Below are positions 1 to 64,000 of a stretch of 64,000 bases of DNA, in pieces. This DNA is from Candidatus Melainabacteria bacterium. Lineage in GTDB: Bacteria; Cyanobacteriota; Vampirovibrionia; 2-02-FULL-35-15. Numbering within the stretch: position 1 is the stretch's first letter; every line of letters starts with the position of its first letter. The notes beneath the pieces are model-generated. The model had not been told where the DNA came from. It ran no database searches and worked only from the letters and a program-made list of their open reading frames with translations. The stretch covers positions 62,001 to 126,000 of the forward strand of contig JAHFBF010000003.1 in assembly GCA_023250195.1 (NCBI GenBank). The letters run 5' to 3'. The position numbers and the translations under genes are program-made.

Positions 1-635
1 TCATTGTCAAATATTTTTCCATTTTCGAAATCTTCTTTTAAACGTTCAAAAACAGTAATGCCTGGTGCAATAGCAAGAAAATGTCTTGGCATTGGTGAGT
101 TAGATTCGTAAAGAGAGTGGAAATAACTCCAGACGATTGCAAGACTCATTACTTTTGTTTTTCCAGCACCAGTTGCAATTTTAAAGGCATATCTAGTCCA
201 GAGTTCTTCTTCCGGGCTTATACCTGCAGATTCTATTTCGCTATCATCTCCACTAAATTCATAAATAAGAGAGGATAAATTATCTATATTTCTGCATTCT
301 TTTAGATAAATTAATGTTTCAATTGCTTCACGCTGACAAAAGTAATATTTAAATGGGTTACTTTCACCATCACTACTTTTAATAGTGTGATCTCTAAAAA
401 ACCAGTGATGCAAAAGTTCTCTTGTAGTTTCGGATGCACCAGGATAACTATTGTTTCTCCACTCTTTAACCCAAGCTCTTAAATTCTGAGCAATTGTAAT
501 AGGGCTTGGTCTGCGTGCATTAATTATTTGGGCTGGAGTACCCGGTGTTATAGATTTTATTCTATGCTTTGTTGGTTCTTCATATGGAGCAAACAAGGAC
601 TCTAGTGCTGAAGGATTAATTACATGTTTAGTCAT
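1..635 (-). CDS. Type III-like restriction enzyme, DEAD/DEAH helicase (Res) subunit, N-terminal part
   Basis: The gene runs off the left edge, so only about the first 211 residues are seen and the ORF track omits it. It starts at ATG 635, overlapping the stop of the methyltransferase gene by 8 bp, so the two are translationally coupled. Reading the minus strand gives a Q-motif-like FCQREA (about residue 99) and a Walker A ATGAGKT (154-160), followed by a conserved-looking [13 protein letters not shown] block, as in the superfamily 2 translocase subunit of type III systems. With the Mod-like partner it should cut invading DNA after ATP-dependent translocation. The nuclease domain would lie outside the window, so whether it is intact cannot be judged. 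Confidence 0.85.
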
Positions 636-2613
636 AATCAATGTCCACAGTTATCGAAGTATCTGCTCCAAAAACATCAATAACTTTTACACAAGCAGTA
701 TATTTCCCTTTTTTAGGATAAACATAATTTTGATCTGAGATCAATTTGAGAGTTCTATCTTTCCTTGTTCGATAATCTTGCCAGTGATGTTCAAATGGCT
801 TTCCAGGCTTATAATCAAAGTCCACTGCCCAAAAATCAATAAAGTCAAATCCATTGTCTGATGCACGCTCCCTTAATGCTTTTAGTTCTTTTTCAGGCAC
901 TTCAGCAAGTGAGGGAATGTAATCAGTTAACTTAATATCTACCGTCTTTTTTCCTTTATCCCCTTTTTGATAAACGGGTTTCGCCTCCAAAAGGGCTATT
1001 TCGAAAAATACAACTTCACTTCTATTCTTTTCCATTATTTCCCTAGGTATTTTTACAAGCTTTATTTTTATATTTTCTTCAGCCTCGATTTCACTACAGA
1101 TAAACTTTAAGTCCATTTCAAATTCCCATGCAAGTAAATGAACTTCTTTTGCTCCTAATTCCCTAGCAGACTTAGCAACAACTTTTACCTCATCTCGTGT
1201 TAGAAGAGTATCAATATTATCCACGTGGACGAGTGCCTGTCCTTTTTTACCATGTATAAGAGGTGATGGAGGATCGTTTATTTCCTCTGCCTTATAAAAT
1301 TTAAGTACAAGTTTCCTATGCTCTTCATCTGCCCCTTGTAGATCTTTCATCTGCCACCACTGGCGTTCATAGCGACCCAGATTATAAACATCAAATGAAC
1401 GATAAGATTTTTCTTCTTTGTAAAGCTGTCTTTGAACTTCAATTAATCTTTTACGTGATGTATGAATAGCAAAACGTCCTAGATCAGCCATAACCCAGCG
1501 ACGTCCAAGTTTCTCAGCAACAGCACCAGTAGTACCACTCCCACAAAACAAGTCTGCAACTATACCACCTTCGGTTGAGGATGCTTTTATAATTCTTTCT
1601 AGTAAAGCTTCAGGTTTTTGAGTAGGATAATCTACTCTTTCAGTAGCCCCCGATTGTATAGATTGTATATCAAACCATACATCTTCTGGTGTTTTCCCTT
1701 CATCCAAATAATATCTGTATAATTTTTTTTTCCCCGTTCCCCATTTTTCTACATATTCTCTACCATCTTTATCAATACCCATTCTTCCACCATAATTTTT
1801 GCCTGATTCATCCTGCTTGTGTGGTGTAAACGGTAATCTCACAGCATCTTCATTGAATAAGGGATTCGAAGTTTTACCATATAAAAAAATCGTATTGTGT
1901 TTCCTTGCAAAGTACTTCTGTCCTTTCCCACCTTGACTAAAGTACCAAATAATTTCATTTATAAAATTTCCTTTACCAAAAATTTCGTCAAGTATGGAAT
2001 TGATATAACTGTTTACTCTCCAATCACAGTGAATATAAACAGATCCCCTATCACTCAGAAGTTCTTTAATCAAACCAAGACGTTCATATATCATTTGAAT
2101 ATAAGAATCAGTTCCTTTCCCCCAAATATCTTTATAAGCAACAGATTCTATGATGGATTGTTCTTTGTTAATTTCATCATCATCATCGCTACCTATAGGA
2201 ACATCCATTGTAAAATCTGCCCCGACATCAAATGGTGGATCTATATAAATTAAGTCAATTTTTCCTTTGAAGTCTTTTAACAAGCTTGCCATTACAAGCT
2301 TATTGTCACCCCAAATAAGCATGTTTCTAAAATCATCTTTTTTCTTTTTCTCAAGAAGTAAATTAAGTTTAGTTTGGTCTTTATTTTCATTAGAAGCTCT
2401 AAGCCTGCTGATAGGTTCATCTACGTTTTCTATTCTTTGCATTGGCATTGCCATTCCAGCGATGTCAACTTCTCTACGGTTACCCCATTCATCGTATTTA
2501 CCTTCCCAGATAAGTTCTGTTTTTCTGGTACTTAAAGGGTGAGGATTACCAGGCCCATACTTTATTTGGGTTTCCTCTTTTTTTGTTTTAGTTTCTTTTA
2601 ACTCGATAGCCAT
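628..2613 (-). CDS. Type III-like site-specific DNA methyltransferase (Mod subunit)
   Basis: A 661-aa adenine/cytosine-N4 methyltransferase of the beta class: the catalytic motif DPPF (125-128) comes before the SAM-binding motif FCGSGTTG (about residue 360), with the target-recognition region between and after them. It should methylate the host recognition site and supply sequence specificity to the coupled Res subunit. The lysine-rich N-terminus (KETKTKKEE) is probably disordered. It is transcribed away from the WYL regulator gene, from a shared 196-bp intergenic region that contains a perfect palindrome; this suggests, but does not prove, shared control. The recognition sequence cannot be read from the protein. 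Confidence 0.9.
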
Positions 2614-2756
2614 AATTTACCTTGTTTTAAAAAGCTAACTAAAATTATAGTTTAGTTTGCCTAATAATCCTACGAAAATACAGATCCTGCTTGAAAGCAA
2701 CATAAAGATCCTTCACTGTAACCTTCATTATGTTACAGTCTAAATGTTTTAGATAC

Positions 2757-2775
2757 TCTATCAATTTTTGATAGA
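2757..2775. promoter_or_regulatory. Palindromic operator, copy 1, between R-M genes and WYL regulator
   Basis: TCTATCAA-TTT-TTGATAGA: perfect 8-bp arms with a 3-nt centre, 35 bp before the WYL gene and 144 bp before the divergent methyltransferase gene. The same palindrome recurs directly downstream of the regulator (3764-3782) and I found it nowhere else in the window. A binding site for the regulator is the simplest reading. Confidence 0.7.
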
Positions 2776-2809
2776 AGTAAAATTATATTTGTTTCTATTA
2801 TTTTATTAA

Positions 2810-3757
2810 ATGGTAATGTTAAAAAATCCAGATTCACAAGACAGGCAAAGAGAAATTGTTTTTGCTCTTTTAAATGGAGCTAAAACTGTAAGAGAACTCG
2901 ATAGTTGGATTACTGAAAGACTAAAACTTAAAGAAATAATTTCTGAGCCTACAAGAAACAGAGATCTGAAAGAGCTAAGGGAAAAAGGATATGAAATTAC
3001 TGTTGAAAAACAATCAGATTTAAGCCAACCAGTTTATAAGCTAAATAATTTTGAACTGTCTTTTCCATTTGTTCAGGAAGATTTGTGTATGCTTCTTGAG
3101 CTCATAAATCTTGGTTTTGAAATGAAACTATTGAAAGATCAAGCTCTTTTAGATAAAGTAAAAGAATATGCAACATTAATTAATACTAAAAAAGGCCAGG
3201 TAAGAATGGACGTTTTTGACAGGCTTACAAAACTTGAACATGAAGACCTGAAAAGAATTAGAACAGGAATTAACAAAAGATGTGCAATAGAGTTCGTTTA
3301 TAACAGACCTTCAGACAATAAGCATGTAGAGATTAAAGGCTACCCAAAAGAAATAGTTTTAATGGACAAGTTTTTATATTTAATCTTAAAAGTTGAAAAA
3401 CCTATTAAATGGAGAGAATACAGACTAGATAAAATACTGCCACCTAAAAATGAAAAGTATATTGTTTTGCATAAGAGAAATATAGATCCTGATCCAATTG
3501 ATTCAAAACCAAAGACATATTTGAAATGTAGAGTATTACCTCCATTAGCTAATTTCTTTGAACCGCAAGTTTGGGGATTAACTCATAGTAAAAAAGAAGA
3601 TAGCGGATCAATTATTTATTCAGGCTATGTAGCTAAATCCAGGTTCAGAGTTTTAAAAGATGCATTAGCTTTTCTGCCACACATACAAATACTTGAAGAT
3701 GCAGAACTTGCCAAAGAGTTCAAGGAAATCATAGAAAGATCATATAAATTGCTTTAA
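2810..3757 (+). CDS. WYL-domain transcriptional regulator (winged HTH-WYL)
   Basis: 315 aa. Residues 1-70 form a winged-helix DNA-binding region (PTRNRDLKELREKGYEI is a recognition-helix/wing signature). Residues about 150-215 form a WYL sensor domain (IEFVYNRPS ... KWREYRLDKI), and the C-terminal 90 residues resemble the WCX extension. This architecture is that of BrxR/CapW-type repressors, which control phage-defence operons and are thought to respond to nucleic acids or nucleotides. Its position fits: it is divergent from a type III R-M pair and bounded on both sides by the same palindrome. No strong Shine-Dalgarno is seen; ATG 2816 is an alternative start. The regulator class is well supported, the target genes are inference. 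Confidence 0.85.
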   Translation: MVMLKNPDSQDRQREIVFALLNGAKTVRELDSWITERLKLKEIISEPTRNRDLKELREKGYEITVEKQSDLSQPVYKLNNFELSFPFVQEDLCMLLELINLGFEMKLLKDQALLDKVKEYATLINTKKGQVRMDVFDRLTKLEHEDLKRIRTGINKRCAIEFVYNRPSDNKHVEIKGYPKEIVLMDKFLYLILKVEKPIKWREYRLDKILPPKNEKYIVLHKRNIDPDPIDSKPKTYLKCRVLPPLANFFEPQVWGLTHSKKEDSGSIIYSGYVAKSRFRVLKDALAFLPHIQILEDAELAKEFKEIIERSYKLL

Positions 3758-3762
3758 ATATC

Positions 3763-3783
3763 CTCTATCAATATTTGATAGAG
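3763..3783. promoter_or_regulatory. Palindromic operator, copy 2, upstream of the 3838 gene
   Basis: CTCTATCAA-TAT-TTGATAGAG: 9-bp perfect arms with a 3-nt centre, 6 bp after the regulator's stop and 55 bp before the next start. Its arms match copy 1 at 2757, and the second arm also resembles a -35 hexamer (TTGATA). It probably places the downstream plus-strand genes under the WYL regulator. Confidence 0.7.
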
Positions 3784-3837
3784 ACCTACTTAAAAAAGAT
3801 CATATACTATTTGTAGAAACTGTGGAGGTTAGACATT

Positions 3838-4116
3838 ATGAGATATTTTATTTTTGCTATTATCCTTTCAATGTGCCCAATGGCCTCAATTGCTGACAAT
3901 CTTACAAGTCAGCAGATTGGTAGTTTTACTTATACAAATGGTTTTGTTAATGGTCAAAGTTACAATACAACAACTCAAAAGATAGGTGGCTTTGAATACA
4001 CAAATGGTTTTTATGGAAACCAACCAATTAACACCTCTACACAGCAGATAGGAAACTTTAAATATACAAACGGTAATTTAGGAGGACTTGGATTATCAGA
4101 TGACTATAACCAGTAG
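3838..4116 (+). CDS. Small secreted repeat protein with three QxIGxFxYTNG units
   Basis: 92 aa. The N-terminus has a signal peptide (hydrophobic core FIFAIILSMCPMASIA, probable cleavage near residue 20). The rest is three tandem units of about 22 residues, each starting (S/T)Q(Q/K)IG(S/G/N)F.YTNG and followed by an Asn/Gly/Thr-rich stretch. GGAGG lies 9 nt before the ATG. It is the first gene after the second WYL operator, so it may be the regulated gene. I cannot name a function; the regular repeat suggests a small beta-rich exported protein. Confidence 0.7.
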   Translation: MRYFIFAIILSMCPMASIADNLTSQQIGSFTYTNGFVNGQSYNTTTQKIGGFEYTNGFYGNQPINTSTQQIGNFKYTNGNLGGLGLSDDYNQ

Positions 4117-4125
4117 GGTGAAATT

Positions 4126-4551
4126 ATGACAATAAAGTTTAGTCAAAAAATATTCAAATGCTCAGGCTGTAAAGCTGAGTTCATTCCTTTTGACAAAGAG
4201 CATAAGTGTCCACAGTGTCATAAGAAAGTAAACAAGTGCATTCACGAGTTTATACCAATGGTTAAATATACAATGCTTTGTAATAAGAAAATCTATGGTA
4301 AATATCTGCCGGGTTCATATGGAATATACTCCCTAATGGATTATATCCAAACAACTATTTTTAATATCTTTGATTTGGCAGAGGCTAAAAAAATCAAAAA
4401 CAGAGAAAGATTTATTGATAGATACTTTGAGAATAAGTTTTGGAAGAAAAGAAAATACTTAAAAGCTCATGTAAGAGATATTGCACATAAAATTAGCAAT
4501 GAGCTAGAACTCAATAATAATAAAGGGCAAAACCAATGGGAAAACAATTAA
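4126..4551 (+). CDS. Hypothetical zinc-ribbon protein
   Basis: 141 aa, starting 9 nt after the preceding stop with GGGTG as ribosome site. The N-terminal 35 residues hold a CxxC...CxxC zinc ribbon (CSGCKAEF ... CPQCHKK). The remainder is a basic helical region (KKIKNRERFIDRYFENKFW), possibly nucleic-acid binding. Its last 16 bp overlap the nuclease gene that follows, so the two are likely co-translated. No family is recognised. Confidence 0.6.
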   Translation: MTIKFSQKIFKCSGCKAEFIPFDKEHKCPQCHKKVNKCIHEFIPMVKYTMLCNKKIYGKYLPGSYGIYSLMDYIQTTIFNIFDLAEAKKIKNRERFIDRYFENKFWKKRKYLKAHVRDIAHKISNELELNNNKGQNQWENN

Positions 4552-5213
4552 CAAAAAATGGACAAATAAAATTATCACCATCTGCTTTAAGTCTTTTTAA
4601 AGAGTGCCCAAGATGCTTCTGGCTTCACTACAAGCAAGATATAAAAAGACCCAGTGGAGCTTTTCCTTCTATTACTGGTGGAATGGATCGTGTAATTAAA
4701 GATTATTTTGATACCTATAGAGGAGCTTTACCACCAGAGCTCGAAGGAAAAATTAAAGGCAATTTAATACCTGACGTTGAACTTTTAAAGAAATGGAGAC
4801 ATTGGAAATCTGGGCTTGAGTATATTGATGATTCAATAGGTGCAAAAATATATGGTGCTCTTGATGATTGCCTGGTAGATGATGGTGTTTATATTCCTCT
4901 TGATTATAAAACCAGAGGTTCAGCTCCAAAAAGTGGAGACAGTGAAAAATACTATCAAACACAGCTAGATACATACGCGTTGGTTTTAAAAGTTAATGGT
5001 TATCCTGTAAAAGACATAGCTTATCTCATATATTACTTTCCTGAAAAAGCAGAAAACCATGGCGTAGTTAAGTTTAATATTCAGCCTGTAGAACTAAAGG
5101 CTTCACCGGACAATGCAAAGAGGCTCTTCGAAGAAGCGGTTAATATTCTAAAAGCAGACATGCCAGCAGTTAATAAGTCATGTGATTTTTGTAGCTGGAG
5201 AAATGGTGCTTAA
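4536..5213 (+). CDS. PD-(D/E)XK nuclease, Cas4/RecB-like, with putative Fe-S cysteines
   Basis: 225 aa. It opens with LSPSALSLFKECPRCFWL, the entry helix typical of RecB/Cas4-type nucleases. Active-site candidates are D110, D123 and K125 (LDYKTRG), then the QxxxY motif QTQLDTY (143-147). Cysteines 24, 27, 216 and 219 (CPRC ... CDFC) could hold a [4Fe-4S] cluster as in Cas4 and AddB, although the usual spacing is one N-terminal plus three C-terminal cysteines. No cas genes or CRISPR array are present. It may process DNA ends for the element or act in defence. The family assignment is firm, the role is inference. Confidence 0.8.
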   Translation: MGKQLTKNGQIKLSPSALSLFKECPRCFWLHYKQDIKRPSGAFPSITGGMDRVIKDYFDTYRGALPPELEGKIKGNLIPDVELLKKWRHWKSGLEYIDDSIGAKIYGALDDCLVDDGVYIPLDYKTRGSAPKSGDSEKYYQTQLDTYALVLKVNGYPVKDIAYLIYYFPEKAENHGVVKFNIQPVELKASPDNAKRLFEEAVNILKADMPAVNKSCDFCSWRNGA

Positions 5214-5260
5214 ACAATGATAAAACTAAGAGTAGGAGTAATCAGATACGAAATAATTAA

Positions 5261-6091
5261 ATGAAAATAACTAAAAAAAACTTTTTGATTTCTTTCTCTA
5301 TAGCTATTACAGCATTTTTCACTTTTATTTATTTCAGCTCTGCTCATAGAAGTACAGATATAAGTTTCCTTGATAGAGCAGTACAAAAATATGCTAACTT
5401 TCAAAACGTAAAATCAGGCAATGTTCTCAGAGAATATCACCCAAATGGAAAACTTAAATCAGAGTTTAGGTATGTTAATGGCATAAAAGAAGGTACATTT
5501 AAATACTATTTTGATAATGGTTCTTTACAAGGAATCGGAACTTTCATTCATGGAGAACTGAATGGAGAGCATAAAGGCTTTTATAAGAATGGAATGTTAG
5601 AAGGAGTTATTTATTTTAAAGATTCTGTTCCTCAAGGAAAAGTTGTTAGATTTTATGAAAATGGAAATAAAAGATCAGATGCTGTTTATAAAAATGGACT
5701 TATAGTGGAAGAATGCATTTACTACGAAAACGGAAATAACAAATCAGAAGCTTTCTATGAAAATGATGTTTTGGTAAAACTAAGTCTTTATAATGAAAAA
5801 GGCATAATTCAGTCTATTGGAAATTATAAGAATGATATGAGAGATGGTTATTATAAGGTTTACTTTGAAAGTGGAGTTCTAAAAGAGGAAGGGATCTATA
5901 AAAATGATAAATTAGATGGAATATCAAGAGTTTATGATGAGGATAGTTCTTTGGCTTGTGAAGATGTATTTGAAGATGGCATTCTACTGCATAGAAAAGA
6001 GTTTGATAATAATGGAATATTGCTTGATGAGCAGGAATTCAACAAAAATGGTGAGATAACATCTATAAAAAATGAACCAGCTGCAGTATAG
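5261..6091 (+). CDS. MORN-2/YwqK-like repeat protein with N-terminal membrane anchor
   Basis: 276 aa. Residues 5-28 form a hydrophobic anchor or signal (FLISFSIAITAFFTFIYF). The rest is about eight units of the form YxNGxxxGxxxxYxxNG (REYHPNGKLKSEF, KYYFDNGSLQG, RFYENGNKRS), the MORN-2 repeat seen in proteins annotated as YwqK-family antitoxins and in many exported proteins. It begins 47 nt after the nuclease gene and probably shares its transcript. No toxin partner is recognisable, so I do not call it an antitoxin. Confidence 0.75.
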   Translation: MKITKKNFLISFSIAITAFFTFIYFSSAHRSTDISFLDRAVQKYANFQNVKSGNVLREYHPNGKLKSEFRYVNGIKEGTFKYYFDNGSLQGIGTFIHGELNGEHKGFYKNGMLEGVIYFKDSVPQGKVVRFYENGNKRSDAVYKNGLIVEECIYYENGNNKSEAFYENDVLVKLSLYNEKGIIQSIGNYKNDMRDGYYKVYFESGVLKEEGIYKNDKLDGISRVYDEDSSLACEDVFEDGILLHRKEFDNNGILLDEQEFNKNGEITSIKNEPAAV

Positions 6092-6109
6092 CTAAGGAGT
6101 TAAAAGCTG

Positions 6110-6259
6110 ATGTTGAAGAATAAAATGAAAAAAAACAAAGAGAATAAACCTGAAATTATAGAGGAGCTTATACCAATGACGGAGGAACAGCTTGAAGAAA
6201 CTATTGAAAAACTAACTCAGATCTATGCACTGGTTTATGGATGGGAGCCTAAGAATTAA
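6110..6259 (+). CDS. Small hypothetical acidic protein (49 aa)
   Basis: Absent from the ORF track. It begins at ATG 6110 after AAGGAG (12 nt upstream) and encodes a lysine-rich start, an acidic helix (MTEEQLEETIEKLTQIYAL) and a short tail ending GWEPKN. It starts 18 nt after the MORN gene and probably belongs to the same transcript. Function unknown. Confidence 0.5.
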   Translation: MLKNKMKKNKENKPEIIEELIPMTEEQLEETIEKLTQIYALVYGWEPKN

Positions 6260-6561
6260 TTTTCATTTGAGCAAATTAAATTATTAAATTATCCAATATG
6301 GGTTAGGTATGCATCTGATATATGAAAAATACTAAGGTTCTAACCTATAACATTTTGTATTTAAAGTAAGTTCCCTTGATCCGATATGTATAATTTATTA
6401 GTTTTCTTTTTCAATTATTGTATTGGATATAGTATGAAAACTTATAACAATGCCCAGGACTCAATCCTTCAAATAGAAACCACACCAGACATAGGTTTTA
6501 TCAAGAGGGCCGTGTATTAATGCGTTCTGGGGCTACCGGGGATCATCTGGATGAGTAGTTT
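6260..6561. other. Intergenic stretch between co-directional cargo genes and XRE repressor
   Basis: About 300 bp without an ORF I trust. It carries a short GC-richer segment near 6490-6560 (GGGGCTACCGGGGATCATC) that differs from the AT-rich surroundings and could be an RNA or a terminator, but I could not draw a convincing fold. Confidence 0.3.
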
Positions 6562-6804
6562 TTAATGATATAGTACATCCTCGGGGGTAATATCATAAAC
6601 TAAACACAAAGCTCCTAAAATATCTGCTCGGCAAGAAATATTACCAGTTTCTATTTTCCCTAGATTTGCTAATGAACATTTAACCCTTAAATCTTTTAAT
6701 TCTTCAATTACTACACATAAAGGCATATCTTTTGATTCTCTTGCAGATCTTAACGTTTTTCCTATGGCAGATTGTCTTTTTAGCCTTCTCATATTTGAGA
6801 ACAT
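6562..6804 (-). CDS. XRE-family (Cro/CI-type) HTH repressor
   Basis: 80 aa, nearly all one helix-turn-helix domain: IGKTLRSARESKDMPLCVV, then SLANLGKIETGNISCRAD for the recognition helix, ending with LCLVYDITPEDVL as in SinR/Xre proteins. It is divergent from the membrane-protein gene at 6871. Two copies of one palindrome lie at its own start and in front of the divergent gene. Start uncertain: ATG 6804 or ATG 6792, neither with a clear ribosome site. Likely an autoregulating switch inside the element. Confidence 0.8.
   Translation of the reverse strand: MFSNMRRLKRQSAIGKTLRSARESKDMPLCVVIEELKDLRVKCSLANLGKIETGNISCRADILGALCLVYDITPEDVLYH
6786..6801. promoter_or_regulatory. XRE operator, copy 1
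   Basis: TTCTCATATTTGAGAA: 6-bp perfect arms around TATT. It lies within the first codons of the repressor gene, an arrangement that would block its own transcription. An identical 16-mer starts 43 bp away, about four helical turns. Confidence 0.7.
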
Positions 6805-6828
6805 TATGATAGGATTTGTAAAAGTGCT

Positions 6829-6844
6829 TTCTCATATTTGAGAA
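6829..6844. promoter_or_regulatory. XRE operator, copy 2
   Basis: A second exact TTCTCATATTTGAGAA, 27 bp before ATG 6871 of the divergent membrane-protein gene. The TTG start given by the ORF track (6838) lies inside this site, which is one reason to prefer ATG 6871. Confidence 0.7.
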
Positions 6845-6870
6845 ATCTAAATCAATCAGAGAGGGAAAAC

Positions 6871-7281
6871 ATGGAATTAGCGTTTCAAATAGCAATAGGG
6901 ATAGTAATGGCTATTTTTATACTGGCTTTATTACCTTTTGCTCTTTATCTTGCTGTAGTTTTAATTTGTTTACTGATCTTTTTGGGGATAGGAGCTTATG
7001 CTATTAATAAATTCCCATTTTTTACTGTGATAATGGTAATTGCAGCTTGTACAGTTTATTTCTTTAGAAACAAGCTTGAAAAGTATAAAGAGTTTTGGAC
7101 AAAGAAACCAATAAATAAGGATGTTGAAACAAAACAAATTGATACTGCTGATACTACTGTTGATGAAATGTCAGATAATCAAATTGAAGATGATAGCAGT
7201 ATTCCTGATGGCTTATCAGAGGAACAAGTAAAAGATAGAATTGAAAAAATATTAGATGAACATAAAAGAAAGTCTATGTAA
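6871..7281 (+). CDS. Small membrane protein with acidic cytoplasmic tail
   Basis: 136 aa from ATG 6871, preferred over TTG 6838 because GAGAGGG precedes it and the TTG is inside the operator. Two hydrophobic segments (about residues 3-40 and 43-62; FILALLPFALYLAVVLICLLIFLG and FFTVIMVIAACTVYFF) are followed by an acidic, Asp/Glu-rich tail and a short charged helix (EEQVKDRIEKILDEHKRK). It is under the divergent XRE repressor. Unknown function; a repressor-controlled small membrane protein on a mobile element could be a superinfection or maintenance factor, but that is speculation. Confidence 0.6.
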   Translation: MELAFQIAIGIVMAIFILALLPFALYLAVVLICLLIFLGIGAYAINKFPFFTVIMVIAACTVYFFRNKLEKYKEFWTKKPINKDVETKQIDTADTTVDEMSDNQIEDDSSIPDGLSEEQVKDRIEKILDEHKRKSM

Positions 7282-7455
7282 CCATTAAAATACTTTCTTG
7301 TAGCAGTTGTTACTTTATATACTTTGTACGGTTTTTATCGAAGCACCACCAAGAAGTTTGGCATAGTAGAGAGGTACTTGAAAGTAATAAGTAGGATATA
7401 TATGTTTAAATTTCTTACCGCCTTAGTAATAGTTGCTGGTAGTAATTTGATTTAA
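7282..7455 (+). other. In-frame open stretch after the stop of the 6871 gene
   Basis: Directly after the TAA at 7279-7281 the same frame stays open for 57 codons and encodes two hydrophobic stretches (KYFLVAVVTLYTLYGFY and MFKFLTALVIVAGSNLI) around a basic stretch. It has no normal start at its beginning; ATG 7399 would give only the last segment. It may be a separate small membrane peptide with an unusual start or the C-terminus of an interrupted longer gene. The rest of 7456-7574 is AT-rich with nothing recognisable. Confidence 0.3.
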
Positions 7456-7574
7456 ATAGATCTTTTTCAAATTTCAGTAGTTTTACCGAACGTAAATACT
7501 TTATTATTCAACAAAAGTAAACTAAAGTTGTGTGGAAATATTGTTTTTATTAACTTTTACATCTTTTACTTTTT

Positions 7575-8897
7575 ATGAATAATGATTTAAAGCCATTGAA
7601 TACTCAGAAAATATTCCTTGATGAAAGCTTCCTAATTTTTCTAATTCAGTTATCAATAGGATGGTATTTCAATCAAGATGATAGTTCTTTCCATATACAG
7701 TTTGATTATCTTAAAAATATGACTATTGAATCTTATATTAAAGATTTAAGTAGGGAAGCTTTAATTAATAATGATGTAGTTGTTAAATGGAATGAAAAAC
7801 CATATGAGAAAGTAGCTGAGTATTTAGAATTTTTTGAAAAAGCTTTTGATGCACAATTTACTTTTAGATATTCAGATAGTATCCCTTATCGCTTTTCTCA
7901 AAGTATGGGAGAAGTATTTTCTCATAGTCCCGAAGCAAATTATTTTACTGTTGCAATGTTAAAAATGCTATCTTTTGAAAAGATTAACCAACTAAAAGAA
8001 AAGAAAGGGTATCAAGCTCTTCTTGGTGTGGCAAACTTAGATCAATCATGCTTGTATGACGTAGCTTATACTCCACTTAGCATTGCCTTCAATAAGGCCA
8101 AAGATGAATATGACTTACATCTTTTTCTTTATGGTATACCAAAAGAGAAAATCAAAAATTATCTTTCGGAGTATATTAAAGATTACAAAAATCAACGCCT
8201 CAATAAACCTGGTAAAACCATAAACTCAATTCCTGGACACATAGATCTTTTAATGCAATGTATTAATGATCATCTTGGAAAAAATAAAAACACAAATAAT
8301 CAAAATATTGAATTAACTAAAAACGAAATTGCATATAGTGTTTTAAATATGCCCTGTAAAGAGCACCAAGTATTAGATGAATATAGATTTTTAGAGTTTT
8401 TACTCTACCTACAAAATCAAGAGTCTATAGTAATTGAGTCTATTGAATGGTTAGATGAATCAAGTACAGCTTACAATGCAAAACAAAAGAAGTTAAAAGC
8501 AGTTCTAATTGATGGGACTAATTTTAAAGTAAGATTCAAACTTTTAAAGCCAATTGAAGAAATAGTTAATTATTTTTCAAATCAAAAAGCTAGGGTTAAA
8601 GTCGATAGAATATCAAGAACAATCTATGTAAATGATAAAAGATGTCCTTTTAGAAAGGAAACTCCAAGCTATCAACTAATACTTGAAACACTTGAAGTGC
8701 CCTGCAAGCCAGTAATCAGAAAGAAGGTCATAGCTATATTTAGACTAAAAGAAGAAAAAAATGAGTATATAAAATCTGATAATAATAATTTCATCTTAGA
8801 CAAAATTAAGAAACTCAGAAAGAAATTAGGTGTTTCATCAGAAATATTAGAGTTAAATGATGGGAATGTTACTTTTCATACTGAATTGATTATTTAA
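7575..8897 (+). CDS. Hypothetical protein (440 aa), possible winged-helix C-terminus
   Basis: Not recognised. It is soluble, with no signal or membrane segment. The first 230 residues are mixed alpha/beta, the middle has an Asn-rich linker (NKNTNNQN), and the last 110 residues read like two related small domains ending in a helix-turn-helix and hairpin (DKIKKLRKKLGVSSEI...DGNVTFHTEL). It sits alone between two AT-rich gaps inside the mobile element. Codon use matches its neighbours. Confidence 0.6.
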   Translation: MNNDLKPLNTQKIFLDESFLIFLIQLSIGWYFNQDDSSFHIQFDYLKNMTIESYIKDLSREALINNDVVVKWNEKPYEKVAEYLEFFEKAFDAQFTFRYSDSIPYRFSQSMGEVFSHSPEANYFTVAMLKMLSFEKINQLKEKKGYQALLGVANLDQSCLYDVAYTPLSIAFNKAKDEYDLHLFLYGIPKEKIKNYLSEYIKDYKNQRLNKPGKTINSIPGHIDLLMQCINDHLGKNKNTNNQNIELTKNEIAYSVLNMPCKEHQVLDEYRFLEFLLYLQNQESIVIESIEWLDESSTAYNAKQKKLKAVLIDGTNFKVRFKLLKPIEEIVNYFSNQKARVKVDRISRTIYVNDKRCPFRKETPSYQLILETLEVPCKPVIRKKVIAIFRLKEEKNEYIKSDNNNFILDKIKKLRKKLGVSSEILELNDGNVTFHTELII

Positions 8898-9025
8898 TTA
8901 ACAATAAGTCCGTTAATTTTTTGAACAGCACTGTTTATACCCTGTTTATGTCCTGCTTGTGGACTTAATTTGGATATTTAATTCAGATATTCTAATAATT
9001 GAAATCGTATTTAGGACTTATTAGA

Positions 9026-9418
9026 ATGATTAACTTTTCTCAAAAATATCTAGAAAAAACAATTGAGCATTGGCAACCTTTTTATCAAGAGCAATTAAAT
9101 CTAGATGACGCCATAGAAATTGCTACTAATACAGTTTCTTTTTTGGAAGTGGTTATGAAGTGGCTTGAAGATGATGGTATACAAAAGCAAGGATCAAAAC
9201 TAGATTATTGTCCTACCTGCGAAGGGTCTGGTGTTATACCCGTAAAAGTTAAAAGAAATATCTATGGCTATGAAAGCACTTACGACGAAGGGTTTGCATG
9301 TCCAAACTGTTTAACAGGTAGGGATAAGAAAGAAAGACCAGTTTACAGATTTATAAATAGTTGTTGCAAAGAGTACACAAAGGAAATAGGCAAACAAAAA
9401 AAAGGAGTAAAAACATAA
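9026..9418 (+). CDS. Hypothetical protein with DnaJ-like zinc motif
   Basis: 130 aa from ATG 9026 (the TTG at 8999 in the ORF track has no ribosome site). The middle contains CPTCEGSGVI and CPNC, a CxxCxGxG plus CxxC pair like a single DnaJ-type zinc finger. The C-terminus carries SCCKEYTKEIGKQ, which recurs in the protein at 9780 and is encoded by a near-identical DNA stretch. Function unknown. Confidence 0.55.
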   Translation: MINFSQKYLEKTIEHWQPFYQEQLNLDDAIEIATNTVSFLEVVMKWLEDDGIQKQGSKLDYCPTCEGSGVIPVKVKRNIYGYESTYDEGFACPNCLTGRDKKERPVYRFINSCCKEYTKEIGKQKKGVKT

Positions 9419-9502
9419 GAACTATAAAACATGAAATGGAAAATGAAAATCTACGGACGAAGAAGCAATAGTTTATTAATCTAATAAAAGAGGAGGAAAA
9501 CA

Positions 9503-9799
9503 GTGAAAAATAATTTAGGAAAAGGAACACACCGTAACAAAAAGAAAGAGAAGAAGGTAACAAAGCAAAAATTTTTTGTTGTATCTTTGTTTACTCATGA
9601 TTTTCTTGGTGTTGATTCAATATGGATGACCCAGATAGGTGCACTGAAAAGAGCTTTGCAGATTGCTCCGCATTATAGTAAGGATTTGCAAGATTGGGAA
9701 TTACTCCAACTTGATGAGCTTAGGGATAATATGCTTATTTTACAAGACAAGCAAGGAGATGATATCCACATAAGAGAGCATGAACTTGAGAAGATATAA
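9503..9799 (+). CDS. Hypothetical small basic protein
   Basis: 98 aa starting at GTG 9503 behind a strong AGGAGG ribosome site, which fixes this unusual start. The first 25 residues are very basic (RNKKKEKKVTKQK); the rest has a single alpha/beta fold-like pattern ending in charged residues. Its end overlaps the next ORF by 20 bp. No family recognised. Confidence 0.6.
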   Translation: MKNNLGKGTHRNKKKEKKVTKQKFFVVSLFTHDFLGVDSIWMTQIGALKRALQIAPHYSKDLQDWELLQLDELRDNMLILQDKQGDDIHIREHELEKI

Positions 9800-10343
9800 A
9801 GAATTCTTTATGAAAAAGCTTAAGTGCAAGTTTGATAGTTGTTGCGAAGAGTATACCTGGGAAATAGGTAAACAAATAAGGAATAAAAAAATGCAAAATA
9901 CAACAAATGAAAAAAGATACTCAGTAGAGTTAGTCCTTGACGAGTATCGTGGTTATCTTGGTGTTCCTGTATATCTTTATAAGGGAGGTTTTATGAATGT
10001 AGAAGATCTCCGAAAGATCACCAATGATCTAGATGAGATAAATGATGAAAATGAAATGCTGCATCCTCGGCTGACAGCACAATATTTGTTTTCTGCAAAA
10101 GAAATAAATGAACTGAAAGCTTATTTTGGATCTAAAAAAGGGGTAAAGCTTGTAACAGATGAGATCCCATTGCCAATTAAGCTAAAAGGAATTGTGAGTT
10201 ATGAAGAAATAGCTGGCGGTACATATAAGGATCCATTAGTTGATGTGTTCATATATCGTGATGAGTATAATATCTTAAGCTTTGAACTTAAAGGGTATTC
10301 TGACCTTGAAGTAAGGAATGCTTTAACTCTGGAGGTGAGTTGA
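9780..10343 (+). CDS. Hypothetical protein with SCCxEYTxEIGKQ motif
   Basis: 187 aa from ATG 9780, or 177 aa from ATG 9810 (MKKLKCKF). After the start comes SCCEEYTWEIGKQ, almost the same as the tail of the 9026 protein. The body has a region YSVELVLDEYRGYLGVPV and a second half ending in FELKGYSDLEVRNALTLEV. It seems to be a small soluble protein of the mobile element; function unknown. Confidence 0.55.
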   Translation: MNLRRYKEFFMKKLKCKFDSCCEEYTWEIGKQIRNKKMQNTTNEKRYSVELVLDEYRGYLGVPVYLYKGGFMNVEDLRKITNDLDEINDENEMLHPRLTAQYLFSAKEINELKAYFGSKKGVKLVTDEIPLPIKLKGIVSYEEIAGGTYKDPLVDVFIYRDEYNILSFELKGYSDLEVRNALTLEVS

Positions 10344-10360
10344 CATATGACTGAATAAAA

Positions 10361-10390
10361 AACCCTGCTTTAGTTTAGAAAACAGGGGTA
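10361..10390 (+). terminator. Possible terminator hairpin
   Basis: ACCCTG and CAGGGGT arms around a 15-nt AT-rich loop, followed about 20 nt later by TTTTTT. Placed just after the 9780 gene. Imperfect and with a distant T-run, so only tentative. Confidence 0.35.
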
Positions 10391-10464
10391 AAACCTAGAT
10401 TAGTTTTTTACATTCAAAATAATTTTATCAAGGTTTTGCCTCAAATGACATAGGAGGTAAAAAC

Positions 10465-10638
10465 ATGGCTAAAAGCTATGATAGGGCTTTTTTGTGCCTA
10501 TACACAAACAAAAATAGAAATCAAATAAATGCTTGCATATCTGGGAGTAATAGTGAAATTAATTTAATCCTTATTAAATTTCTTAAAAAGTGTTCTCCAA
10601 AAGAGCAAAAAAACATTCACTGGAAAGTGATTGTATAA
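10465..10638 (+). CDS. Small hypothetical protein (57 aa)
   Basis: Too short for the ORF track. ATG 10465 follows a near-consensus AGGAGG with ideal spacing. The product begins MAKSYDRAFLCLYTNK and continues with a hydrophobic/basic helix (INLILIKFLKKCSPKEQK). No family recognised, but the ribosome site makes translation likely. Confidence 0.55.
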   Translation: MAKSYDRAFLCLYTNKNRNQINACISGSNSEINLILIKFLKKCSPKEQKNIHWKVIV

Positions 10639-10725
10639 ACTCATGCTTTTGTCAGATAAAGACAAAAAAGAGAGCTTTGCAATTGCACCTATTCTAAGAA
10701 GTGAAAACTAAGAGGTAACTATTAA

Positions 10726-10893
10726 TTGCAAATCCCAAGTGAACAGCTTGAGAAGTTTAAGTTAATTATGAAAGAGAACGGAATTAACTTAACAGATGAG
10801 CAAGCTCGTGAAGAAGGCTTAAAGTTGCTTACCTTTTTTAAAGCAATTTACAGGCAAATTTCAGTAGAGGAGTATGAGCAATATAAAAAGTAA
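10726..10893 (+). CDS. Small helical protein (55 aa) upstream of primase
   Basis: Begins at TTG 10726 with AAGAGG 9 nt upstream. The product has a short helix, then LTDEQAREEGLKLLTFFKAIYR, a pattern seen in small orphan proteins of plasmids and integrative elements, and ends QYKK. It stops 14 nt before the primase start and is probably cotranscribed. Function unknown. Confidence 0.5.
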   Translation: MQIPSEQLEKFKLIMKENGINLTDEQAREEGLKLLTFFKAIYRQISVEEYEQYKK

Positions 10894-10907
10894 AAGGGGA
10901 AATGAAG

Positions 10908-13142
10908 ATGAAAATTAATCCAAAAGAATACTTAAACAAAAAAGGAATTCAATATAAAGAAGTAAATGGAGAGCTAGCTATAGCTTGTCCATTTGGATGT
11001 GATGATGACAGCAGACCAAATGAGAGACATTTTTATATGTGTGCTCAGACTGGAGTTTACAACTGTAAAAAATGTAATGCAAAAGGTAATTTAATAACTT
11101 TAGCAAAACACTTTGGAGATGATTTAAAGCCTAGAAATAATAATCCTGTCAAAAAAAAGGCTGTTGTTAAACCAGAAACTATTACATCTGAACAAGTCGA
11201 TAAGTGGCATAATGCTTTAACTAAAGAAGTAAGAAAATATTTAAATGACAGAGGTATTCCTGATGACCTAATAAATAGATTTAAACTCGGTCAGGGTAAT
11301 GTCCATGGCAAACCATGGATAACTATTCCAGTAAAAGATTTAGATGGTAATTATGTTCTTATAAAGCTTAGAAAACTACCAAATAATAATTTAGATAGCC
11401 CTAAAATGCTTGTACATCCTAAAGGGGCTGGACACTATTTATATAACATTGAAGCTATTAAAGAAAACTCAGAACTTGTAATCTGTGAGGGAGAGTTTGA
11501 TTGTTTAGTATTACTAAGTCATGGAATACCTGCTATTACTTCAACCGGTGGTTGCAGTACCTTTAAAGAAGAATGGCTTGAATATATTAAAGGGCTTGAT
11601 AAGGTAACTGTTTCCTTTGATAAAGATGACCCAGGTAAAAAAGCAGCTTTAGAACTAGTAAAAAGATTAATTGATTTAGATTCACCTGAAGTATTTAAAA
11701 TTGACCTGCCAGAAAACATGAAAGAAGGTCATAAAGATATAACTGACTTTTTTATTAAAGAGGGTAGGACTAAAGAAGAATTTCTTTCTTTGTCTAAAAC
11801 AATAGTTCTTTTTGAAGATGTAAATAGAGTGAAAGAGGTAAAAAATCCAAAGAATAAAATTACATTCTTAGAATGGAAAAATACCATAAACTCAAACTTT
11901 CCAGACTGTGCATTTGCAGCGGAAGTTATACTTTCTATAGTCTGTCAGTTACTTCTAAACGACGTAAGAAACCCATTCGCACTGGTTTTAATAGATGTAC
12001 CTTCAGCAGGAAAAACAATTACAATTAACTTTTTTGCTGATATAAAAGACTTAGCTTATTCAACAGATAAATTTACACCTGCTTCCTTTGTTTCAAATGC
12101 AAGTAATGTAAGCAAGGAAAAGCTTAAAGAGATAGACCTTTTACCCAGAATAAGATATAAACTCTTTTTAGTTAGAGATTTAGCACCACTTTTTGGTGAA
12201 AGAGATGATGACCTCCTTAAAAGCCTTGGACTTTTAACTAGAATCTTAGATGGTGAAGGATTACAAACGGAAAGTGGTGTTCACGGGCATCGTGAATACG
12301 TGGGTGATTATCTATTTATGCTTGTAGCCGCTTCTACACCCATACAACCAAGAGTTTGGAAAACAATGGGTAATTTAGGAGCTAGGCTTTTCTTTTTAAA
12401 TATGCATTCAAAAGATAAGTCTGAATCAGAATTAGCTAATCAGGTACTTGGTAATTCTTACAAAATTAAAGAGAAGAAATGTCAGGAAGTCACTAAGGAC
12501 TTTCTTTACGGACTTTGGAATAAATATCCAAAAGGTATTGATTGGGATAAATCAAAAGAAGATATTGAGAATGTAAAGATTATTGCCAGATGTGCAATTC
12601 TCCTTTCTAAACTTAGAGGGACTATAAATATATGGAAGGATAGCTCACAAAGTGGTGAAGCCTATGATCATACTAATGTAGTTATTGAAAAACCAGATAG
12701 AATAAACCTGCTTTTATATAACCTTTGCAGGAGTCATGCTTTAGCGTGTGGAAGAACTTATATTAACCATGAGGACTTGAAACTTGCAATAGAAATAACT
12801 ATTGATAGTGCTCCAAACGTAAGAGCAAATTTAATAAGAAAATTACTTGAAAAGGAAGGGGAACTTAAAACCACACAAATAGAAGTAACTCTTAAATGTT
12901 CCAAGCCTACAGCTTTAAAAGAAATGGAAAAGTTAAGGCTTTTGGGTGTAGTTTATGTAAAGGATTTAAGCCTTCTTGATGATTCTGAAAAAGAAATAAA
13001 ACTTATTTCAGAGCTTGAATGGTTTTTAAGTGAGGAATGCAGGAAGATTAGAGGATTGCCTTTACCAGAAAGACAGTACACACTATCAGATTTAGTTAAT
13101 CAGGACCGATTAAGTGAATCTGACACTGTAGCAGGTACATAA
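10908..13142 (+). CDS. Primase-helicase of the integrated element (zinc finger, TOPRIM, P-loop)
   Basis: 744 aa from ATG 10908, which has GGGGA 7 nt upstream (ATG 10902 is too close to it). Order of parts: a CHC2-like zinc finger (cysteines near 29, 33, 55 and 58; CPFGC ... NCKKCNAKGN), a TOPRIM domain (LVICEGEFDCL for the glutamate, VSFDKDDPGKKAA for DxD), a P-loop-like PSAGKT near residue 370, and a C-terminal winged-helix region (TTQIEVTLKCSKPTALKEMEK). Such primase-helicases replicate phage satellites, plasmids and integrative elements. It lies two genes upstream of the recombinase. Confidence 0.82.
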   Translation: MKINPKEYLNKKGIQYKEVNGELAIACPFGCDDDSRPNERHFYMCAQTGVYNCKKCNAKGNLITLAKHFGDDLKPRNNNPVKKKAVVKPETITSEQVDKWHNALTKEVRKYLNDRGIPDDLINRFKLGQGNVHGKPWITIPVKDLDGNYVLIKLRKLPNNNLDSPKMLVHPKGAGHYLYNIEAIKENSELVICEGEFDCLVLLSHGIPAITSTGGCSTFKEEWLEYIKGLDKVTVSFDKDDPGKKAALELVKRLIDLDSPEVFKIDLPENMKEGHKDITDFFIKEGRTKEEFLSLSKTIVLFEDVNRVKEVKNPKNKITFLEWKNTINSNFPDCAFAAEVILSIVCQLLLNDVRNPFALVLIDVPSAGKTITINFFADIKDLAYSTDKFTPASFVSNASNVSKEKLKEIDLLPRIRYKLFLVRDLAPLFGERDDDLLKSLGLLTRILDGEGLQTESGVHGHREYVGDYLFMLVAASTPIQPRVWKTMGNLGARLFFLNMHSKDKSESELANQVLGNSYKIKEKKCQEVTKDFLYGLWNKYPKGIDWDKSKEDIENVKIIARCAILLSKLRGTINIWKDSSQSGEAYDHTNVVIEKPDRINLLLYNLCRSHALACGRTYINHEDLKLAIEITIDSAPNVRANLIRKLLEKEGELKTTQIEVTLKCSKPTALKEMEKLRLLGVVYVKDLSLLDDSEKEIKLISELEWFLSEECRKIRGLPLPERQYTLSDLVNQDRLSESDTVAGT

Positions 13143-13173
13143 GCTAAACATAGGTATAAGTGAGGTTATTAAT

Positions 13174-13266
13174 ATGGATCTAGAAAAAATAGATAAAAGA
13201 TGTAAATCAACAAAGTTAAACGGTACAAAGCGTAATAGCGATAAAAAGCTGCATAGAATAGTTTAA
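13174..13266 (+). CDS. Possible tiny basic peptide (30 aa)
   Basis: ATG 13174 follows GTGAGG by 8 nt. The 30-residue product is almost all charged (LEKIDKRCKSTKLNGTKRN). It lies between primase and recombinase and could be an excisionase-like factor, or not a gene at all. Confidence 0.3.
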   Translation: MDLEKIDKRCKSTKLNGTKRNSDKKLHRIV

Positions 13267-13335
13267 AACGGACTAATTGTTGAAAACAGCACCACATGCA
13301 GGTTTCATAGGTTGTAGAGATTTATAATATTTATT

Positions 13336-15012
13336 ATGAATAAAAAAGAAAAACCAATTAAATACATTCTATATGCCAGAAAATCTACTGAATCAGAAGA
13401 TAAACAGGTTCAATCTATTGAAGATCAAGTAAATAAAATGACTGAAATGGCTCAGCAGAAGGGTTTACAAATTATAGATGTATTGTGGGAAACCAAGTCA
13501 GCTAAAACCCCTTTTAAAAGAGATAAGTTTAATGAACTAATTAAAAGAGTTAAAGCAGGTGAAGCTGATGGGATACTAACATGGGCGATTAATAGGCTTT
13601 CAAGAAATGCCTTTGAGACGGGAGTGATACATCAGATGTTACAGGATGGAATCATTAAGTCTATATGGACATGCACTGGAGAACATAAATCAGGGGATAA
13701 CGTTTTAATTTTTTATATGCTCGGTGGTATGGCAAACCTGGACATTCAAATTACTAGCATTAGTACAAAACGTGGGTTAGAAAGTAAGATTGAAAAAGGT
13801 TGGCTACCTACTATTGCACCTATTGGGTATTTGAATAATAAGTTTAAAGACAAGGGAGAAAAGGATATTGTAAAAGATCCTGAACGATTTTCCATAGTTA
13901 GAAAAATGTGGGACTTAATGCTTACAGGAAATTATACAGTGCCACATATACTTAATATTGCCTATGAGAATTGGGGACTAAGAACAGTTAAAAGAAAAAG
14001 AATTGGTGGAACTAAACTTTCTAAATCAGGCTTATATAAAATCTTTACTAATCCGTTTTATGCAGGAATACTTGAATGGAAAGGGGAAAGATACCCTAAT
14101 CCAGGTAAGCATGAATCTATGATTACTCTTGAGGAGTTTTATAGAGTCCAGTTTATATTAGGTAAAAGAGGCAAGCCTAGAGTAACAAAACATCAACATA
14201 AATATAATGGTGTTCTTAAGTGTGCTGAATGTGGTTGTAGTTTCACTGGTGATCTAAAAAGAAAATATGCAAAGACTACAGGTAAATTAACTGAGTACAT
14301 ATTCTATAAATGCACTAAGAAGAAGCCTAACTATGATTGTCAAAACAGAAAGCATATAAGACAAGAAAAAATGGAAATGCAGATACAAGAAGCATTAAAC
14401 AATCTTTCTTTGATTCCTGACTTGTGTAAATGGTCTATTGAAACTTTAAAAATGACTAATGAAAAAGAGTTCGAAGAAAGGGAAGATATTCATAAGAGTT
14501 TAAATAGTGCCATTATTAATACTCAAAAACAATTAGATAATTTATTACAACTTAGAATAAGTGAATTAATTACAGATGAAGAATATAAGGGAAAAAGAGC
14601 TACACTTCAGGATGAGCTGTTTAGACTTAGGGAAAATTTAAGAGGTACAGAAGAAAGAGCTGATAAGTATCATCAGTTAGTCGAGGACGCTTTTGATTAT
14701 GTTACTTATGCAAAAGTCTGGTTTGATAAAGGTACTTACGAAGAGAAGAGATCAATAATGTCAACGTTAGGGTCGAACTTTTTGATAAACATTGGGGAAC
14801 TGCTAGTAACTAACAAAAATTGGATAGATTTGATTAAAGAGAAGTATGCTCCGGTAACGGATGAATATCGAAGGATCGAACTGGCTCATTCTGACAAATA
14901 CTTAACCGAAAATGAAAAACGGGAGCTTTTTGCTCCCGTAATTTCTAAACTCCTCCCAGGAGTGGGATCGAACCACCGACCAATCGGTTACTATCTGACT
15001 TCAATTTCTTGA
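13336..15012 (+). CDS. Large serine recombinase (site-specific integrase)
   Basis: 558 aa. The resolvase domain comes first with catalytic serine S17 (YARKSTES) and partner arginines in INRLSRNAFETG. It is followed by the recombinase domain (about 180-290), a zinc ribbon (CAECGCSF ... CTKKKPNYDC) and a coiled coil (about 385-440), the standard order for integrases of phages and integrative elements. The C-terminal tail (LLPGVGSNHRPIGYY) is antisense translation of the tRNA-Asn gene: the ORF continues past the tRNA terminator into the tRNA and its intron. The native C-terminus was therefore probably altered at integration, or the ORF simply reads into the chromosome. It marks the right end of the element. 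Confidence 0.92.
   Translation: MNKKEKPIKYILYARKSTESEDKQVQSIEDQVNKMTEMAQQKGLQIIDVLWETKSAKTPFKRDKFNELIKRVKAGEADGILTWAINRLSRNAFETGVIHQMLQDGIIKSIWTCTGEHKSGDNVLIFYMLGGMANLDIQITSISTKRGLESKIEKGWLPTIAPIGYLNNKFKDKGEKDIVKDPERFSIVRKMWDLMLTGNYTVPHILNIAYENWGLRTVKRKRIGGTKLSKSGLYKIFTNPFYAGILEWKGERYPNPGKHESMITLEEFYRVQFILGKRGKPRVTKHQHKYNGVLKCAECGCSFTGDLKRKYAKTTGKLTEYIFYKCTKKKPNYDCQNRKHIRQEKMEMQIQEALNNLSLIPDLCKWSIETLKMTNEKEFEEREDIHKSLNSAIINTQKQLDNLLQLRISELITDEEYKGKRATLQDELFRLRENLRGTEERADKYHQLVEDAFDYVTYAKVWFDKGTYEEKRSIMSTLGSNFLINIGELLVTNKNWIDLIKEKYAPVTDEYRRIELAHSDKYLTENEKRELFAPVISKLLPGVGSNHRPIGYYLTSIS
14919..14939 (-). terminator. Rho-independent terminator of tRNA-Asn, inside the recombinase ORF
   Basis: On the minus strand ACGGGAGC-AAAAA-GCTCCCGT followed by TTTTC, 13 nt beyond the tRNA 3' end. 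The perfect 8-bp stem and T-run suit termination of the tRNA transcript. It lies inside the 3' part of the recombinase ORF. Confidence 0.75.
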
Positions 15013-15232
15013 AGAGTCGGACTTTCTCTTTATCCTCGACTTGACGTTAGGATAGTGGGTGTAAAGTCTCTGCACTTATCTAAGTTTTCTAAACTTAAAC
15101 TAGCTCAGGATTGCCTTTTACATTTCTGTAGTTAAGGGTTCCCTGAATTAGCCCACTTTTCACCACAATGTTTCCATTATGGGCTGCTAACTATGTTTAC
15201 AGCCGATCGCTCTACCGCTGAGCTACCTGGGA
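14953..15232 (-). tRNA. tRNA-Asn(GUU), interrupted by a group I intron
   Basis: Exon 1 is 15232-15199, exon 2 is 14990-14953. Spliced length is 72 nt with discriminator G and no encoded CCA. Acceptor stem TCCCAGG pairs with CCTGGGA; the D arm is GCTC-AGCGGTA-GAGC; the anticodon arm is ATCGG-CTGTTAA-CCGAT, giving anticodon GTT; the T arm has GGTGG-TTCGATC-CCACT. The CTGTTAA loop and G discriminator are those of bacterial tRNA-Asn. Reading through without splicing would give a seven-base loop CTGTAAA (Tyr-like), which is wrong for a tRNA without a long variable arm. Confidence 0.92.
14991..15198 (-). ncRNA. Group I intron (IC3-like), 208 nt, in the tRNA-Asn anticodon
   Basis: It sits between anticodon bases 35 and 36. 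P1 pairs exon GGCUGU with intron GCAGCC, leaving the required U-G wobble at the 5' splice site; the intron ends in G. Further helices seen: P2 closed by GAAA, P3 (AGTGGG/CCCACT), P4 (TCAGG/CCTGA), P5 with a GAAA hairpin, P6, P7 (GACTTT/AAAGTC), P8 (TATCCT/AGGATA) and P9. The core strings AATTCAGGGAACCC, GGCAATCCTGAGC and GCAGAGACTTTACACC match the P, Q and R elements of the cyanobacterial tRNA-Leu intron. No endonuclease ORF, so it should be self-splicing RNA only. Confidence 0.93.
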
Positions 15233-15382
15233 ATAATTTTGGATCAGAATCCATACGACAATTTATCATTGTCAATCGATTATGATAGCGTACTTTGAAA
15301 TCAATGTCATCTGTTTGTTTAATGCTATTGCTTAAATGACTAGAATGCTGATTACTCTCATTTATAATAGGGGGTAAGACAT

Positions 15383-15790
15383 ATGAGAAAGAATAAAAAA
15401 AACAACCTGCCCAAAATAAAAATCGGTACAGATATCTGCCAGATAAACAGAGTGAGCTCTGTGTATAAAAGATATGGAAAAAGGTTTTTAAAAAGGATTC
15501 TAACTGAAAATGAAATTAAATATGTTATTTCAAATAGAAAAAATTTAATCAGTCGTTTGGCCGGAAGATATGTAGCAAAAGAAGCTACTTCAAAAGTTTT
15601 AGGCACAGGTTTAAGAGGAGTATATTTTAAAGAAATTGAAGTCTTAAGAGAATCCTCAGGGGCTCCAAAAATCATTTTGCATAAAAGAGCGAAATTAAAA
15701 GCTAAAGAAAAAGGATTGACTAATTTTGAGGTTTCTATTTCACATGAGAGGGACTTTGCTATTGCTATTGTTGTTGGCATAGGAAGCTAA
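15383..15790 (+). CDS. acpS: Holo-[acyl-carrier-protein] synthase
   Basis: 135 aa, the usual length of AcpS. It transfers 4'-phosphopantetheine from CoA to the serine of acyl carrier protein in the cytoplasm. Mg2+/CoA-binding motifs are clear: IGTDICQI near the start (Asp ligand) and AGRYVAKEATSKVLGTG with the glutamate ligand, then FEVSISHERDFA near the end. GGGGGT lies 9 nt before the ATG, with a TATAAT-like hexamer just ahead of it. It is the first chromosomal gene beyond the tRNA/element junction. Confidence 0.92.
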   Translation: MRKNKKNNLPKIKIGTDICQINRVSSVYKRYGKRFLKRILTENEIKYVISNRKNLISRLAGRYVAKEATSKVLGTGLRGVYFKEIEVLRESSGAPKIILHKRAKLKAKEKGLTNFEVSISHERDFAIAIVVGIGS

Positions 15791-16153
15791 AATCCTTTTT
15801 GCAATAGCTTCATTTGCACAGGGGATCTTTATTTGTTTATTTATTGTTTGAATTACTATAAAGAAAGGGAATCCTTTTAATTGATTTTTATTTGTATTAT
15901 CTTGTCTTTGTTCTGGGTTTAATAAACTTAGATTTTCCATAAATACTACTTACTTTGTATCTTCATTGATACAATAAAATTATCAATCTTAGTCATAAAA
16001 AACAATTCTTGACAATAAAGAAACTTTTTGCAGCCTTGCATTTGTAAGCTTTTTTAACTGTACAATCTGTTATTTCTTCAAAAATTTGACAGGTTCTTGA
16101 CATAGACCTGTTATGCAAGGTTACAATTATAAAGCGGTTATAAAGGAATAATT
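15791..16153. other. Intergenic stretch downstream of acpS
   Basis: About 360 bp, AT-rich. The only things I can point to are two TTGACA hexamers near the right end, listed separately as a promoter candidate. No RNA or ORF on either strand that I trust. Confidence 0.4.
16097..16127 (+). promoter_or_regulatory. Possible sigma-70-type promoter for the 16154 gene
   Basis: TTGACA at 16097-16102 and TACAAT at 16122-16127, spacing 19 bp (longer than ideal), 27 bp before the start codon. A second TTGACA lies 11 bp further upstream. Confidence 0.4.
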
Positions 16154-16447
16154 ATGATTCTTGAAGAATTTGTAAGCTACTATCACAAAAACAAAAATAA
16201 AAAAAAGCAAGTAAAAGAAGTACTTTTAAACTGGCTGAAGATAGAGCTTTCTAATTTCCCACAAAATAATTATCAAAAAGTCTTACATAATGAATTGATT
16301 CTTATGGAAGATGACAGTGTTGTACCTAAGAATAAACAGGGAGAAAATCTTTTAAATTCATTAATCAGAATCACAACAATTTTAGAAGAAAAAGAATTTG
16401 AATCCTGGACAAACAATGTGAAGCCTAAGGATTTTTTACATGCCTAA
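16154..16447 (+). CDS. Hypothetical small helical protein
   Basis: 97 aa, all predicted helical, with a basic N-terminal third (HKNKNKKKQVKEVLLNWLK). AAAGGAA precedes the ATG. The last 8 bp overlap the start of the epimerase gene, so the two are probably cotranslated. No family recognised. Confidence 0.6.
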   Translation: MILEEFVSYYHKNKNKKKQVKEVLLNWLKIELSNFPQNNYQKVLHNELILMEDDSVVPKNKQGENLLNSLIRITTILEEKEFESWTNNVKPKDFLHA

Positions 16448-17453
16448 TAATTCAGAGAGTAGAGATCAGAGAGCAGAGATCAGAAATACAAAGATATTAG
16501 TTACGGGGTTTGCGGGATTTATAGGAAGCCATTTAACTGAAAGGCTTTTAAGTGACGGATGTACAATAATTGGAATTGATGATTTTAATGACTACTATAA
16601 TTCGAAAATAAAAGAAAGAAATATTTTTTCGTTTAAAGACAACAAGAACTTTTTTTTTAACAAAGTTGATATAAGAGATAAAGATTCAGTCAATGGAATC
16701 TTTGTACAGCATAAGCCTGATATTATGATTCATTTGGCTGCAAGAGCTGGTGTCAGGCCGTCGCTCCAACTCCCCCTTTTGTATGAAGAAGTAAATGTTC
16801 TTGGTACTTTAAATCTTTTGGAAGCTGCAAGAAACAATGGTTGCAGCAAAATTATATTTGGATCAAGCAGCTCTGTTTATGGGGAATGTAAAAATATTCC
16901 ATTTAAGGAGACTGAACTGGATTTAAAGCCGATTTCACCTTATGGTGTAAGCAAACTAACCGGTGAAAAATATTGTCAGGCATATAATCATCTTTATAAA
17001 ATCCCAATAATCTGTCTCAGATTTTTTACTGTCTATGGACCAAGACAAAGACCGGACCTGGCTATTCATAAGTTTACAAAATTAATAGAAGAAGGGAAAC
17101 CTGTTCCTGTTTTTGGAGATGGAATGTATAAAAGAGATTTTACTTATATTACAGAAATTATAGATGGGATAATAAGTTCAATTAATTATAATAAAACAAA
17201 TTTTGAAATATTTAATTTAGGTGAATCGCATACTACGACAGTGGTTGATCTTGTAAAACTTATAGAAAGTGCAACAGGCAAAAAAGCAGTTATCGACTGG
17301 CAGCCGCTGCAGGCTGGTGATGTCCCGCTTACATATGCTGATGTAAGTAAAGCTGAAAAACTTTTAGGATATAAGCCAGGAACAAAGCCGGAAGATGGGA
17401 TTAAAAAGTTTGTAGATTGGTATAGAAAAAGTTTGGCTCTTTTGATGATTTAA
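16440..17453 (+). CDS. NAD-dependent sugar-nucleotide epimerase (UDP-glucuronate 4-epimerase-like)
   Basis: 337 aa, extended short-chain dehydrogenase. It has the NAD-binding VTGFAGFIGSHL, the catalytic serine region GSSSSVYGE and the YGVSK tyrosine-lysine pair, then FFTVYGPRQRPDLA, a signature of UDP-glucose/glucuronate 4-epimerases. It would interconvert sugar nucleotides for capsule or lipopolysaccharide. The first 17 residues (SESRDQRAEIRNTK) are encoded by copies of a 7-bp repeat (AGAGATC/AGAGAGC) and are not part of the enzyme fold. The true start may lie later, or the repeat has lengthened the gene. Confidence 0.85.
   Translation: MPNNSESRDQRAEIRNTKILVTGFAGFIGSHLTERLLSDGCTIIGIDDFNDYYNSKIKERNIFSFKDNKNFFFNKVDIRDKDSVNGIFVQHKPDIMIHLAARAGVRPSLQLPLLYEEVNVLGTLNLLEAARNNGCSKIIFGSSSSVYGECKNIPFKETELDLKPISPYGVSKLTGEKYCQAYNHLYKIPIICLRFFTVYGPRQRPDLAIHKFTKLIEEGKPVPVFGDGMYKRDFTYITEIIDGIISSINYNKTNFEIFNLGESHTTTVVDLVKLIESATGKKAVIDWQPLQAGDVPLTYADVSKAEKLLGYKPGTKPEDGIKKFVDWYRKSLALLMI
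16455..16488. repeat. AGAGATC heptamer repeat, in frame in the epimerase gene
   Basis: AGAGAGTAGAGATCAGAGAGCAGAGATCAGA, the same low-complexity family seen at 21311, 25120-25372 and 34366. It adds residues RDQRAEIR ahead of the Rossmann fold. Confidence 0.7.
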
Positions 17454-17456
17454 ATA

Positions 17457-18002
17457 TTAGTCTTTATGGGCACAGATAGAAAATTTGCCCTCAGTTGTAG
17501 AGTATCTGTTTCCTGCAATATCTTTATACCTGAGTTTTATATGATTTTTTTTAGGTGTTTTGATCCTGTCTAATTCCGAAAAGATTGCATAGATTTTATC
17601 ATCAGGTTTTATCCAGCCCCATTTAGCTGCACAGTCTATCTTGTGTCTTTCAGCCTGAGCTATGTCATGGAAAAAATGAAGTCTGTATTTATACCCATCT
17701 TCTATAATTTCTCCGCTAAGATCTTTTGCAATGTTTTTTAAAACAATAAATTCCAATAAATGTTTTTTCTTTAACTCATTCAAATCTTTATAATCTTTTT
17801 CACCAAGAGGAGAAAGTCCTTCCCAGTCCCTGCTTTCATTTCGCAGGATAACAGGTCTTAAAAATGCATTAGCTTGAAGATCTGTAAGTTTTTTATTTAT
17901 TGAAACCTGTGCTATTCCAACAAGTATTGCAATTGAGACAGTGATTACTCCTAGTATCAAAGAAAAAAAATGATAAATCTCCTGCTTTACGATAAGTATC
18001 AT
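17457..18002 (-). CDS. Hypothetical membrane-anchored protein
   Basis: 181 aa. The N-terminus has one transmembrane segment (FFSLILGVITVSIAILVGIAQVSI) followed by a soluble region of about 145 residues with no motif I recognise. Proteins with this layout (one helix, then NKKLTDLQ) are commonly orphan. It is convergent with the epimerase gene (3 bp apart) and lies downstream of the recA terminator. Confidence 0.6.
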   Translation of the reverse strand: MILIVKQEIYHFFSLILGVITVSIAILVGIAQVSINKKLTDLQANAFLRPVILRNESRDWEGLSPLGEKDYKDLNELKKKHLLEFIVLKNIAKDLSGEIIEDGYKYRLHFFHDIAQAERHKIDCAAKWGWIKPDDKIYAIFSELDRIKTPKKNHIKLRYKDIAGNRYSTTEGKFSICAHKD

Positions 18003-18011
18003 ATTGATTAC

Positions 18012-18041
18012 AAAACAAGCAGGCTTTTGCCTGCTTGTTTT
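18012..18041 (-). terminator. recA terminator
   Basis: AAAACAAGCAGGC-TTTT-GCCTGCTTGTTTT, a perfect 13-bp stem 16 bp after the recA stop. On the minus strand the second arm supplies the trailing TTTT. Confidence 0.8.
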
Positions 18042-18056
18042 CCTTTTCTTATTTTT

Positions 18057-19205
18057 CTACTCTTCGTTTTCTTCTTTGTCGTTATCTTTTTCTTCGGAAC
18101 TAATAGCATTTTTATGCTGTGTTCTTAATTCGTGGATTTTAACTCTGACCTTTGATTCTATTTCCTTCATCATCTTTAGATTTGAAGTTATAGTTTCAAC
18201 TGCTTTTTCACGTCCTTGTCCAATTTTTTCAGAGCCATAGTTAAACCATGTGCCTGATTTTTGAACTACATCAAGACTGCATGCTACGTCAAGAAGTGAG
18301 CTTTCAAAGCTTATTCCTTTTCCGTAAATAAGATCACATTCAGCTATTCTAAATGGAGGGGCAACTTTATTTTTAACAACCTTGATTTTTATTCTATTTC
18401 CGTACTCTACATTATCTTTTTTCAAGGTTTCAATTCTTCTTACATCCAGACGGATTGAAGCATAGTATTTAAGAGCATTTCCACCGGTAGTTGTTTCGGT
18501 AGGACCATACATTACTCCGATTTTTTGCCTCATCTGGTTTATAAAAATAACTGCACTTTTTGTCTTACTTACAATACCTGTAAGTTTTCTAAGTGCCTGA
18601 GACATTAAACGCGCTTGTAAACCCATGTGTGAGTCGCCCATTTCTCCTTCAATTTCTGCTTTTGGCACAAGGGCTGCTACTGAATCTACTACAACTACAT
18701 CTACTGCTCCAGATCTGACCAACTGCTCTGTAATTTCAAGCGCCTGTTCACCTGAATCTGGCTGGCTTACAAGTAGATCATCGGTGTTTACACCAAGAGC
18801 TTTTGCATATTCAGGATCAAGAGCATGTTCAGCATCAACAATTGCTGCAGTTCCTCCAAGCTTTTGAGCCTGTGCACAAATATGCATGGCTACTGTAGTT
18901 TTTCCGCTGGACTCAGGTCCAAAAATTTCAATTATCCTTCCTCTTGGTACGCCACCTACTCCAAGTGCTAAATCCAGGGCAATTGCTCCTGTAGGGATAG
19001 CTTCGATTATGCCATAACGGGCATCACCAAGACGCATTACAGAACCTTTTCCAAAATCTTTTTCTATTTTTTCAAGGGTTAAATTTAAAGCTTTAAGTCT
19101 TTCTGACTTTTCATCTATTTTGGTTTCAGCTTTTTCACGTCCTTTTTCTGTTGAGGCAGATTTTAAACCTGCCTTTACGTCGTCTTTTGTCATCGTCTTT
19201 ACCAT
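18057..19205 (-). CDS. recA: DNA recombination/repair protein RecA
   Basis: 382 aa. It forms filaments on single-stranded DNA, promotes strand exchange and triggers LexA-type cleavage. Walker A GPESSGKT is at 96-103, with MAW/loop regions [10 protein letters not shown] and [12 protein letters not shown] and an acidic C-terminal tail ([12 protein letters not shown]). Against the usual 350 residues there are about 30 extra at the N-terminus, and part of this ([11 protein letters not shown]) is encoded by a palindromic repeat also found in pilC and rsmG. The next gene upstream starts with a signal peptide and is unrelated, so recA has probably its own promoter; no LexA box could be identified. 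Confidence 0.97.
19154..19174. repeat. GGCAGG palindromic repeat inside recA
   Basis: AGGCAGATTTTAAACCTGCCT, one arm mismatch from a perfect palindrome. The match to the pilC copy extends over the following bases to TCAACAGAAAAA, so both genes encode a KAG(L/F)K(S/P)ASTEK stretch. Confidence 0.75.
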
Positions 19206-19221
19206 CTTTTTCTCCTCTTTC

Positions 19222-20268
19222 TTATTTTTCTTCTACACCTAAAAAGTCTAATGGGGTATTTTGAGTAGCTGATAGTTCTAATTGTAATTGCTTATCTAAA
19301 TCATTTATCGCAACTGGACCAGTTAACTCAATTAGTGAATTCTTTTGGGATCTAAGCTGTGCATCAAGCTTGCGAATTTCTCTTTCAATAGATCTTCTTT
19401 GAATATCTGCTAAAACCTGAGCAGGTGTTGAATCTGAATCCTGGGCAGTTAAAGTGTCTTTTTTTACTTCTTCTAATTCAGTGGTAGCTAAAGCTCTTTC
19501 TACCATTACTTTTTTATAAGCATGATATCTCTGCCTTAATCTTTCAGCAACTTCATCTATCATCATAAATAAAATTATTGCTTCTGTTTGTGAAAGTTGA
19601 ATTTGTGTCTGGTTTTTTTTCATTTTACCTTCAATAACACTACCTAAAACACGTCCCCCAACCTGACTTCCATAATAGGCTCCTGAATTATTTGTTAATG
19701 CCTGTAGAGCATAAAATGGCAGAAAAACTGCTGCACCTAGAGTTCTTGATAAAAGGGAATTACCCTGCTCTGGAGAATTTGCAGGACTTAATTTCTGAAT
19801 AATAAACTGAATGGTTTTATTCCTTTCAATTGTAGCTTTCCACAAATTTAGAAGCTGCTCCTGCTCATTTCTGGAAAAGAATTCATCAATGGATTGTTGC
19901 TCTTCTGGAGTCAGAGAAAGAGATGGTTGTATGAAGTTTAACCCTTCTTCTTCTTCTTTCTGTAAGTCTTTTCGCCTGATTTCAAGTTCAGACAGGCTCC
20001 CTTTTTCTTTTTTTTGCTCTAGTTTTATTGTAGTCTCATTTTGTGGAGATAAATTAATTGTTGCTGGAAGTGATTGGAAGATAGAAACACCAGCTTTTAA
20101 TGGAGTCTCTATCTTTCCAAAGAGGGGTACATCAGGTTTTACAACTGTACTTAATTCTTTTAATTTTTCTTCTTGTGTTTTTGATAATCTTTCAATAGTT
20201 GGAGAAGCAGGTAAAACTTGTACTGTTAAAAGTATTGATAGAGTTGTTAATAAAGATCTTCTTTTCAT
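19222..20268 (-). CDS. Hypothetical exported coiled-coil protein
   Basis: 348 aa with a signal peptide ([21 protein letters not shown]). The exported part is helical: an acidic/basic coil around 85-115, a small hydrophobic Gly/Ala region near 180-215 ([24 protein letters not shown]) and a long coil at 225-330 ([26 protein letters not shown]). It could be a periplasmic protein of an envelope or export system, but no family is recognised. It lies 16 bp upstream of recA and on the same strand. Confidence 0.6.
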
Positions 20269-20447
20269 TTTTTATGTGTTGTTTAAATAGTGGTTTTACT
20301 TATTGGCTATTTATCTTAAAAATATACTATCAGGTTTGTATTAATAGGAATGTAACCTAGGGTTACATAGGGATTAGAAGCATATAATTTTATTGAAATA
20401 TGCTTTAATATTCATTGTGATGAATCCTTGCGCATTTACAGGTTAAA

Positions 20448-20524
20448 GGATTTATCACATTTACTGGGCAAATCCGATCCAGCGAAAGAAACTACTAGCG
20501 GGACGCTTCAGCTTGCCTGGACCA
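20448..20524 (+). ncRNA. Three-copy structured element, copy 1 (possible riboswitch or RNA motif)
   Basis: GGATTT pairs with AAATCC across a loop, then comes a GATCCAGCGAAAG segment, then a hairpin with CTTCAG/CTGGA arms and loop CTTGC. Copies at 27620 and 29065 align without gaps. The strings GGGCAAATCC, GCGAAAG and GGGACGC recall the GEMM-I (c-di-GMP) riboswitch, but the terminal part differs. It ends 11 nt before ATG 20536 of a secreted protein gene. Confidence 0.5.
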
Positions 20525-20535
20525 AAATAAAAACA

Positions 20536-20832
20536 ATGAATAAAAAAGTTATATTTTTAATATTGATTTTAAGCATATATGTAATTGTTATTGATTCTGA
20601 ATGTATAGCAAAGATTAATTTTAATGAAAAGAAAAAAATAACTGTATCTGCAGAATGTACTACAGCAGGTGAGCTTAATTGCCCGAAAGGATTTAAAGCA
20701 AACTGCCCTAAACAATATAAACCTTCATGTGTCTTTTTAGGAACAAAGCATCTGCCTGCATGTTTAGCGGACAATGCTGACAATACTTTCTATAGTTTTG
20801 ACTTAAATAAAATAACTTGTGAAAAGAAATAA
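20536..20832 (+). CDS. Small secreted cysteine-rich protein (paralogue 1)
   Basis: 98 aa from ATG 20536; the ORF track's start (20428) lies upstream within a structured leader. It has a signal peptide (VIFLILILSIYVIVIDSECIA) and a mature domain with the pattern C...C-P-x-GF...C...P.CxF...K.lPaCL. The next gene encodes a protein with the same layout. Six or more cysteines suggest disulfide-bonded export. Function unknown. Confidence 0.65.
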   Translation: MNKKVIFLILILSIYVIVIDSECIAKINFNEKKKITVSAECTTAGELNCPKGFKANCPKQYKPSCVFLGTKHLPACLADNADNTFYSFDLNKITCEKK

Positions 20833-20833
20833 A

Positions 20834-21187
20834 ATGAGATTTATTCTTGGCATATTGATTTTGTTATTTTTACTTGCTGGTGATACTAATGCACAGGCAG
20901 GGATTGAGGCTTTTGAGGTGTCTCCATTATGTGATATGAATGGAGAAATAATTTGTCCTGTAGGTTTTGAGATTGGTTGTGCAGATGATATTTCTCTGGC
21001 AACCCAGCCAAAATGTATATTTTATGAAAATAAATATATTCCCGGTTGTCTGAAATTTGTTGGTATCAAAAAGATAGATCTTAATTTTGAAGCACTAATG
21101 CTAACACCAAGTTCAATGATTAAAGTAATTGGTGGTGGCGAAACATATACTTTAAACAGGGAAATTGTCGGGTGTAAAAAGCTCTAA
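20834..21187 (+). CDS. Small secreted cysteine-rich protein (paralogue 2)
   Basis: 117 aa from ATG 20834, one base after the preceding stop; the ORF track's ATG at 20819 is also possible. Signal peptide FILGILILLFLLAGDTNAQA, then LCDMNGEIICPVGFEIGC...P.CIFYENKYIPGCL, matching paralogue 1 in cysteine spacing. The C-terminal 50 residues have no counterpart in paralogue 1. Tandem paralogues in one transcript suggest a two-component extracellular factor. Confidence 0.65.
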   Translation: MRFILGILILLFLLAGDTNAQAGIEAFEVSPLCDMNGEIICPVGFEIGCADDISLATQPKCIFYENKYIPGCLKFVGIKKIDLNFEALMLTPSSMIKVIGGGETYTLNREIVGCKKL

Positions 21188-21189
21188 TT

Positions 21190-21350
21190 AATTGAGAATT
21201 GATAATGGAGAATTGAGGATTAGAATATAGAACCGAGAATTGTCAATTTTCAATTCTCAATTGTCAATTAAATCACTGATTTAAGTTATTATATTATTGA
21301 ATCTATTTTATTATTCTGATTCTCTGATCTCTGACTACTGATCTCTGATA
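21190..21350. repeat. Low-complexity repeat cluster before tRNA-Cys
   Basis: The left half is AATTGAGAATTG/CAATTCTCAATT, arranged as an inverted repeat (AATTGAGAATTGATAATGGAG... TCAATTTTCAATTCTCAATTG) that could form a long hairpin. The right half is CTGATCTCTGA-type heptamers, the reverse complement of the AGAGATC repeat found inside coding regions. Confidence 0.65.
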
Positions 21351-21351
21351 T

Positions 21352-21423
21352 GGCGGCTTAGCCAAGTGGTAAGGCCGAGGTCTGCAAAACCTCTATACGG
21401 CGGTTCAAATCCGCCAGCCGCCT
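21352..21423 (+). tRNA. tRNA-Cys(GCA)
   Basis: 72 nt. Acceptor GGCGGCT/AGCCGCC with discriminator T, D arm with AGCCAAGTGGTAAGGC, anticodon arm GAGGT-CTGCAAA-ACCTC (anticodon GCA), T arm with GGCGG-TTCAAAT-CCGCC. U at the discriminator position is the cysteine identity base. CCA is not encoded. A TTTT run follows directly. Confidence 0.95.
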
Positions 21424-21424
21424 T

Positions 21425-22729
21425 TTAAGCAGCCATTTGTTTGGCTGATTCTTTTGAACTTATAAAGTTTAATTCTTCAGTACTTGAGAAGCCTTTGGGT
21501 GGGACTTTCCAGATTAACAACTGATGGTAATAAGCTAAAGAATGTTCACATTGCTCTTTAGTCCTGCTGCTGGGTTCATTTGATTTAAAATAAATCAATT
21601 CTCCAGCTTCCGAAAGTACAGGTTCCTTATCTCTTACAATCATTACAGGGATTGCATCTCTTTCATTTGCAAACTCGATTAATGAAATTAACTGATAATG
21701 CAGCCTGTTATTATAAGCAGGCATCATATTTTTTCTAAAACCGGTTTTTGCTTCAATAATAAACTTATAGATTTCCCCATCTATTTCCTTTTCAATAATC
21801 ATATCTATTTCTCTTGGATACCCGTTGCGGTCTCTAAGGTCTTTGGTTTCACCCTCGTCATTTGTAATTTTGCTTATAGAAACCTCTTCTACTTTAAACC
21901 CGGCTTCAATTAAAGAAAGTGCCAGTTCTGCTTCAAAATAAAATCCCGCGACATATTTCTCCTGTAAAAGGATTTCTTCTGCATTATTAAATATTCTTTT
22001 AACGCCTTTTACTTCACTACCATCAGCATTGTTAATATTGTTTAATTTTATGAGATTAGTAATAAAAAATATTGCATGTGGTAAATCTTTTTCTCTATCC
22101 AATCTTTCGAGAAAACTAATAACTCTTTTTCTAAAGTCAGAAGAGTCTTCAAAAGTTTTTGCAGCACTATCTGCAACAACTCTACAATGTAAATATTTTC
22201 TACCTTCTTTTACCTTGCCTTGATTAATTAACTCGATGGTTACAGATAAAGCTTCTTGAAGATAGATGTTGTCATGATTTTTCAGTAGATAAAGAAGCTC
22301 AGGCAACGATCCGGAATTTCTGATAAAAGCAAGACTTTCTATAAAGTCTAATCTCTTTTTCAATTCGATTAATTTACCGGTGGCATTATCTTCATTGAAG
22401 CTTAAAAATTTATCAAGCTCATTAATAAAAAGAGTTTCCTGCATTTCATCCAGGTCTTTAATGAGTATATTGGTTGAGTCATTTATTCGCTTATAAATAG
22501 CAGATAGTTTAGAAGTACTTTCCAGGCTTAGCCTTGCAATAGCCGCATTTCCTGTTAAATATTTGTCTTCTAGCTGCTGCTCGAATAATTTTAAATGCTG
22601 ACTTGTTGTGAATCTGCTTAATTTGTTAACTGTAAAGGCTTGTCGATCTTTTCCACCTTTTAATCCATTAGAAATAAATCTATTTCTAATGTTAGGAGAA
22701 CATGAAAGTGTCTCACAAGTTGTAAGCAT
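21425..22729 (-). CDS. Orphan protein with C-terminal PD-(D/E)XK-like nuclease signature
   Basis: 434 aa, no signal peptide. The first 270 residues are helical with leucine-rich stretches. From about 270 there is a restriction-endonuclease-like arrangement: FEAELALSLIEAGFKVEEV (helix with Glu), YPREIDMIIE (Asp) and FIIEAKTGF (ExK). This fits a DNA or RNA nuclease fold; the targeting role of the helical part is unknown. A second orphan protein with the same kind of C-terminus is at 29917. It converges on tRNA-Cys with 1 bp between them. Confidence 0.6.
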   Translation of the reverse strand: MLTTCETLSCSPNIRNRFISNGLKGGKDRQAFTVNKLSRFTTSQHLKLFEQQLEDKYLTGNAAIARLSLESTSKLSAIYKRINDSTNILIKDLDEMQETLFINELDKFLSFNEDNATGKLIELKKRLDFIESLAFIRNSGSLPELLYLLKNHDNIYLQEALSVTIELINQGKVKEGRKYLHCRVVADSAAKTFEDSSDFRKRVISFLERLDREKDLPHAIFFITNLIKLNNINNADGSEVKGVKRIFNNAEEILLQEKYVAGFYFEAELALSLIEAGFKVEEVSISKITNDEGETKDLRDRNGYPREIDMIIEKEIDGEIYKFIIEAKTGFRKNMMPAYNNRLHYQLISLIEFANERDAIPVMIVRDKEPVLSEAGELIYFKSNEPSSRTKEQCEHSLAYYHQLLIWKVPPKGFSSTEELNFISSKESAKQMAA

Positions 22730-22794
22730 TATGATATTTAATTTTTAAACTTAAATTAATATTATCATTTCTTATAATCTTTTTTGAAAATCAA

Positions 22795-23664
22795 TTAATT
22801 TTGTAACAAAACTTTGCTTATTTTTTCTGACAGGGCTTCCAGGTTGATTTGTGCTTGAGGAATAAATGCATCAAGAGCTTCCTCGATTTTTTCTTCTGTC
22901 GGGATATCACTGTTTGTTGAGTATCCAATTAATTGGGGAGAATCTTTAATTTCATCTTTTAAATGCGTTATTAAATTACTTATTTCTTTATTTGGAGTGC
23001 TAATGTCCAGTAGTATTAAATCCTGCTTTGTTTCTTGAGTCATTGAAGAAATCTGGTCTAGTGAATTTGTTGAAGATACCTTAAATCCACATATTTCTAA
23101 AGCAAGTTCCAGTGCTTTTAAACAGGGCTCATTTTGTCCATAAATTAATATTTTTCTTTCTTTTTCCTTATTAACTTTTTTAATTTCCTCCTTTTTAACA
23201 TATTCTAATACCTCAGAATGTAGTACTCCAGACTCTAACAAAATATAAGCAGGATATAACTCTAGTTCTTCTCTTTTAATCCTGACGAGTAACAATCCTT
23301 TAAAAAGCGAATATCCATTTGTAAAATCTTCAATAAAGATCTTTAACCCTTCTTTGTTTATACAATACCTCTTAAAAAAATCTATTGTAATAGATGAAAG
23401 TCGCTCCATATCATATGAATATTTTTTTGCAATCTTACGAGTCTGAGGATTACGAGTAAGAGCCGGATAAAGTATTTTGTCTTCTTTTTCTAAATGAGCA
23501 AATAAGATTTCAGTAATTCTGTTTAATTTATCGATTGAATTGTGTAAATTATTGTGGCCAATGATTTGACTGTCAATATCGTCAATAGTAGATATAATAG
23601 CCCTATGTTCAGACTTTAAGTTTTTAATGAAATCTATTGGATTATCGGTAAGCATAATAATCAA
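22795..23664 (-). CDS. Hemerythrin-like domain fused to a receiver-like domain
   Basis: 289 aa. Residues about 10-145 are a hemerythrin HHE-type four-helix bundle (SEHRAII, LFAHLEKEDKILYPAL, then REELELYPA), expected to bind a di-iron centre that senses oxygen or NO. Residues about 168-285 look like a CheY receiver: KILIYGQNEPCLKALELALE, then DLILLDIST with the phospho-acceptor-type Asp, but the acidic pair after strand 1 is replaced by QNE, so phosphorylation is doubtful. Could be an oxygen-linked signalling protein. No kinase is adjacent. Confidence 0.65.
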   Translation of the reverse strand: MIIMLTDNPIDFIKNLKSEHRAIISTIDDIDSQIIGHNNLHNSIDKLNRITEILFAHLEKEDKILYPALTRNPQTRKIAKKYSYDMERLSSITIDFFKRYCINKEGLKIFIEDFTNGYSLFKGLLLVRIKREELELYPAYILLESGVLHSEVLEYVKKEEIKKVNKEKERKILIYGQNEPCLKALELALEICGFKVSSTNSLDQISSMTQETKQDLILLDISTPNKEISNLITHLKDEIKDSPQLIGYSTNSDIPTEEKIEEALDAFIPQAQINLEALSEKISKVLLQN

Positions 23665-23882
23665 ATTTTACCTATATTAAAACAAATATCAATGCTGCTA
23701 ACCCTTTTGTTAAGGTTATTTTACAGTCTTTTTATAAACGCCTCGTCGCATCTACGATGACTCCTCGGCTATTAGCTATTTAAATTAACGCGCTCGGATT
23801 TTTGATTGGAAAATCCTCGCTTATCTAGTAAACAATAGTTATCAACAAATCCTATAAGTAGTGAGTTGTTTATGCTGGAAAT

Positions 23883-24431
23883 CTAGAAGGTTATCAATCG
23901 TGTTATCTTACAGTCTTCAGGTAGTTTTTTCCGTCCGTTTAAAAACTCCAGTTCTACTACAAAGGCAATTCCTATGATTACCCCGCCGATTTTCTTAACT
24001 AGTTTAATTGCAGCTTCTGCTGTGCCGCCTGTAGCTAAAAGATCATCTACTATTAAAACTCTTTTCCCGGGTTCTACTGCATCAGTATGAATCTCCAGGC
24101 TGTCCTTTCCATACTCTAAATCATATGAAACTCTTTCAGTCTTTGAAGGAAGTTTTCCGGGTTTTCTGATCGGGATAAAACCAACTCCAAGTTTATATGC
24201 AAGGGCACTTCCAAAAATAAATCCTCTTGATTCTATACCGGCTATGTAATCGATCTTTTGTTTCTCAAAGTGTTTTGCTAAAAGATCTACACAGTGTTTA
24301 AAAGCTGCCGGGTTACTAAGGACAGTGGTAATATCTTTAAAAATTATTCCTTCTCTGGGAAAATCAGCTATATCTCTGATCTTTGATTTTATAAATTCCG
24401 GAGCATTTTCTTCTGTTTCTTTCACGATCAC
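23883..24431 (-). CDS. apt: Adenine phosphoribosyltransferase
   Basis: 182 aa. It converts adenine and PRPP to AMP in purine salvage. Motifs: DFPREGIIFKDIT at the N-terminus, IAGIESRGFIFGSALA, RKPGKLPSKT and the PRPP-binding VLIVDDLLATGGTAEAA. Its start overlaps the recJ stop by 4 bp (ATGA), so the pair is cotranslated, an arrangement known in other bacteria where RecJ and Apt are linked or fused. Confidence 0.95.
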   Translation of the reverse strand: MIVKETEENAPEFIKSKIRDIADFPREGIIFKDITTVLSNPAAFKHCVDLLAKHFEKQKIDYIAGIESRGFIFGSALAYKLGVGFIPIRKPGKLPSKTERVSYDLEYGKDSLEIHTDAVEPGKRVLIVDDLLATGGTAEAAIKLVKKIGGVIIGIAFVVELEFLNGRKKLPEDCKITRLITF

Positions 24432-27046
24432 AATACTAACCCCATTCCTTCTGTTTCAGCAATAGCTGCCTTTATACTATTTTTGCTTAACATCTGTACT
24501 ACTTCATTTAAATCACTTTCACAAAACCAGATTCTGAATTTTGCAATTTGTTTTAATTCAGAAACTAACAGGTTATATTCTAGTAAGTCATTAAAGTTCT
24601 GTCGAGAAGGATTTGAAATATTGATATTTAAGTTACCGTTATTCTTCTTATAAGATAAAAACCCAATTTTTACAAGTGTTTCCAGAGCAAATGCAAGAGC
24701 AGTTTTATTAATGCCAAGAGCAGCTTGTAATTCTGATTCAGTTACTGTTGAGTCTTTGTTGTTTACTGTGTATTTTAATAAACCGCTAAGATTCTTTAAT
24801 AAGTGTGTAGGGGCAGACCATGTTGGGGCAGACCATGTTGGGGCAGACCAATGTGTCTGCCCTGATGTAAAAGAAAGATAAACCGTTTCAGCATTGGATA
24901 ATTTTATAAGATCAATAAAAATATCTTCATCAGGCGGAGATTCCAGGAAAATAAGATTTTTAGCTTCAGGAATATTGGTTCTTGAATTTGTTTTTAATGG
25001 CAGATAATCCTTTTGTTTGGTTTCTGCAAAATAAGTTACAGATTCTTGTGTTGACGCAAGGAGTCCCAAGCATTCTTGTGTCTTTCCGCGAAAGTCATAA
25101 ATTCTGATAAAGCTTTCTTTTTTGATCTTCTGATTTTTGATTCTCTGATTCTCTAGCATTTGCCAGTCCTTAATTTCAAGCTGTATGAAAGTTTCTCCAT
25201 TAAAATGATTTAATTTTGGAGTATAAACGATTTTAATTTTTTCTCCAAGATTAAACGGGATTTTACTGTCGTGATTCCAGATTAGAGCTTCAAAAATGAG
25301 AGGTGAGAGATGAGAGGTGAGAGATGAAAATTCTTTTTTCTGATCTCTGATCTCTGATCTCTGATCTCTTAATTGTAGTTTCAAATGTTGTCCAGTTTTT
25401 CCAATACTTCTCATTCCGGAAATCTCAACTTCGTCGCTTACAAAAACCGGCAATGGATTTCCTAGTCCAAATGGTGATAGCTTATATATTTTTTCCAGCA
25501 AATCCAGATTCAGTTCACTAAGTGACAGTCCTGAATCTATTTTTATTATGGCTTCAAGGGTTTCATTGGCAAGTTTTTTATCTACAAAGTTTTTAAAATC
25601 AAAAATAAAATTACTTATCTTTTCTGGTTTAATGCTAAGTCCGCATGCAGCTTTATGTCCGCCATATTTTTCAAGATGAGTGGAGCTGTTTATAAGTGCT
25701 TCAACAATATTTAATTTTTCAATACTTCTTCCTGACCCGCGAGCAGTATTTTGTTCATTATCAATTGCAATTAATATGGTGGGTAAATGGAACTTTTCAA
25801 CCACTCTTGACGCTACTATGCCAATTACACCGTGATGCCAGTTTTCTTTTGCTAAAACTATGCACTTATCATTTTTAATATCTACCTGTTCGGAAATAAG
25901 CAACATCGCTTCCTTAAGTGTTTCTTCACAGATTAATTGTCTTTCTTTATTTTGTGATTCAAGCTCACATGCAATTTGCACAGCTTCAAACAAATCATTT
26001 GTAGTTAAAAGTTTTACAGCACGTGCGGCATCTGTTAATCTGCCTACTGCATTAATCCTGGGAGCAATTCCAAAACCAATGTGTTCAGCATTTGGTTTAT
26101 TTGCACTCTCTTCTTTAAGACATCCGCACATTTTAAGGAGTTCTTGTAGACCAATTTTCTTTGTCTTTGCTAGCTTTTTTAGCCCGACTTGAACTAAATA
26201 TCTATTTTCATCTAAAAGTGGAGCAAGATCAGCTATCATCCCAAGCGCTACAAGATCGAGAAGATCTTCTTTTGTTACGTCATTGCGAGGAGGCACAAAG
26301 TGCCGACGTGGCAATCTCCCTAACGTTTTGGAGATTGCTTCGTCGCTTTGCTCCTCGCAATGACGTAATGCGAATTTCTGTTCTAATATTGATTCAGCTA
26401 ACTTATAAGCCACTCCCACACCTGGCAGCCAGTGCAGCTTGTGATCCGGTGGCAATAATTTTGGATTTAAAACAGCATGTGCAGGTGGCAAAATTTCCGG
26501 GAGTGAATGATGATCGGTAACTATAACATCCATTCCAAGCTCATTTGCAAGTTCGACTTCTTTATGATTTGTTATTCCACAGTCACAGGTAATTAATAAT
26601 TTTGTTTTGTTTTTCTTGGACATTGTTTTAACAGCTTCAATGTTTAACCCATAACCTTCTGTCAATCTGCTTGGAATATAAAAGTCAATATTTTCAGTAA
26701 ATTGTCTGAGAGTAGTTAGCAGACAGGCAGTAGAGGTTACTCCGTCTACATCATAATCACCAAAGATGGTTATATTTTCTTTTTTATTTAGAGCTTTTAT
26801 GATTCGATCTTTTGCTTTTATTAATTCAGGGATTTCTTCAGGTTTTGATTCTTTATAAAAATCAGGATTTAAGTAAGCTTTTGCAGCTTCAGGTGAAGTG
26901 ATATTTCTGTTTAACAATAACTTTGCAATAATTTCAGAACCATAAGCAATATCAAGAAACTCTTTTGTGATTTCTTTTTGTTCTTTTATTAGCCACTTGT
27001 ATTTCAAATTATTTTTATTTCCTTGCTTCTCTTCCTCTTTTATCAA
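24428..27046 (-). CDS. recJ: Single-stranded-DNA exonuclease RecJ, enlarged by repeat insertions
   Basis: 872 aa against about 570 usual. It degrades 5' single-stranded DNA in recombination and mismatch repair. DHH-family motifs: FGDYDVDGVTS (96-106), CDCGITNH, VTDHH (177-180). DHHA1 and OB regions follow (YGGHKAACGLSI, SPFGLGNPLPVF). Three foreign pieces are visible: residues about 227-258 (HCEEQSDEAIS ... PPRNDV) from the 90-bp inverted repeat, LRDQRSEIRDQ from heptamers in the OB region, and triple WSAPT from a tandem repeat. A C-terminal extension of about 230 residues is poorly conserved and includes an ATP-independent helicase-like alpha/beta region and a winged helix. Confidence 0.93.
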   Translation of the reverse strand: MIKEEEKQGNKNNLKYKWLIKEQKEITKEFLDIAYGSEIIAKLLLNRNITSPEAAKAYLNPDFYKESKPEEIPELIKAKDRIIKALNKKENITIFGDYDVDGVTSTACLLTTLRQFTENIDFYIPSRLTEGYGLNIEAVKTMSKKNKTKLLITCDCGITNHKEVELANELGMDVIVTDHHSLPEILPPAHAVLNPKLLPPDHKLHWLPGVGVAYKLAESILEQKFALRHCEEQSDEAISKTLGRLPRRHFVPPRNDVTKEDLLDLVALGMIADLAPLLDENRYLVQVGLKKLAKTKKIGLQELLKMCGCLKEESANKPNAEHIGFGIAPRINAVGRLTDAARAVKLLTTNDLFEAVQIACELESQNKERQLICEETLKEAMLLISEQVDIKNDKCIVLAKENWHHGVIGIVASRVVEKFHLPTILIAIDNEQNTARGSGRSIEKLNIVEALINSSTHLEKYGGHKAACGLSIKPEKISNFIFDFKNFVDKKLANETLEAIIKIDSGLSLSELNLDLLEKIYKLSPFGLGNPLPVFVSDEVEISGMRSIGKTGQHLKLQLRDQRSEIRDQKKEFSSLTSHLSPLIFEALIWNHDSKIPFNLGEKIKIVYTPKLNHFNGETFIQLEIKDWQMLENQRIKNQKIKKESFIRIYDFRGKTQECLGLLASTQESVTYFAETKQKDYLPLKTNSRTNIPEAKNLIFLESPPDEDIFIDLIKLSNAETVYLSFTSGQTHWSAPTWSAPTWSAPTHLLKNLSGLLKYTVNNKDSTVTESELQAALGINKTALAFALETLVKIGFLSYKKNNGNLNINISNPSRQNFNDLLEYNLLVSELKQIAKFRIWFCESDLNEVVQMLSKNSIKAAIAETEGMGLVL
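24808..24865. repeat. Tandem GGGGCAGACCATGTT repeat in recJ
   Basis: Two and a half copies of a 15-bp unit ending in a partial inverted copy (TGTCTGCCC). It encodes WSAPT three times. The 15-bp unit keeps the frame. The same GGGCAGAC/GTCTGCCC palindrome occurs at 53902. Confidence 0.8.
25335..25372. repeat. AGAGATC heptamer repeat inside recJ
   Basis: CTGATCTCTGATCTCTGATC on the plus strand, four units, encoding RDQRSEIRDQ in the OB-fold region. A related set (GATTCTCTGATTCTCTAG) lies at 25137 and GAGAGATGAGAGGTG at 25305. Confidence 0.8.
26277..26366. repeat. 90-bp inverted repeat (CATTGCGAGGAG family) inside recJ
   Basis: Outer arms ACGTCATTGCGAGGAG and CTCCTCGCAATGACGT are a perfect 16-bp inverted repeat; inner arms GGCAATCTCC and GGAGATTGC also pair. 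It adds about 30 in-frame residues. Other copies: 38039, 41877, 44551, 55333, 57030. Confidence 0.9.
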
Positions 27047-27122
27047 ATATCTTTATTAAGATTATTGGTATAGATAAAGCTATGCCCATAACAAAAAGCA
27101 TTAGTATTAATTCGATATCCAT
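27015..27122 (-). CDS. Small membrane protein (35 aa) overlapping recJ start
   Basis: Below the ORF-track cutoff. ATG 27122 follows GGAAG; the product is a single transmembrane helix (LILMLFVMGIALSIPIILI) and a basic tail (RGREARK). It overlaps the gene before it by 16 bp and the recJ start by 32 bp, so it would be part of a tight operon leading into recJ-apt. Confidence 0.45.
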   Translation of the reverse strand: MDIELILMLFVMGIALSIPIILIKIFDKRGREARK

Positions 27123-27379
27123 TTTCTTTCTTCCCTTTCAATTAAATGTTCAGAGCCTTTTAATATTAGTATAATACCAAAGTAAGCCAGTAAAAGAATA
27201 AATCCTAAGTATGCAAAAGTATTAAACGAAAGATGAGCAAATTCTTTTCTGATATTTAAAATGAATTGTCCAAAGGGTGTAAAACAAGCAATTCCAAAAT
27301 TTGAAAGACACTTGCAATATACTTCTGTTCTTCTGAAATCATAATTTTCATTATATTTTTTGTTAAGTGAGGACTTCAA
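27107..27379 (-). CDS. Hypothetical small membrane protein
   Basis: 90 aa. A polar, Cys-containing N-terminal half (YCKCLSNFGIACF) and one transmembrane segment (AYLGFILLLAYFGIILIL), then a charged tail. No family recognised. Same strand as and just upstream of the 35-aa ORF and recJ. Confidence 0.5.
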   Translation of the reverse strand: MKSSLNKKYNENYDFRRTEVYCKCLSNFGIACFTPFGQFILNIRKEFAHLSFNTFAYLGFILLLAYFGIILILKGSEHLIEREERKWISN

Positions 27380-27710
27380 TCTGAAAAAAGTTAAATTGTT
27401 ATATTTTTGTAATTCTGGGTTACATTGGTTGATAAAATCTTTTTAATGTTCGTAAGAGTGGAGTTAAACAGTAAGCAATGTAACGCTGGGTTACAGTAAA
27501 GACAGACAAATTGGTTACTACCAGCAACATTTTGAAAGAAATTACCTCTTAACTAATGTATGAATTGACTATTATGTTATTGAAAAATACAAACTATTTA
27601 TAGGCGTTGTATATTGAAAGCATTTGTCTGATTTATTCGGCAAATGTGATCCTGCAAAAATAATTTACCGAGGGAAGGTTCAGCTTGTCTGAACCAAATA
27701 AAAAAAACTT
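27380..27710. other. Intergenic region ahead of pilC
   Basis: Contains CTGGGTTACA twice (27415 and 27487), a string that also occurs as CCTAGGGTTACATAGG near 20355, another gene with the structured element. These could be a shared regulator site. The right 90 bp is structured-element copy 2. Confidence 0.45.
27620..27695 (+). ncRNA. Three-copy structured element, copy 2, ahead of pilC
   Basis: GCATTTG pairs with CAAATGT; the 3' hairpin is GGTTCAG-CTTGT-CTGAACC, perfect, while copy 3 has GCTCAAG-CTTGT-CTTGAGC: both arms changed together. It ends 15 nt before the pilC start. Confidence 0.55.
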
Positions 27711-29045
27711 ATGCCAACATTTACATACAAAGCAAGAGACAATAGAGGAGAACTACAGGAATCTTCAATTCTTGCTGACGATATGATTCAGGCTAAAGCG
27801 ACTCTTAAGCAGGGAGGACTCTGGGTTTTAGACATAAAGCAAATTGATAAGACAGAGAAAAAAGAAATTCCTGAACCTGCAAATCCTTTTGCAGCTGGAC
27901 AAATGTCAGAGGGACAGGAACAATCTTCTGAAGTAAAGGCAGGTTTTAAACCTGCCTCAACAGAAAAAACAAAAACTACATTTGAGGACTTTTTAACAAA
28001 GTATCAGCCAATAACTTTAAAAGATATGGTTATCTTTTCAAGGCAGTTTGCATCAATGGTTGAAGCTGGCGTTGCATTACTTAGAGCACTGAACGTTATG
28101 ACTGACCAGACTCAAAATCCAAGACTTAGGAAGGCCCTTTCGGAGATTAGGCGTGATATTGAGCAGGGGAGTACACTTTCTGATGCTTTGGACAAACATT
28201 CAAAGATTTTTGATCGTTTGTATATTTCAATGGTTAGAGCTGGTGAAGCAGGTGGTGTATTGGATAAAGTTTTAAACCGTTTAGCTATATTTTTGGAAGA
28301 GCGCAGTAAATTAACTCAGCAGGTTAGAGCAGCTATGACTTATCCGGTAGTTGTAATGTTAATTGCAGTTGGTGTGTTTTATGCAATGTTGACTTTAGTA
28401 TTGCCTACTTTTTCAGGGTTGTTTGCCTCTTTAGGAAGTGAGTTACCGGCTTATACAAGATTTTTAATATCAATAAGTGAATTCTTGAGATCATGGTATA
28501 TGCTGCTTTTGATCGGTGGAATTATTGCTATTGGATGGGCTTTAAAAAACTTTTATCAGACAAAGCAGGGAAAATTTACCATTGATTTTACATTGCTCCA
28601 GGTCCCGGTATTTGGAGATATTTTAAGAAAAGTTGCTGTAGCAAGATTTACAAGAACATTTGGAACTCTTACAAAAAGTGGTGTCCCGATAATTTCTGCA
28701 CTTGATGTAGTAAAAGATTCTGCTGATAATGAAGTTTTAGCTAGAGCAGTAGAAGCTGTTCAGTCGAAAGTTCAGGAAGGCGGTACAATCAATGGACCAA
28801 TGAGTGAAAGTAAGATTTTCCCTCCAATGGTTACACAGATGGTTGCAATTGGTGAAGAGACAGGGCAGCTTGAAAATATGCTTGAAAAAATTGCTGACTT
28901 TTATGATATAGAGGTTGCTACTGCCGTTGAAGGTTTGACATCACTTCTTGAACCAATAATGATAGTTACTCTTGGTGGTTTAGTTGGAGCTATCGTTATA
29001 GGAATGTATCTGCCAATATTTTCAGTTATTTCCCAGATTCAGTAA
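27711..29045 (+). CDS. pilC: Type IV pilus inner-membrane platform protein PilC (GspF family)
   Basis: 444 aa. PilC couples the pilus ATPases to fibre assembly in the inner membrane. Starts with the typical FTYKARDNRGE; two homologous halves each with KDMVIFSRQFASMVEAG / VARFTRTFGTLTKSG and hydrophobic helices (TYPVVVMLIAVGVFYAMLTLVLP; IMIVTLGGLVGAIVIGMYLPIFS). The linker near 75-95 (KAGFKPASTEKTKTT) is encoded by the same palindromic repeat as in recA. No pilB, pilT or pilin gene is next to it. Structured elements lie on both sides, suggesting RNA-level control. Confidence 0.95.
   Translation: MPTFTYKARDNRGELQESSILADDMIQAKATLKQGGLWVLDIKQIDKTEKKEIPEPANPFAAGQMSEGQEQSSEVKAGFKPASTEKTKTTFEDFLTKYQPITLKDMVIFSRQFASMVEAGVALLRALNVMTDQTQNPRLRKALSEIRRDIEQGSTLSDALDKHSKIFDRLYISMVRAGEAGGVLDKVLNRLAIFLEERSKLTQQVRAAMTYPVVVMLIAVGVFYAMLTLVLPTFSGLFASLGSELPAYTRFLISISEFLRSWYMLLLIGGIIAIGWALKNFYQTKQGKFTIDFTLLQVPVFGDILRKVAVARFTRTFGTLTKSGVPIISALDVVKDSADNEVLARAVEAVQSKVQEGGTINGPMSESKIFPPMVTQMVAIGEETGQLENMLEKIADFYDIEVATAVEGLTSLLEPIMIVTLGGLVGAIVIGMYLPIFSVISQIQ
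27937..27957. repeat. GGCAGG palindromic repeat inside pilC
   Basis: AGGCAGGTTTTAAACCTGCCT, a perfect palindrome with one central base, in frame, encoding KAGFKPAS in the linker before the first GspF domain. Same family as 19154 and 46618. Confidence 0.85.
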
Positions 29046-29064
29046 TCTACGTTTATTAAGTATA

Positions 29065-29151
29065 GGATTTGTCCCCAATTTATATAAACGAATTGGCAAA
29101 TCCGATCAAGGGAAAGTTCTTGACCGATGGAAGCTCAAGCTTGTCTTGAGC
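29065..29151 (+). ncRNA. Three-copy structured element, copy 3, after pilC
   Basis: GGATTTG pairs with CAAATCC; a middle hairpin TCAAG-GGAAAGTT-CTTGA; then GCTCAAG-CTTGT-CTTGAGC. It starts 20 nt after the pilC stop. No plus-strand gene follows, so here it is a 3' element or has lost its gene. Confidence 0.5.
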
Positions 29152-29165
29152 ATTATAAAAAAAAT

Positions 29166-29855
29166 CTAATACAAATTAACCCCTGCAATACAAAGTCCAA
29201 TTGCTGAGTAATAAGTATCAAGCTTTAAACGTCCAGAAACCCCTTCTCCAGAATCACTAACGTTTATATTTCCAAATGGAGCTTCAGTTAAAGAGATTTC
29301 GTAAAAATCTCCATGATCAATTACTTTAACTTCCGGGATTTCACCTAAAGATTCCAAGAGTGCTTTTTCATCTTTGATTTTATCTTTTTTAATAAGAATA
29401 TATGGTGAGATTGCAATTGAGTCAAGAGCTTCATCTAAGTTTTTAGCTAGGGGTAGTGGGTTGTCAATTGTTCTAAATGCTACTTCACCATTAGTCTGCT
29501 TGAAGATTTCTATAAGTGCCCTTCTTATTCCATCTGATATTTCTTTTGCATGGGGATTTAAATCTCCCTTTGTAAAATGTAGTTGATTTGAAGCAAAAAC
29601 TACAGCAGTACTTATTAAGCCACTATTATCGTTTTCATATAGGTTAGCAGGTTCATTACCTGTATTAGTTGAAATTATTAACGATGATGGAGCATCATCA
29701 GATTTGGGATCAGAATTAAATCTACTGAACCCTGCTCCTGTTACAGGAACGAAGCTTTTACTTAAAAGTATTATTGCAGGTGATATTGACAGGAATTTTC
29801 TCCTTGTTTGTGAAATAGTTTTTAGTGGACTTAATAATATTTTAAAACAAATGTA
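29166..29855 (-). CDS. Exported protein with Tat-like signal, start codon unclear
   Basis: The ORF track shows only its last 63 codons, but the frame stays open from 29855. Near its start is a twin-arginine-like signal (TRRKFLSISPAIILLS); then about 195 residues with no recognised motif (ISDGIRRALIEIFKQTNG, RLKLDTYYSAIGLCIAG). There is no ATG, GTG or TTG ahead of the signal. CTG 29792 has AGGAG 7 nt upstream but would cut off the arginines; ATT 29816 is another option. Either a rare start codon is used or the gene has lost its start. Function unknown. Confidence 0.5.
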   Translation of the reverse strand, partial: YICFKILLSPLKTISQTRRKFLSISPAIILLSKSFVPVTGAGFSRFNSDPKSDDAPSSLIISTNTGNEPANLYENDNSGLISTAVVFASNQLHFTKGDLNPHAKEISDGIRRALIEIFKQTNGEVAFRTIDNPLPLAKNLDEALDSIAISPYILIKKDKIKDEKALLESLGEIPEVKVIDHGDFYEISLTEAPFGNINVSDSGEGVSGRLKLDTYYSAIGLCIAGVNLY

Positions 29856-29916
29856 TTACTTACAAACACCTAATATTTCTTTATAATTGTCAGGATAAAA
29901 TGAAATACTAAATTAA

Positions 29917-31980
29917 CTAGGCTCTACCTTTTAGATGTTTTATGCTTTTTTGAAGGTTTACATCGAGTTGTGGTAAAGCCTTTTCATACTGGCGTCTAAT
30001 TTCTTCCAGGGCATCGGTTTGATGATTTTTGCTATTGCTTTGTGCGTCTGCAATGTTACTGGTTTTTGTTTCTACAAATATAAGCCTGTCATCATCTATA
30101 TAAACTATATCAAGTTCTCTTTCGCAAGCGGTTCTTAAGGAATCTCTTATACCAATTTCTCCACGCAGGGGTCCTTTTTTATCAATATCAGGTTTAATCC
30201 CTGTAGCTTTTTCAATTTCTCTATTTAAGTCTTCATATTTTCTAAATGATACACCAATAATTGTTTTGCCATCTTTCATTAGCTCTACAGCTTTTTCAAT
30301 ATTCCAGTAATGACCTACAAACTCGCTATATGAAGCATCATTTGGTATTCCTTTAAATTTGTGGTGTGCATTAAGAACTTCATTTAACATTTCTCTTGCT
30401 CCAAATACGCCTATGATATTTTGTGGACTATCATGATCTTTTTGTTCCATTAGTTTAATGAGATTCTCTATAAATTTTTCAGCTTGCCCATTTCTATCAG
30501 TATTGGCATTATATCCATGATTTCTTCTTTCAAGAAAATTTATTAGGTTTTCTCTTAAAAGGTAATCAGGATCAGTGGATCTGTTTAGCAAGAGATCAAA
30601 CTTTACTGCGAGAGCCTTAAATTTCAGATTCTCACATCCTTCAAATTTTAAATAAGCTTCTGCAGTGTGTTTTTGATCTTTTCTGTAATCGGTCGTTTTT
30701 TTTATTATTTCCTGATTTGTTTTATCATCAGGATTTAGGAGTAGTTTTTCCGGAATATCTATACCTTTGGATTTTATTTGTTCTACATTTTTAAAATACT
30801 CAAGCCTTTTCTCAATGATTTCAATAGTGTTTTGTCTTGATTCTGTATTTGCTAAATCTTTTAGTAGGCTTATCTCTACTTTGCCGCCAAGCCTTTTTAC
30901 TTCTGCAAGAGTTTTTAATAAACCGAGATTTTTTTCATAGACGGTTAAAGACAAGTCTGCTTTTAGTAAATTTGAAATTGCTAAACGATAATCTTTAGCG
31001 GATTCATCTTTTGGAATAAGGGTACTGAAAATCTGCCTTAAAGTTATTTCAAGTTTTGCATTTTTTAATTGTCTTGCAATCTTTTGAATTTCAGGAAGCT
31101 GTACTTTGTTAAATTTGCCTAACTGATCAAGAATTTTCCTAGATGTTTCGTCAAAGGCAGGTTCATCTAAATTAGGTGCTGTCATATGTTCAAGAAACTC
31201 ATCGGCTAAAGACTGAAATTCTTTACCTGCATTGCTAAGCAAATCATAGAGTGCTTCTGAGGAACTATTTGCTGAAGAACTGTTTATAAGAAACTTGATT
31301 AATCCTTCATCTGAAGATAAATCTTCTTCTTTTGGAATTAGCGGTGGCTCGTCTTTTGAAACTTTTGGCTTAGTAATTTCTTTAGGGGGCGGTAGTGTTG
31401 TACTTCTTTGAGATTCTTCTTCTTTACCTTGTTGTAAATTATGAATAACAACTGCAGCAGCAACTTTTTGTGGTGATGATATTGGCAATGGTCTTGTCAG
31501 TTCACTCCTAATGCATTTTCCTGTTGATTCAAGACCAAATTCTTTTTCAAGACCGCCTGCAATTGATGTCCTATCTCCTGCAAGCTCTTTTTTGATTTCA
31601 GCTGATAGTCTTTCAGTTAAAGCTGGCATTAAGTGTTTGTCTCTCTCTTCAAAACTAAGAAAATCATTTTCTTGGGCAAGTTCAAATACTCTTTTAATTG
31701 TTTTTAAATCACTATCTTTGTCTTTTATTATTGATTTAAGTGCAGTTTTAATTTTTGCGAAGAGAGTTCCTTCTGCTGTTTTATAGTCTGTTTCAGCTTT
31801 TTGCTGCCATTGGAATATCCTGGCTTTTATAAAACCAACTGATGCATTGGAGTTTAATAGGCTCTTTAGTTCACATAAGCGATTTGCAATAAATTCCTGT
31901 GAAGTTGCTTCAATACTACTTGAAGCAACTGGTTGAGGAGTTTTTAATAAATTTTGTTGTGAGACAAGCGTTCTTGGCAT
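29917..31980 (-). CDS. Large orphan protein with C-terminal PD-(D/E)XK-like signature
   Basis: 687 aa, no signal. Residues 1-560 are mostly helical, with a disordered Pro/Lys/Ser linker near 195-230 (TLPPPKEITKPKVSKDEPP). The end has AVELMKDGKTIIGVSFR, then RTACERELDIVYIDDDRLIFVETKTS: Glu, Asp and ExK in nuclease order. This matches the layout of the 21425 protein (helical body, C-terminal nuclease-like domain). Could be a toxin or effector; no immunity gene is obvious, unless the small 32079 gene just upstream serves. Confidence 0.55.
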   Translation of the reverse strand: MPRTLVSQQNLLKTPQPVASSSIEATSQEFIANRLCELKSLLNSNASVGFIKARIFQWQQKAETDYKTAEGTLFAKIKTALKSIIKDKDSDLKTIKRVFELAQENDFLSFEERDKHLMPALTERLSAEIKKELAGDRTSIAGGLEKEFGLESTGKCIRSELTRPLPISSPQKVAAAVVIHNLQQGKEEESQRSTTLPPPKEITKPKVSKDEPPLIPKEEDLSSDEGLIKFLINSSSANSSSEALYDLLSNAGKEFQSLADEFLEHMTAPNLDEPAFDETSRKILDQLGKFNKVQLPEIQKIARQLKNAKLEITLRQIFSTLIPKDESAKDYRLAISNLLKADLSLTVYEKNLGLLKTLAEVKRLGGKVEISLLKDLANTESRQNTIEIIEKRLEYFKNVEQIKSKGIDIPEKLLLNPDDKTNQEIIKKTTDYRKDQKHTAEAYLKFEGCENLKFKALAVKFDLLLNRSTDPDYLLRENLINFLERRNHGYNANTDRNGQAEKFIENLIKLMEQKDHDSPQNIIGVFGAREMLNEVLNAHHKFKGIPNDASYSEFVGHYWNIEKAVELMKDGKTIIGVSFRKYEDLNREIEKATGIKPDIDKKGPLRGEIGIRDSLRTACERELDIVYIDDDRLIFVETKTSNIADAQSNSKNHQTDALEEIRRQYEKALPQLDVNLQKSIKHLKGRA

Positions 31981-32078
31981 CTAAGATATAAAACGCCATA
32001 TTAAGTCGGAAATTTACTATTGACGGTTAATAATTCCTTTAAATTGGCTTTAAGATTAAAGTTCTGTTAAAAAGAGTC

Positions 32079-32387
32079 TTATTTCTTCTTTTTCTTGGAA
32101 TACTTTTTGCTTATTTCATTCAGTATATTTCTGGGATCTGCCATCACAAATGGGTTTGTAAGCATTGTAGGAAGGTGTTGTAGTTTTTTTAGATCACCTG
32201 CTATTTCAGAAACTTTGGATGACAGTGTTGCCATGGCACCAAATGCACCTATTTTTGATGAGTCATTTAACTCTTTAATTAGTTCAGAGAGCTCTTTAGT
32301 CAGCTCTTTATATAAGTGATCAATTAAATTCTGATCCAATGCTCTAATTGGAATTGAGGGTTCATTTTTTGAGTTTTGGCGTGACAT
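32079..32387 (-). CDS. Hypothetical small helical protein
   Basis: 102 aa, helical (LIDHLYKELTKELSELIKELND), with a lysine-only C-terminus (KKYSKKKKK). It is 98 bp upstream of the large 29917 gene on the same strand and may be its partner. No family recognised. Confidence 0.5.
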   Translation of the reverse strand: MSRQNSKNEPSIPIRALDQNLIDHLYKELTKELSELIKELNDSSKIGAFGAMATLSSKVSEIAGDLKKLQHLPTMLTNPFVMADPRNILNEISKKYSKKKKK

Positions 32388-32855
32388 TTTTTTCTTTATT
32401 TCCTAAACATAGCCAGGTAGAAATCATTTTTCTTTAACTAATGCTTAACTTTATATCATCCCTGTATCACTAATAATAACTTTTTTATAGAGGTTTTTGA
32501 AGACATAATACGAATAAACAGATAAAAAGAATTTAAGGTTTGTGAAATTAGCTTGTAAAAAAGCATTTTAAATGGCTATATTCCATATTCACTAAGCAAG
32601 ATTAAAAAAAATTTAGATTGAGACATGACTAAGATAAGATGAAAAGAGGTGTTATGCCTATTGGGTTTGAGGGATCGTAATAAGTATTATAGTCCTTTGT
32701 AACTATAGGATTTGTGCGGTTCATCCACTTTGCAGCATAGAAAAAATACATATAGCTTTGTGATGTTTTACATTTGTTATCAAATATCCTTTTTGAGATT
32801 AAGTTCTACTAAAATTAACTAACTGAATAAAGCTGAAAGGTGAAAAGATAATTTC
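32388..32855. other. Intergenic stretch
   Basis: About 470 bp between divergent genes, AT-rich. I see no ORF, RNA or repeat that I can support; presumably promoters for both sides. Confidence 0.4.
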
Positions 32856-33287
32856 ATGGAAATAAAAAATATAAAACAGAAAAGTTTGGTAATTGTAGGA
32901 ATTATATGGTTCCTGGTTGGTGCAGGGTTATCAGCTGCAGGTATAAATTGGATGCTTCAACTTGGCTTTGGGCCTAAAATGATTATATTTCTTACTTCAA
33001 GTGTTTTAATTGGTGTGTTGAAAGGAAAATTTGTACTTCAAAAAGTTGCCTTAAAATACTATAAAAGGTCAGATATAATCCAATTTAATGATAATGACAT
33101 TTTTCTTGGCTGGGTAAAGATATTGGGTGTAAAAGGTTTTATTCTTATTGGTTTAATGATGGCAATGGGCTCTTTTCTTAGGCATAGCAATATTGATAGA
33201 CCAATTTTAGGAATAGTCTATCTGGCAGTTGGTATAGCTTTATTGTATGCTAGTAAAATATTTTTTAATACAGACAAAGTAAAATAA
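32856..33287 (+). CDS. Hypothetical four-helix membrane protein
   Basis: 143 aa with four hydrophobic segments (LVIVGIIWFLVGAGLSAAGI; MIIFLTSSVLIGVL; GFILIGLMMAMGSFL; ILGIVYLAVGIALLYAS). Short polar loops. It is 45 bp before the S1-domain gene on the same strand. Not recognised. Confidence 0.6.
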   Translation: MEIKNIKQKSLVIVGIIWFLVGAGLSAAGINWMLQLGFGPKMIIFLTSSVLIGVLKGKFVLQKVALKYYKRSDIIQFNDNDIFLGWVKILGVKGFILIGLMMAMGSFLRHSNIDRPILGIVYLAVGIALLYASKIFFNTDKVK

Positions 33288-33332
33288 AAAAACTAAAATA
33301 TTAAAAAAGTAAAAAAAGAGGCAAAATTATTA

Positions 33333-34532
33333 ATGTCGACAATAACATTTGAAGAATTAAAAAATAAATACCAAAACAAAATCGAAAAAGATTCTGAAGT
33401 GACCTGTAAGCTGCTTATAAAATTAAAAGATGGTTATCTTGTGGATATTAATGATGAGTGGGAAGGGATTGTTCCTGCCAGTCATATTTTGAATTATGCT
33501 GATGAATCTAATTTAAATGAAACATTTAAGGCGCTTGTAATTTCAGGACCAGACAAAAACGGCAGGTCTACAGTTTCTCCAAAAGCGCTAAAGGAAAAAT
33601 CCGCCTGGGAAATGCTTGCGAAATTCAAGGAAGAAAATAAATTATTTAAAGTTACTATTTCCAAGGTAATAAAAGGTGGCGCTGAAGTTTTTATTGATGG
33701 GCTAAGAGCATTTTTGCCAGGCAGATATATAAGGTTACCTGGAATTAGTCAGGAGAACTGGGCAAATCAGGAAATTGATGTATTAATTGAAGAACTAGAA
33801 TATAAAGAGAAGAAAATAATCTTAAATCAAAAGAAAGCTGTTGATTTGGAAAAACAAAAAAAAGCTGAAATTGTTATCAAGGGACTTAATGAAGGGGATA
33901 TTGTTGAAGCAGCTGTTCTAAGGATTGCAGATTTTGGGGTTTTTGTTGATCTGGGTGGATTGGATGGCTTAATACCTGCTTCAGAATTAAGTCGTGGTAG
34001 ATTTACTCATCCAAAAGATCTTCTTAAAGTAGGTCAGACCGTACGGGCAAGAATATTTCGGATTGAAAGGGAAAGTCTGCGGGTTGCTTTAAGTATTAAA
34101 CAGCTTTTAGGAGATCCATGGGAGCAAATTGAAAATGAGGTTGAAGTTGGTCAGCTATTAATAGGAAAAGTTATTAATGAAGCACCATTTGGTCTATTTA
34201 TTGAACTGAAGCCCGGGGTTGAAGCGCTTCTTCATAATTCAGAAATGGTTGAAGGGATGGAAAGACCAAAAGTAGGTTCTACAATTACAGCCAGGTTAAT
34301 AAAAATTGATTTGGAGCAAAGGAAAATAGGACTTTCATTTAAAGATATTGAACAGAAAACAGAGGTCAGAGATCAGAGATCAGAGATCAGAGAAGAACAA
34401 GCAGAGCAACCACAAAATCCAAAATCCAATCTCCAATCTCCCATCTCTGAATCTGATAATGAATTAAGTTTGCCTGCTTCACAGGGTAGTCTCGAAAATT
34501 TTATACTGACAGAAAGTATAAACGAGAATTAA
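33333..34532 (+). CDS. S1 RNA-binding domain protein (ribosomal protein S1-like)
   Basis: 399 aa. Four S1-type OB folds, the last two most typical: GDIVEAAVLRIADFGVFVDLGGLDGLIPASELS (about 192-225) and GQLLIGKVINEAPFGLFIELKPGVEALLHNSEM (about 278-310). The length and number fit the shorter S1 proteins of cyanobacteria and low-GC bacteria, which help mRNA bind the 30S subunit. The C-terminal tail (VRDQRSEIREEQ ... SNLQSPISESD) is encoded by heptamer repeats and is low complexity. AGAGGC precedes the ATG. Confidence 0.85.
   Translation: MSTITFEELKNKYQNKIEKDSEVTCKLLIKLKDGYLVDINDEWEGIVPASHILNYADESNLNETFKALVISGPDKNGRSTVSPKALKEKSAWEMLAKFKEENKLFKVTISKVIKGGAEVFIDGLRAFLPGRYIRLPGISQENWANQEIDVLIEELEYKEKKIILNQKKAVDLEKQKKAEIVIKGLNEGDIVEAAVLRIADFGVFVDLGGLDGLIPASELSRGRFTHPKDLLKVGQTVRARIFRIERESLRVALSIKQLLGDPWEQIENEVEVGQLLIGKVINEAPFGLFIELKPGVEALLHNSEMVEGMERPKVGSTITARLIKIDLEQRKIGLSFKDIEQKTEVRDQRSEIREEQAEQPQNPKSNLQSPISESDNELSLPASQGSLENFILTESINEN
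34366..34395. repeat. AGAGATC heptamer repeat in the S1 gene
   Basis: AGGTCAGAGATCAGAGATCAGAGATCAGAG: four units in frame, encoding VRDQRSEIRE. A further imperfect series (CCAATCTCCAATCTCCCATCTC) follows at 34425. Confidence 0.8.
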
Positions 34533-34543
34533 GGAGATAAACT

Positions 34544-35968
34544 TTGCCAACACAAGAAATACAAACAGTTACAAAAGAAATTCAAAAAGTTGTTTTAAAG
34601 ACTATTTGTGAATCCCCTGTCATTGGAATTGAGGAGTTGGTTCTACTGTTAAATTCCAGAGATAAAAAAGTTTCTCAGGAAGAAGTTATACAAGTCCTGC
34701 ACAGTATTGCACCAAACAAAAACTGGCATAGAACTTCTAAAGAAGAGATGCAGAAAGAGGTGCTGAATTATCTCTGGACTTTGGAAAATCAGATTCTGTT
34801 TTTACTTCCGACAAAGCAAAAAGAAACAACAGTTGCAGAATTTAATCAAATAAGACTACAAAACAAACAATCTAAAGTATCAAAGGATTTGATAAGACAT
34901 TTACAGACTTTACTTTCTGTAGAAGCCAGGAGCCTTTCAAAGTTTAGAAAATTTACAAAAGACCTGTCAGTTCAAGATGATACAGAACCAAACATTCAGG
35001 CAATGTGGCTGCTTAGAATACTTCTTGCAGAGCTAAATTCAAATTCAATTACTTCAAATGAAGAATTGGTTTCAACTGTTATTAATAATCTAAAAGAGAA
35101 ATCGCCGGTAATGTCTGAAAAAGTAGGCAGAACAATTCAAAGAATAGCAGAGAAGTTCGTTGAAAAATATTTTCCTAAACATATTTCAGTTGAGTTATTG
35201 AAAGAATTAATATCTAAATATCAAACCATTTATCAAAACTATGCTTCGGGGGCTGAACGTGAAATTGTGTCACAGGGGGAGTCTCACGATCAAAACAAAT
35301 TAACCCGGGAAATTGTTGAACATTTACAACAAGCTCAGGAAATTGTAAATGACTCACATGAAGGCGGATTTTTGAGCAAGTTGCTTTCAGGAAAAGTAAA
35401 GAATAGAGAAGGTGTAATTAAAAAAATTGATGATGCAATTGTTTTAATTAATAAGTTGAATGAATTGCATAATAAAGGGAGTAAATCCACCAGTGAAAAG
35501 ATTTTACTTATTCAAAAATTTCAGTCAGACTATGAAAATATTGTTCTTGTAAAAAGTCAACTTGAGAATGATCTGTATAATTTGAAAGAAAGTTTAACAA
35601 TTCTTGAAGAAAAGAACTCTGTAAATCAGAACGAGATTCAGGATAAGACTGAATCTCTGGAAAAAGCACATGAAAAAATCGCAATGCTTCAGCAAAAAGT
35701 TGATCAAATGTCTGAGATGGAAGGAAAAGTCAGTAATTTTAGGGAAGAATTAGTTACTGCAAAAGATTTAGCAGTCAGGCTTTATTCAAGACTACATAAA
35801 ATCAAAGAAGATTTATTTAAGCAGATCTCTGAAAAACATAAAAATAATAAATCAAACGGTGAACAAAAAAATGGTATAGTTAATAACTTTACAGTCCATA
35901 AAATTCAGCAAAATCAAGAAATCGGTGAAACTACGATTAATACAGAAGTTTCTTCAACTTTGCAATGA
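34544..35968 (+). CDS. Hypothetical coiled-coil protein downstream of S1 gene
   Basis: 474 aa, starting 11 nt after the S1 stop with AAGGAG, so cotranslated with it. N-terminal half: helical, with a winged-helix-like region in the first 70 residues (GIEELVLLLNSRDKKVSQEEVIQVL). C-terminal half: a long coiled coil (about 300-430; LVKSQLENDLYNLKESLTILEEKN). No signal or membrane segment. Unknown function. Confidence 0.6.
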   Translation: MPTQEIQTVTKEIQKVVLKTICESPVIGIEELVLLLNSRDKKVSQEEVIQVLHSIAPNKNWHRTSKEEMQKEVLNYLWTLENQILFLLPTKQKETTVAEFNQIRLQNKQSKVSKDLIRHLQTLLSVEARSLSKFRKFTKDLSVQDDTEPNIQAMWLLRILLAELNSNSITSNEELVSTVINNLKEKSPVMSEKVGRTIQRIAEKFVEKYFPKHISVELLKELISKYQTIYQNYASGAEREIVSQGESHDQNKLTREIVEHLQQAQEIVNDSHEGGFLSKLLSGKVKNREGVIKKIDDAIVLINKLNELHNKGSKSTSEKILLIQKFQSDYENIVLVKSQLENDLYNLKESLTILEEKNSVNQNEIQDKTESLEKAHEKIAMLQQKVDQMSEMEGKVSNFREELVTAKDLAVRLYSRLHKIKEDLFKQISEKHKNNKSNGEQKNGIVNNFTVHKIQQNQEIGETTINTEVSSTLQ

Positions 35969-35979
35969 AGTGTTACGTT

Positions 35980-36717
35980 CTAGACAAATTGTTCTGCTAG
36001 AACCTTTTCTACAATTTTTATATCTTCAGGTCTGTCTACTGCTGGATAAGCCTTTGGTACAACTGAAAGTTTGATTTTAACGCCATTTTCAAGAGAGCGA
36101 AGCTGCTCTAATTGTTCTGCAGTTTCAAGAGGGGATGGTGGTAATAAGCTGAACTGTAAAATAGTTTCTCTAGTATAGCCATAAATGCCGATGTGACGAA
36201 AATATTTTATATTTTTTCTATTATCTCTATCAAAGGGAATTTGAGATCTGGAAAAATAAAGAGCAAAATTGTCTTTGTCCATAATTGCTTTTACAATGTT
36301 TGGATTATTTAGATCGTTAGAGTTGGTTAAAGGGGCTATTAAAGTGGTCATTTGAGCTTGATTTGATATCAGAGATTCCAAGACTTTATCAATATATTCA
36401 GATGGCATAAGTGGTTCATCGCCTTGTACATTAACCACATATTTAATATCAGGATATTTTTTTACAACTTCACAGATTCTGTCTGTGCCGCATTTGTGAT
36501 CTTTTGAGGTAATACATACTTCTACATTCAGATTTTCTTTTACAAAATTAAATATTCTTTGATCTTCAGTAGCAACAATTATTTTATCTGCAAGTTTTGA
36601 TCCTTTTGCTGCATTTACAATCCACTCAATCATTGGTTTACCGGAAATCTCTGCAAGCGGTTTGCCGGGGAAACGTGTGCTTTCATAGCGTGCTGGAATA
36701 ATAATTGCTGTGGTCAT
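35980..36717 (-). CDS. kdsB: 3-deoxy-manno-octulosonate cytidylyltransferase
   Basis: 245 aa. It activates Kdo as CMP-Kdo for lipid A core synthesis, so the organism makes (or can make) lipopolysaccharide. Motifs: IIPARYESTRFPGKPL (nucleotide loop), CGTDRICEV, VNVQGDEPL and RHIGIYGYTRE. It converges with the coiled-coil gene and has a short leader on the other side. Confidence 0.93.
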   Translation of the reverse strand: MTTAIIIPARYESTRFPGKPLAEISGKPMIEWIVNAAKGSKLADKIIVATEDQRIFNFVKENLNVEVCITSKDHKCGTDRICEVVKKYPDIKYVVNVQGDEPLMPSEYIDKVLESLISNQAQMTTLIAPLTNSNDLNNPNIVKAIMDKDNFALYFSRSQIPFDRDNRKNIKYFRHIGIYGYTRETILQFSLLPPSPLETAEQLEQLRSLENGVKIKLSVVPKAYPAVDRPEDIKIVEKVLAEQFV

Positions 36718-36882
36718 GGTTAAGATTATAGCCTATAAAATTAATTTGGTATTAATTAGGCTAATTAAAAGATTATAGTTCGAATCTTAATTATAGTTTA
36801 ATTTTATAGAAGCATTTTTTGCTTGAATTTTGTATTTAAGTTTGTGAAAATACTTACAGATCTTATATCTGAGGAATATTTT

Positions 36883-37293
36883 ATGTCAGTAAATTCTAAT
36901 AGTATTTTGCCAAACTTTCATATCAAGCCTACTGTGCCTAAATGTACTAAACCAGAGGGAAATGGTATTGATTGGGGAATAATAGCATTAATGAATAAAG
37001 AGGTTGGAATGCTCATAAATGCAGGATTTAGTTGGCGTACTAACTGGGGCGATCCAGACCAGATTACTAATCATGTAAAAGCTAAGAAAACAAGGCAAGA
37101 GCTTGATGAGTATCTTGAAAAATTAAAAGTTGATTTTGGTCCAGAGGGTGTCTGTGTAATTAAAAGTGTTTATGATACGAACGGTCGACCTTATAAAGGT
37201 GCAGTTGCTATATGGGTTTGTGATGTTAAGCCAGATTTAATAATTAAAGAACTTCCAAGCAAACCAACCGAAAAATTACCCCTTCTTTTTTAA
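36883..37293 (+). CDS. Hypothetical protein
   Basis: 136 aa from ATG 36883, chosen because GAGGAA stands 8 nt before it; the ORF track's ATG (36823) has none. Soluble, with ILPNFHIKPTVPKC early and AVAIWVCDVKPDLII late. No family recognised. Confidence 0.55.
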   Translation: MSVNSNSILPNFHIKPTVPKCTKPEGNGIDWGIIALMNKEVGMLINAGFSWRTNWGDPDQITNHVKAKKTRQELDEYLEKLKVDFGPEGVCVIKSVYDTNGRPYKGAVAIWVCDVKPDLIIKELPSKPTEKLPLLF

Positions 37294-37502
37294 TGCAGTC
37301 CTACTTTGCTTTCTACCATAGGCAGAATTTCTTCCATTGTGTGAAATACTTTTTTAAGTAATTCACATACCTGTTCTGGTTTCATTGTAGGTTCTGCATC
37401 ATCACCTTTTTTCTTTACTGAGCTGTTTATGTATGCTACGACAATGTCTTTTGTGACCTTTAGTTTTTCTTCATTTGAAACATTTTTTAGGATTGATGAC
37501 AT
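37290..37502 (-). CDS. Small protein resembling the MucR N-terminal region
   Basis: 70 aa from ATG 37502, which has AAGGAGGAAAC ahead of it; the longer start in the ORF track lacks this. VTKDIVVAYINSSVKKK followed by PEQVCELLKKVFHTMEE resembles the N-terminal dimerisation region of MucR/Ros regulators (TaxIVxAYV ... LPxLIxxVhxaL) but there is no zinc finger. It might be an oligomerisation partner. Converges with the 36883 gene with a 4-bp overlap. Confidence 0.5.
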   Translation of the reverse strand: MSSILKNVSNEEKLKVTKDIVVAYINSSVKKKGDDAEPTMKPEQVCELLKKVFHTMEEILPMVESKVGLH

Positions 37503-37570
37503 AATTGTTTCCTCCTTTTGAATAAGATAACATACTTCCTTGCAATGACACATGGCGCTATAATAATTCC

Positions 37571-38035
37571 ATGCCAAAGAAAAGAAAAAGCAGCCATAAA
37601 AAGAAACAAATACTTGTTCTTCATGGACCTAATTTGAATATGTTAGGCAAAAGAGAGAAGAAAATTTATGGGAAGGTAAGCCTTGAAAAAATAAATTCAG
37701 ATCTTAAGTCACTTGCGGAAGAATTAGGTGTAGAGCTTAAATTTAAACAATCAAATATAGAAGGTGAGCTTGTAAACTTTATCCATGATGCAGCAAAGAA
37801 CAAAACAGCAGGAATACTTATTAATCCTGCAGCATATACACATACAAGTGTTGCAATTAGAGATGCTCTTTTGGCTGCAAAATTGCCTGCAGTAGAAGTA
37901 CACCTTTCAAATATTTATCAAAGGGAAGAATTCAGGCATAAGTCTCTAACTGCACCTGCTTGTGTTGGACAGGTAACTGGGTTTGGTAAAATGAGTTATC
38001 TATTGGGTTTGATGGCGCTGGTAAATAGGATCTAA
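37571..38035 (+). CDS. aroQ: 3-dehydroquinate dehydratase, type II
   Basis: 154 aa. It dehydrates 3-dehydroquinate in the shikimate pathway. Motifs: [14 protein letters not shown], then [31 protein letters not shown] with the tyrosine/histidine region and [17 protein letters not shown] (catalytic His). Usual length is about 150. The basic N-terminus ([11 protein letters not shown]) is extra. Confidence 0.95.
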
Positions 38036-38038
38036 GTG

Positions 38039-38124
38039 TCATTGCGAGGAGCGTTAGCGACGAAGCAATCCCAGGCTAACTTGCGCAAAGATTGCCACGT
38101 CTCACTTTGTTCGGCTCGCAATGA
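38039..38124. repeat. CATTGCGAG inverted repeat between aroQ and obgE
   Basis: TCATTGCGAGGAGC... GGCTCGCAATGA outer arms with GAAGCAATCCC/AGATTGCC inside. It starts 4 bp after the aroQ stop and leaves 22 bp before obgE. Confidence 0.9.
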
Positions 38125-38146
38125 CGTATTGAGATAGAATATTTAT

Positions 38147-39442
38147 ATGAAATTTATTGATACCGCTAGAATTAAAATCTCATCCGGCAAAGGCGGAAAT
38201 GGTGTTGTTGGCTGGAGAAGGGACAAATATGAACCACGTGGTGGACCGGCTGGTGGTGATGGTGGTCGTGGTGGAAACGTTTATATTCAGGGAGATAATA
38301 ACCTTGGAACCTTATTGGACTTTAAATATAAATCTATTTTTAAAGCAGGTGATGGGCAGAGAGGGGGTCCAAAAAAGATGTCCGGAAAAGCCGGAGAAGA
38401 TCTTATTATGAAGGTTCCCTGTGGTACGGTAGTGCGTGATTGTGAAAGTGGAGAAATCATTGCAGATATTGTAAATGAAACTCAAAAAGTTCTGGTTGCT
38501 GAAGGTGGTCGTGGTGGAAGAGGGAATTCTCATTTTGCTACAAGCTCCAGACAGTCTCCGCATTTTTGTGAACCTGGTGAACCACGAATTGAAAGAGAAC
38601 TTGAATTAGAATTGAAACTTATTGCTGAAGTTGGAATTGTAGGAATGCCAAATGCCGGCAAGTCTACACTTATAAGCGTAATAAGTTCGGCAAAGCCAAA
38701 AATTGCAGATTATCCTTTTACTACACTGGTTCCAAATCTAGGTGTAGTAAGAAAACCTGATGGAGATGGAATTGTAATTGCTGATATACCTGGATTAATA
38801 AAAGGGGCATCAGTAGGAGTTGGTTTAGGACATGATTTTATACGTCATATAGAAAGAACCCGTTTATTGGTTCATATAATAGATTCTGCTGGAGTAAATG
38901 GGACAAATCCTGAAGATGCATACAAAATTATTCAGAACGAATTAAAAGAATACGATAAGTCTCTTTTAAAGAAGAAACAATTGTTGGTTTTAAATAAAAC
39001 AGACCTTTTGTCTGATAAAGATTGTAAACAATTGAAAGAATATTTTAAAAAGAAAAAGTTAAATCCAATATTTATCTCTGCTGCGACAAAGAAAAATGTT
39101 GATTCTCTTTTAAACCAACTTTTTCAGTTTCTTGAAAAGAATCCAAAGGAAGAGGAAAGTGTAATTCATGAGTTTTTCGATCCGGATGCGACGGATCATA
39201 AGCTGAATAATTTTACAGTTTTTAAAAATGGAAAAACGTTTTATGTTGAAGGAGGCAAAGTAGAAGGACTTATTTCCGTAACAGATTTAAAAGACTTTCA
39301 ATCAGTAGCACATTTAATGAGAGTTTTAAAAAGCATGGGAATTTTTACTGAACTTGAAAAAACTGGTATTAAAGAAGGTGATACCGTTTATATCTCAGGA
39401 GTGGAATTTGAGTATAGTCCTGAGACGATGGTTATTACATAA
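38147..39442 (+). CDS. obgE: GTPase Obg (ribosome-associated)
   Basis: 431 aa. It acts in 50S subunit maturation and stress control. Glycine-rich Obg fold (RRDKYEPRGGPAGGDGGRGG), G domain with GMPNAGKST (P-loop), DIPGLIKGAS (G3), NKTD (G4) and ISAAT (G5), and a C-terminal OCT domain (about 350-430). Full length and intact. Confidence 0.97.
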   Translation: MKFIDTARIKISSGKGGNGVVGWRRDKYEPRGGPAGGDGGRGGNVYIQGDNNLGTLLDFKYKSIFKAGDGQRGGPKKMSGKAGEDLIMKVPCGTVVRDCESGEIIADIVNETQKVLVAEGGRGGRGNSHFATSSRQSPHFCEPGEPRIERELELELKLIAEVGIVGMPNAGKSTLISVISSAKPKIADYPFTTLVPNLGVVRKPDGDGIVIADIPGLIKGASVGVGLGHDFIRHIERTRLLVHIIDSAGVNGTNPEDAYKIIQNELKEYDKSLLKKKQLLVLNKTDLLSDKDCKQLKEYFKKKKLNPIFISAATKKNVDSLLNQLFQFLEKNPKEEESVIHEFFDPDATDHKLNNFTVFKNGKTFYVEGGKVEGLISVTDLKDFQSVAHLMRVLKSMGIFTELEKTGIKEGDTVYISGVEFEYSPETMVIT

Positions 39443-39463
39443 AGATTGTTATAGAATATTGTT

Positions 39464-40606
39464 GTGGAATTAATAAATTTTAATGGATCGAAAAATCACA
39501 CTGTTGGCGTAGAGCTTGAATTCCAATTGATAGATCCAAATTCGAGAGAGCTTACTTCAGCAACAACGAAGATTTTGAAAGAGTTGGATGGCTATCCTTA
39601 TGTTAAACATGAGTTGTTTGAATCTGTAATAGAAATAAACAGCACTCCCTGCATGACTATAGATGAACTTAAAGTTGATTTACAAAAGCATGTACAGGTG
39701 CTTTATCAAACGGCTTCAAAGCTTGGTGTAAAACTTTCAATGGCAGGGACAAATCCTATTAGTAACTGGGCTCACCAGACGATTTCACCGCTTGAAAGAT
39801 ATCAGGATATTGCAAATAAAATTCAAATGCCTGTAAAAAGAATGTTAATTTTTGGATTGCATGTACATGTAGGTGTACAGAGTGGAGATGAAGCAATTGC
39901 CGTAAAATCAGGTCTTATGGATTATCTGCCGCATTTACTTGCTTTGTCTGCGAGTTCACCGTTCTGGGTAAAAAGAGATTCTGGCATGGAATCCTACAGA
40001 GTCAAAATATTAGAAACACTGCCTACTACCGGGCTGCCTTTTAAGTTAAACAACTGGGAAGAGTTTTGTGAACTGGTTTATGTGTTAAAAAAAGCAGGAA
40101 CTATAGAATCTATTCGTGAAATCTGGTGGGATATAAGGCCGCATCCTGCCTTTGGAACGGTGGAAGTAAGAATTTGTGATGCGGTGCCTTTATTAGATGA
40201 TGTTTTGTCACTTGCTGCATTAATACAATCACTTGTTGCTTTTCTTGCAAATCAATATCGCATGGGAGAAGAAACAGGACATCTGCCTTCTTTTTTAATC
40301 AGAGAAAATAAATGGCGTGCTGCAAGACATGGTATAAATGCAAACCTAATAATTAATAAGCTTGGAGATACTGTGCCTATAAAACAAGCTGTGGAGAGGC
40401 TTTTAACTGATATGGAACCAACAGCAAAAGAATTAAAAGCTGATAGCAGTTTGGCTAATATAAATAAGATATTTGAGCGTGGAACAAGCAGTACAAGACA
40501 AAGAAAAATTCACAGTCAAACTAAAGGTAACTGGAATGCAATTGTTGATAGCTTGATTAATGAATTTGAAGAGAGCTGGGATTTGAAAACGCTTTTAGTC
40601 CCTTAG
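39464..40606 (+). CDS. Carboxylate-amine ligase, YbdK/GCS2 family (weak glutamate-cysteine ligase)
   Basis: 380 aa, starting at GTG 39464. TVGVELEFQLID (ATP/glutamate site), HVHVGV metal ligands, and a C-terminal STRQRKIHSQ as in the GCS2 family. It would join glutamate to cysteine or another amine; whether it makes glutathione cannot be said as no gshB is present here. 21 bp after obgE, so probably in one transcript. Confidence 0.85.
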   Translation: MELINFNGSKNHTVGVELEFQLIDPNSRELTSATTKILKELDGYPYVKHELFESVIEINSTPCMTIDELKVDLQKHVQVLYQTASKLGVKLSMAGTNPISNWAHQTISPLERYQDIANKIQMPVKRMLIFGLHVHVGVQSGDEAIAVKSGLMDYLPHLLALSASSPFWVKRDSGMESYRVKILETLPTTGLPFKLNNWEEFCELVYVLKKAGTIESIREIWWDIRPHPAFGTVEVRICDAVPLLDDVLSLAALIQSLVAFLANQYRMGEETGHLPSFLIRENKWRAARHGINANLIINKLGDTVPIKQAVERLLTDMEPTAKELKADSSLANINKIFERGTSSTRQRKIHSQTKGNWNAIVDSLINEFEESWDLKTLLVP

Positions 40607-40610
40607 ATTT

Positions 40611-40880
40611 ATGTTTCAAGTGCATTTAATAATTTCAGGAAAAGTTCAAGGGGTTTTCTATAGAGTTGTCTGTCAGGAAGTGGCTCAGGAATTAGGTTTA
40701 ACAGGGTGGGTAAGAAATCTGCCAACTGGTCAGGTAGAAGTCTTAGCTCAGGGAGAAAAAGAAAAAATTGAAAAATTAATTGAGTGGTGTAAAAAAGGTC
40801 CATCGGGAGCAAGGGTTAATGATGTTGATGTAATTTGGGAAAATATTTCTGAAAAGGTTAGTGATTTTAGTATTAAATAG
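40611..40880 (+). CDS. acyP: Acylphosphatase
   Basis: 89 aa. It hydrolyses acyl phosphates. Motif VHLIISGKVQGVFYRVV holds the phosphate loop and catalytic Arg; GLTGWVRNLPTGQVEV has the catalytic Asn. Standard length. 4 bp after the preceding ligase gene. Confidence 0.92.
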   Translation: MFQVHLIISGKVQGVFYRVVCQEVAQELGLTGWVRNLPTGQVEVLAQGEKEKIEKLIEWCKKGPSGARVNDVDVIWENISEKVSDFSIK

Positions 40881-40890
40881 TCATTTTTTT

Positions 40891-41850
40891 CTACACAAAC
40901 CTAAATTTACTCCACCTTAGCGCCTGATAAATCCCCAAAATTATAAATACACAGATTGCTGGAATAAAGGTCACTTCAGTCTTTTGAGGTATCAGTTTTA
41001 TGGTTTTTTTAATCTTCCTGTAAATTTTATTCATATCCTGAAAGTCCTGTGCATTAAAATAATATCCGCCTGTAAGTGAAGTAATTTCTTTAAGAGTAAA
41101 TTCATCCAGCCTTGTTAAGATACCGCCTCGGATGATTGTGCCCATGGGATTTCCAATTCCAATTGAATGGATGGTTATGTTGTTTACTTTTGCCTGTGCT
41201 GCTGCAAAAACAGGGTCGATTCCTATATTTGCTTCTCCATCAGTTATTAAAATTATTATTTTGTCAAAATTATTTCTTGATCTTTTGTTTGTAGGATTAT
41301 CAAGCGATAGGACTTCAATTCCGCCTAAAATCGCATCGCCAATTGCTGTGCCTGGCTCAAGCTTTCTTGCATTGAGTTTATCCAGAATATTTAAAGTCGG
41401 CAATTTATCAAGGGTTGGATTTATAAGCATTTTTACATTTCCACTGAATAATCCAAGTCCAAGTTGAATTCCTTTTGGGAGATCAAGGATAAATTTCTTT
41501 GCTGCATCTTTTGCCGCAGTTATTCTGTCCGGTTCGATGTCACCTGCTTCCATGCTTATTGAAGTGTCCATAAGCAGTAATATCTTTGTATCACGCATGG
41601 GAATATAAATTGTACTCATTGGTCTGCTTATAGCCAGAATTAAAAGACTTAAGACAATAGATTTTAAAATTAAAGGGGTATATTTTAAAAGGTCAATTTT
41701 TTTTGATTTAGATATTGATTCTGCAAGAATCTCAAGATTTCCAAATGGAATGATATCTTTTGTCTTTTTTCTTTCAAAGTAAAAATGCAAAAGTATGTAA
41801 AGAGGAACTAATAACAAAAAACATAAAGCTTCGGGGTAGATAAAACTCAT
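40891..41850 (-). CDS. BatA-like von Willebrand factor A membrane protein
   Basis: 319 aa. Two N-terminal membrane helices (LCFLLLVPLYILLHFYF; LILKSIVLSLLILAISRP), then a VWA domain with a complete MIDAS (LLMDTSISM, then TAIGDAI, then ILITDGEANIG), and a C-terminal helix. This is the BatA/aerotolerance-operon layout, usually with a MoxR ATPase and BatB nearby; neither is here. Divalent-cation-dependent protein binding at the membrane is expected. Confidence 0.85.
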   Translation of the reverse strand: MSFIYPEALCFLLLVPLYILLHFYFERKKTKDIIPFGNLEILAESISKSKKIDLLKYTPLILKSIVLSLLILAISRPMSTIYIPMRDTKILLLMDTSISMEAGDIEPDRITAAKDAAKKFILDLPKGIQLGLGLFSGNVKMLINPTLDKLPTLNILDKLNARKLEPGTAIGDAILGGIEVLSLDNPTNKRSRNNFDKIIILITDGEANIGIDPVFAAAQAKVNNITIHSIGIGNPMGTIIRGGILTRLDEFTLKEITSLTGGYYFNAQDFQDMNKIYRKIKKTIKLIPQKTEVTFIPAICVFIILGIYQALRWSKFRFV

Positions 41851-41876
41851 ACCTTAGTATTATAAATCGATTCATG

Positions 41877-41957
41877 TCATTGCGAAGAGCGAAGCGACAC
41901 GGCAATCTCATAACGTTAGCAGATTGCCGCGTCGCTTAATGCATCTCCTCGCAATGA
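41877..41957. repeat. CATTGCGA inverted repeat between the BatA-like and GNAT genes
   Basis: TCATTGCGAAGAGCGAAGCGAC ... CTCCTCGCAATGA; inner arms GGCAATCTC and AGATTGCC. Same family as 26277. Confidence 0.88.
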
Positions 41958-41971
41958 TGTGACAACTTGCT

Positions 41972-42952
41972 CTAAGTGGGTGCAATTGAGGGTCTGCCAA
42001 CTTTTGATGTTTGTGTTTTTCTTCCCTTTGTTTTTTGCCAGACAGTCCTTACAAGAAGTTCATGTACTTCAACTGCCAAAAACCCTGACTTTTTTAATAT
42101 TTCTTCTAATTCTGTAAGATAATCAACTGCTTTTACTGTAAGCATAAGAGGCGTTGCATGCAATACCTCTACAGGAATATAGTCACAAATAATTGTATTT
42201 AGGAATTGTTCGTATAAATGAGTCCAGCCCGGGTTTGCAAGCAACTCAATAATATAATTTTCATCTGACTGCTTTTGAATGTGGGCCCAGCCAATTATTA
42301 ACCCTCGTGATTTATCAATTACTACAATTGAATCTTTCTTTTGTCTGAAATATTCTTTTGACTTCCCTAATGCTGGTCTTAAATCAGGTGGGACAGATGA
42401 TACTTCAAGTTTTTCCAGTTCAGAAAGATCATTATTGGTTTGTGTTCTGAGAATAAAATCCTTGCCCAGCATGGGTATTCCATGGAACGTTTCTACTGAA
42501 TCTGTCCCTATTTCTTTTTGATAAAAAGAAATCTTTGCATATCTTCTAAAACCACACTGATGAAAAAGTGAAAGTGCAGGGGTGTTCTGTGAATTAACTT
42601 CGGCTAAAAAATGTTCTATACCATATCCTCCATAAACTGAGAGCACATATCTTAAGAGCTCTTCTCCTACTCCTTCATTTCTAATTTCATCCAGAACAAA
42701 TACTTCGTCAATCTGCCATGAATTGTTTGGTTTAGATACACATTTTAAAATTACATATCCAAGAATATTATTTTCGTCTACTGCTAAGTGAACACTTGGT
42801 AAGAATCTCAGATTACATGGAGTTAGATTTTGTAATATACAACCAAATTGATTTGCAGGAGTTTTGTTGATTTGCTCAAATGTAATATTGTCTCTAAATA
42901 GTTCTAAGAGCTTTTTTAGGTCATTTATATTGGGGGTTCTAATTTTGAACAT
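41972..42952 (-). CDS. GNAT-family acetyltransferase
   Basis: 326 aa from ATG 42952 (MFKIRTPNINDLKKLLELF). The ORF track's start at 43027 lies inside a hairpin and is not believable. The N-terminal half is a classic GNAT domain (WQIDEVFVLDEIRNEGVGEELLRYVL is the acetyl-CoA loop; ALSLFHQCGF follows). The C-terminal half looks like a degenerate second GNAT unit. The substrate is unknown. Confidence 0.75.
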   Translation of the reverse strand: MFKIRTPNINDLKKLLELFRDNITFEQINKTPANQFGCILQNLTPCNLRFLPSVHLAVDENNILGYVILKCVSKPNNSWQIDEVFVLDEIRNEGVGEELLRYVLSVYGGYGIEHFLAEVNSQNTPALSLFHQCGFRRYAKISFYQKEIGTDSVETFHGIPMLGKDFILRTQTNNDLSELEKLEVSSVPPDLRPALGKSKEYFRQKKDSIVVIDKSRGLIIGWAHIQKQSDENYIIELLANPGWTHLYEQFLNTIICDYIPVEVLHATPLMLTVKAVDYLTELEEILKKSGFLAVEVHELLVRTVWQKTKGRKTQTSKVGRPSIAPT

Positions 42953-43011
42953 ACAGATCTTAATTTTAGCTGATTGACTGACTTTACAAAGAACATTAAT
43001 ATAAGGAAGTA

Positions 43012-43039
43012 TAAAGGAGCACTGCACAGTGCTCCTTTA
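43012..43039. terminator. Strong hairpin between the GNAT gene and glnA
   Basis: TAAAGGAGCACTG-CA-CAGTGCTCCTTTA: 13-bp arms with a 2-base centre. It has no clear T-run on either side, so it may be a repeat-family palindrome or a protein site rather than a terminator. Confidence 0.55.
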
Positions 43040-43121
43040 CGAAAAGCTCCTACGGCAGCAGCAATTTTAATTAACATTTTATGTAAAACATAAAAGGCCC
43101 AAAAAAGGAGATATTATAAAA

Positions 43122-44492
43122 ATGAGCACAACTATGACACAACCAAGAATGAGCACATCTAAGAATCCATCAAATGAAGAAATCTTAAAACTGGCAAAAG
43201 AAAATGATGTCAAGTTTGTAAGAATGCAGTTTATAGATATTTATGGCATTGTGAAGAACCTTGCTATTCCAGTAGGGCAATTGCAAAAAGCCCTTGATAA
43301 CGAATTAATGCTTGATGGAAGTTCTGTAAAGGGATTTCAGAGGATTGAAAAGTCTGACCTTTATTTCTATCCTGATAAAAGAACATTTAGAATTCTTCCC
43401 TGGAGACCATCTGAAGGTCGTGTTGCAAGACTTGTCTGTGACATATATGATCCTGAGGGTAAGCCATTCCCAGGCTGTCCAAGAAATAACTTAAAGAGAG
43501 TTTTAGCTCAGGTTGAAAAAGAGCTCGGTTATACGATGAACGTAGGACCAGAGTGTGAATTCTTCCTGTTTAATAAAGATGCAAACGGCAATCCTACAAT
43601 TGATCCAAGCGATGTTGCTGCATACTTTGATGTAGAACCACTTGATATAGGACAATCAGTCAGAAGAGAAATTATTTATACTCTTGAAGAAATGGGCTTT
43701 GAAATTGAAGCTTCACACCATGAAGTTGCAATTGGTCAACATGAAATTGACTTTAAATATGAAGATGCACTTAGTGCAGCTGATAACATTGCTACATTTA
43801 GATGGGTTACAAAAGCAGTAGCTGCAAAACATGGTATGCATGCTACTTTTATGCCAAAGCCAATCTTTGGTCAGAATGGTTCAGGTATGCACTGTAATCA
43901 GTCACTTTCAAAAGACGGAAAAAATATTTTCTTTGATCCGGCTACGTCGGATAAATTAAGCAGGGAAATGAAATGGTACATTGGTGGACTTCTAAAACAT
44001 ATTCGTGGCATTTGTGCTGTTACTAATCCACTTGTAAACAGTTATAAGAGGCTGGTTCCAGGTTATGAAGCGCCGGTTTATATTGCATGGTCACCAGGAA
44101 ACAGATCAGCACTTTGCAGAGTACCTGATAAAAGAGGGAGCTCTACCAGAGTAGAACTCAGGTCTCCTGATCCAGCAGCAAATCCTTATCTGGTAGTTGC
44201 TTGTATGTTAATTGCCGGGCTTGATGGTATGAAAAATAAGATTGAGCCACCAGCTCCAGTTAACAGAAACATCTATCACTTAACCCCTAACGAAAAAGCT
44301 GAACTGAAAGTTGACAGTTTGCCTGGTACTTTAGAAGAAGCTCTCAGGGAATTTGAAAAAAGTAAAATTGCAGAAGAAGCTTTAGGCCCTCATATTTATT
44401 CCCAGTTTAAAGAACTTAAATGGGAAGAATGGGATAAGTATAGGATTCAGGTAACTGGCTGGGAAGAAAGTATGTATCTGAGGACTTACTAG
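43122..44492 (+). CDS. glnA: Glutamine synthetase, type I
   Basis: 456 aa. It joins ammonia to glutamate with ATP. Motifs: MLDGSSVKGF (near 65), NVGPECEFFLF, the ATP-binding NGSGMHCNQSL and NRSALCRVPDKRGSS. Length fits the GSI-alpha (Bacillus-like) group, not the adenylylated GSI-beta. The N-terminus (STTMTQPRMSTSK) is loose. AAAGGAGAT is the ribosome site. Confidence 0.97.
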   Translation: MSTTMTQPRMSTSKNPSNEEILKLAKENDVKFVRMQFIDIYGIVKNLAIPVGQLQKALDNELMLDGSSVKGFQRIEKSDLYFYPDKRTFRILPWRPSEGRVARLVCDIYDPEGKPFPGCPRNNLKRVLAQVEKELGYTMNVGPECEFFLFNKDANGNPTIDPSDVAAYFDVEPLDIGQSVRREIIYTLEEMGFEIEASHHEVAIGQHEIDFKYEDALSAADNIATFRWVTKAVAAKHGMHATFMPKPIFGQNGSGMHCNQSLSKDGKNIFFDPATSDKLSREMKWYIGGLLKHIRGICAVTNPLVNSYKRLVPGYEAPVYIAWSPGNRSALCRVPDKRGSSTRVELRSPDPAANPYLVVACMLIAGLDGMKNKIEPPAPVNRNIYHLTPNEKAELKVDSLPGTLEEALREFEKSKIAEEALGPHIYSQFKELKWEEWDKYRIQVTGWEESMYLRTY

Positions 44493-44550
44493 AGCTTAGA
44501 TAACCTTCTTTAAAGTTTAATATTTGAAAAAGTGTTAATTTCTCCGGGTA

Positions 44551-44671
44551 ACGTCATTGCGAGGAGGTTCAGAGAATGAGCCGACCCGTTCCGACTTGTC
44601 AGAGACGAGGCGAGCACGGCAATCTCATAATGTTAGGAGATTCCCGCGTCGCTGTGCTTCTCGGAATGACG
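44551..44671. repeat. CATTGCGAGGAG inverted repeat, long variant
   Basis: ACGTCATTGCGAGGAG... TCTCGGAATGACG with a 35-bp extra inner segment (CGACCCGTTCCGACTTGTC). It sits in the 240-bp gap between glnA and the phaC-like gene. Confidence 0.85.
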
Positions 44672-44734
44672 CAACCAGTTTTACTCTGAATCGCTTAACG
44701 CACTAATGATTTAAAAAGTGTTAAATTGTAACTC

Positions 44735-45883
44735 ATGCTGTTTAACTATAAAAAACTGCTTAATCTTGAAATACCAAAAGACTTTGAGCCGCTTATTCAG
44801 GATCAGCTTGAAAAGACATTGCTTAGGGCCATTAATGGATTAGAAATTGCAATTAAAAAAGATATAAGACCCCCATCAAACATAAATAAAAAACTTCTTT
44901 ATCAGGAAAAGTATCTTTCTCTTTATCACTATCTGCCAAAAAATAAAAATGTTTATAGTACTCCAGTTGTGCTTGTACCTCCTTTAATGATCACTAATGA
45001 CATTTTTGATCTTGTACAGGAGCACAGCTTAGCAAATACATTAATTGAAAATGGTTTTAATGTCTATCTTGTGGATTTTGGAAAACCTGATCAGGATGAT
45101 GCACACTTGAAAATTGATGATTATGTTTTAAACTTTTTATATCGAGCTGTTCATATGTCAAAAAAACATTCAAACGCAGACCATATGACTTTACTTGGAT
45201 ACTGTCTTGGTGGTACTTTCAGTACTATTTATGCAAGCGTTTCACTGGATATAAAAAACGATATTAAAAATGTAATTAACATTGCAGGTCCAATTGATTT
45301 AAAGCATCTTTCATTTTTTAATTTACTTTTTAAACCGTTTAAAAAAGAATGGTTTGCACTAGCTGATAAGTTTGGCGGACTTCCCAAAGAGCTTCTGACA
45401 TTTATTTTTAAAATTGCAGATCCAGTAAGTCATTTAAGAAGACCTTTCCACTTAATTAATAAAGCATGGGATAGAGATTTTTTAATAAAATACCAGGCGC
45501 TGGGTGATTTCTTTAATAACTTTCAAAGCCTTCCTGCCACTACATTTAAACAATGTTTTGAAATTATTTCATCAAATGATTTAGTCTCCGGGAAATTAAA
45601 ACTTTTAGATCAAAATATTAATCTTTCAAATTTACAAGCTAATTATCTGGCTTTTGGTGGATCAAAAGATACATTTATTCCTCCTGATTCTGTAAGAGCT
45701 GTACAAAAACATATTTCATCAAAAGATTTCCAGTATATGGAGTTTCCTTTTGGACATCTGTCTATAATGGGAAGTGAAAGAGCTAAGAATACAGTATGGA
45801 AAACATGTGTTGATTGGTTGAAGGAAAGAAGCGGAGAATTGAAATGTAACGACGCGATTAATGGTGTTGTTAAGTCGACATAA
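44735..45883 (+). CDS. Poly(3-hydroxyalkanoate) synthase-like alpha/beta hydrolase (class III PhaC-like)
   Basis: 382 aa. The lipase-like box is GYCLGG with cysteine as nucleophile, as in PhaC; VPPLMITNDIFDL and VYLVDFGKPDQDD are also family-typical, and the C-terminal PFGHLSIM supplies the histidine. The length is that of class III PhaC (about 355), which usually needs PhaE; no phaE or phaA/B is here. Its role would be carbon storage. Confidence 0.8.
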   Translation: MLFNYKKLLNLEIPKDFEPLIQDQLEKTLLRAINGLEIAIKKDIRPPSNINKKLLYQEKYLSLYHYLPKNKNVYSTPVVLVPPLMITNDIFDLVQEHSLANTLIENGFNVYLVDFGKPDQDDAHLKIDDYVLNFLYRAVHMSKKHSNADHMTLLGYCLGGTFSTIYASVSLDIKNDIKNVINIAGPIDLKHLSFFNLLFKPFKKEWFALADKFGGLPKELLTFIFKIADPVSHLRRPFHLINKAWDRDFLIKYQALGDFFNNFQSLPATTFKQCFEIISSNDLVSGKLKLLDQNINLSNLQANYLAFGGSKDTFIPPDSVRAVQKHISSKDFQYMEFPFGHLSIMGSERAKNTVWKTCVDWLKERSGELKCNDAINGVVKST

Positions 45884-45909
45884 TGATAAATATTGTTTAA
45901 AATAAAAAC

Positions 45910-46341
45910 ATGCCAAAGACATTTAACTTAAAAGTAATTACACCAAATTCAACTATATTAAATACTGCTGTAGAACAAATTATTGCCAGGTCTATAGATG
46001 GTGAGATTGGAATTTTACCTGAACATATTCCGGTAATTACTCCGCTTACCAGTGCACCATTCCAATACTGGGAAGGTGGAGAAAGAAAAGTTGCAGCTGT
46101 TTTAGGCGGCATGATGGAAGTGTCAAAAGAAGGCGTAACTATTATTTCAGATCATGCAGCGCTTGCTGAAAATATAGATACAGTGGTAGCTGAAAAAGAA
46201 AAAGAATTAGCACAGGCAAAATTAACACAGAAAAAAGATAAAGTGGATATTCAGAAAGCTGAAATGGAATTAACAAGACTGCTTGTAATGTTAGAGGCAG
46301 TAGAATTGGCGAAGAGATTAAAAAACACACGGGTAGGGTGA
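45910..46341 (+). CDS. atpC: F1F0 ATP synthase epsilon subunit
   Basis: 143 aa. The N-terminal beta barrel is clear (NLKVITPNSTILNTAVEQIIARSIDGEIGILPEHIPVITPL) and the C-terminal helical hairpin follows. It regulates F1 rotation and ATP hydrolysis. Normally it is the last gene of the atp operon after atpD; here it stands alone, 26 bp after the phaC-like gene. Confidence 0.95.
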   Translation: MPKTFNLKVITPNSTILNTAVEQIIARSIDGEIGILPEHIPVITPLTSAPFQYWEGGERKVAAVLGGMMEVSKEGVTIISDHAALAENIDTVVAEKEKELAQAKLTQKKDKVDIQKAEMELTRLLVMLEAVELAKRLKNTRVG

Positions 46342-46351
46342 ATTTATAAAT

Positions 46352-46381
46352 TGTAGAGGTGGGTTTAAACCCACCTCTACA
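46352..46381. repeat. Perfect 30-bp palindrome between atpC and rsmG
   Basis: TGTAGAGGTGGGTTTAAACCCACCTCTACA, 15-bp arms. It supplies the rsmG stop codon (TAG) and may act as a bidirectional terminator for the two convergent genes. Confidence 0.9.
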
Positions 46382-47078
46382 TAAATTGGATAATCACCAA
46401 TTTTCTCTCAACACCATTTAATTCCTTAGAAAATATTTTCAATTCCAAATTGTTTTTTTTAATAAGCTCCTCTGCATTTTTAATTTCATCATCAATACCT
46501 TTTGCTTTGTAAGCGATTAAATATCCACCTTTTTTTAAAATGGGAAGGGCGTATTTAATCAGTTTATCAAGTTTTGCTATTGCACGGGCGGTGACCAGAT
46601 CGTATTCTGTTTTGTTGAGGCAGGTTTTAAACCTGCCTTTACTAGCGATACTCTCTACTCTATCGTTTATTATTTCTATCTGTTTTTCAAGACCCAATTC
46701 TTTTACAAGATGTGTTAAAAAATTTGCTTTTTTTGTAATTGATTCACATAGGATAAATTCCCATTCTGGTTTCATTATTGAAAGTGGGATAGCAGGGAAT
46801 CCTCCGCCAGAACCTATATCAAAAATTGTACGGGTGTATTGCAATACGCCCGTACAGAGATTCTCTATCTCCGGTAAAAATAATATTGAATCTAAAAAAT
46901 GTTTCTCAATTATGGAATCTTCTCCTTTACGGGATATTAAATTAATCTTTTTATTCCATTCTATTAAGATTTCATGATATCTTCCAAAAAGCATGAGTTG
47001 ATTATTATTGATTTCAATTTTGTAGCTTTTAGCTAAAGACTTAAAATCTTTAAATGTGGCAGATTGCTTTATTCCCAT
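46377..47078 (-). CDS. rsmG: 16S rRNA (guanine-527-N7)-methyltransferase
   Basis: 233 aa. It methylates G527 of 16S rRNA using SAM. SAM motif FDIGSGGGFPAIPLS (86-100), then TKKANFLTHLVKELGL and DLVTARAIAKL (160-170). Two palindromic repeats lie inside: one encodes about TGVLQYTRT (76-83) just before the SAM loop, the other KGRFKTCLNKT (147-157) just before DLVTARA. The stop codon is part of a third palindrome. Key motifs remain, so the enzyme could still work. Confidence 0.92.
   Translation of the reverse strand: MGIKQSATFKDFKSLAKSYKIEINNNQLMLFGRYHEILIEWNKKINLISRKGEDSIIEKHFLDSILFLPEIENLCTGVLQYTRTIFDIGSGGGFPAIPLSIMKPEWEFILCESITKKANFLTHLVKELGLEKQIEIINDRVESIASKGRFKTCLNKTEYDLVTARAIAKLDKLIKYALPILKKGGYLIAYKAKGIDDEIKNAEELIKKNNLELKIFSKELNGVERKLVIIQFM
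46618..46638. repeat. GGCAGG palindromic repeat inside rsmG
   Basis: AGGCAGGTTTTAAACCTGCCT, identical to the pilC copy over 21 bp and flanked on one side by the same TCAACA string; in frame, encoding GRFKTCL. Confidence 0.85.
46827..46856. repeat. GTACGGG palindrome inside rsmG
   Basis: TGTACGGGTGTATTGCAATACGCCCGTACA, 30 bp with one G-T mismatch. Encodes TGVLQYTRT in frame. A shorter copy (GGGCGTATTGCAATACGCCC) is at 58911. Confidence 0.85.
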
Positions 47079-47287
47079 ATTGTTATCATATATTTTGCTT
47101 TAGAATTTGTGCAGTATAATAAAGTCCAGCAATTACTCAGCGAGTGTTAATTTAAATAGCTAACTTTATTAGGAGGAAAGGTTTTGTCAGATTAATTCTG
47201 CAAAACCTGTAAAATGTATTATGAAGTAGTGTAAGTGCACTATGGAAAGCCCGACAAGCGAAGGATGAGCGAGGAGGGCGGTGAAAA

Positions 47288-49237
47288 ATGGACGAAAATA
47301 TTACCTCAGTTTTGTCAGAAAAGAGGACTTTTAGTCCATCAAATGATTTTGTAAAACAGGCAAATCTAAATAAGGCAGAATATGAAAGGCTTATATTAAA
47401 AGCAAAAACTGATTTTGAAGGATTTTGGACAGAACTAGCTGAAAAAAACATTTTCTGGTTTAAAAAATGGGAAAAAGTTTTAGAGTGGAATGAACCGTTT
47501 AGCAAATGGTTTATTGGTGGGAAAACAAACATTTCATATAATTGTTTAGACAGGCATTTGGAGAAAAAGTCTGATAAAAAAGCATTGATTTGGATCGGTG
47601 AGAATGGTGAAAAAAGAGAAATAACATATAAAGAACTTTTTAATGAAGTGTGCAGGTTTAGTAATGCCCTTTTAAAGCTTGGAGTAAAAGAATCAGATTG
47701 TGTTGTTATTTATATGCCGCTTATTCCGGAAGCGGTTATATCGATGCTTGCATGTACAAGAATTGGTGCAGTGCATAGTGTTGTCTTTGGTGGCTTTAGT
47801 AAAGAAGCTCTTGCAGATAGAATTAATGATTCAAAAGCAAAAGTAGTAATTACTGCAGATGGTGGTTATCGTCGTGGACAGGTTGTTCCTTTGAAATTAA
47901 ACGTAGATGAAGCATTACAAAGATGTTCAAGTGTAGAAAAAGTAATTATAGTGCAGCGAACAAAAAATAAAATTGAAATCAAGCCTGAACGGGATCTCTG
48001 GTACCATGAATTAACTGCTGACTCATCGTTGGAAAATAAAGCAAAAGAACTTGATTCTGAACATCCTTTATTTATTCTTTATACATCAGGTACGACAGGT
48101 AAACCAAAAGGGATTTTACATACTACAGCAGGATATTTACTTTGGACTACTGTTACTACAAAGTGGGTTTTTGACATAAAAGATAGCGATGTCTATTGGT
48201 GTACGGCAGATATTGGCTGGGTAACAGGGCATAGTTATGTTGTTTATGGTCCATTGAGTTCTGGAGCAACCAGTCTTATTTATGAAGGTGCACCAAATTA
48301 TCCTGACTGGGGAAGGTTCTGGGAAATCATTCAGGAGAATAAGATAAATATTTTTTATACAGCTCCAACAGCAATACGTGCCTTTATGAAAGCAGGAGTT
48401 GAATGGATTAAAAAATATGATCTTTCAAGCTTGAGATTGCTTGGATCAGTTGGTGAACCAATTAATCCTGAAGCATGGATGTGGTATCACGAAAATATTG
48501 GTAGAAAAAAATGTCCTATTGTTGATACATGGTGGCAGACAGAAACAGGTGGCATTTTAATTTCTCCACTTCCTGGTATTACAGTTACCAAGCCTGGTTC
48601 AGCGACTTTTCCTTTGCCTGGGATTTTTGCGGAAGTAGTTAATCAGGATGGAAACCCTGTTCCACCTGAGCAAGGCGGCTTCCTTGTTATAAAAAAACCA
48701 TGGACTTCAATGCTAAGAACAGTTTATGGTGATGATGAGCGATACAGGCAAACTTATTGGAAAAGAATAAAAGGGGCATATTTTGCTGGAGATGGTGCAA
48801 AAAAAGATAGTGATGGATACTTTTGTTTGCTTGGTCGTGTTGATGATGTAATTAAAGTTTCAGGGCATCTTTTAAGTACAATGGAAGTTGAATCTTCTCT
48901 TGTAAGTCATCCTTTTGTAGCAGAAGCTGCTGTAGTGGGATATCCACACGATATTAAAGGTGAAGCTCTTTGTGCGTTTGTAGTATTGAAAACTGTAGAA
49001 GCTTTGCATGCAGCTCCTCTACTTGCTGAAGAATTAAAAAATCATGTGGCGAAAGAAATCGGACCAATAGCAAAACCTGATCAAATAAGGTTTACAGAAA
49101 GTCTACCAAAAACACGTTCCGGGAAAATAATGCGCAGACTTTTACGTGATATTGCAAGTGGTAAGCAAACTACAGGAGATACCACGACTTTAGAAGATAT
49201 TTCAGTAATTGAAAAATTGAGAGAAAATGAATTATAG
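47288..49237 (+). CDS. acs: Acetyl-CoA synthetase (AMP-forming)
   Basis: 649 aa, the standard length. It activates acetate through acetyl-AMP to acetyl-CoA. Motifs: [15 protein letters not shown] (P-loop), [22 protein letters not shown] and the C-terminal [13 protein letters not shown] with the lysine that is acetylated in regulation. The 200-bp leader holds GGTTTTGTCAGATTAATTCTGCAAAACC, an imperfect hairpin, and a GCCC/GGGC hairpin just before GAGGAGGGCGG, which serves as ribosome site. Confidence 0.95.
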
Positions 49238-49238
49238 G

Positions 49239-50528
49239 TTAATGATTTTTTCTGAGACAAACAATTCTATCTATCTGCAATCCCTGGTTCGCAGTCAAGA
49301 ATGATGAGTTGTATCTCTTTGTCGGCGGGATGTCATCATTAATTATGAGGTCTACTTCAAATCCAACTTTTTTTGCTTGAGTTGATATTACATCGCTGGT
49401 TCTAATTATAATTTTTTCATCACCGGATTTTTTAGTTACATCACCTACTACTACAAATGCTCTCTTTCCTGGTTTAAGGACACGGTAAGCTTCTCTTAAA
49501 AATAAATACATAGCATGTGAGTATTTTTCATAGCTTGCTGTCTGGGTTGTTTGTTTCCTTACTTCTTTAAAATCAAATCCTAGAAGCCATTCACGCAGCC
49601 AGTTATCCCATGCATAACTTTGAGCAGTGAAATATGGTGGTGAAGTTACAATCAAATCAAATTTTTCTTCCCAGCTTTTTGGCAGTTCCTGTGCTTTTCC
49701 AAGAGATGCTTTTCCTGAAACACCTGCTATGCCGGCACTTTGCAGATAAAATGACTTTTCAATCATGGATTGTATAACATTTCGGTCTGGCTTTTTTAAG
49801 TTGTGTTTTTTAGCATAGTTTTTCGTATAATTTGGTGCCATTGAAAATGAGTGTGAGCAGGGAAGGCTTAAGCTGTAGCTTGAAGAGCCATGAAGTATGC
49901 CGATTAATATTCCAAGCCAGTACTGTGCAAATTGCTCTTTTTTTGTTTTAGTTTGATGAGAAATCTGACCAGTTTCATAATTAAGGTTAGTTGCATCAAA
50001 ATTAAAGTCTTCCAATAGCCTTTCCCTTATAACTAAAATTTGAGCCAGTGTTTTTGTAGAGAAGAAAATTCTTACATCTGGATTTATATCTTTAATATTT
50101 GTTTTAGATATACCAAATCTTATTGATTTTAAATATTCAACAGCTTCTTCATGTTTTACGATGTTAACTTTTGCACCAGTTAAAACATATGCTTCAGGAG
50201 TTACATCTACTCCAAATCCAATACGGTTCAGTAAACATGCCTGGTATGGAGCAGTCCCTTTTCCTGAATAAGGATCTAAAACAAGATCCCCGACTTTTGA
50301 AAAATTGCTTATGAAATAATCTGCTAAAGCCGGTGGGAAAGAACCGGATCTGGAAGCCATACTGTGCATTGGATGCCCGTAGAGACGCCCTGCCAGCGCG
50401 TCTCTACGCCAGGTGTTGTTTAGCTGAAAGCTGCTTGTATAAGGGGATGTAGAACCTTCAAATCTGTCATATGAAAGATTTTCTGTAGTTATTATTTTTT
50501 CCAAATCGTTTAATTTTGTTTTTAACAT
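49239..50528 (-). CDS. Solitary DNA methyltransferase (N4/N6-type)
   Basis: 429 aa. SAM-binding LVLDPYSGKGTAPYQACL (about 95-112) precedes the catalytic TSPPYFTAQSYAWDNW (about 300), so the motif order is alpha-like. VVVGDVTKKSG follows. No restriction gene is beside it, so it may be regulatory or an orphan defence methylase. Residues about 37-48 (WRRDALAGRLYGHP) are encoded by a GTAGAGACGC palindrome. Convergent with acs (1 bp gap). Confidence 0.85.
   Translation of the reverse strand: MLKTKLNDLEKIITTENLSYDRFEGSTSPYTSSFQLNNTWRRDALAGRLYGHPMHSMASRSGSFPPALADYFISNFSKVGDLVLDPYSGKGTAPYQACLLNRIGFGVDVTPEAYVLTGAKVNIVKHEEAVEYLKSIRFGISKTNIKDINPDVRIFFSTKTLAQILVIRERLLEDFNFDATNLNYETGQISHQTKTKKEQFAQYWLGILIGILHGSSSYSLSLPCSHSFSMAPNYTKNYAKKHNLKKPDRNVIQSMIEKSFYLQSAGIAGVSGKASLGKAQELPKSWEEKFDLIVTSPPYFTAQSYAWDNWLREWLLGFDFKEVRKQTTQTASYEKYSHAMYLFLREAYRVLKPGKRAFVVVGDVTKKSGDEKIIIRTSDVISTQAKKVGFEVDLIINDDIPPTKRYNSSFLTANQGLQIDRIVCLRKNH
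50378..50408. repeat. GTAGAGACGC palindrome inside the DNA methyltransferase gene
   Basis: CGTAGAGACGC and GCGTCTCTACG, 11-bp perfect arms around CCTGCCAGC. In frame, encoding RRDALAGRLYG. Related arms (GTAGAGACGTTGC) occur at 63776. Confidence 0.85.
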
Positions 50529-51170
50529 TGTTGTTTTTTATAACGCGACATAATTTGCGTTAGCAATTATGTCGCTATTTTGTGACAGGTCATGAATGAC
50601 GTTCGGATTTGTATTGGACAAATTCTCACTTGCAAAATCCTGTTTGGACTGAGCGCCAAGAGGCGTTCCTAGAATGTCGAAAAAATAAATTTGTGGTTCC
50701 TTTTGGACTTCTCTTTCTGTGTGAATTATCAGAAAGCATCAGTGATAACATTCAAAAAAATTTTTGATAATAAATTTGTTCCAATGAAGTTCCTGCAGAA
50801 ATAAAAACATTTTTTGGAAACAAATATTCTGCACTTGATTTTTAAAATTGTTTTTTCATAGAATTGACCTATCGTTTTTGAAAGACAAAAATATAGAGCT
50901 GAAGTTTTTACAATAGGGGAGTTTTGTCTATTTGTAGATTGGTTTAAAAAAATCTAAAGAAGAACATAAGAAAAAAGCTGGATAGACATATTCGCTCCAT
51001 TTTTTCAATGTGCTTATAGATATATCTAATTGAGAATAGATTTCAGTGAATTTTGTTTTATAAAGATAGAAGCTTGAAATGCTTGATTTTTTGTTTTTTT
51101 TAATACAATTATCTTGGTCTAATTAGTTAAGCTAAGAACGAAAAACTTTAAGGAGCTTTTTAAATTAAAA
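50529..51170. other. Long intergenic region upstream of ccoN
   Basis: About 640 bp, very AT-rich (homopolymer T and A runs). I see no coding potential and no clean FNR-type TTGAT-N4-ATCAA site. A weak promoter (TTGATT at 51083, TACAAT at 51104, spacing 15) is possible. Near 50590-50690 there is a GCGCC/GGCG hairpin region. Regulation of the oxidase cluster must start here. Confidence 0.45.
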
Positions 51171-52553
51171 ATGTTTTTTTCTGATGAAGAAAATTCTGCC
51201 AGTAGAAATTTTATTATTACAGCAGTTATATGGTTAGTAGTTGGAATGACACTAGGTTTAACCGGTGCGTTGGAATTTACTGCTCCTGATATGAGTACGG
51301 GAATCGCTCAGTTAACCTTCTCCAGAATAAGACCTGCACATGTCAACACTGTTGCTTTTGGCTGGTTATCAATGGCAAATATTGGAATTGTTCTTTATAT
51401 AATTCCTACTCTGACCAGATCAAAACTTTTCAGTAATAAACTTGCAAACTTTGTTTGTCTTCTCTGGAATCTTGCAATTCTATTTGGTGGATTGTGTCTG
51501 GTAAACGGTTATACGGAAGGTCGAGAATATGCCGAATACCCGGTTCCTATTGATGTAGTAGTAATTATTGGATTACTTACGCTTTCATTTGTCGTTTATA
51601 TGACGGCTATAACAAGGACAGTAAAAAAACTATATGTAAGTCTTTGGTATATGCTCGGGGCATTTTTCTGGATGCCTATTGTTTATTTTATTGGAAACAG
51701 GACTTTTATAAGATTAGACGGATTAAATGATGGGATCGTAAACTGGTTTTATGGACATAATATTTTAGGAATGTGGTTTACCACGCTTGGTGTTGGGATT
51801 GCATATTATATGATTCCAAAATTAAGTGGTCGTCCACTATGGAGTCATAGCTTATCTATGCTTGGTTTCTGGACAATTGCATTTTTCTATGCACCTACAG
51901 GGACACATCACATTCTTCAGTCGCCTGTTCCTGAATGGTTAAAAGCGCTTGCAGTAGTATTTAGTGTTGCACTTGTTATTCCTGTTATTACGGTGCTTAC
52001 AAACTTTTGCATGACAATGAAAGGAAACTGGTGGCAGCTTGCAAATAATTTACCTCTGCGTTTTGTTTTAACAGGAGCTTTCTTTTATTTTACTACCTGT
52101 ATCCAAGGTCCTTTTCAGGCGACCAGGTCTATTAACTGGTACCTTCACTTTACACAGTGGGTTGTAGGACATGCTCATGTAGCGCTTCTTGGTACATTTA
52201 CATTTTTTGATTTTGGAGCTATCTATTATATCTTGCCTAGAATTTTAAAGAGACAAATTTATAGTGTTGCTTTAGCAAGGGCACATTACTGGTTTACACT
52301 AATTGGGTTTTTAATCTTTTTTGCGGCAATGACAATTGGTGGATTGGTTCAGTCAGCAGGATGGCACTTAGGAATTCCAGTCAGCCAGTGGGGACTTGAA
52401 ATGCCTCCATACTGGGTATTCCGTGCAATTGGTGGAAGCCTGATGTGGTTTGGAAATATTTTATTCCTTATTAATGTAATCCAAACTGCAAGAGGTGTTA
52501 AGCCGCTTAATCCTCCAGATATAGAACCTGCAATGTCACCGGCAAAGGGATAG
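51171..52553 (+). CDS. ccoN: cbb3-type cytochrome c oxidase subunit I
   Basis: 460 aa. Catalytic subunit reducing O2 to water in the membrane, with low-spin heme b and the heme b3-CuB centre. Ligand regions: RPAHVNTVAFGW (low-spin heme), YGHNILGMWFTT and GTHHILQSPVP (CuB), GHAHVALLGTF (both hemes). It has about 12 transmembrane helices. The first gene of a plus-strand cluster that runs to about 59.1 kb, with gaps of 5 bp or less or overlaps near its start. Confidence 0.95.
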   Translation: MFFSDEENSASRNFIITAVIWLVVGMTLGLTGALEFTAPDMSTGIAQLTFSRIRPAHVNTVAFGWLSMANIGIVLYIIPTLTRSKLFSNKLANFVCLLWNLAILFGGLCLVNGYTEGREYAEYPVPIDVVVIIGLLTLSFVVYMTAITRTVKKLYVSLWYMLGAFFWMPIVYFIGNRTFIRLDGLNDGIVNWFYGHNILGMWFTTLGVGIAYYMIPKLSGRPLWSHSLSMLGFWTIAFFYAPTGTHHILQSPVPEWLKALAVVFSVALVIPVITVLTNFCMTMKGNWWQLANNLPLRFVLTGAFFYFTTCIQGPFQATRSINWYLHFTQWVVGHAHVALLGTFTFFDFGAIYYILPRILKRQIYSVALARAHYWFTLIGFLIFFAAMTIGGLVQSAGWHLGIPVSQWGLEMPPYWVFRAIGGSLMWFGNILFLINVIQTARGVKPLNPPDIEPAMSPAKG

Positions 52554-52558
52554 GGTAA

Positions 52559-53524
52559 ATGAATTCAAACAACAAAAATTATATTCTTCCCGCAATAGTA
52601 ATTTTGTTTTCATTTAGCATGATTATGTTTTCTACAGTACTTTTGCCAAATATGATTTTTAAACCAAAGCCTTCTGAATTTGCAGTAAAGTATACTCCTC
52701 TTGAAGCGCGCGGAAGAAAAATTTATATGAAAGAAGGCTGTGTTTATTGCCATAGTCAGTTTGTAAGACCTCAGGATAGAGACTTTGGACCACTTGTTAT
52801 GGCTGGTGATTATGTATATGAAACACCAAATTTATTAGGAACGATTAGAACTGGTCCTGATCTTTCAAATGAAGGGGGTAAGCATCCTGATGCATGGCAC
52901 CTTGCACACTTTAAAAATCCAAGAACAGTAACTCCTGGTTCAGTAATGCCTCCATTTGTTTACTTAAAAGATGATGAAATGAAAGCTCTTATTGCTTATG
53001 TCCAATCAATAGGCAAAAAGAGACTTGTAAAATATCAGAGAATCTATCATCCTGATGAACTTGACAAAGTTCTGGAAAAAAGAAAAGTTAATGTAGATAG
53101 CTCTGCTGCTGCAAATGCTGGAAGAGGAATTTTCCAGCAGAACTGTGCTACATGCCATGGTACTCATGGGCTTGGAAATGGTCCAAATGCAATTGCTATT
53201 GGTAAAAAACCGGCAAACTTTTCAAGACCATTTTATAAAGATTATGATGATGTAACCTGGTTCTGGAGAGTCTCAGAAGGTGTTCCCGGAACAAGAATGC
53301 CTCAGTGGGAAAGACTTCTAACTGCAGAGCAGAGATGGTATCTTGTCGCATTTTTAAAGACCATTCCAAGAGAAAATGAAGTTTATCCAAAAGCATATGA
53401 AAATCTTAATGCTGAAAAATGGGTTGAGCAAAATATAATTTCCGAGAAAGAGTTGAATTCTCAAAAACCGGCAATGATTATTGAAACGAAGGGTCCGCCA
53501 CCGGCAGCAGGAGGGGGACATTAA
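52559..53524 (+). CDS. CcoO-like cytochrome c subunit with an added second cytochrome c domain
   Basis: 321 aa. One N-terminal membrane helix (ILPAIVILFSFSMIMFSTVLLP), a CcoO-type heme c domain (CVYCH at 61-65 with SQFVRPQDRDFGP following, as in CcoO), then a second heme domain with CATCH (196-200) of the CcoP type and axial Met candidates (PGTRMPQWE). No separate CcoP is in the cluster, so this protein likely fills both roles with two hemes instead of three. Its stop overlaps the next start. Confidence 0.88.
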   Translation: MNSNNKNYILPAIVILFSFSMIMFSTVLLPNMIFKPKPSEFAVKYTPLEARGRKIYMKEGCVYCHSQFVRPQDRDFGPLVMAGDYVYETPNLLGTIRTGPDLSNEGGKHPDAWHLAHFKNPRTVTPGSVMPPFVYLKDDEMKALIAYVQSIGKKRLVKYQRIYHPDELDKVLEKRKVNVDSSAAANAGRGIFQQNCATCHGTHGLGNGPNAIAIGKKPANFSRPFYKDYDDVTWFWRVSEGVPGTRMPQWERLLTAEQRWYLVAFLKTIPRENEVYPKAYENLNAEKWVEQNIISEKELNSQKPAMIIETKGPPPAAGGGH

Positions 53525-53730
53525 TGAATATAACAGCACAAGAAGTAATTCATGACTTAATAGCAAGACCAGGACTGGGGATGTTTGCATGGTTATGCTT
53601 TATATTTTTTATAGTAGCTTTTGCTATTTTTATCTGGGCTTTAAAGTCGGGGCAAATGACTGATGTTGAACAGGCGAAATTTGATATGTTAGAAGATAAT
53701 CCAAAGAAGGAGATTCATAACAATGGCTGA
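53524..53730 (+). CDS. Small CcoS/CcoQ-like membrane protein
   Basis: 68 aa. One transmembrane helix (MFAWLCFIFFIVAFAIFIWAL) followed by KSGQMTDVEQAKFDML, close to the CcoS pattern W-A-x-x-SGQ-x-D-D. CcoS assists cofactor loading in cbb3 oxidase; CcoQ is a small structural subunit. I lean to CcoS-like. Starts on the last base of the preceding stop. Confidence 0.65.
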   Translation: MNITAQEVIHDLIARPGLGMFAWLCFIFFIVAFAIFIWALKSGQMTDVEQAKFDMLEDNPKKEIHNNG

Positions 53731-53893
53731 AGAAATAAAACATGAATATGAACCTCTTTGTCAGGTTCCTCAGGTTACAAAGCCTGAAGAATATAGAATG
53801 GGTGAGCATAAGCCCCCTATATTTTTAGTTGTATTATTCTTCCTTGTTTTTGTATGGGCAATGATTTCATGGATTCCATTTTTTGGGTACTGA
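53723..53893 (+). CDS. Small membrane protein of the oxidase cluster (56 aa)
   Basis: Not in the ORF track. ATG 53723 overlaps the previous gene by 8 bp. A polar N-terminal half (YEPLCQVPQVTKPEEYRMGEH) and one membrane helix (IFLVVLFFLVFVWAMISWI) ending PFFGY. The position and layout suggest a small oxidase subunit; no family recognised. Confidence 0.65.
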   Translation: MAEEIKHEYEPLCQVPQVTKPEEYRMGEHKPPIFLVVLFFLVFVWAMISWIPFFGY

Positions 53894-53901
53894 GGATGTA
53901 A

Positions 53902-53923
53902 GGGTAGACCTATGTGTCTGCCC
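53902..53923. repeat. GGGTAGAC palindrome in the oxidase cluster
   Basis: GGGTAGAC-CTATGT-GTCTGCCC, one mismatch. Same core as the recJ tandem repeat (24808). Lies in the short gap before the diheme lipoprotein gene. Confidence 0.7.
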
Positions 53924-53945
53924 GAATTAAGGATGACAGAGCAAG

Positions 53946-54749
53946 ATGGGGCGTAAAAAACAAATAACAGGAATATTAAAGACAGTCACACTAGTAATGT
54001 CCATTGTAATAGTGGGGATTTTAATTACTGCCTGCCAATCAAATTTGAATATAAATAAAGTAGCACTACCATCTAATCAAAAACCATTAATCAGTCAAAA
54101 AGGTACTCAGGAAGATTTTGCATACCCTACAAAAGATCCATCGATAGTAGAGGGCAAAAAATTATTTGGTCAGAATTGTGCTTCATGTCATAGTTTTGGG
54201 AATCAGGGTGGAAAGAATGTATTCACTCTTAAATACATAAATAGTGTTACTCCTTCTCACTTATTTAAAACGATTACAAGCAGTGATAAACATGAATCAT
54301 TTAAAGATAAACTAAACAGGCAGGAAAGATGGGAGCTGGTTATGTACCTGCGCTCTGAACTGTTTGGTTTGCCAAAAGATTTTGAAGATGTAAAAATAAA
54401 ATTTGGAAGTAATTGTGCTGTATGTCATGGTACAAGAGGTTTTGCAGATGGACCTATTCATTACTATTTAAATCCTCCTCCTGCAAACTTCAATGAGTTT
54501 GACAGACTTTATGAAAAAACCGATGCAAAGATCTTTGATGAAATCTCAAATGGGATTCCCTGGACAGCAATGCCTCCATGGGCAAACAGAGTTGATAAAG
54601 ATAAGCATTTTACATTTGATGATAAGTTCAGATGGGAGCTTGTTAAGTATGTAAGGAGCTTTGGTTATTCTACTGAAAAAGATGCTTTGCTTGAGCTTTT
54701 AAAGCCTGATAAAAAGGTTCAGTCAGAAAAAGTTGAAGAGGATAAATAA
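53946..54749 (+). CDS. Diheme cytochrome c lipoprotein
   Basis: 267 aa. Signal with lipobox LITAC (lipidated C30), so it is an exported membrane-anchored protein. Two heme c sites, CASCH (78-82) and CAVCH (157-161), each with a following Met-containing loop (GIPWTAMPPWA for the second). It stands between the oxidase genes and the Rieske gene, so it probably carries electrons from the Rieske/cytochrome b complex to CcoO. 2 bp before the next start. Confidence 0.88.
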   Translation: MGRKKQITGILKTVTLVMSIVIVGILITACQSNLNINKVALPSNQKPLISQKGTQEDFAYPTKDPSIVEGKKLFGQNCASCHSFGNQGGKNVFTLKYINSVTPSHLFKTITSSDKHESFKDKLNRQERWELVMYLRSELFGLPKDFEDVKIKFGSNCAVCHGTRGFADGPIHYYLNPPPANFNEFDRLYEKTDAKIFDEISNGIPWTAMPPWANRVDKDKHFTFDDKFRWELVKYVRSFGYSTEKDALLELLKPDKKVQSEKVEEDK

Positions 54750-54751
54750 AA

Positions 54752-55318
54752 ATGGATTTTGAAACAACAAGGCGAAATTTATTAAAAGGAATATTAGCAA
54801 TTCCTGTTTTAGGAACATTAGCTGCTGCTGTATCTCCTTTTATGAGGTTTTTAAAACCTACCATTAAACCTCTGAATTATATGCAGGGACCGGATTTGCC
54901 AAAGTCTTTAAAGCCAGTAATGTTTGATCTCTCTTTATTTACAAAACCATTTGATGTTCAGTCATTTAATTTTACACAGGTAAATAAAGAATATACTGCG
55001 CTTGGTACACAGATGAGAGACATACCGGGATATGCTGTAAAACTTCCAAGTGGAGAATTTGCAGTTTACAGTAGAATCTGTCCTCATCTTGGCTGTGTTT
55101 TTAACTTTGTTCCAAATCCTGATGATGTGGCAAAAGGTTATAACTTTAGACCAGATGGACCAGTGTTTGCATGTCCATGCCATTTAAGTGTTTTTGATAT
55201 TCAAAAAGAAGGACAGGTTGTTTCAGGTCCTGCACCAAGGCCACCAAGAAAATTTGTTTATAAAATCGAAAACAATCAGTTAATTATTAGTGATCTTGAG
55301 AGTGGAGGGGTTGCATAA
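54752..55318 (+). CDS. Rieske [2Fe-2S] protein
   Basis: 188 aa. N-terminal Tat-type anchor (TTRRNLLKGILAIPVLG), then the Rieske fold with CPHLGC (110-115) and CPCH (141-144), the cysteine and histidine ligands. The 24 residues between them include an extra loop (NPDDVAKGYNFRPDG). It oxidises quinol at the Qo site and passes electrons to cytochrome c. In order with the two cytochrome b genes downstream. Confidence 0.95.
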   Translation: MDFETTRRNLLKGILAIPVLGTLAAAVSPFMRFLKPTIKPLNYMQGPDLPKSLKPVMFDLSLFTKPFDVQSFNFTQVNKEYTALGTQMRDIPGYAVKLPSGEFAVYSRICPHLGCVFNFVPNPDDVAKGYNFRPDGPVFACPCHLSVFDIQKEGQVVSGPAPRPPRKFVYKIENNQLIISDLESGGVA

Positions 55319-55332
55319 TATGATGTTTGGTG

Positions 55333-55417
55333 TCATTGCGAGAAACGTTAGTGACGAAGCAATCTCCAAAGCGTTAGGGAGATTGCCGCGTCGGCACTTT
55401 GTGCCTCCTCGCAATGA
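55333..55417. repeat. CATTGCGAG inverted repeat between Rieske and cytochrome b genes
   Basis: TCATTGCGAG...CTCGCAATGA outer arms; inner GCAATCTCC/GGAGATTGC. It fills most of the 115-bp gap in an otherwise tight cluster. Confidence 0.9.
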
Positions 55418-55433
55418 CGTGAATAGGTAATTT

Positions 55434-56774
55434 ATGATCGACAAATTAAAAGAAATTGGAAAACAGCAATTTGAAACCTCTAAAAAGTGGGTTTTGGACC
55501 ACATTAATAATATTGATATTTTTGATGAGCACTATGTAGATAAAGCAAAGACAAATCCCTGGTATACGCTGGGTTCACTGGTATGGTTATTCTGGATGAT
55601 AACAATTATTTCTGGTTGTGTTTTAATGGCAATTTATATTCCATCTATAAATGAAGCTTATGATTCAATTGTTAAAATACAGTTCCAAATTCCTTTTGGT
55701 GCAATAATCAGAGGTGTTCATAAGTATGGAGCAGATGCGGTTATTATCGCAGCCACGATTAGGCTTTATAGAATTTTTATTGCATGTGACTATAAACCAA
55801 ATAGGGAGTTTAATGTAGCAATTGCACTTCTTACTTTATTGCTTGGAATGTATTCAGGTTTGACCGGCTATCTTCTAATCTGGAATCAGCGAGCGTTCTG
55901 GGCTACAAAGGTTTTTGCAACCTTTCCTACTTATGTCGAAAGTTTTTATCTTCTTGGTCCTACACATGTTGGCATAAATACTTCACAAATTCTTTTAGGC
56001 GGAAGTTCAATTGGACAGGCTACAATGACAAGATTTTATTCTTTTCATACAGCATTTACCCTGATTCCATTGATTATTGTTGAACTGTACTTTTATAGAA
56101 ATGGACTTAAGAGATTTAATATTCCCTGGAAATTAGCTTTAATTCCCATTTTCATGGTATTTATTACTGCAATTGTTCTTCCTGCACAAATTGGTCACAG
56201 AGCAGATCCCAGCGTAACACCGCTGCCGATTTTATCCGACTGGTACTTCCTGGCACTTTATCAATTCTTGAAATATATGGAGCCTGTCTGGGCAACTGCT
56301 CTTACAGTGTTGATTCCAGCGACTGTAGTTGTTCTTCCATTCTTGGATCTTGGATCAGAAACAAGAATATTAAAAAGACCAATATTTTTAATGGTAACCA
56401 TAATGGGCTTTATTCAGTTCTTGGTTTTTTCAGGATTAATAATTATGAACATTGCAAATATTCACAGAGATCCACCTATTTGGAGAGCTGGAACCTGGAT
56501 ATTGATTGCCGTTGGAGTTGTATGGCAGTATATTAATCAAAAGACTGAAAGACCCGAAAAGCTGTTTGTAGCAATTGGTGACTTTATTGCATATGTAGTT
56601 TGTCCTCTTTTTGTTTTGTACTGGGTATTTCCCACACTCTTAAATGGCTGGATAACTTTAAAGCAACAGCTTGAGGGAGTGGGTATTTGTATGATTCCTG
56701 CGGTGATTGCTTATACATGGCATTTGCTTATTAGGAAAAAACTTGTAAAACCACAGGAAGCAGTGCTGGCATGA
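55434..56774 (+). CDS. Cytochrome b, divergent: only one bis-histidine heme pair
   Basis: 446 aa, full-length cytochrome b with about 9-10 membrane helices, Qo-type motif SDWYF and GYLLIWNQRAFWA. In helix B the pattern H-x13-H is broken: GVHKYGADAV keeps the first histidine, but the position 14 on is Arg (ATIRLYR). In helix D FHTAFTL keeps the first, but position 14 on is Tyr (VELYFYR). So one heme (the bL-type pair) can bind and the other (bH-type) cannot by the usual ligands. The second cytochrome b gene in this cluster has all four. Confidence 0.9.
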   Translation: MIDKLKEIGKQQFETSKKWVLDHINNIDIFDEHYVDKAKTNPWYTLGSLVWLFWMITIISGCVLMAIYIPSINEAYDSIVKIQFQIPFGAIIRGVHKYGADAVIIAATIRLYRIFIACDYKPNREFNVAIALLTLLLGMYSGLTGYLLIWNQRAFWATKVFATFPTYVESFYLLGPTHVGINTSQILLGGSSIGQATMTRFYSFHTAFTLIPLIIVELYFYRNGLKRFNIPWKLALIPIFMVFITAIVLPAQIGHRADPSVTPLPILSDWYFLALYQFLKYMEPVWATALTVLIPATVVVLPFLDLGSETRILKRPIFLMVTIMGFIQFLVFSGLIIMNIANIHRDPPIWRAGTWILIAVGVVWQYINQKTERPEKLFVAIGDFIAYVVCPLFVLYWVFPTLLNGWITLKQQLEGVGICMIPAVIAYTWHLLIRKKLVKPQEAVLA

Positions 56775-57130
56775 TGAAAAAAATGAAGATAACTAGAATT
56801 TTTACTTTTTGTTTGTCAGTTTATTTTCTGTCTGTTTTTTTTGAAGCCGGCAGATTGCTTGCTTATGAAAAAACATTTATTCACTTAGGAATTTCGCTCT
56901 TTTCAGGATTCATGTTTATTCTTTCTCTCTTAGTAATAGGCTATTGGGTGTACAGTGAAGAAAAAGAAAAAAATAATCTAAAGGTAAAATTTGGTTTATA
57001 TGAATGGTTCTACAATCTTCCGATTAACGTCATTGCGAGAAGCAAAGCGATGAAGCAATCTCATAACGTTAGTGGATTGCCGCGTCAGCACTTTGTGCCT
57101 CCTCGCAATGACAAAGAAGTGGTAGCATGA
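56771..57130 (+). CDS. Small membrane protein, C-terminus made by an inverted repeat
   Basis: 119 aa, starting within the stop of the cytochrome b gene. Two hydrophobic segments (FTFCLSVYFLSVFF; LGISLFSGFMFILSLLVIGYWVY). The last 33 residues (NVIARSKAMKQSHNV... PPRND) are encoded by a copy of the CATTGCGAG repeat, so the native end is lost. The natural protein was probably about 85 residues. Confidence 0.6.
   Translation: MMKKMKITRIFTFCLSVYFLSVFFEAGRLLAYEKTFIHLGISLFSGFMFILSLLVIGYWVYSEEKEKNNLKVKFGLYEWFYNLPINVIARSKAMKQSHNVSGLPRQHFVPPRNDKEVVA
57030..57111. repeat. CATTGCGAG inverted repeat inside the 56771 gene
   Basis: TCATTGCGAGAAGC ... GCCTCCTCGCAATGA, with GCAATCTC/GGATTGC inside. Encodes the ARSKAMKQS and PPRND stretches. 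Confidence 0.9.
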
Positions 57131-57345
57131 AAGCACTCATCCAATTATTAATAGCTGGTTTATGTGCTCTTGGCACAATGGTGATTTTATTTCTTTTAGC
57201 AACCAGTGAGTTAAGCTACAGAGATATAACATTTGCAAAGTATTTTGGAATGCTTGGAGTTCTTGCAGCAATAGCGTTTGTTGTTTTGACAAATAATGAT
57301 GATAACGAAGAGACTAATCCAGGAAAGGAGAAGTTGAAAAAATAA
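57127..57345 (+). CDS. Small two-helix membrane protein
   Basis: 72 aa, overlapping the previous stop by 4 bp (ATGA). Two membrane helices (LIQLLIAGLCALGTMVILFLLA; YFGMLGVLAAIAFVVLT) and a charged tail (NNDDNEETNPGKEK). A likely small subunit of the cytochrome b complex; no family recognised. Ends 3 bp before the second cytochrome b gene. Confidence 0.6.
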   Translation: MKALIQLLIAGLCALGTMVILFLLATSELSYRDITFAKYFGMLGVLAAIAFVVLTNNDDNEETNPGKEKLKK

Positions 57346-57348
57346 AAT

Positions 57349-58479
57349 ATGTACAGGAAAATCTTAGACAAACTGCAAGTACTAACAATTGACTTTGAAA
57401 AGTTCTTAAATAAAGTATTTAGTCAACAATATAATCCTTTCTATTACCATGGTGCAGTGCCAAATCTTTTCATGTGGACATTATTTATAACAGGACTTTT
57501 ATTGTTTGCCTACTTTCAACCTACCTTAGACAGTGCTTATATTTCAGTAAATTATATTTCTACAAAGATTCCATTTGGGCAGATAGTGCGTGGATTACAT
57601 AGATATGCTGCAGATGCAATGGTGATTGCAGTATTAATTCATGCTATCAGGGTCTTCTTTACTGATAGATATAGAAAATATCGTTGGATTGCATGGTATT
57701 CAGGAGTTGCACTTTTGCTTTGCATGTTTGTCATTGGTGTAACTGGATATGTGCTTGTCTGGGATGAGCGTTCTTATATGATTGTTTTAATGATGACAGA
57801 TGCTCTGAATCAAATACCCTTTATAGGACAGACACTTGCAAAATTATTTGTAAATGGTGAAGTAATCACTCATTACACAATGGCAATGTCATTTTTTATA
57901 CATGTTGGAATTTCATTCTTCCTTTTATATTTAATTTGGTTACACTATGTAAGAATCTCAAGACCGGTTACAGATGTTCCGCTTGGGCTTGGAATGTTGC
58001 TTTTTTCATTGATAATGATTCCTGCAGCTCTTATTCCTGTAGTGAGTGGAAAACCTGCAGTGCTTACTGAAACACCACATGAGTTTCCTATCGACTGGTT
58101 TTATCTCTGGATTTTCCCTTTATTTTCAGGAATGCCGGCTTTAATAGTCTGGACTGGCTTATTTGTAGCAGTAGCAATTTTGCTTCTTGTTCCATATTTG
58201 ATAGTGGATATTCCAAAATCACCAGCTGCAGTTTCACTGGATAATTGTGTGGGATGTACTCTCTGTGCAAAGGATTGTCCATATGAAGCTATTTACATGG
58301 TTCCAAGGACAGATCATCCAAAGTATAAACAGCTTGCAATAGTAATAGATTCTCGTTGTGCTGAATGTGGTCTTTGTGTTGGAGCATGTGCATTTAAAGC
58401 AATTGATTTACCGCAAAAGCATTCAAAAGAAATCATTGCAAAGATTGGTGATGTCTTAAAGGAGCCGATTACGGTGTAG
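57349..58479 (+). CDS. Cytochrome b fused to a C-terminal 2x[4Fe-4S] ferredoxin domain
   Basis: 376 aa. The first 285 residues are a cytochrome b with both histidine pairs at 14-residue spacing: GLHRYAADAMVIAVLIHAIR in helix B and FFIHVGISFFLLYLIWLHYVR in helix D. GYVLVWDER and PIDWFY correspond to the Qo region. A short linker leads into CVGCTLCAKDCP and CAECGLCVGACA, two [4Fe-4S] sites on the cytoplasmic side. That would link the high-potential quinone chain to a ferredoxin-like low-potential carrier. Confidence 0.92.
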   Translation: MYRKILDKLQVLTIDFEKFLNKVFSQQYNPFYYHGAVPNLFMWTLFITGLLLFAYFQPTLDSAYISVNYISTKIPFGQIVRGLHRYAADAMVIAVLIHAIRVFFTDRYRKYRWIAWYSGVALLLCMFVIGVTGYVLVWDERSYMIVLMMTDALNQIPFIGQTLAKLFVNGEVITHYTMAMSFFIHVGISFFLLYLIWLHYVRISRPVTDVPLGLGMLLFSLIMIPAALIPVVSGKPAVLTETPHEFPIDWFYLWIFPLFSGMPALIVWTGLFVAVAILLLVPYLIVDIPKSPAAVSLDNCVGCTLCAKDCPYEAIYMVPRTDHPKYKQLAIVIDSRCAECGLCVGACAFKAIDLPQKHSKEIIAKIGDVLKEPITV

Positions 58480-58486
58480 AACTGTA

Positions 58487-58507
58487 GGGGCAGGATTTAT
58501 CCTGCCC
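58487..58507. repeat. GGGGCAGGAT palindrome after the ferredoxin-fused cytochrome b gene
   Basis: GGGGCAGGATTTATCCTGCCC: 9-bp arms GGGCAGGAT/ATCCTGCCC around a 2-base centre. It lies 7 bp after the stop and 19 bp before the next start. It could act as a weak terminator or mRNA boundary but lacks a T-run. Confidence 0.75.
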
Positions 58508-58525
58508 TTCTTAGGGTAAGAAAAG

Positions 58526-58909
58526 ATGACAAACAAAAAAAAGAAAATATTAGGTATAGTTTGCGAACGAAGTGTTGATTTAAAAAAACACATTCAAAAG
58601 AACAAGCTTAAAGACAAAGACAATGTATCTATTGTAGAACTTACCTGTTCCGGGATGATTCAGCCAGTAATGCTTGAAGAAGCTTTTAAACAGGGTGCTG
58701 AGGGTGTTTTTGTAATGGGATGTCAGATTGGGGACTGTCATTTTCGTGAAGGAAATAAATGGTGTCAGGAAAGATTACTTGGACAAAGACCCCCAAATAT
58801 TAAAAAAACAGTAGATAAAAATAAAGTCAGAGGATATTGGCTGGCAAAATGTGATTATAAAAAATTTCTGGATAAGGTTAATAAATTTGAGGAAGATTTG
58901 TGTAAGTAG
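58526..58909 (+). CDS. MvhD/FlpD-like iron-sulfur protein
   Basis: 127 aa, the family's usual length. Motifs: ELTCSGMIQPVMLEEAFKQGAEGVFVMGCQIGDCHF, then GNKWCQERL and a late AKCDYKKF: a [2Fe-2S]-type cysteine set. MvhD/FlpD hands electrons from hydrogenase or formate dehydrogenase to HdrA-type flavoproteins in electron bifurcation. There is no hdrA here; the ferredoxin-fused cytochrome b directly upstream is a plausible partner. Ribosome site: GGGTAAG. Confidence 0.85.
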   Translation: MTNKKKKILGIVCERSVDLKKHIQKNKLKDKDNVSIVELTCSGMIQPVMLEEAFKQGAEGVFVMGCQIGDCHFREGNKWCQERLLGQRPPNIKKTVDKNKVRGYWLAKCDYKKFLDKVNKFEEDLCK

Positions 58910-58910
58910 G

Positions 58911-58930
58911 GGGCGTATTGCAATACGCCC
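58911..58930. repeat. Perfect 20-bp palindrome
   Basis: GGGCGTATTGCAATACGCCC, directly after the MvhD-like stop. Continues GTACAGGG, matching the palindrome in rsmG (46827). Confidence 0.85.
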
Positions 58931-58961
58931 GTACAGGGTCAAATTGTAATGCGATGGATAT

Positions 58962-59105
58962 ATGTCAACAGTAAAAGATGCAAAATATGTAATGGGCGGC
59001 AGTATTTCACCAATCAAGTTGTTCTTTAGCTATGTACTTTTCTATCTGCACTTTTTTATCTGGTTGTTATTGATAGCTAGTTTTGGAGTAATAGCAGAGT
59101 TCTAA
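58962..59105 (+). CDS. Small membrane protein (47 aa) at the end of the respiratory cluster
   Basis: Below the ORF-track cutoff. ATG 58962; the polar start (STVKDAKYVMGGSISPIK) leads into one long membrane helix (FFSYVLFYLHFFIWLLLIASFGVIAEF). No strong ribosome site. Likely a minor subunit or not a gene; the hydrophobic helix in the same direction favours it. Confidence 0.45.
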   Translation: MSTVKDAKYVMGGSISPIKLFFSYVLFYLHFFIWLLLIASFGVIAEF

Positions 59106-59308
59106 AATCAATTATGTTTTGAGATCCTTCGGTTGGAGTTTACCCTGAGCGAAGCGAATGTGCCTCAGGACTCCGCTTTGTATCAAGAATTTTAATCTAT
59201 GTTAAGAGATCTAAATCTATTCTTCTTAACCTGCGTAATAGCATTTGCTTTTCTTTCCTTAAATTGTTTAGTATAAAATTAAAGGAAGATATTTAATACT
59301 AAACAATA

Positions 59309-60454
59309 ATGTTATCAGCGGCAGCAATCGGAAGAGCATTGTTTTGGCCAACAGGATGTCCACAGCCTCCTGTTGGAGAAGATCCTGACCAGTTCGCAAC
59401 AAAATGGATAAAAGAAAATCCAAATGTAGGAGTTTATAAAACATCATCTCGAGCAACTTATATTGGAGCTGGCATTACTGTTGTAGGGTTACTAACTGGA
59501 ATTAGCGGGTATTTCAAAGACAATAAATTTCTAAAGAATTTTGGATGGGGACTTGGAGCTCTTGGTTTTATTGCAACTATGGTTGGAAAGATGTGTGGAT
59601 TTGAATTTGATATACCAAAAACTATTAAAAATACTATTGTTACCGGTGGTACTTGTAGACCTCAAAAAACACCCGTTGAGGTTGGAATAGAAGCAGACAA
59701 GGTTGAAAAAGCAGATATAACATCACATGGTGAAAAACTTGATGGGTACTTTATCAAAGCAAAAACAGAAACAAAGAAAACTTTAATTTATGTTCATGGT
59801 GTAAGAAACAATGTGGGAGACTGCCTTGAGGAAATTAAAAAGATTCGTGAAAACTTGAATGTAAATATTTTAGTTGTTGATCCAAGAGGCTTTGGCAATA
59901 GCAAATTAGGGAGTTCTGAATTAACTGCAGAAGGACTGGTTGATGATGTAAAAGCAATGTATGAATTTGTTGAAGCAAAATATGGTTCCGAAAATATTTC
60001 AGCATTTGGGCACTCGTTAGGGGGAGCAATTTTAGTTCAGCTTGCTCAGGAAAAAGAAATTGATACTTTAATTCTTCAATCTACATTTACCAAGAGTGAT
60101 GAGGCTATAGCTTCATTTGGAAATGGAACATTGCCTAAATTTGTTACTGACTTTATAGCAGGGCGTAGTATGGTCCCATTTAACTCTATAGATTCTATTA
60201 ATAAGGTTAAAGCAAAAAATGTTGTTATTGCTCACGGAACAACAGATTCAACAATTGCAGATAAACAGGGAAAGGATTTGTTTGACAAGCTTACAAAGTT
60301 CTCTGATACAAATAAAAAATACTTTGAATTAATTGGTGCAACTCATGCAAACTATAATGATTACTATAAAGATGCTGGCGTTTATGATGTTTTAAATGAG
60401 TTTATTTGTGATGAAGCTGTTGCTGACAGCAAAGAGCCGGTTGGCAAAATATGA
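59309..60454 (+). CDS. Membrane-anchored alpha/beta hydrolase (paralogue 1)
   Basis: 381 aa. The first 100 residues include two hydrophobic segments (YIGAGITVVGLLTGISGYF; WGLGALGFIATMVGKMCGF). The hydrolase domain follows: KKTLIYVHGVRNN, nucleophile elbow AFGHSLGGA, acid HGTTDSTI, histidine GATHANYNDYY. The paralogue at 61757 has the same layout. Likely an esterase or thioesterase at the membrane; substrate unknown. Confidence 0.8.
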   Translation: MLSAAAIGRALFWPTGCPQPPVGEDPDQFATKWIKENPNVGVYKTSSRATYIGAGITVVGLLTGISGYFKDNKFLKNFGWGLGALGFIATMVGKMCGFEFDIPKTIKNTIVTGGTCRPQKTPVEVGIEADKVEKADITSHGEKLDGYFIKAKTETKKTLIYVHGVRNNVGDCLEEIKKIRENLNVNILVVDPRGFGNSKLGSSELTAEGLVDDVKAMYEFVEAKYGSENISAFGHSLGGAILVQLAQEKEIDTLILQSTFTKSDEAIASFGNGTLPKFVTDFIAGRSMVPFNSIDSINKVKAKNVVIAHGTTDSTIADKQGKDLFDKLTKFSDTNKKYFELIGATHANYNDYYKDAGVYDVLNEFICDEAVADSKEPVGKI

Positions 60455-60523
60455 TTATAAGAAAATTCTTTAGCTTATACCTCAGGACCCCGCTTTGCTC
60501 TGGTTTTAGGTTATAGCAGAGTT

Positions 60524-60808
60524 TTAGGGAGATAAGCTTATATTTTCTAATGATCTTGGCTTAATACCAAGATTTCCTAATTCACGTAATATCAATCCTC
60601 TGGATTTCTGATTTCCACTAACTGTTAGTATTATTGCATCTGTTTCTTTATCTATTTTTACAGGTATTCCTAATCTACTCTCAATAATTTTTGCTTGTTT
60701 AGAATTTACACCTAGAGCTATATAGTGCATGACTCGTTCTGGTTCTGGAAATTGCTCAAGAGCCGGAAATACGGTTGTTAATAAATGTGATGGTATTGAA
60801 CTAATCAA
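60524..60808 (-). CDS. Hypothetical small protein
   Basis: 94 aa, with YIALGVNSKQAKIIESRLGIPVKID and AIILTVSGNQKSRGLILRELG. Not recognised. It lies between the paralogous hydrolases, opposite in strand. Confidence 0.45.
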   Translation of the reverse strand: MISSIPSHLLTTVFPALEQFPEPERVMHYIALGVNSKQAKIIESRLGIPVKIDKETDAIILTVSGNQKSRGLILRELGNLGIKPRSLENISLSP

Positions 60809-60899
60809 ATGCTTAAATCCTATTTTATTAAAACTATAAGTATTAAATCATGATCTACTTTAAAAATCAATAAAACTAAGATTTAATTTATTTAATGCT

Positions 60900-61619
60900 T
60901 TATCTGTAAATCTCAAAACTTGCCGCACCTTCCAGGATATTTATAATTTTGTCAGATTCTGTTGAAGAACGACTGCTTGCAATTTTATACGGACCATCTG
61001 CAGATATGTCTTTTATAGGAATTCCTTCTATTCTTTTTAATAGAAGAGTTCTAGGTGTACTATAGCTTTCTGCCGGATCATGAACCAAAAATCCATTAAG
61101 TCCTGTATTAAATCCTGCAATGGTTACAGCATGACCAGTAACCCGAGTATAGGTTTTGTCTTTTTTATTATATTTATACTCACCGAGCCAAAGTATACTA
61201 TTGCTAGTCCCTATTGTTTTTTTCATTATCAGCTCTAGATCTGTTTCATCTTTTAATTTCCTTTTCCCTTGATAAAAATATCCAATCCAACAAATTTTTA
61301 TTTTATATCTACGATCTTTGACATATTTTTCTAATCCATCAATAAAAGGTTCAATATTAGTTCCAGCTTTTGTTGTATGCATATCGCTGGTTAGAATTTC
61401 AACTAAGTTACTGCCGATCGTGTGTTTAGTATCATCAAAAGAGCTAGAAACCAGTTGTGCTTTAGCTTTGCTAAGATACAATAATATATTTGCCGCAGAA
61501 GTCGGGGCACAAATTCCTAAAGAATTATTACCTAAAGTGTCAAGGATTAAACTGCTGTCTAACGAAGGCATTCTTCTTTTATACATAAAGGTTGGAAGAT
61601 ATGTACTTTTTACTTTCAT
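60900..61619 (-). CDS. C39-like cysteine peptidase
   Basis: 239 aa. Papain-fold peptidase pattern: GICAPTSAANILLYLS with the catalytic Cys near 37, GHAVTIAGFN with the His and FLVHDPAE with the Asp. No ABC transporter domain or signal peptide. Could process or crosslink a peptide, or act as effector; flanked by the paralogous hydrolases. Confidence 0.65.
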   Translation of the reverse strand: MKVKSTYLPTFMYKRRMPSLDSSLILDTLGNNSLGICAPTSAANILLYLSKAKAQLVSSSFDDTKHTIGSNLVEILTSDMHTTKAGTNIEPFIDGLEKYVKDRRYKIKICWIGYFYQGKRKLKDETDLELIMKKTIGTSNSILWLGEYKYNKKDKTYTRVTGHAVTIAGFNTGLNGFLVHDPAESYSTPRTLLLKRIEGIPIKDISADGPYKIASSRSSTESDKIINILEGAASFEIYR

Positions 61620-61756
61620 TTTTTTAATCTAAGTTAAGTAAACTTTAGTTTACCTTCTTAATCTTGTTTTGTTAAGAAGAGAAGACTTGAATGTCTTGCT
61701 GTCTTTAGGTTAATATAAAATAAATAGTTAAATTTTAAATATTTTATATAATTCTT

Positions 61757-62911
61757 ATGTCAAGCGCATCAGCAGTAAGTTGGTTTCATACACCGGTTGG
61801 GTATCAAAGGGCTCCGAACGCACCGTCGCCAAATAAAAAAATTGTCCAAAAATGGCTGATTGAAAATAAAAATCTAAACTTTTTTGAAAAAAATTCTTAT
61901 GGTACATATATTGGAGCACTTATAACTTTACTTGGTATTATAAGTACAATTTTTGGTATTAAAAAAGATAATCCTTTTTTTAAATGGACTGGAATAATTC
62001 TTGGTTTGTCCGGAGCTGTTACCACTGTAATTGGTAAGCTTTGTGGTTGTGAATATGATGGGCTTGAAAAACTTAGGAATAAGGCTATCATTCAACCAAA
62101 CAGCAACATTGAAAAAACGCCAAAAGAATTAGGTATACCGCACGAAGAAATTTCTATTGATACGCCTGAATCAGTTTTAAAAGGTTACTATTTCCCCAAT
62201 CCAATAGAAACAAAGAAAACAGTTATTATACTTGGTGGTAGCAGATATAGTTTAAGTAAGTCATATGAAAAAGTAAAAATGATTCAATCTGAAGTCCCTG
62301 TAAACATCGTAATGGTTGATTATAGGGGCTTTGGGAATAGTACTTCAAAAGATGGAACAGTAACCTTTCAAGGTTTGATTAATGATGCAAGGGAAATCTA
62401 TGATTACATAGTAAGAGAGAAAAAATTGACTGCAGATGAAATTAATATATTTGGAGCTTCATTAGGTGGTGCTGTTTCAATTGAATTAGCAAATCAAGAA
62501 GGAGTAGACATAAATACTCTTGTTGTTCAATCATCTTTTACAAAGACCAAAGATGTAGGTGAATCATTAGTTGGGAAGGTTACTAGTTCAAAGCTTGTAC
62601 AAAATCTAGGCTCTTCTTTAATTGAAACTGATTTTGACTCAGAAGTAAAAATAAAAACGGTAAGAGCTAAAAACATTATTGTTTGCCATGGTAAAGAAGA
62701 TGAATTTATTCCCCATACTCAAGGTGAAAGGTTATTTAATGCCATTACTCTGGCTGATGCTAACAAATGTTATGTAATTTTAGATGGCTCTAAACATGAT
62801 GATTTCATGGATTATTACTTTAGTGATAAGAAAAATGGTCTGATTTTATTTGAGGCTTTTAGGACATTCGTTGATAATTCAACTTTGCCTACTACTGCAC
62901 GAGCAGCTTAA
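61757..62911 (+). CDS. Membrane-anchored alpha/beta hydrolase (paralogue 2)
   Basis: 384 aa, the same plan as the 59309 protein: a short N-terminal motif (FHTPVGYQRAP versus FWPTGCPQPP), two hydrophobic segments, then VIILGGSRYS, nucleophile elbow FGASLGGA, acid CHGKEDEF and histidine GSKHDDFMDYY. The oxyanion strand lacks the HG seen in paralogue 1 (LGGSR instead), so the substrates may differ. No ribosome site obvious. Confidence 0.8.
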   Translation: MSSASAVSWFHTPVGYQRAPNAPSPNKKIVQKWLIENKNLNFFEKNSYGTYIGALITLLGIISTIFGIKKDNPFFKWTGIILGLSGAVTTVIGKLCGCEYDGLEKLRNKAIIQPNSNIEKTPKELGIPHEEISIDTPESVLKGYYFPNPIETKKTVIILGGSRYSLSKSYEKVKMIQSEVPVNIVMVDYRGFGNSTSKDGTVTFQGLINDAREIYDYIVREKKLTADEINIFGASLGGAVSIELANQEGVDINTLVVQSSFTKTKDVGESLVGKVTSSKLVQNLGSSLIETDFDSEVKIKTVRAKNIIVCHGKEDEFIPHTQGERLFNAITLADANKCYVILDGSKHDDFMDYYFSDKKNGLILFEAFRTFVDNSTLPTTARAA

Positions 62912-62925
62912 GTTCTTATGTTAAG

Positions 62926-63348
62926 TTAAATATCTATTCCCAAATCCACAAAGCTCTTTGATATCCCTTTATAAGAATCTATAGTATCTGTAAACTCATC
63001 AGGATTAATTAATGTAGCAAGGCTTGCATCATTTCTGGCAGGTGTTTCAAAAACCTGTTCGTTTCCGTTTTCATCTTTTGTAGTCCAGATTGTTTTGTCT
63101 TTGTAAGCACGTGCTTTTAATATCCCCGGTTTACCGGTAATTTCAAATGGCAGTCTTATATCAATAGCCTGCTGAGGACAAATTTTTATACATGCTGCAC
63201 AATCCCAGCAATCAGCGTTACAGGTGATTTGTGCTTTTCCATTTGGCTGCATGAAAATAAGATCTCCCGGACAAGCCATGTTACATGGGGTTTCATGTTC
63301 TGGAAACCCGCAGCCGTTGCATAGATTTTGATCGATGTAAATGCCCAT
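62926..63348 (-). CDS. AprB-like 2x[4Fe-4S] protein (adenylylsulfate reductase beta-like)
   Basis: 140 aa from ATG 63348; the ORF track's longer start lies inside a palindrome. Two cluster motifs: CNGCGFPEHETPCNMACP and CNADCWDCAACIKICP. The following IDIRLPF and the region TIWTTKDENGNEQVF match the AprB C-terminal half. It should pass electrons to the AprA-like flavoprotein encoded just upstream. Adenylylsulfate reductase interconverts APS with sulfite and AMP; whether the direction is assimilatory or dissimilatory cannot be read here. Confidence 0.8.
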   Translation of the reverse strand: MGIYIDQNLCNGCGFPEHETPCNMACPGDLIFMQPNGKAQITCNADCWDCAACIKICPQQAIDIRLPFEITGKPGILKARAYKDKTIWTTKDENGNEQVFETPARNDASLATLINPDEFTDTIDSYKGISKSFVDLGIDI

Positions 63349-63356
63349 AAGTTTAA

Positions 63357-64000
63357 TTATAAAGGTGTAGGGACGTTGCATGCAACGTCCCTACTTCGTT
63401 CTATGATTTTAATTTCATCCTTTCTTTGATCATAAATTGAGTTAACAAATTTCAGCCAGTTTTTATCATCACGTTCAGGATAATCGGCTCGGCTCTGGTA
63501 AATAGGCCACCTGGTTTCTTTTCTGTATAAAAGATGTTCTATAAGTACACTTGCTACATCCAGTCTGTCTATAACTTCATGACACTTCATAAGTTCATGT
63601 AGAGATATAGTTACACCATCTTTACTTGCAAAAAGATTTTTTGATTCTTCTTTTAATTGTTTTATATGTTTCCTGCCTTTTAATAATTTTTGTTCATTTA
63701 AAATATAACCACTGGTTACTCCGCCTGCATATTCATCCATAACTTTCTGCATGCGTAATTCCAATTCGTCCGGCTGTAGAGACGTTGCGTGCAACGTCTC
63801 TAACAGGGGATTAAAGACCCTTTTCATTTCATCTTTTATATCCTTTTCATAAATTTGTTCTTCATTTATATTTTTTAATTTTGAAACGATGTTTCTAGCT
63901 GCAATTATTCCTTCAGCACCGGCACCGGATAAATATTTTTTTGGAGCTCCACCGGCTACATCACCTGCAGCATAAAGGTTTTCAATGGTTGCCATCCTGT
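63357..64000 (-). CDS. AprA-like flavoprotein (adenylylsulfate reductase alpha-like), C-terminal part
   Basis: The frame continues past the right edge, so the M at 63995 is internal. Seen: NLYAAGDVAGGAPKKYLSGAGAEGIIAARN, the FAD-binding C-terminal motif of fumarate reductase/AprA-type proteins, then a helical C-terminal domain (about 150 residues) with YRKETRWPIYQSRADYPE. Two palindromes have entered it: 63776 encodes LETLHATSLQ, and 63367 forms the last residues. The next gene (AprB-like) starts 9 bp downstream. Confidence 0.8.
   Translation of the reverse strand, partial: RMATIENLYAAGDVAGGAPKKYLSGAGAEGIIAARNIVSKLKNINEEQIYEKDIKDEMKRVFNPLLETLHATSLQPDELELRMQKVMDEYAGGVTSGYILNEQKLLKGRKHIKQLKEESKNLFASKDGVTISLHELMKCHEVIDRLDVASVLIEHLLYRKETRWPIYQSRADYPERDDKNWLKFVNSIYDQRKDEIKIIERSRDVACNVPTPL
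63367..63394. repeat. Perfect 28-bp palindrome at the aprA/aprB junction
   Basis: GTAGGGACGTTGCATGCAACGTCCCTAC, 14-bp arms. It encodes the final residues of the AprA-like protein (DVACNVPT). Confidence 0.9.
63776..63803. repeat. GTAGAGACGTTGC palindrome inside the AprA-like gene
   Basis: GTAGAGACGTTGC and GCAACGTCTCTAAC arms around GT. In frame. Same arms as 63367 except A for G at one place. Confidence 0.88.

What the first reader, a model, noticed from the sequence alone, without database searches (positions are those of the whole stretch)
55434..58479. Two cytochrome b proteins in one cluster: one has lost a heme pair, the other has gained a ferredoxin domain
Seen: in the 55434 protein the second histidine of both helix B and helix D is replaced (Arg and Tyr), while first histidines remain. 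In the 57349 protein all four are present and two [4Fe-4S] motifs are fused at the end. A Rieske gene and a diheme c gene precede them. Established: in bc-type complexes the first and second histidine pairs hold bL and bH hemes, and bH feeds the Qi site. Inference: a heterodimer with one normal electron path, and one where the low-potential branch is cut or redirected. It could drive quinol oxidation with reduction of a ferredoxin-like carrier, or reverse flow.
Basis: partly seen in the sequence, partly recalled or inferred. Interest (0 to 1): 0.87.

Follow-up and report, generated by a model that had tools for sequence, protein, structure and literature searches.

The report
Lopsided cytochrome b pair in respiration
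A conserved respiratory gene cluster encodes two different halves of a complex-III-like enzyme, one lacking its second heme and the other keeping both hemes and carrying an iron-sulfur wire into the cell, so electrons apparently have to cross between the halves, a design otherwise known to me only from engineered enzymes.

Summary
Cytochrome b "A" (55434) keeps the heme bL histidines (H96, H205). Its bH positions are Arg/Lys (110) and Tyr/Phe/Arg/Leu (219): of about 102 distinct relatives none has His at 110, one has His at 219, none keeps the pair. Cytochrome b "B" (57349) keeps all four histidines plus two [4Fe-4S] motifs. The unit diheme c-Rieske-A-B-FlpD recurs in at least four phyla, usually behind cbb3 oxidase genes. 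In 21 of 39 relatives with the pair (including Vampirovibrio chlorellavorus) no other cytochrome b was detected. A keeps the Qo signature; B has lost most of it. Best reading: a naturally cross-inactivated Rieske/cytochrome b complex. Qo and bL lie in A; the low-potential electron crosses to bL and bH in B, then to a B-side quinone site and/or the Fd-FlpD wire. Heterodimer assembly, direction of flow through Fd-FlpD and the cytosolic partner are inferred, not shown. New variant of a known kind.

The parts
51171..52553 (+). ccoN-like cbb3 oxidase subunit I (PF00115)
   Evidence: Pfam E=1.4e-86; adjacent in nearly all loci with long enough contigs
52559..53524 (+). ccoO-like subunit with an extra C-terminal cytochrome c domain
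   Evidence: FixO E=8.6e-38 plus Cytochrom_C
53946..54749 (+). diheme cytochrome c (two CxxCH)
   Evidence: heme motifs conserved
54752..55318 (+). Rieske [2Fe-2S] protein; ligand Cys/His and Ser146 invariant, Tyr/Phe at 148
   Evidence: PF00355 E=5.1e-8
55434..56774 (+). cytochrome b A: bL histidines H96/H205 kept, bH positions R110/Y219, Qo motif SDWY
56771..57130 (+). small membrane ORF, lengthened at its 3' end by a palindromic repeat; homologues of about 90 aa in most Melainabacteria loci
57349..58479 (+). cytochrome b B: four heme histidines, degenerate Qo motif, C-terminal two [4Fe-4S] ferredoxin domain
58526..58909 (+). FlpD/MvhD-type [2Fe-2S] protein, four conserved Cys (13, 41, 66, 71)
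   Evidence: PF02662 E=1.3e-22; MvhD of known structure E=3.3e-16; Cys conservation

Best explanation
The cluster encodes a Rieske/cytochrome b (complex III-type) enzyme, linked to a cbb3-type oxidase, built from two non-equivalent cytochromes b. Menaquinol is oxidised at the Qo site of A. One electron goes through Rieske and the diheme c to the oxidase. The other reduces heme bL of A. As A has no heme bH, that electron can only leave over the bL(A)-bL(B) bridge of a heterodimer, then reaches bH of B. On the cytoplasmic side bH(B) is wired to two [4Fe-4S] clusters and the [2Fe-2S] FlpD, and/or to a quinone site of B. Shown by sequence: ligand loss and retention, domain composition, conservation, co-occurrence, loss of Qo-signature residues in B. 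Inferred: heterodimer, bL-bL transfer, menaquinone, and the role of Fd-FlpD as exit or entry.
For: bH ligands lost in every A, bL ligands and SDWY invariant. B keeps both heme pairs and eight cluster Cys. Qo block W140-Q142-W146-A147-K149 (b6 numbering) invariant in A, mostly lost in B. A, B and FlpD travel together in at least four phyla, each of A and B a single supported clade. In 21 of 39 genomes with the pair no other cytochrome b was detected, also in the V. chlorellavorus record, so A+B must do the complex III work there if anything does. HdrA2 profile positions 567-642 and 648-772 fall on B's tail and FlpD. Futalosine-type menaquinone genes present. Engineered bc1 with the same cross-inactivation turns over through bL-bL transfer (PMC4330944).
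Against: No proof of A-B contact; A2 plus B2 is not excluded. B keeps an Asp (D249) in its Qo region, so its Qo may not be dead. Monomer models are of medium confidence (pLDDT 69 and 71; the ferredoxin domain below 50). No cytosolic partner identified. Co-inheritance of operon members (r about 0.9 for all pairs) does not by itself show contact.
Confidence: 0.62

Rival explanations
1. Outward bifurcation as the main job: the low-potential electron from quinol goes through bH(B), the [4Fe-4S] clusters and FlpD to a low-potential cytosolic acceptor (ferredoxin, NAD(P) or similar), paid for by the high-potential branch to O2. This is a sub-version of the best explanation.
For: Removing bH from A keeps the electron from being spent at a quinone site of A. 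Same idea is argued for anammox Rieske/cytochrome b complexes with NAD(P) reductases (PMC12954380). Rieske has the potential-raising Ser in all and Tyr in most members.
Against: No acceptor enzyme in the cluster; home genome has no HdrA flavoprotein and no NuoF. Heterotrophic aerobes need low-potential reductant less than autotrophs do (general knowledge). Flow runs against the membrane potential.
Confidence: 0.4
2. Electron entry: a cytosolic donor feeds FlpD, the ferredoxin domain and bH(B), reducing quinone at B, while the bL electron from A supplies the second electron. The complex would be a reductant:quinone and quinol:cytochrome c oxidoreductase in one.
For: The home genome lacks the NADH-binding NuoF subunit while having NuoD-type genes, so another entry for cytosolic electrons would be useful. 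Energetically downhill from Fe-S to menaquinone.
Against: Does not explain why A lost bH. No donor enzyme in the cluster.
Confidence: 0.35
3. A and B form separate homodimers: B2 is a ferredoxin/FlpD-linked quinone oxidoreductase, A2 a Rieske-linked quinol oxidase subunit without a Q cycle.
For: Cytochromes b are normally homodimers; one stretch of evidence shows A and B diverged long ago.
Against: A2 would have no exit for the low-potential electron; bH knock-outs in bc1 are inactive (PMC4330944). A and B are always paired.
Confidence: 0.15
4. A binds heme bH by other residues, or is a decaying copy.
For: Ligand loss by itself.
Against: No other invariant His in A. Conserved in at least four phyla down to 34% identity with long invariant Qo blocks.
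Confidence: 0.04

Closest known systems
Cytochrome b6f and bc1 complexes
   Same: Rieske, cytochrome b fold, bL ligands, Qo motif of the PEWY kind (SDWY in A), cytochrome c partner
   Different: Two unlike cytochromes b, one without bH; ferredoxin domain and FlpD on the cytoplasmic side; no Cys for heme cn in A or B
Engineered cross-inactivated bc1 heterodimers of Rhodobacter (PMC4330944)
   Same: Qo active in one half, bH present in the other, electrons must use the bL-bL bridge
   Different: Natural, ancient and with an Fe-S outlet; heterodimer not yet shown
Anammox Rieske/cytochrome b complexes of Kuenenia (kuste4569-4573, kustd1480-1485; PMC12954380)
   Same: Rieske/cytochrome b complex with Fe-S path on the cytoplasmic side, proposed bifurcation
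   Different: There homodimeric cytochrome b with heme cn and an NAD(P) reductase; here unlike cytochromes b, no heme cn Cys, FlpD and no flavoprotein
HdrA2 C-terminal ferredoxin-MvhD module
   Same: B's tail and FlpD match positions 567-642 and 648-772 of the HdrA2 profile
   Different: No HdrA flavin domain; module joined to a membrane cytochrome b
petB/petC next to O2 reductase reported in Melainabacteria (PMC6349859)
   Same: Very probably the same gene neighbourhood
   Different: The passages read do not mention the missing bH ligands, the second cytochrome b with ferredoxin domain, or FlpD

Membership tests
Rieske/cytochrome b complex (broad sense) | Rieske protein and cytochrome b with bL ligands and Qo motif | tested here: met
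Rieske/cytochrome b complex (broad sense) | Two b hemes (bL and bH) in every cytochrome b | tested here: not met
   A lacks both bH ligands as a pair in all relatives; B has them
Rieske/cytochrome b complex (broad sense) | Quinol:cytochrome c oxidoreductase activity | not testable with these tools
   needs biochemistry
Cytochrome b6f-type with heme cn | Cys at b6 position 35 | tested here: not met
   A: A/S/Q/T/K; B: Y/F
Anammox-type NAD(P)-reducing Rieske/cytochrome b complex | NAD(P) oxidoreductase subunit in the cluster | tested here: not met
   none among the cluster genes or recurrent neighbours inspected
HdrA2/heterodisulfide reductase | HdrA flavin domain | tested here: not met
   only the C-terminal third of the profile is matched
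Heterodimeric cross-inactivated bc complex | A and B in one dimer, bL-bL transfer | not testable with these tools
   no complex modelling or biochemistry available

The most novel reading that the evidence does not exclude
An ancient natural heterodimeric complex III in which bL-bL transfer between unlike halves is obligatory, and in which quinol oxidation coupled to O2 bifurcates electrons through an HdrA2-like Fe-S wire to a low-potential cytosolic acceptor: quinone-based bifurcation driven by aerobic respiration.
Probability: 0.3. Interest if true: 0.93.

Novelty: new variant of a known kind. Interest (0 to 1): 0.8.

Why it matters
Whether electrons cross between the two halves of complex III in living cells has been debated, and the kinetic evidence comes from engineered mutants (PMC4330944). 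Here nature appears to have made the same cross-inactivated design, kept it across at least four phyla, and in many genomes left no other detectable cytochrome b, so the crossing would be obligatory and testable. The ferredoxin-FlpD module would also join quinone chemistry to HdrA-type electron wiring, in a group closely related to the oxygenic Cyanobacteria.

Tried and rejected
Degraded copy: rejected by conservation. Alternative bH histidines: none invariant. Heme cn: Cys absent. A dimer-interface heme on B H34, by analogy with the anammox model: weakened, as H34 is Thr in most of the fourth phylum. NADH module: NuoF not found. HdrA partner: not found. AprAB-like neighbour as FlpD partner: beside the cluster only in family f1, so not general. 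A few apparent B proteins without His or Cys are A proteins picked on contigs that end before B (L066, L070, L106, L124). Three searches named a locus where a genome handle was needed. Kao and Hunte 2014 on Qo motifs was not held.

Full report
Observation. Both reading frames are intact at the stated places. Protein A (55434-56774) is a full-length cytochrome b: PF00033 and PF00032 match, and a monomer model of medium confidence (pLDDT 69) finds bc1 cytochrome b chains (Foldseek E about 4e-8). Its first histidines on helices B and D (H96, H205) are present; the second positions are R110 and Y219. Protein B (57349-58479) has all four histidines and two [4Fe-4S] motifs. It did not mention ccoN and ccoO upstream or the FlpD/MvhD gene directly downstream (58526-58909; PF02662 E=1.3e-22; MvhD of known structure E=3.3e-16).

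Background (established family knowledge). In bc1 and b6f the first histidines of helices B and D bind heme bL near the Qo site, the second ones heme bH near the Qi site. So A is predicted to hold bL only.

Conservation. A search of 60 relatives found A-like and B-like genes side by side in 39 genomes of six families. I fetched 40 regions. The order ccoN-ccoO-diheme c-Rieske-A-(small ORF)-B-FlpD recurs across families f1, f2, f3, f4, f7 and f9; the small ORF is not detected everywhere. A scan of one genome per species across bacteria and archaea gave 107 relatives of A, of which 80 were kept. By record titles they are mostly Melainabacteria/Vampirovibrionia (Caenarcaniphilales, Obscuribacterales, Vampirovibrionales, including Vampirovibrio chlorellavorus), with others in Holophagaceae/Acidobacteriota, Armatimonadota and records labelled only "bacterium" or "Bacillota". 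The gene order holds wherever the contig is long enough, except that L121 and L131 lack ccoN/ccoO upstream. These two lie in one small phylum, whose name the tools do not give, in which 38 of 43 genomes hold an A gene. Twenty further regions confirmed the core unit, cut by a contig end in one. In sampled Acidobacteriota and Armatimonadota the gene is rare (4 of 247 and 3 of 251 genomes).

Ligand columns. In 86 distinct A proteins H96, H205 and E217 are invariant, position 110 is R (71) or K (15), position 219 is Y (75), R (9) or F (2), and the Qo motif SDWY is invariant. In 20 more, position 110 is again R or K; 219 is Y, F, R or L, and His in one (L174, Armatimonadota), which has Lys at 110 and looks like an intermediate. 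About 102 distinct A proteins were compared, down to about 34% identity. No other histidine of A is invariant. B keeps its four histidines and eight cluster cysteines; the exceptions in the table are mainly A proteins mis-picked from contigs that end before B.

Division of labour. Numbered by cytochrome b6, the Qo block W140, Q142, W146, A147, K149 is invariant in all 86 A proteins. In B, W146 is not among the six commonest residues, Q142 is kept in 13 of 83, and A147 and K149 are replaced. The PEWY-like motif is SDWY in A and degenerate in B, though an Asp (D249) is kept in most B proteins. Canonical third cytochromes b of the same group keep all four histidines. Sequence therefore points to Qo work in A, and to bH and cytosolic contact in B. 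It does not prove that B's Qo is inactive.

The cytosolic wire. In the home genome the HdrA2 profile matches B's tail at positions 567-642 and FlpD at 648-772, the contiguous C-terminal ferredoxin and MvhD parts, and no HdrA2-like flavin part was found. FlpD is the only one in the genome. B's ferredoxin domain follows the last membrane helix; by cytochrome b topology this is the cytoplasmic side (inference).

Is it the working complex III? In 21 of the 39 genomes with the pair no other cytochrome b was detected (G004, G005, G007, G009, G012, G013, G018, G026, G033, G035, G036, G037, G041, G042, G046, G048, G050, G052, G053, G058, G059). The V. chlorellavorus record (L111, G064) also gives only A and B with the Pfam model. 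Some of these genomes are incomplete. V. chlorellavorus is described as having complexes I to IV and a cbb3 oxidase (PMC4451040). The home genome does have a third, canonical-type cytochrome b.

Evolution. In a tree of representatives A and B each form one supported group (100/98 and 100/99), separate from third cytochromes b and from b6. Distances of A and B correlate (r=0.94), as do those of all four operon members tested. The pair was therefore most likely made once and passed on together.

Mechanism. Best-supported reading: quinol is oxidised at Qo of A; one electron goes to Rieske, diheme c and the oxidase, the other to bL(A). With no bH in A it must cross to bL(B), then bH(B). From there it either reduces quinone at B or leaves by the Fd-FlpD wire; or the wire brings electrons in. 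The home genome has two MqnA/MqnD-type genes and no MenB over cut-off, so menaquinone is likely; it lacks NuoF. Outward flow is the scheme argued for anammox complexes with NAD(P) reductases (PMC12954380); inward flow would resemble a ferredoxin:quinone reductase. Sequence cannot decide between them; I put them at about 0.4 and 0.35.

Relation to known work. Engineered bc1 with Qo knocked out in one half and bH in the other still turns over by bL-bL transfer (PMC4330944). This cluster looks like a natural version of that design. petB/petC genes beside an O2 reductase in Melainabacteria were reported (PMC6349859), without, in the passages read, the missing ligands or the Fd-FlpD module. Subscription papers could not be searched, so earlier notice cannot be excluded.

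Verdict. Observation confirmed, interpretation partly supported, a new variant of the Rieske/cytochrome b kind.

Noticed in passing
window 26279-26364, 38038-38125, 44553, 55332-55418, 57029-57112: A palindromic repeat (GTCATTGCGAG...CTCGCAATGAC, about 75-90 nt; 9 exact arm matches against 0.01 expected) lies between Rieske and cytochrome b A, inside the small ORF after A, and inside a RecJ-like gene, where it is read through as ...RHFVPPRND....
   Followed up: partly
window 62926-63995 (-): AprAB-like pair (adenylyl-sulfate reductase-like flavoprotein, cut by the window end, and ferredoxin subunit); found beside this cluster in 13 family-f1 loci only. A possible FlpD partner in that family.
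   Followed up: partly
window 10902-15012 (+): Primase/helicase-like ORF followed by a large serine recombinase-like ORF: likely an integrated element (read from the translations).
   Followed up: no
L174 (G333), cytochrome b A: Keeps His at the helix-D bH position but has Lys at the helix-B one: looks like an intermediate in the loss of heme bH.
   Followed up: partly
L021-L028 and other Obscuribacterales loci: A proteins here are about 600 aa, with a long C-terminal extension, and an extra conserved small membrane gene sits between A and B.
   Followed up: no
window 59309-60454 and 61757-62911 (+): Two similar alpha/beta-hydrolase-like ORFs (381 and 384 aa) close together, possibly a duplication.
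   Followed up: no
L156, L158, L160, L161, L164: In some members of the fourth phylum a divergent ccoN/ccoO-like pair lies just downstream of FlpD instead of a cbb3 pair upstream.
   Followed up: no
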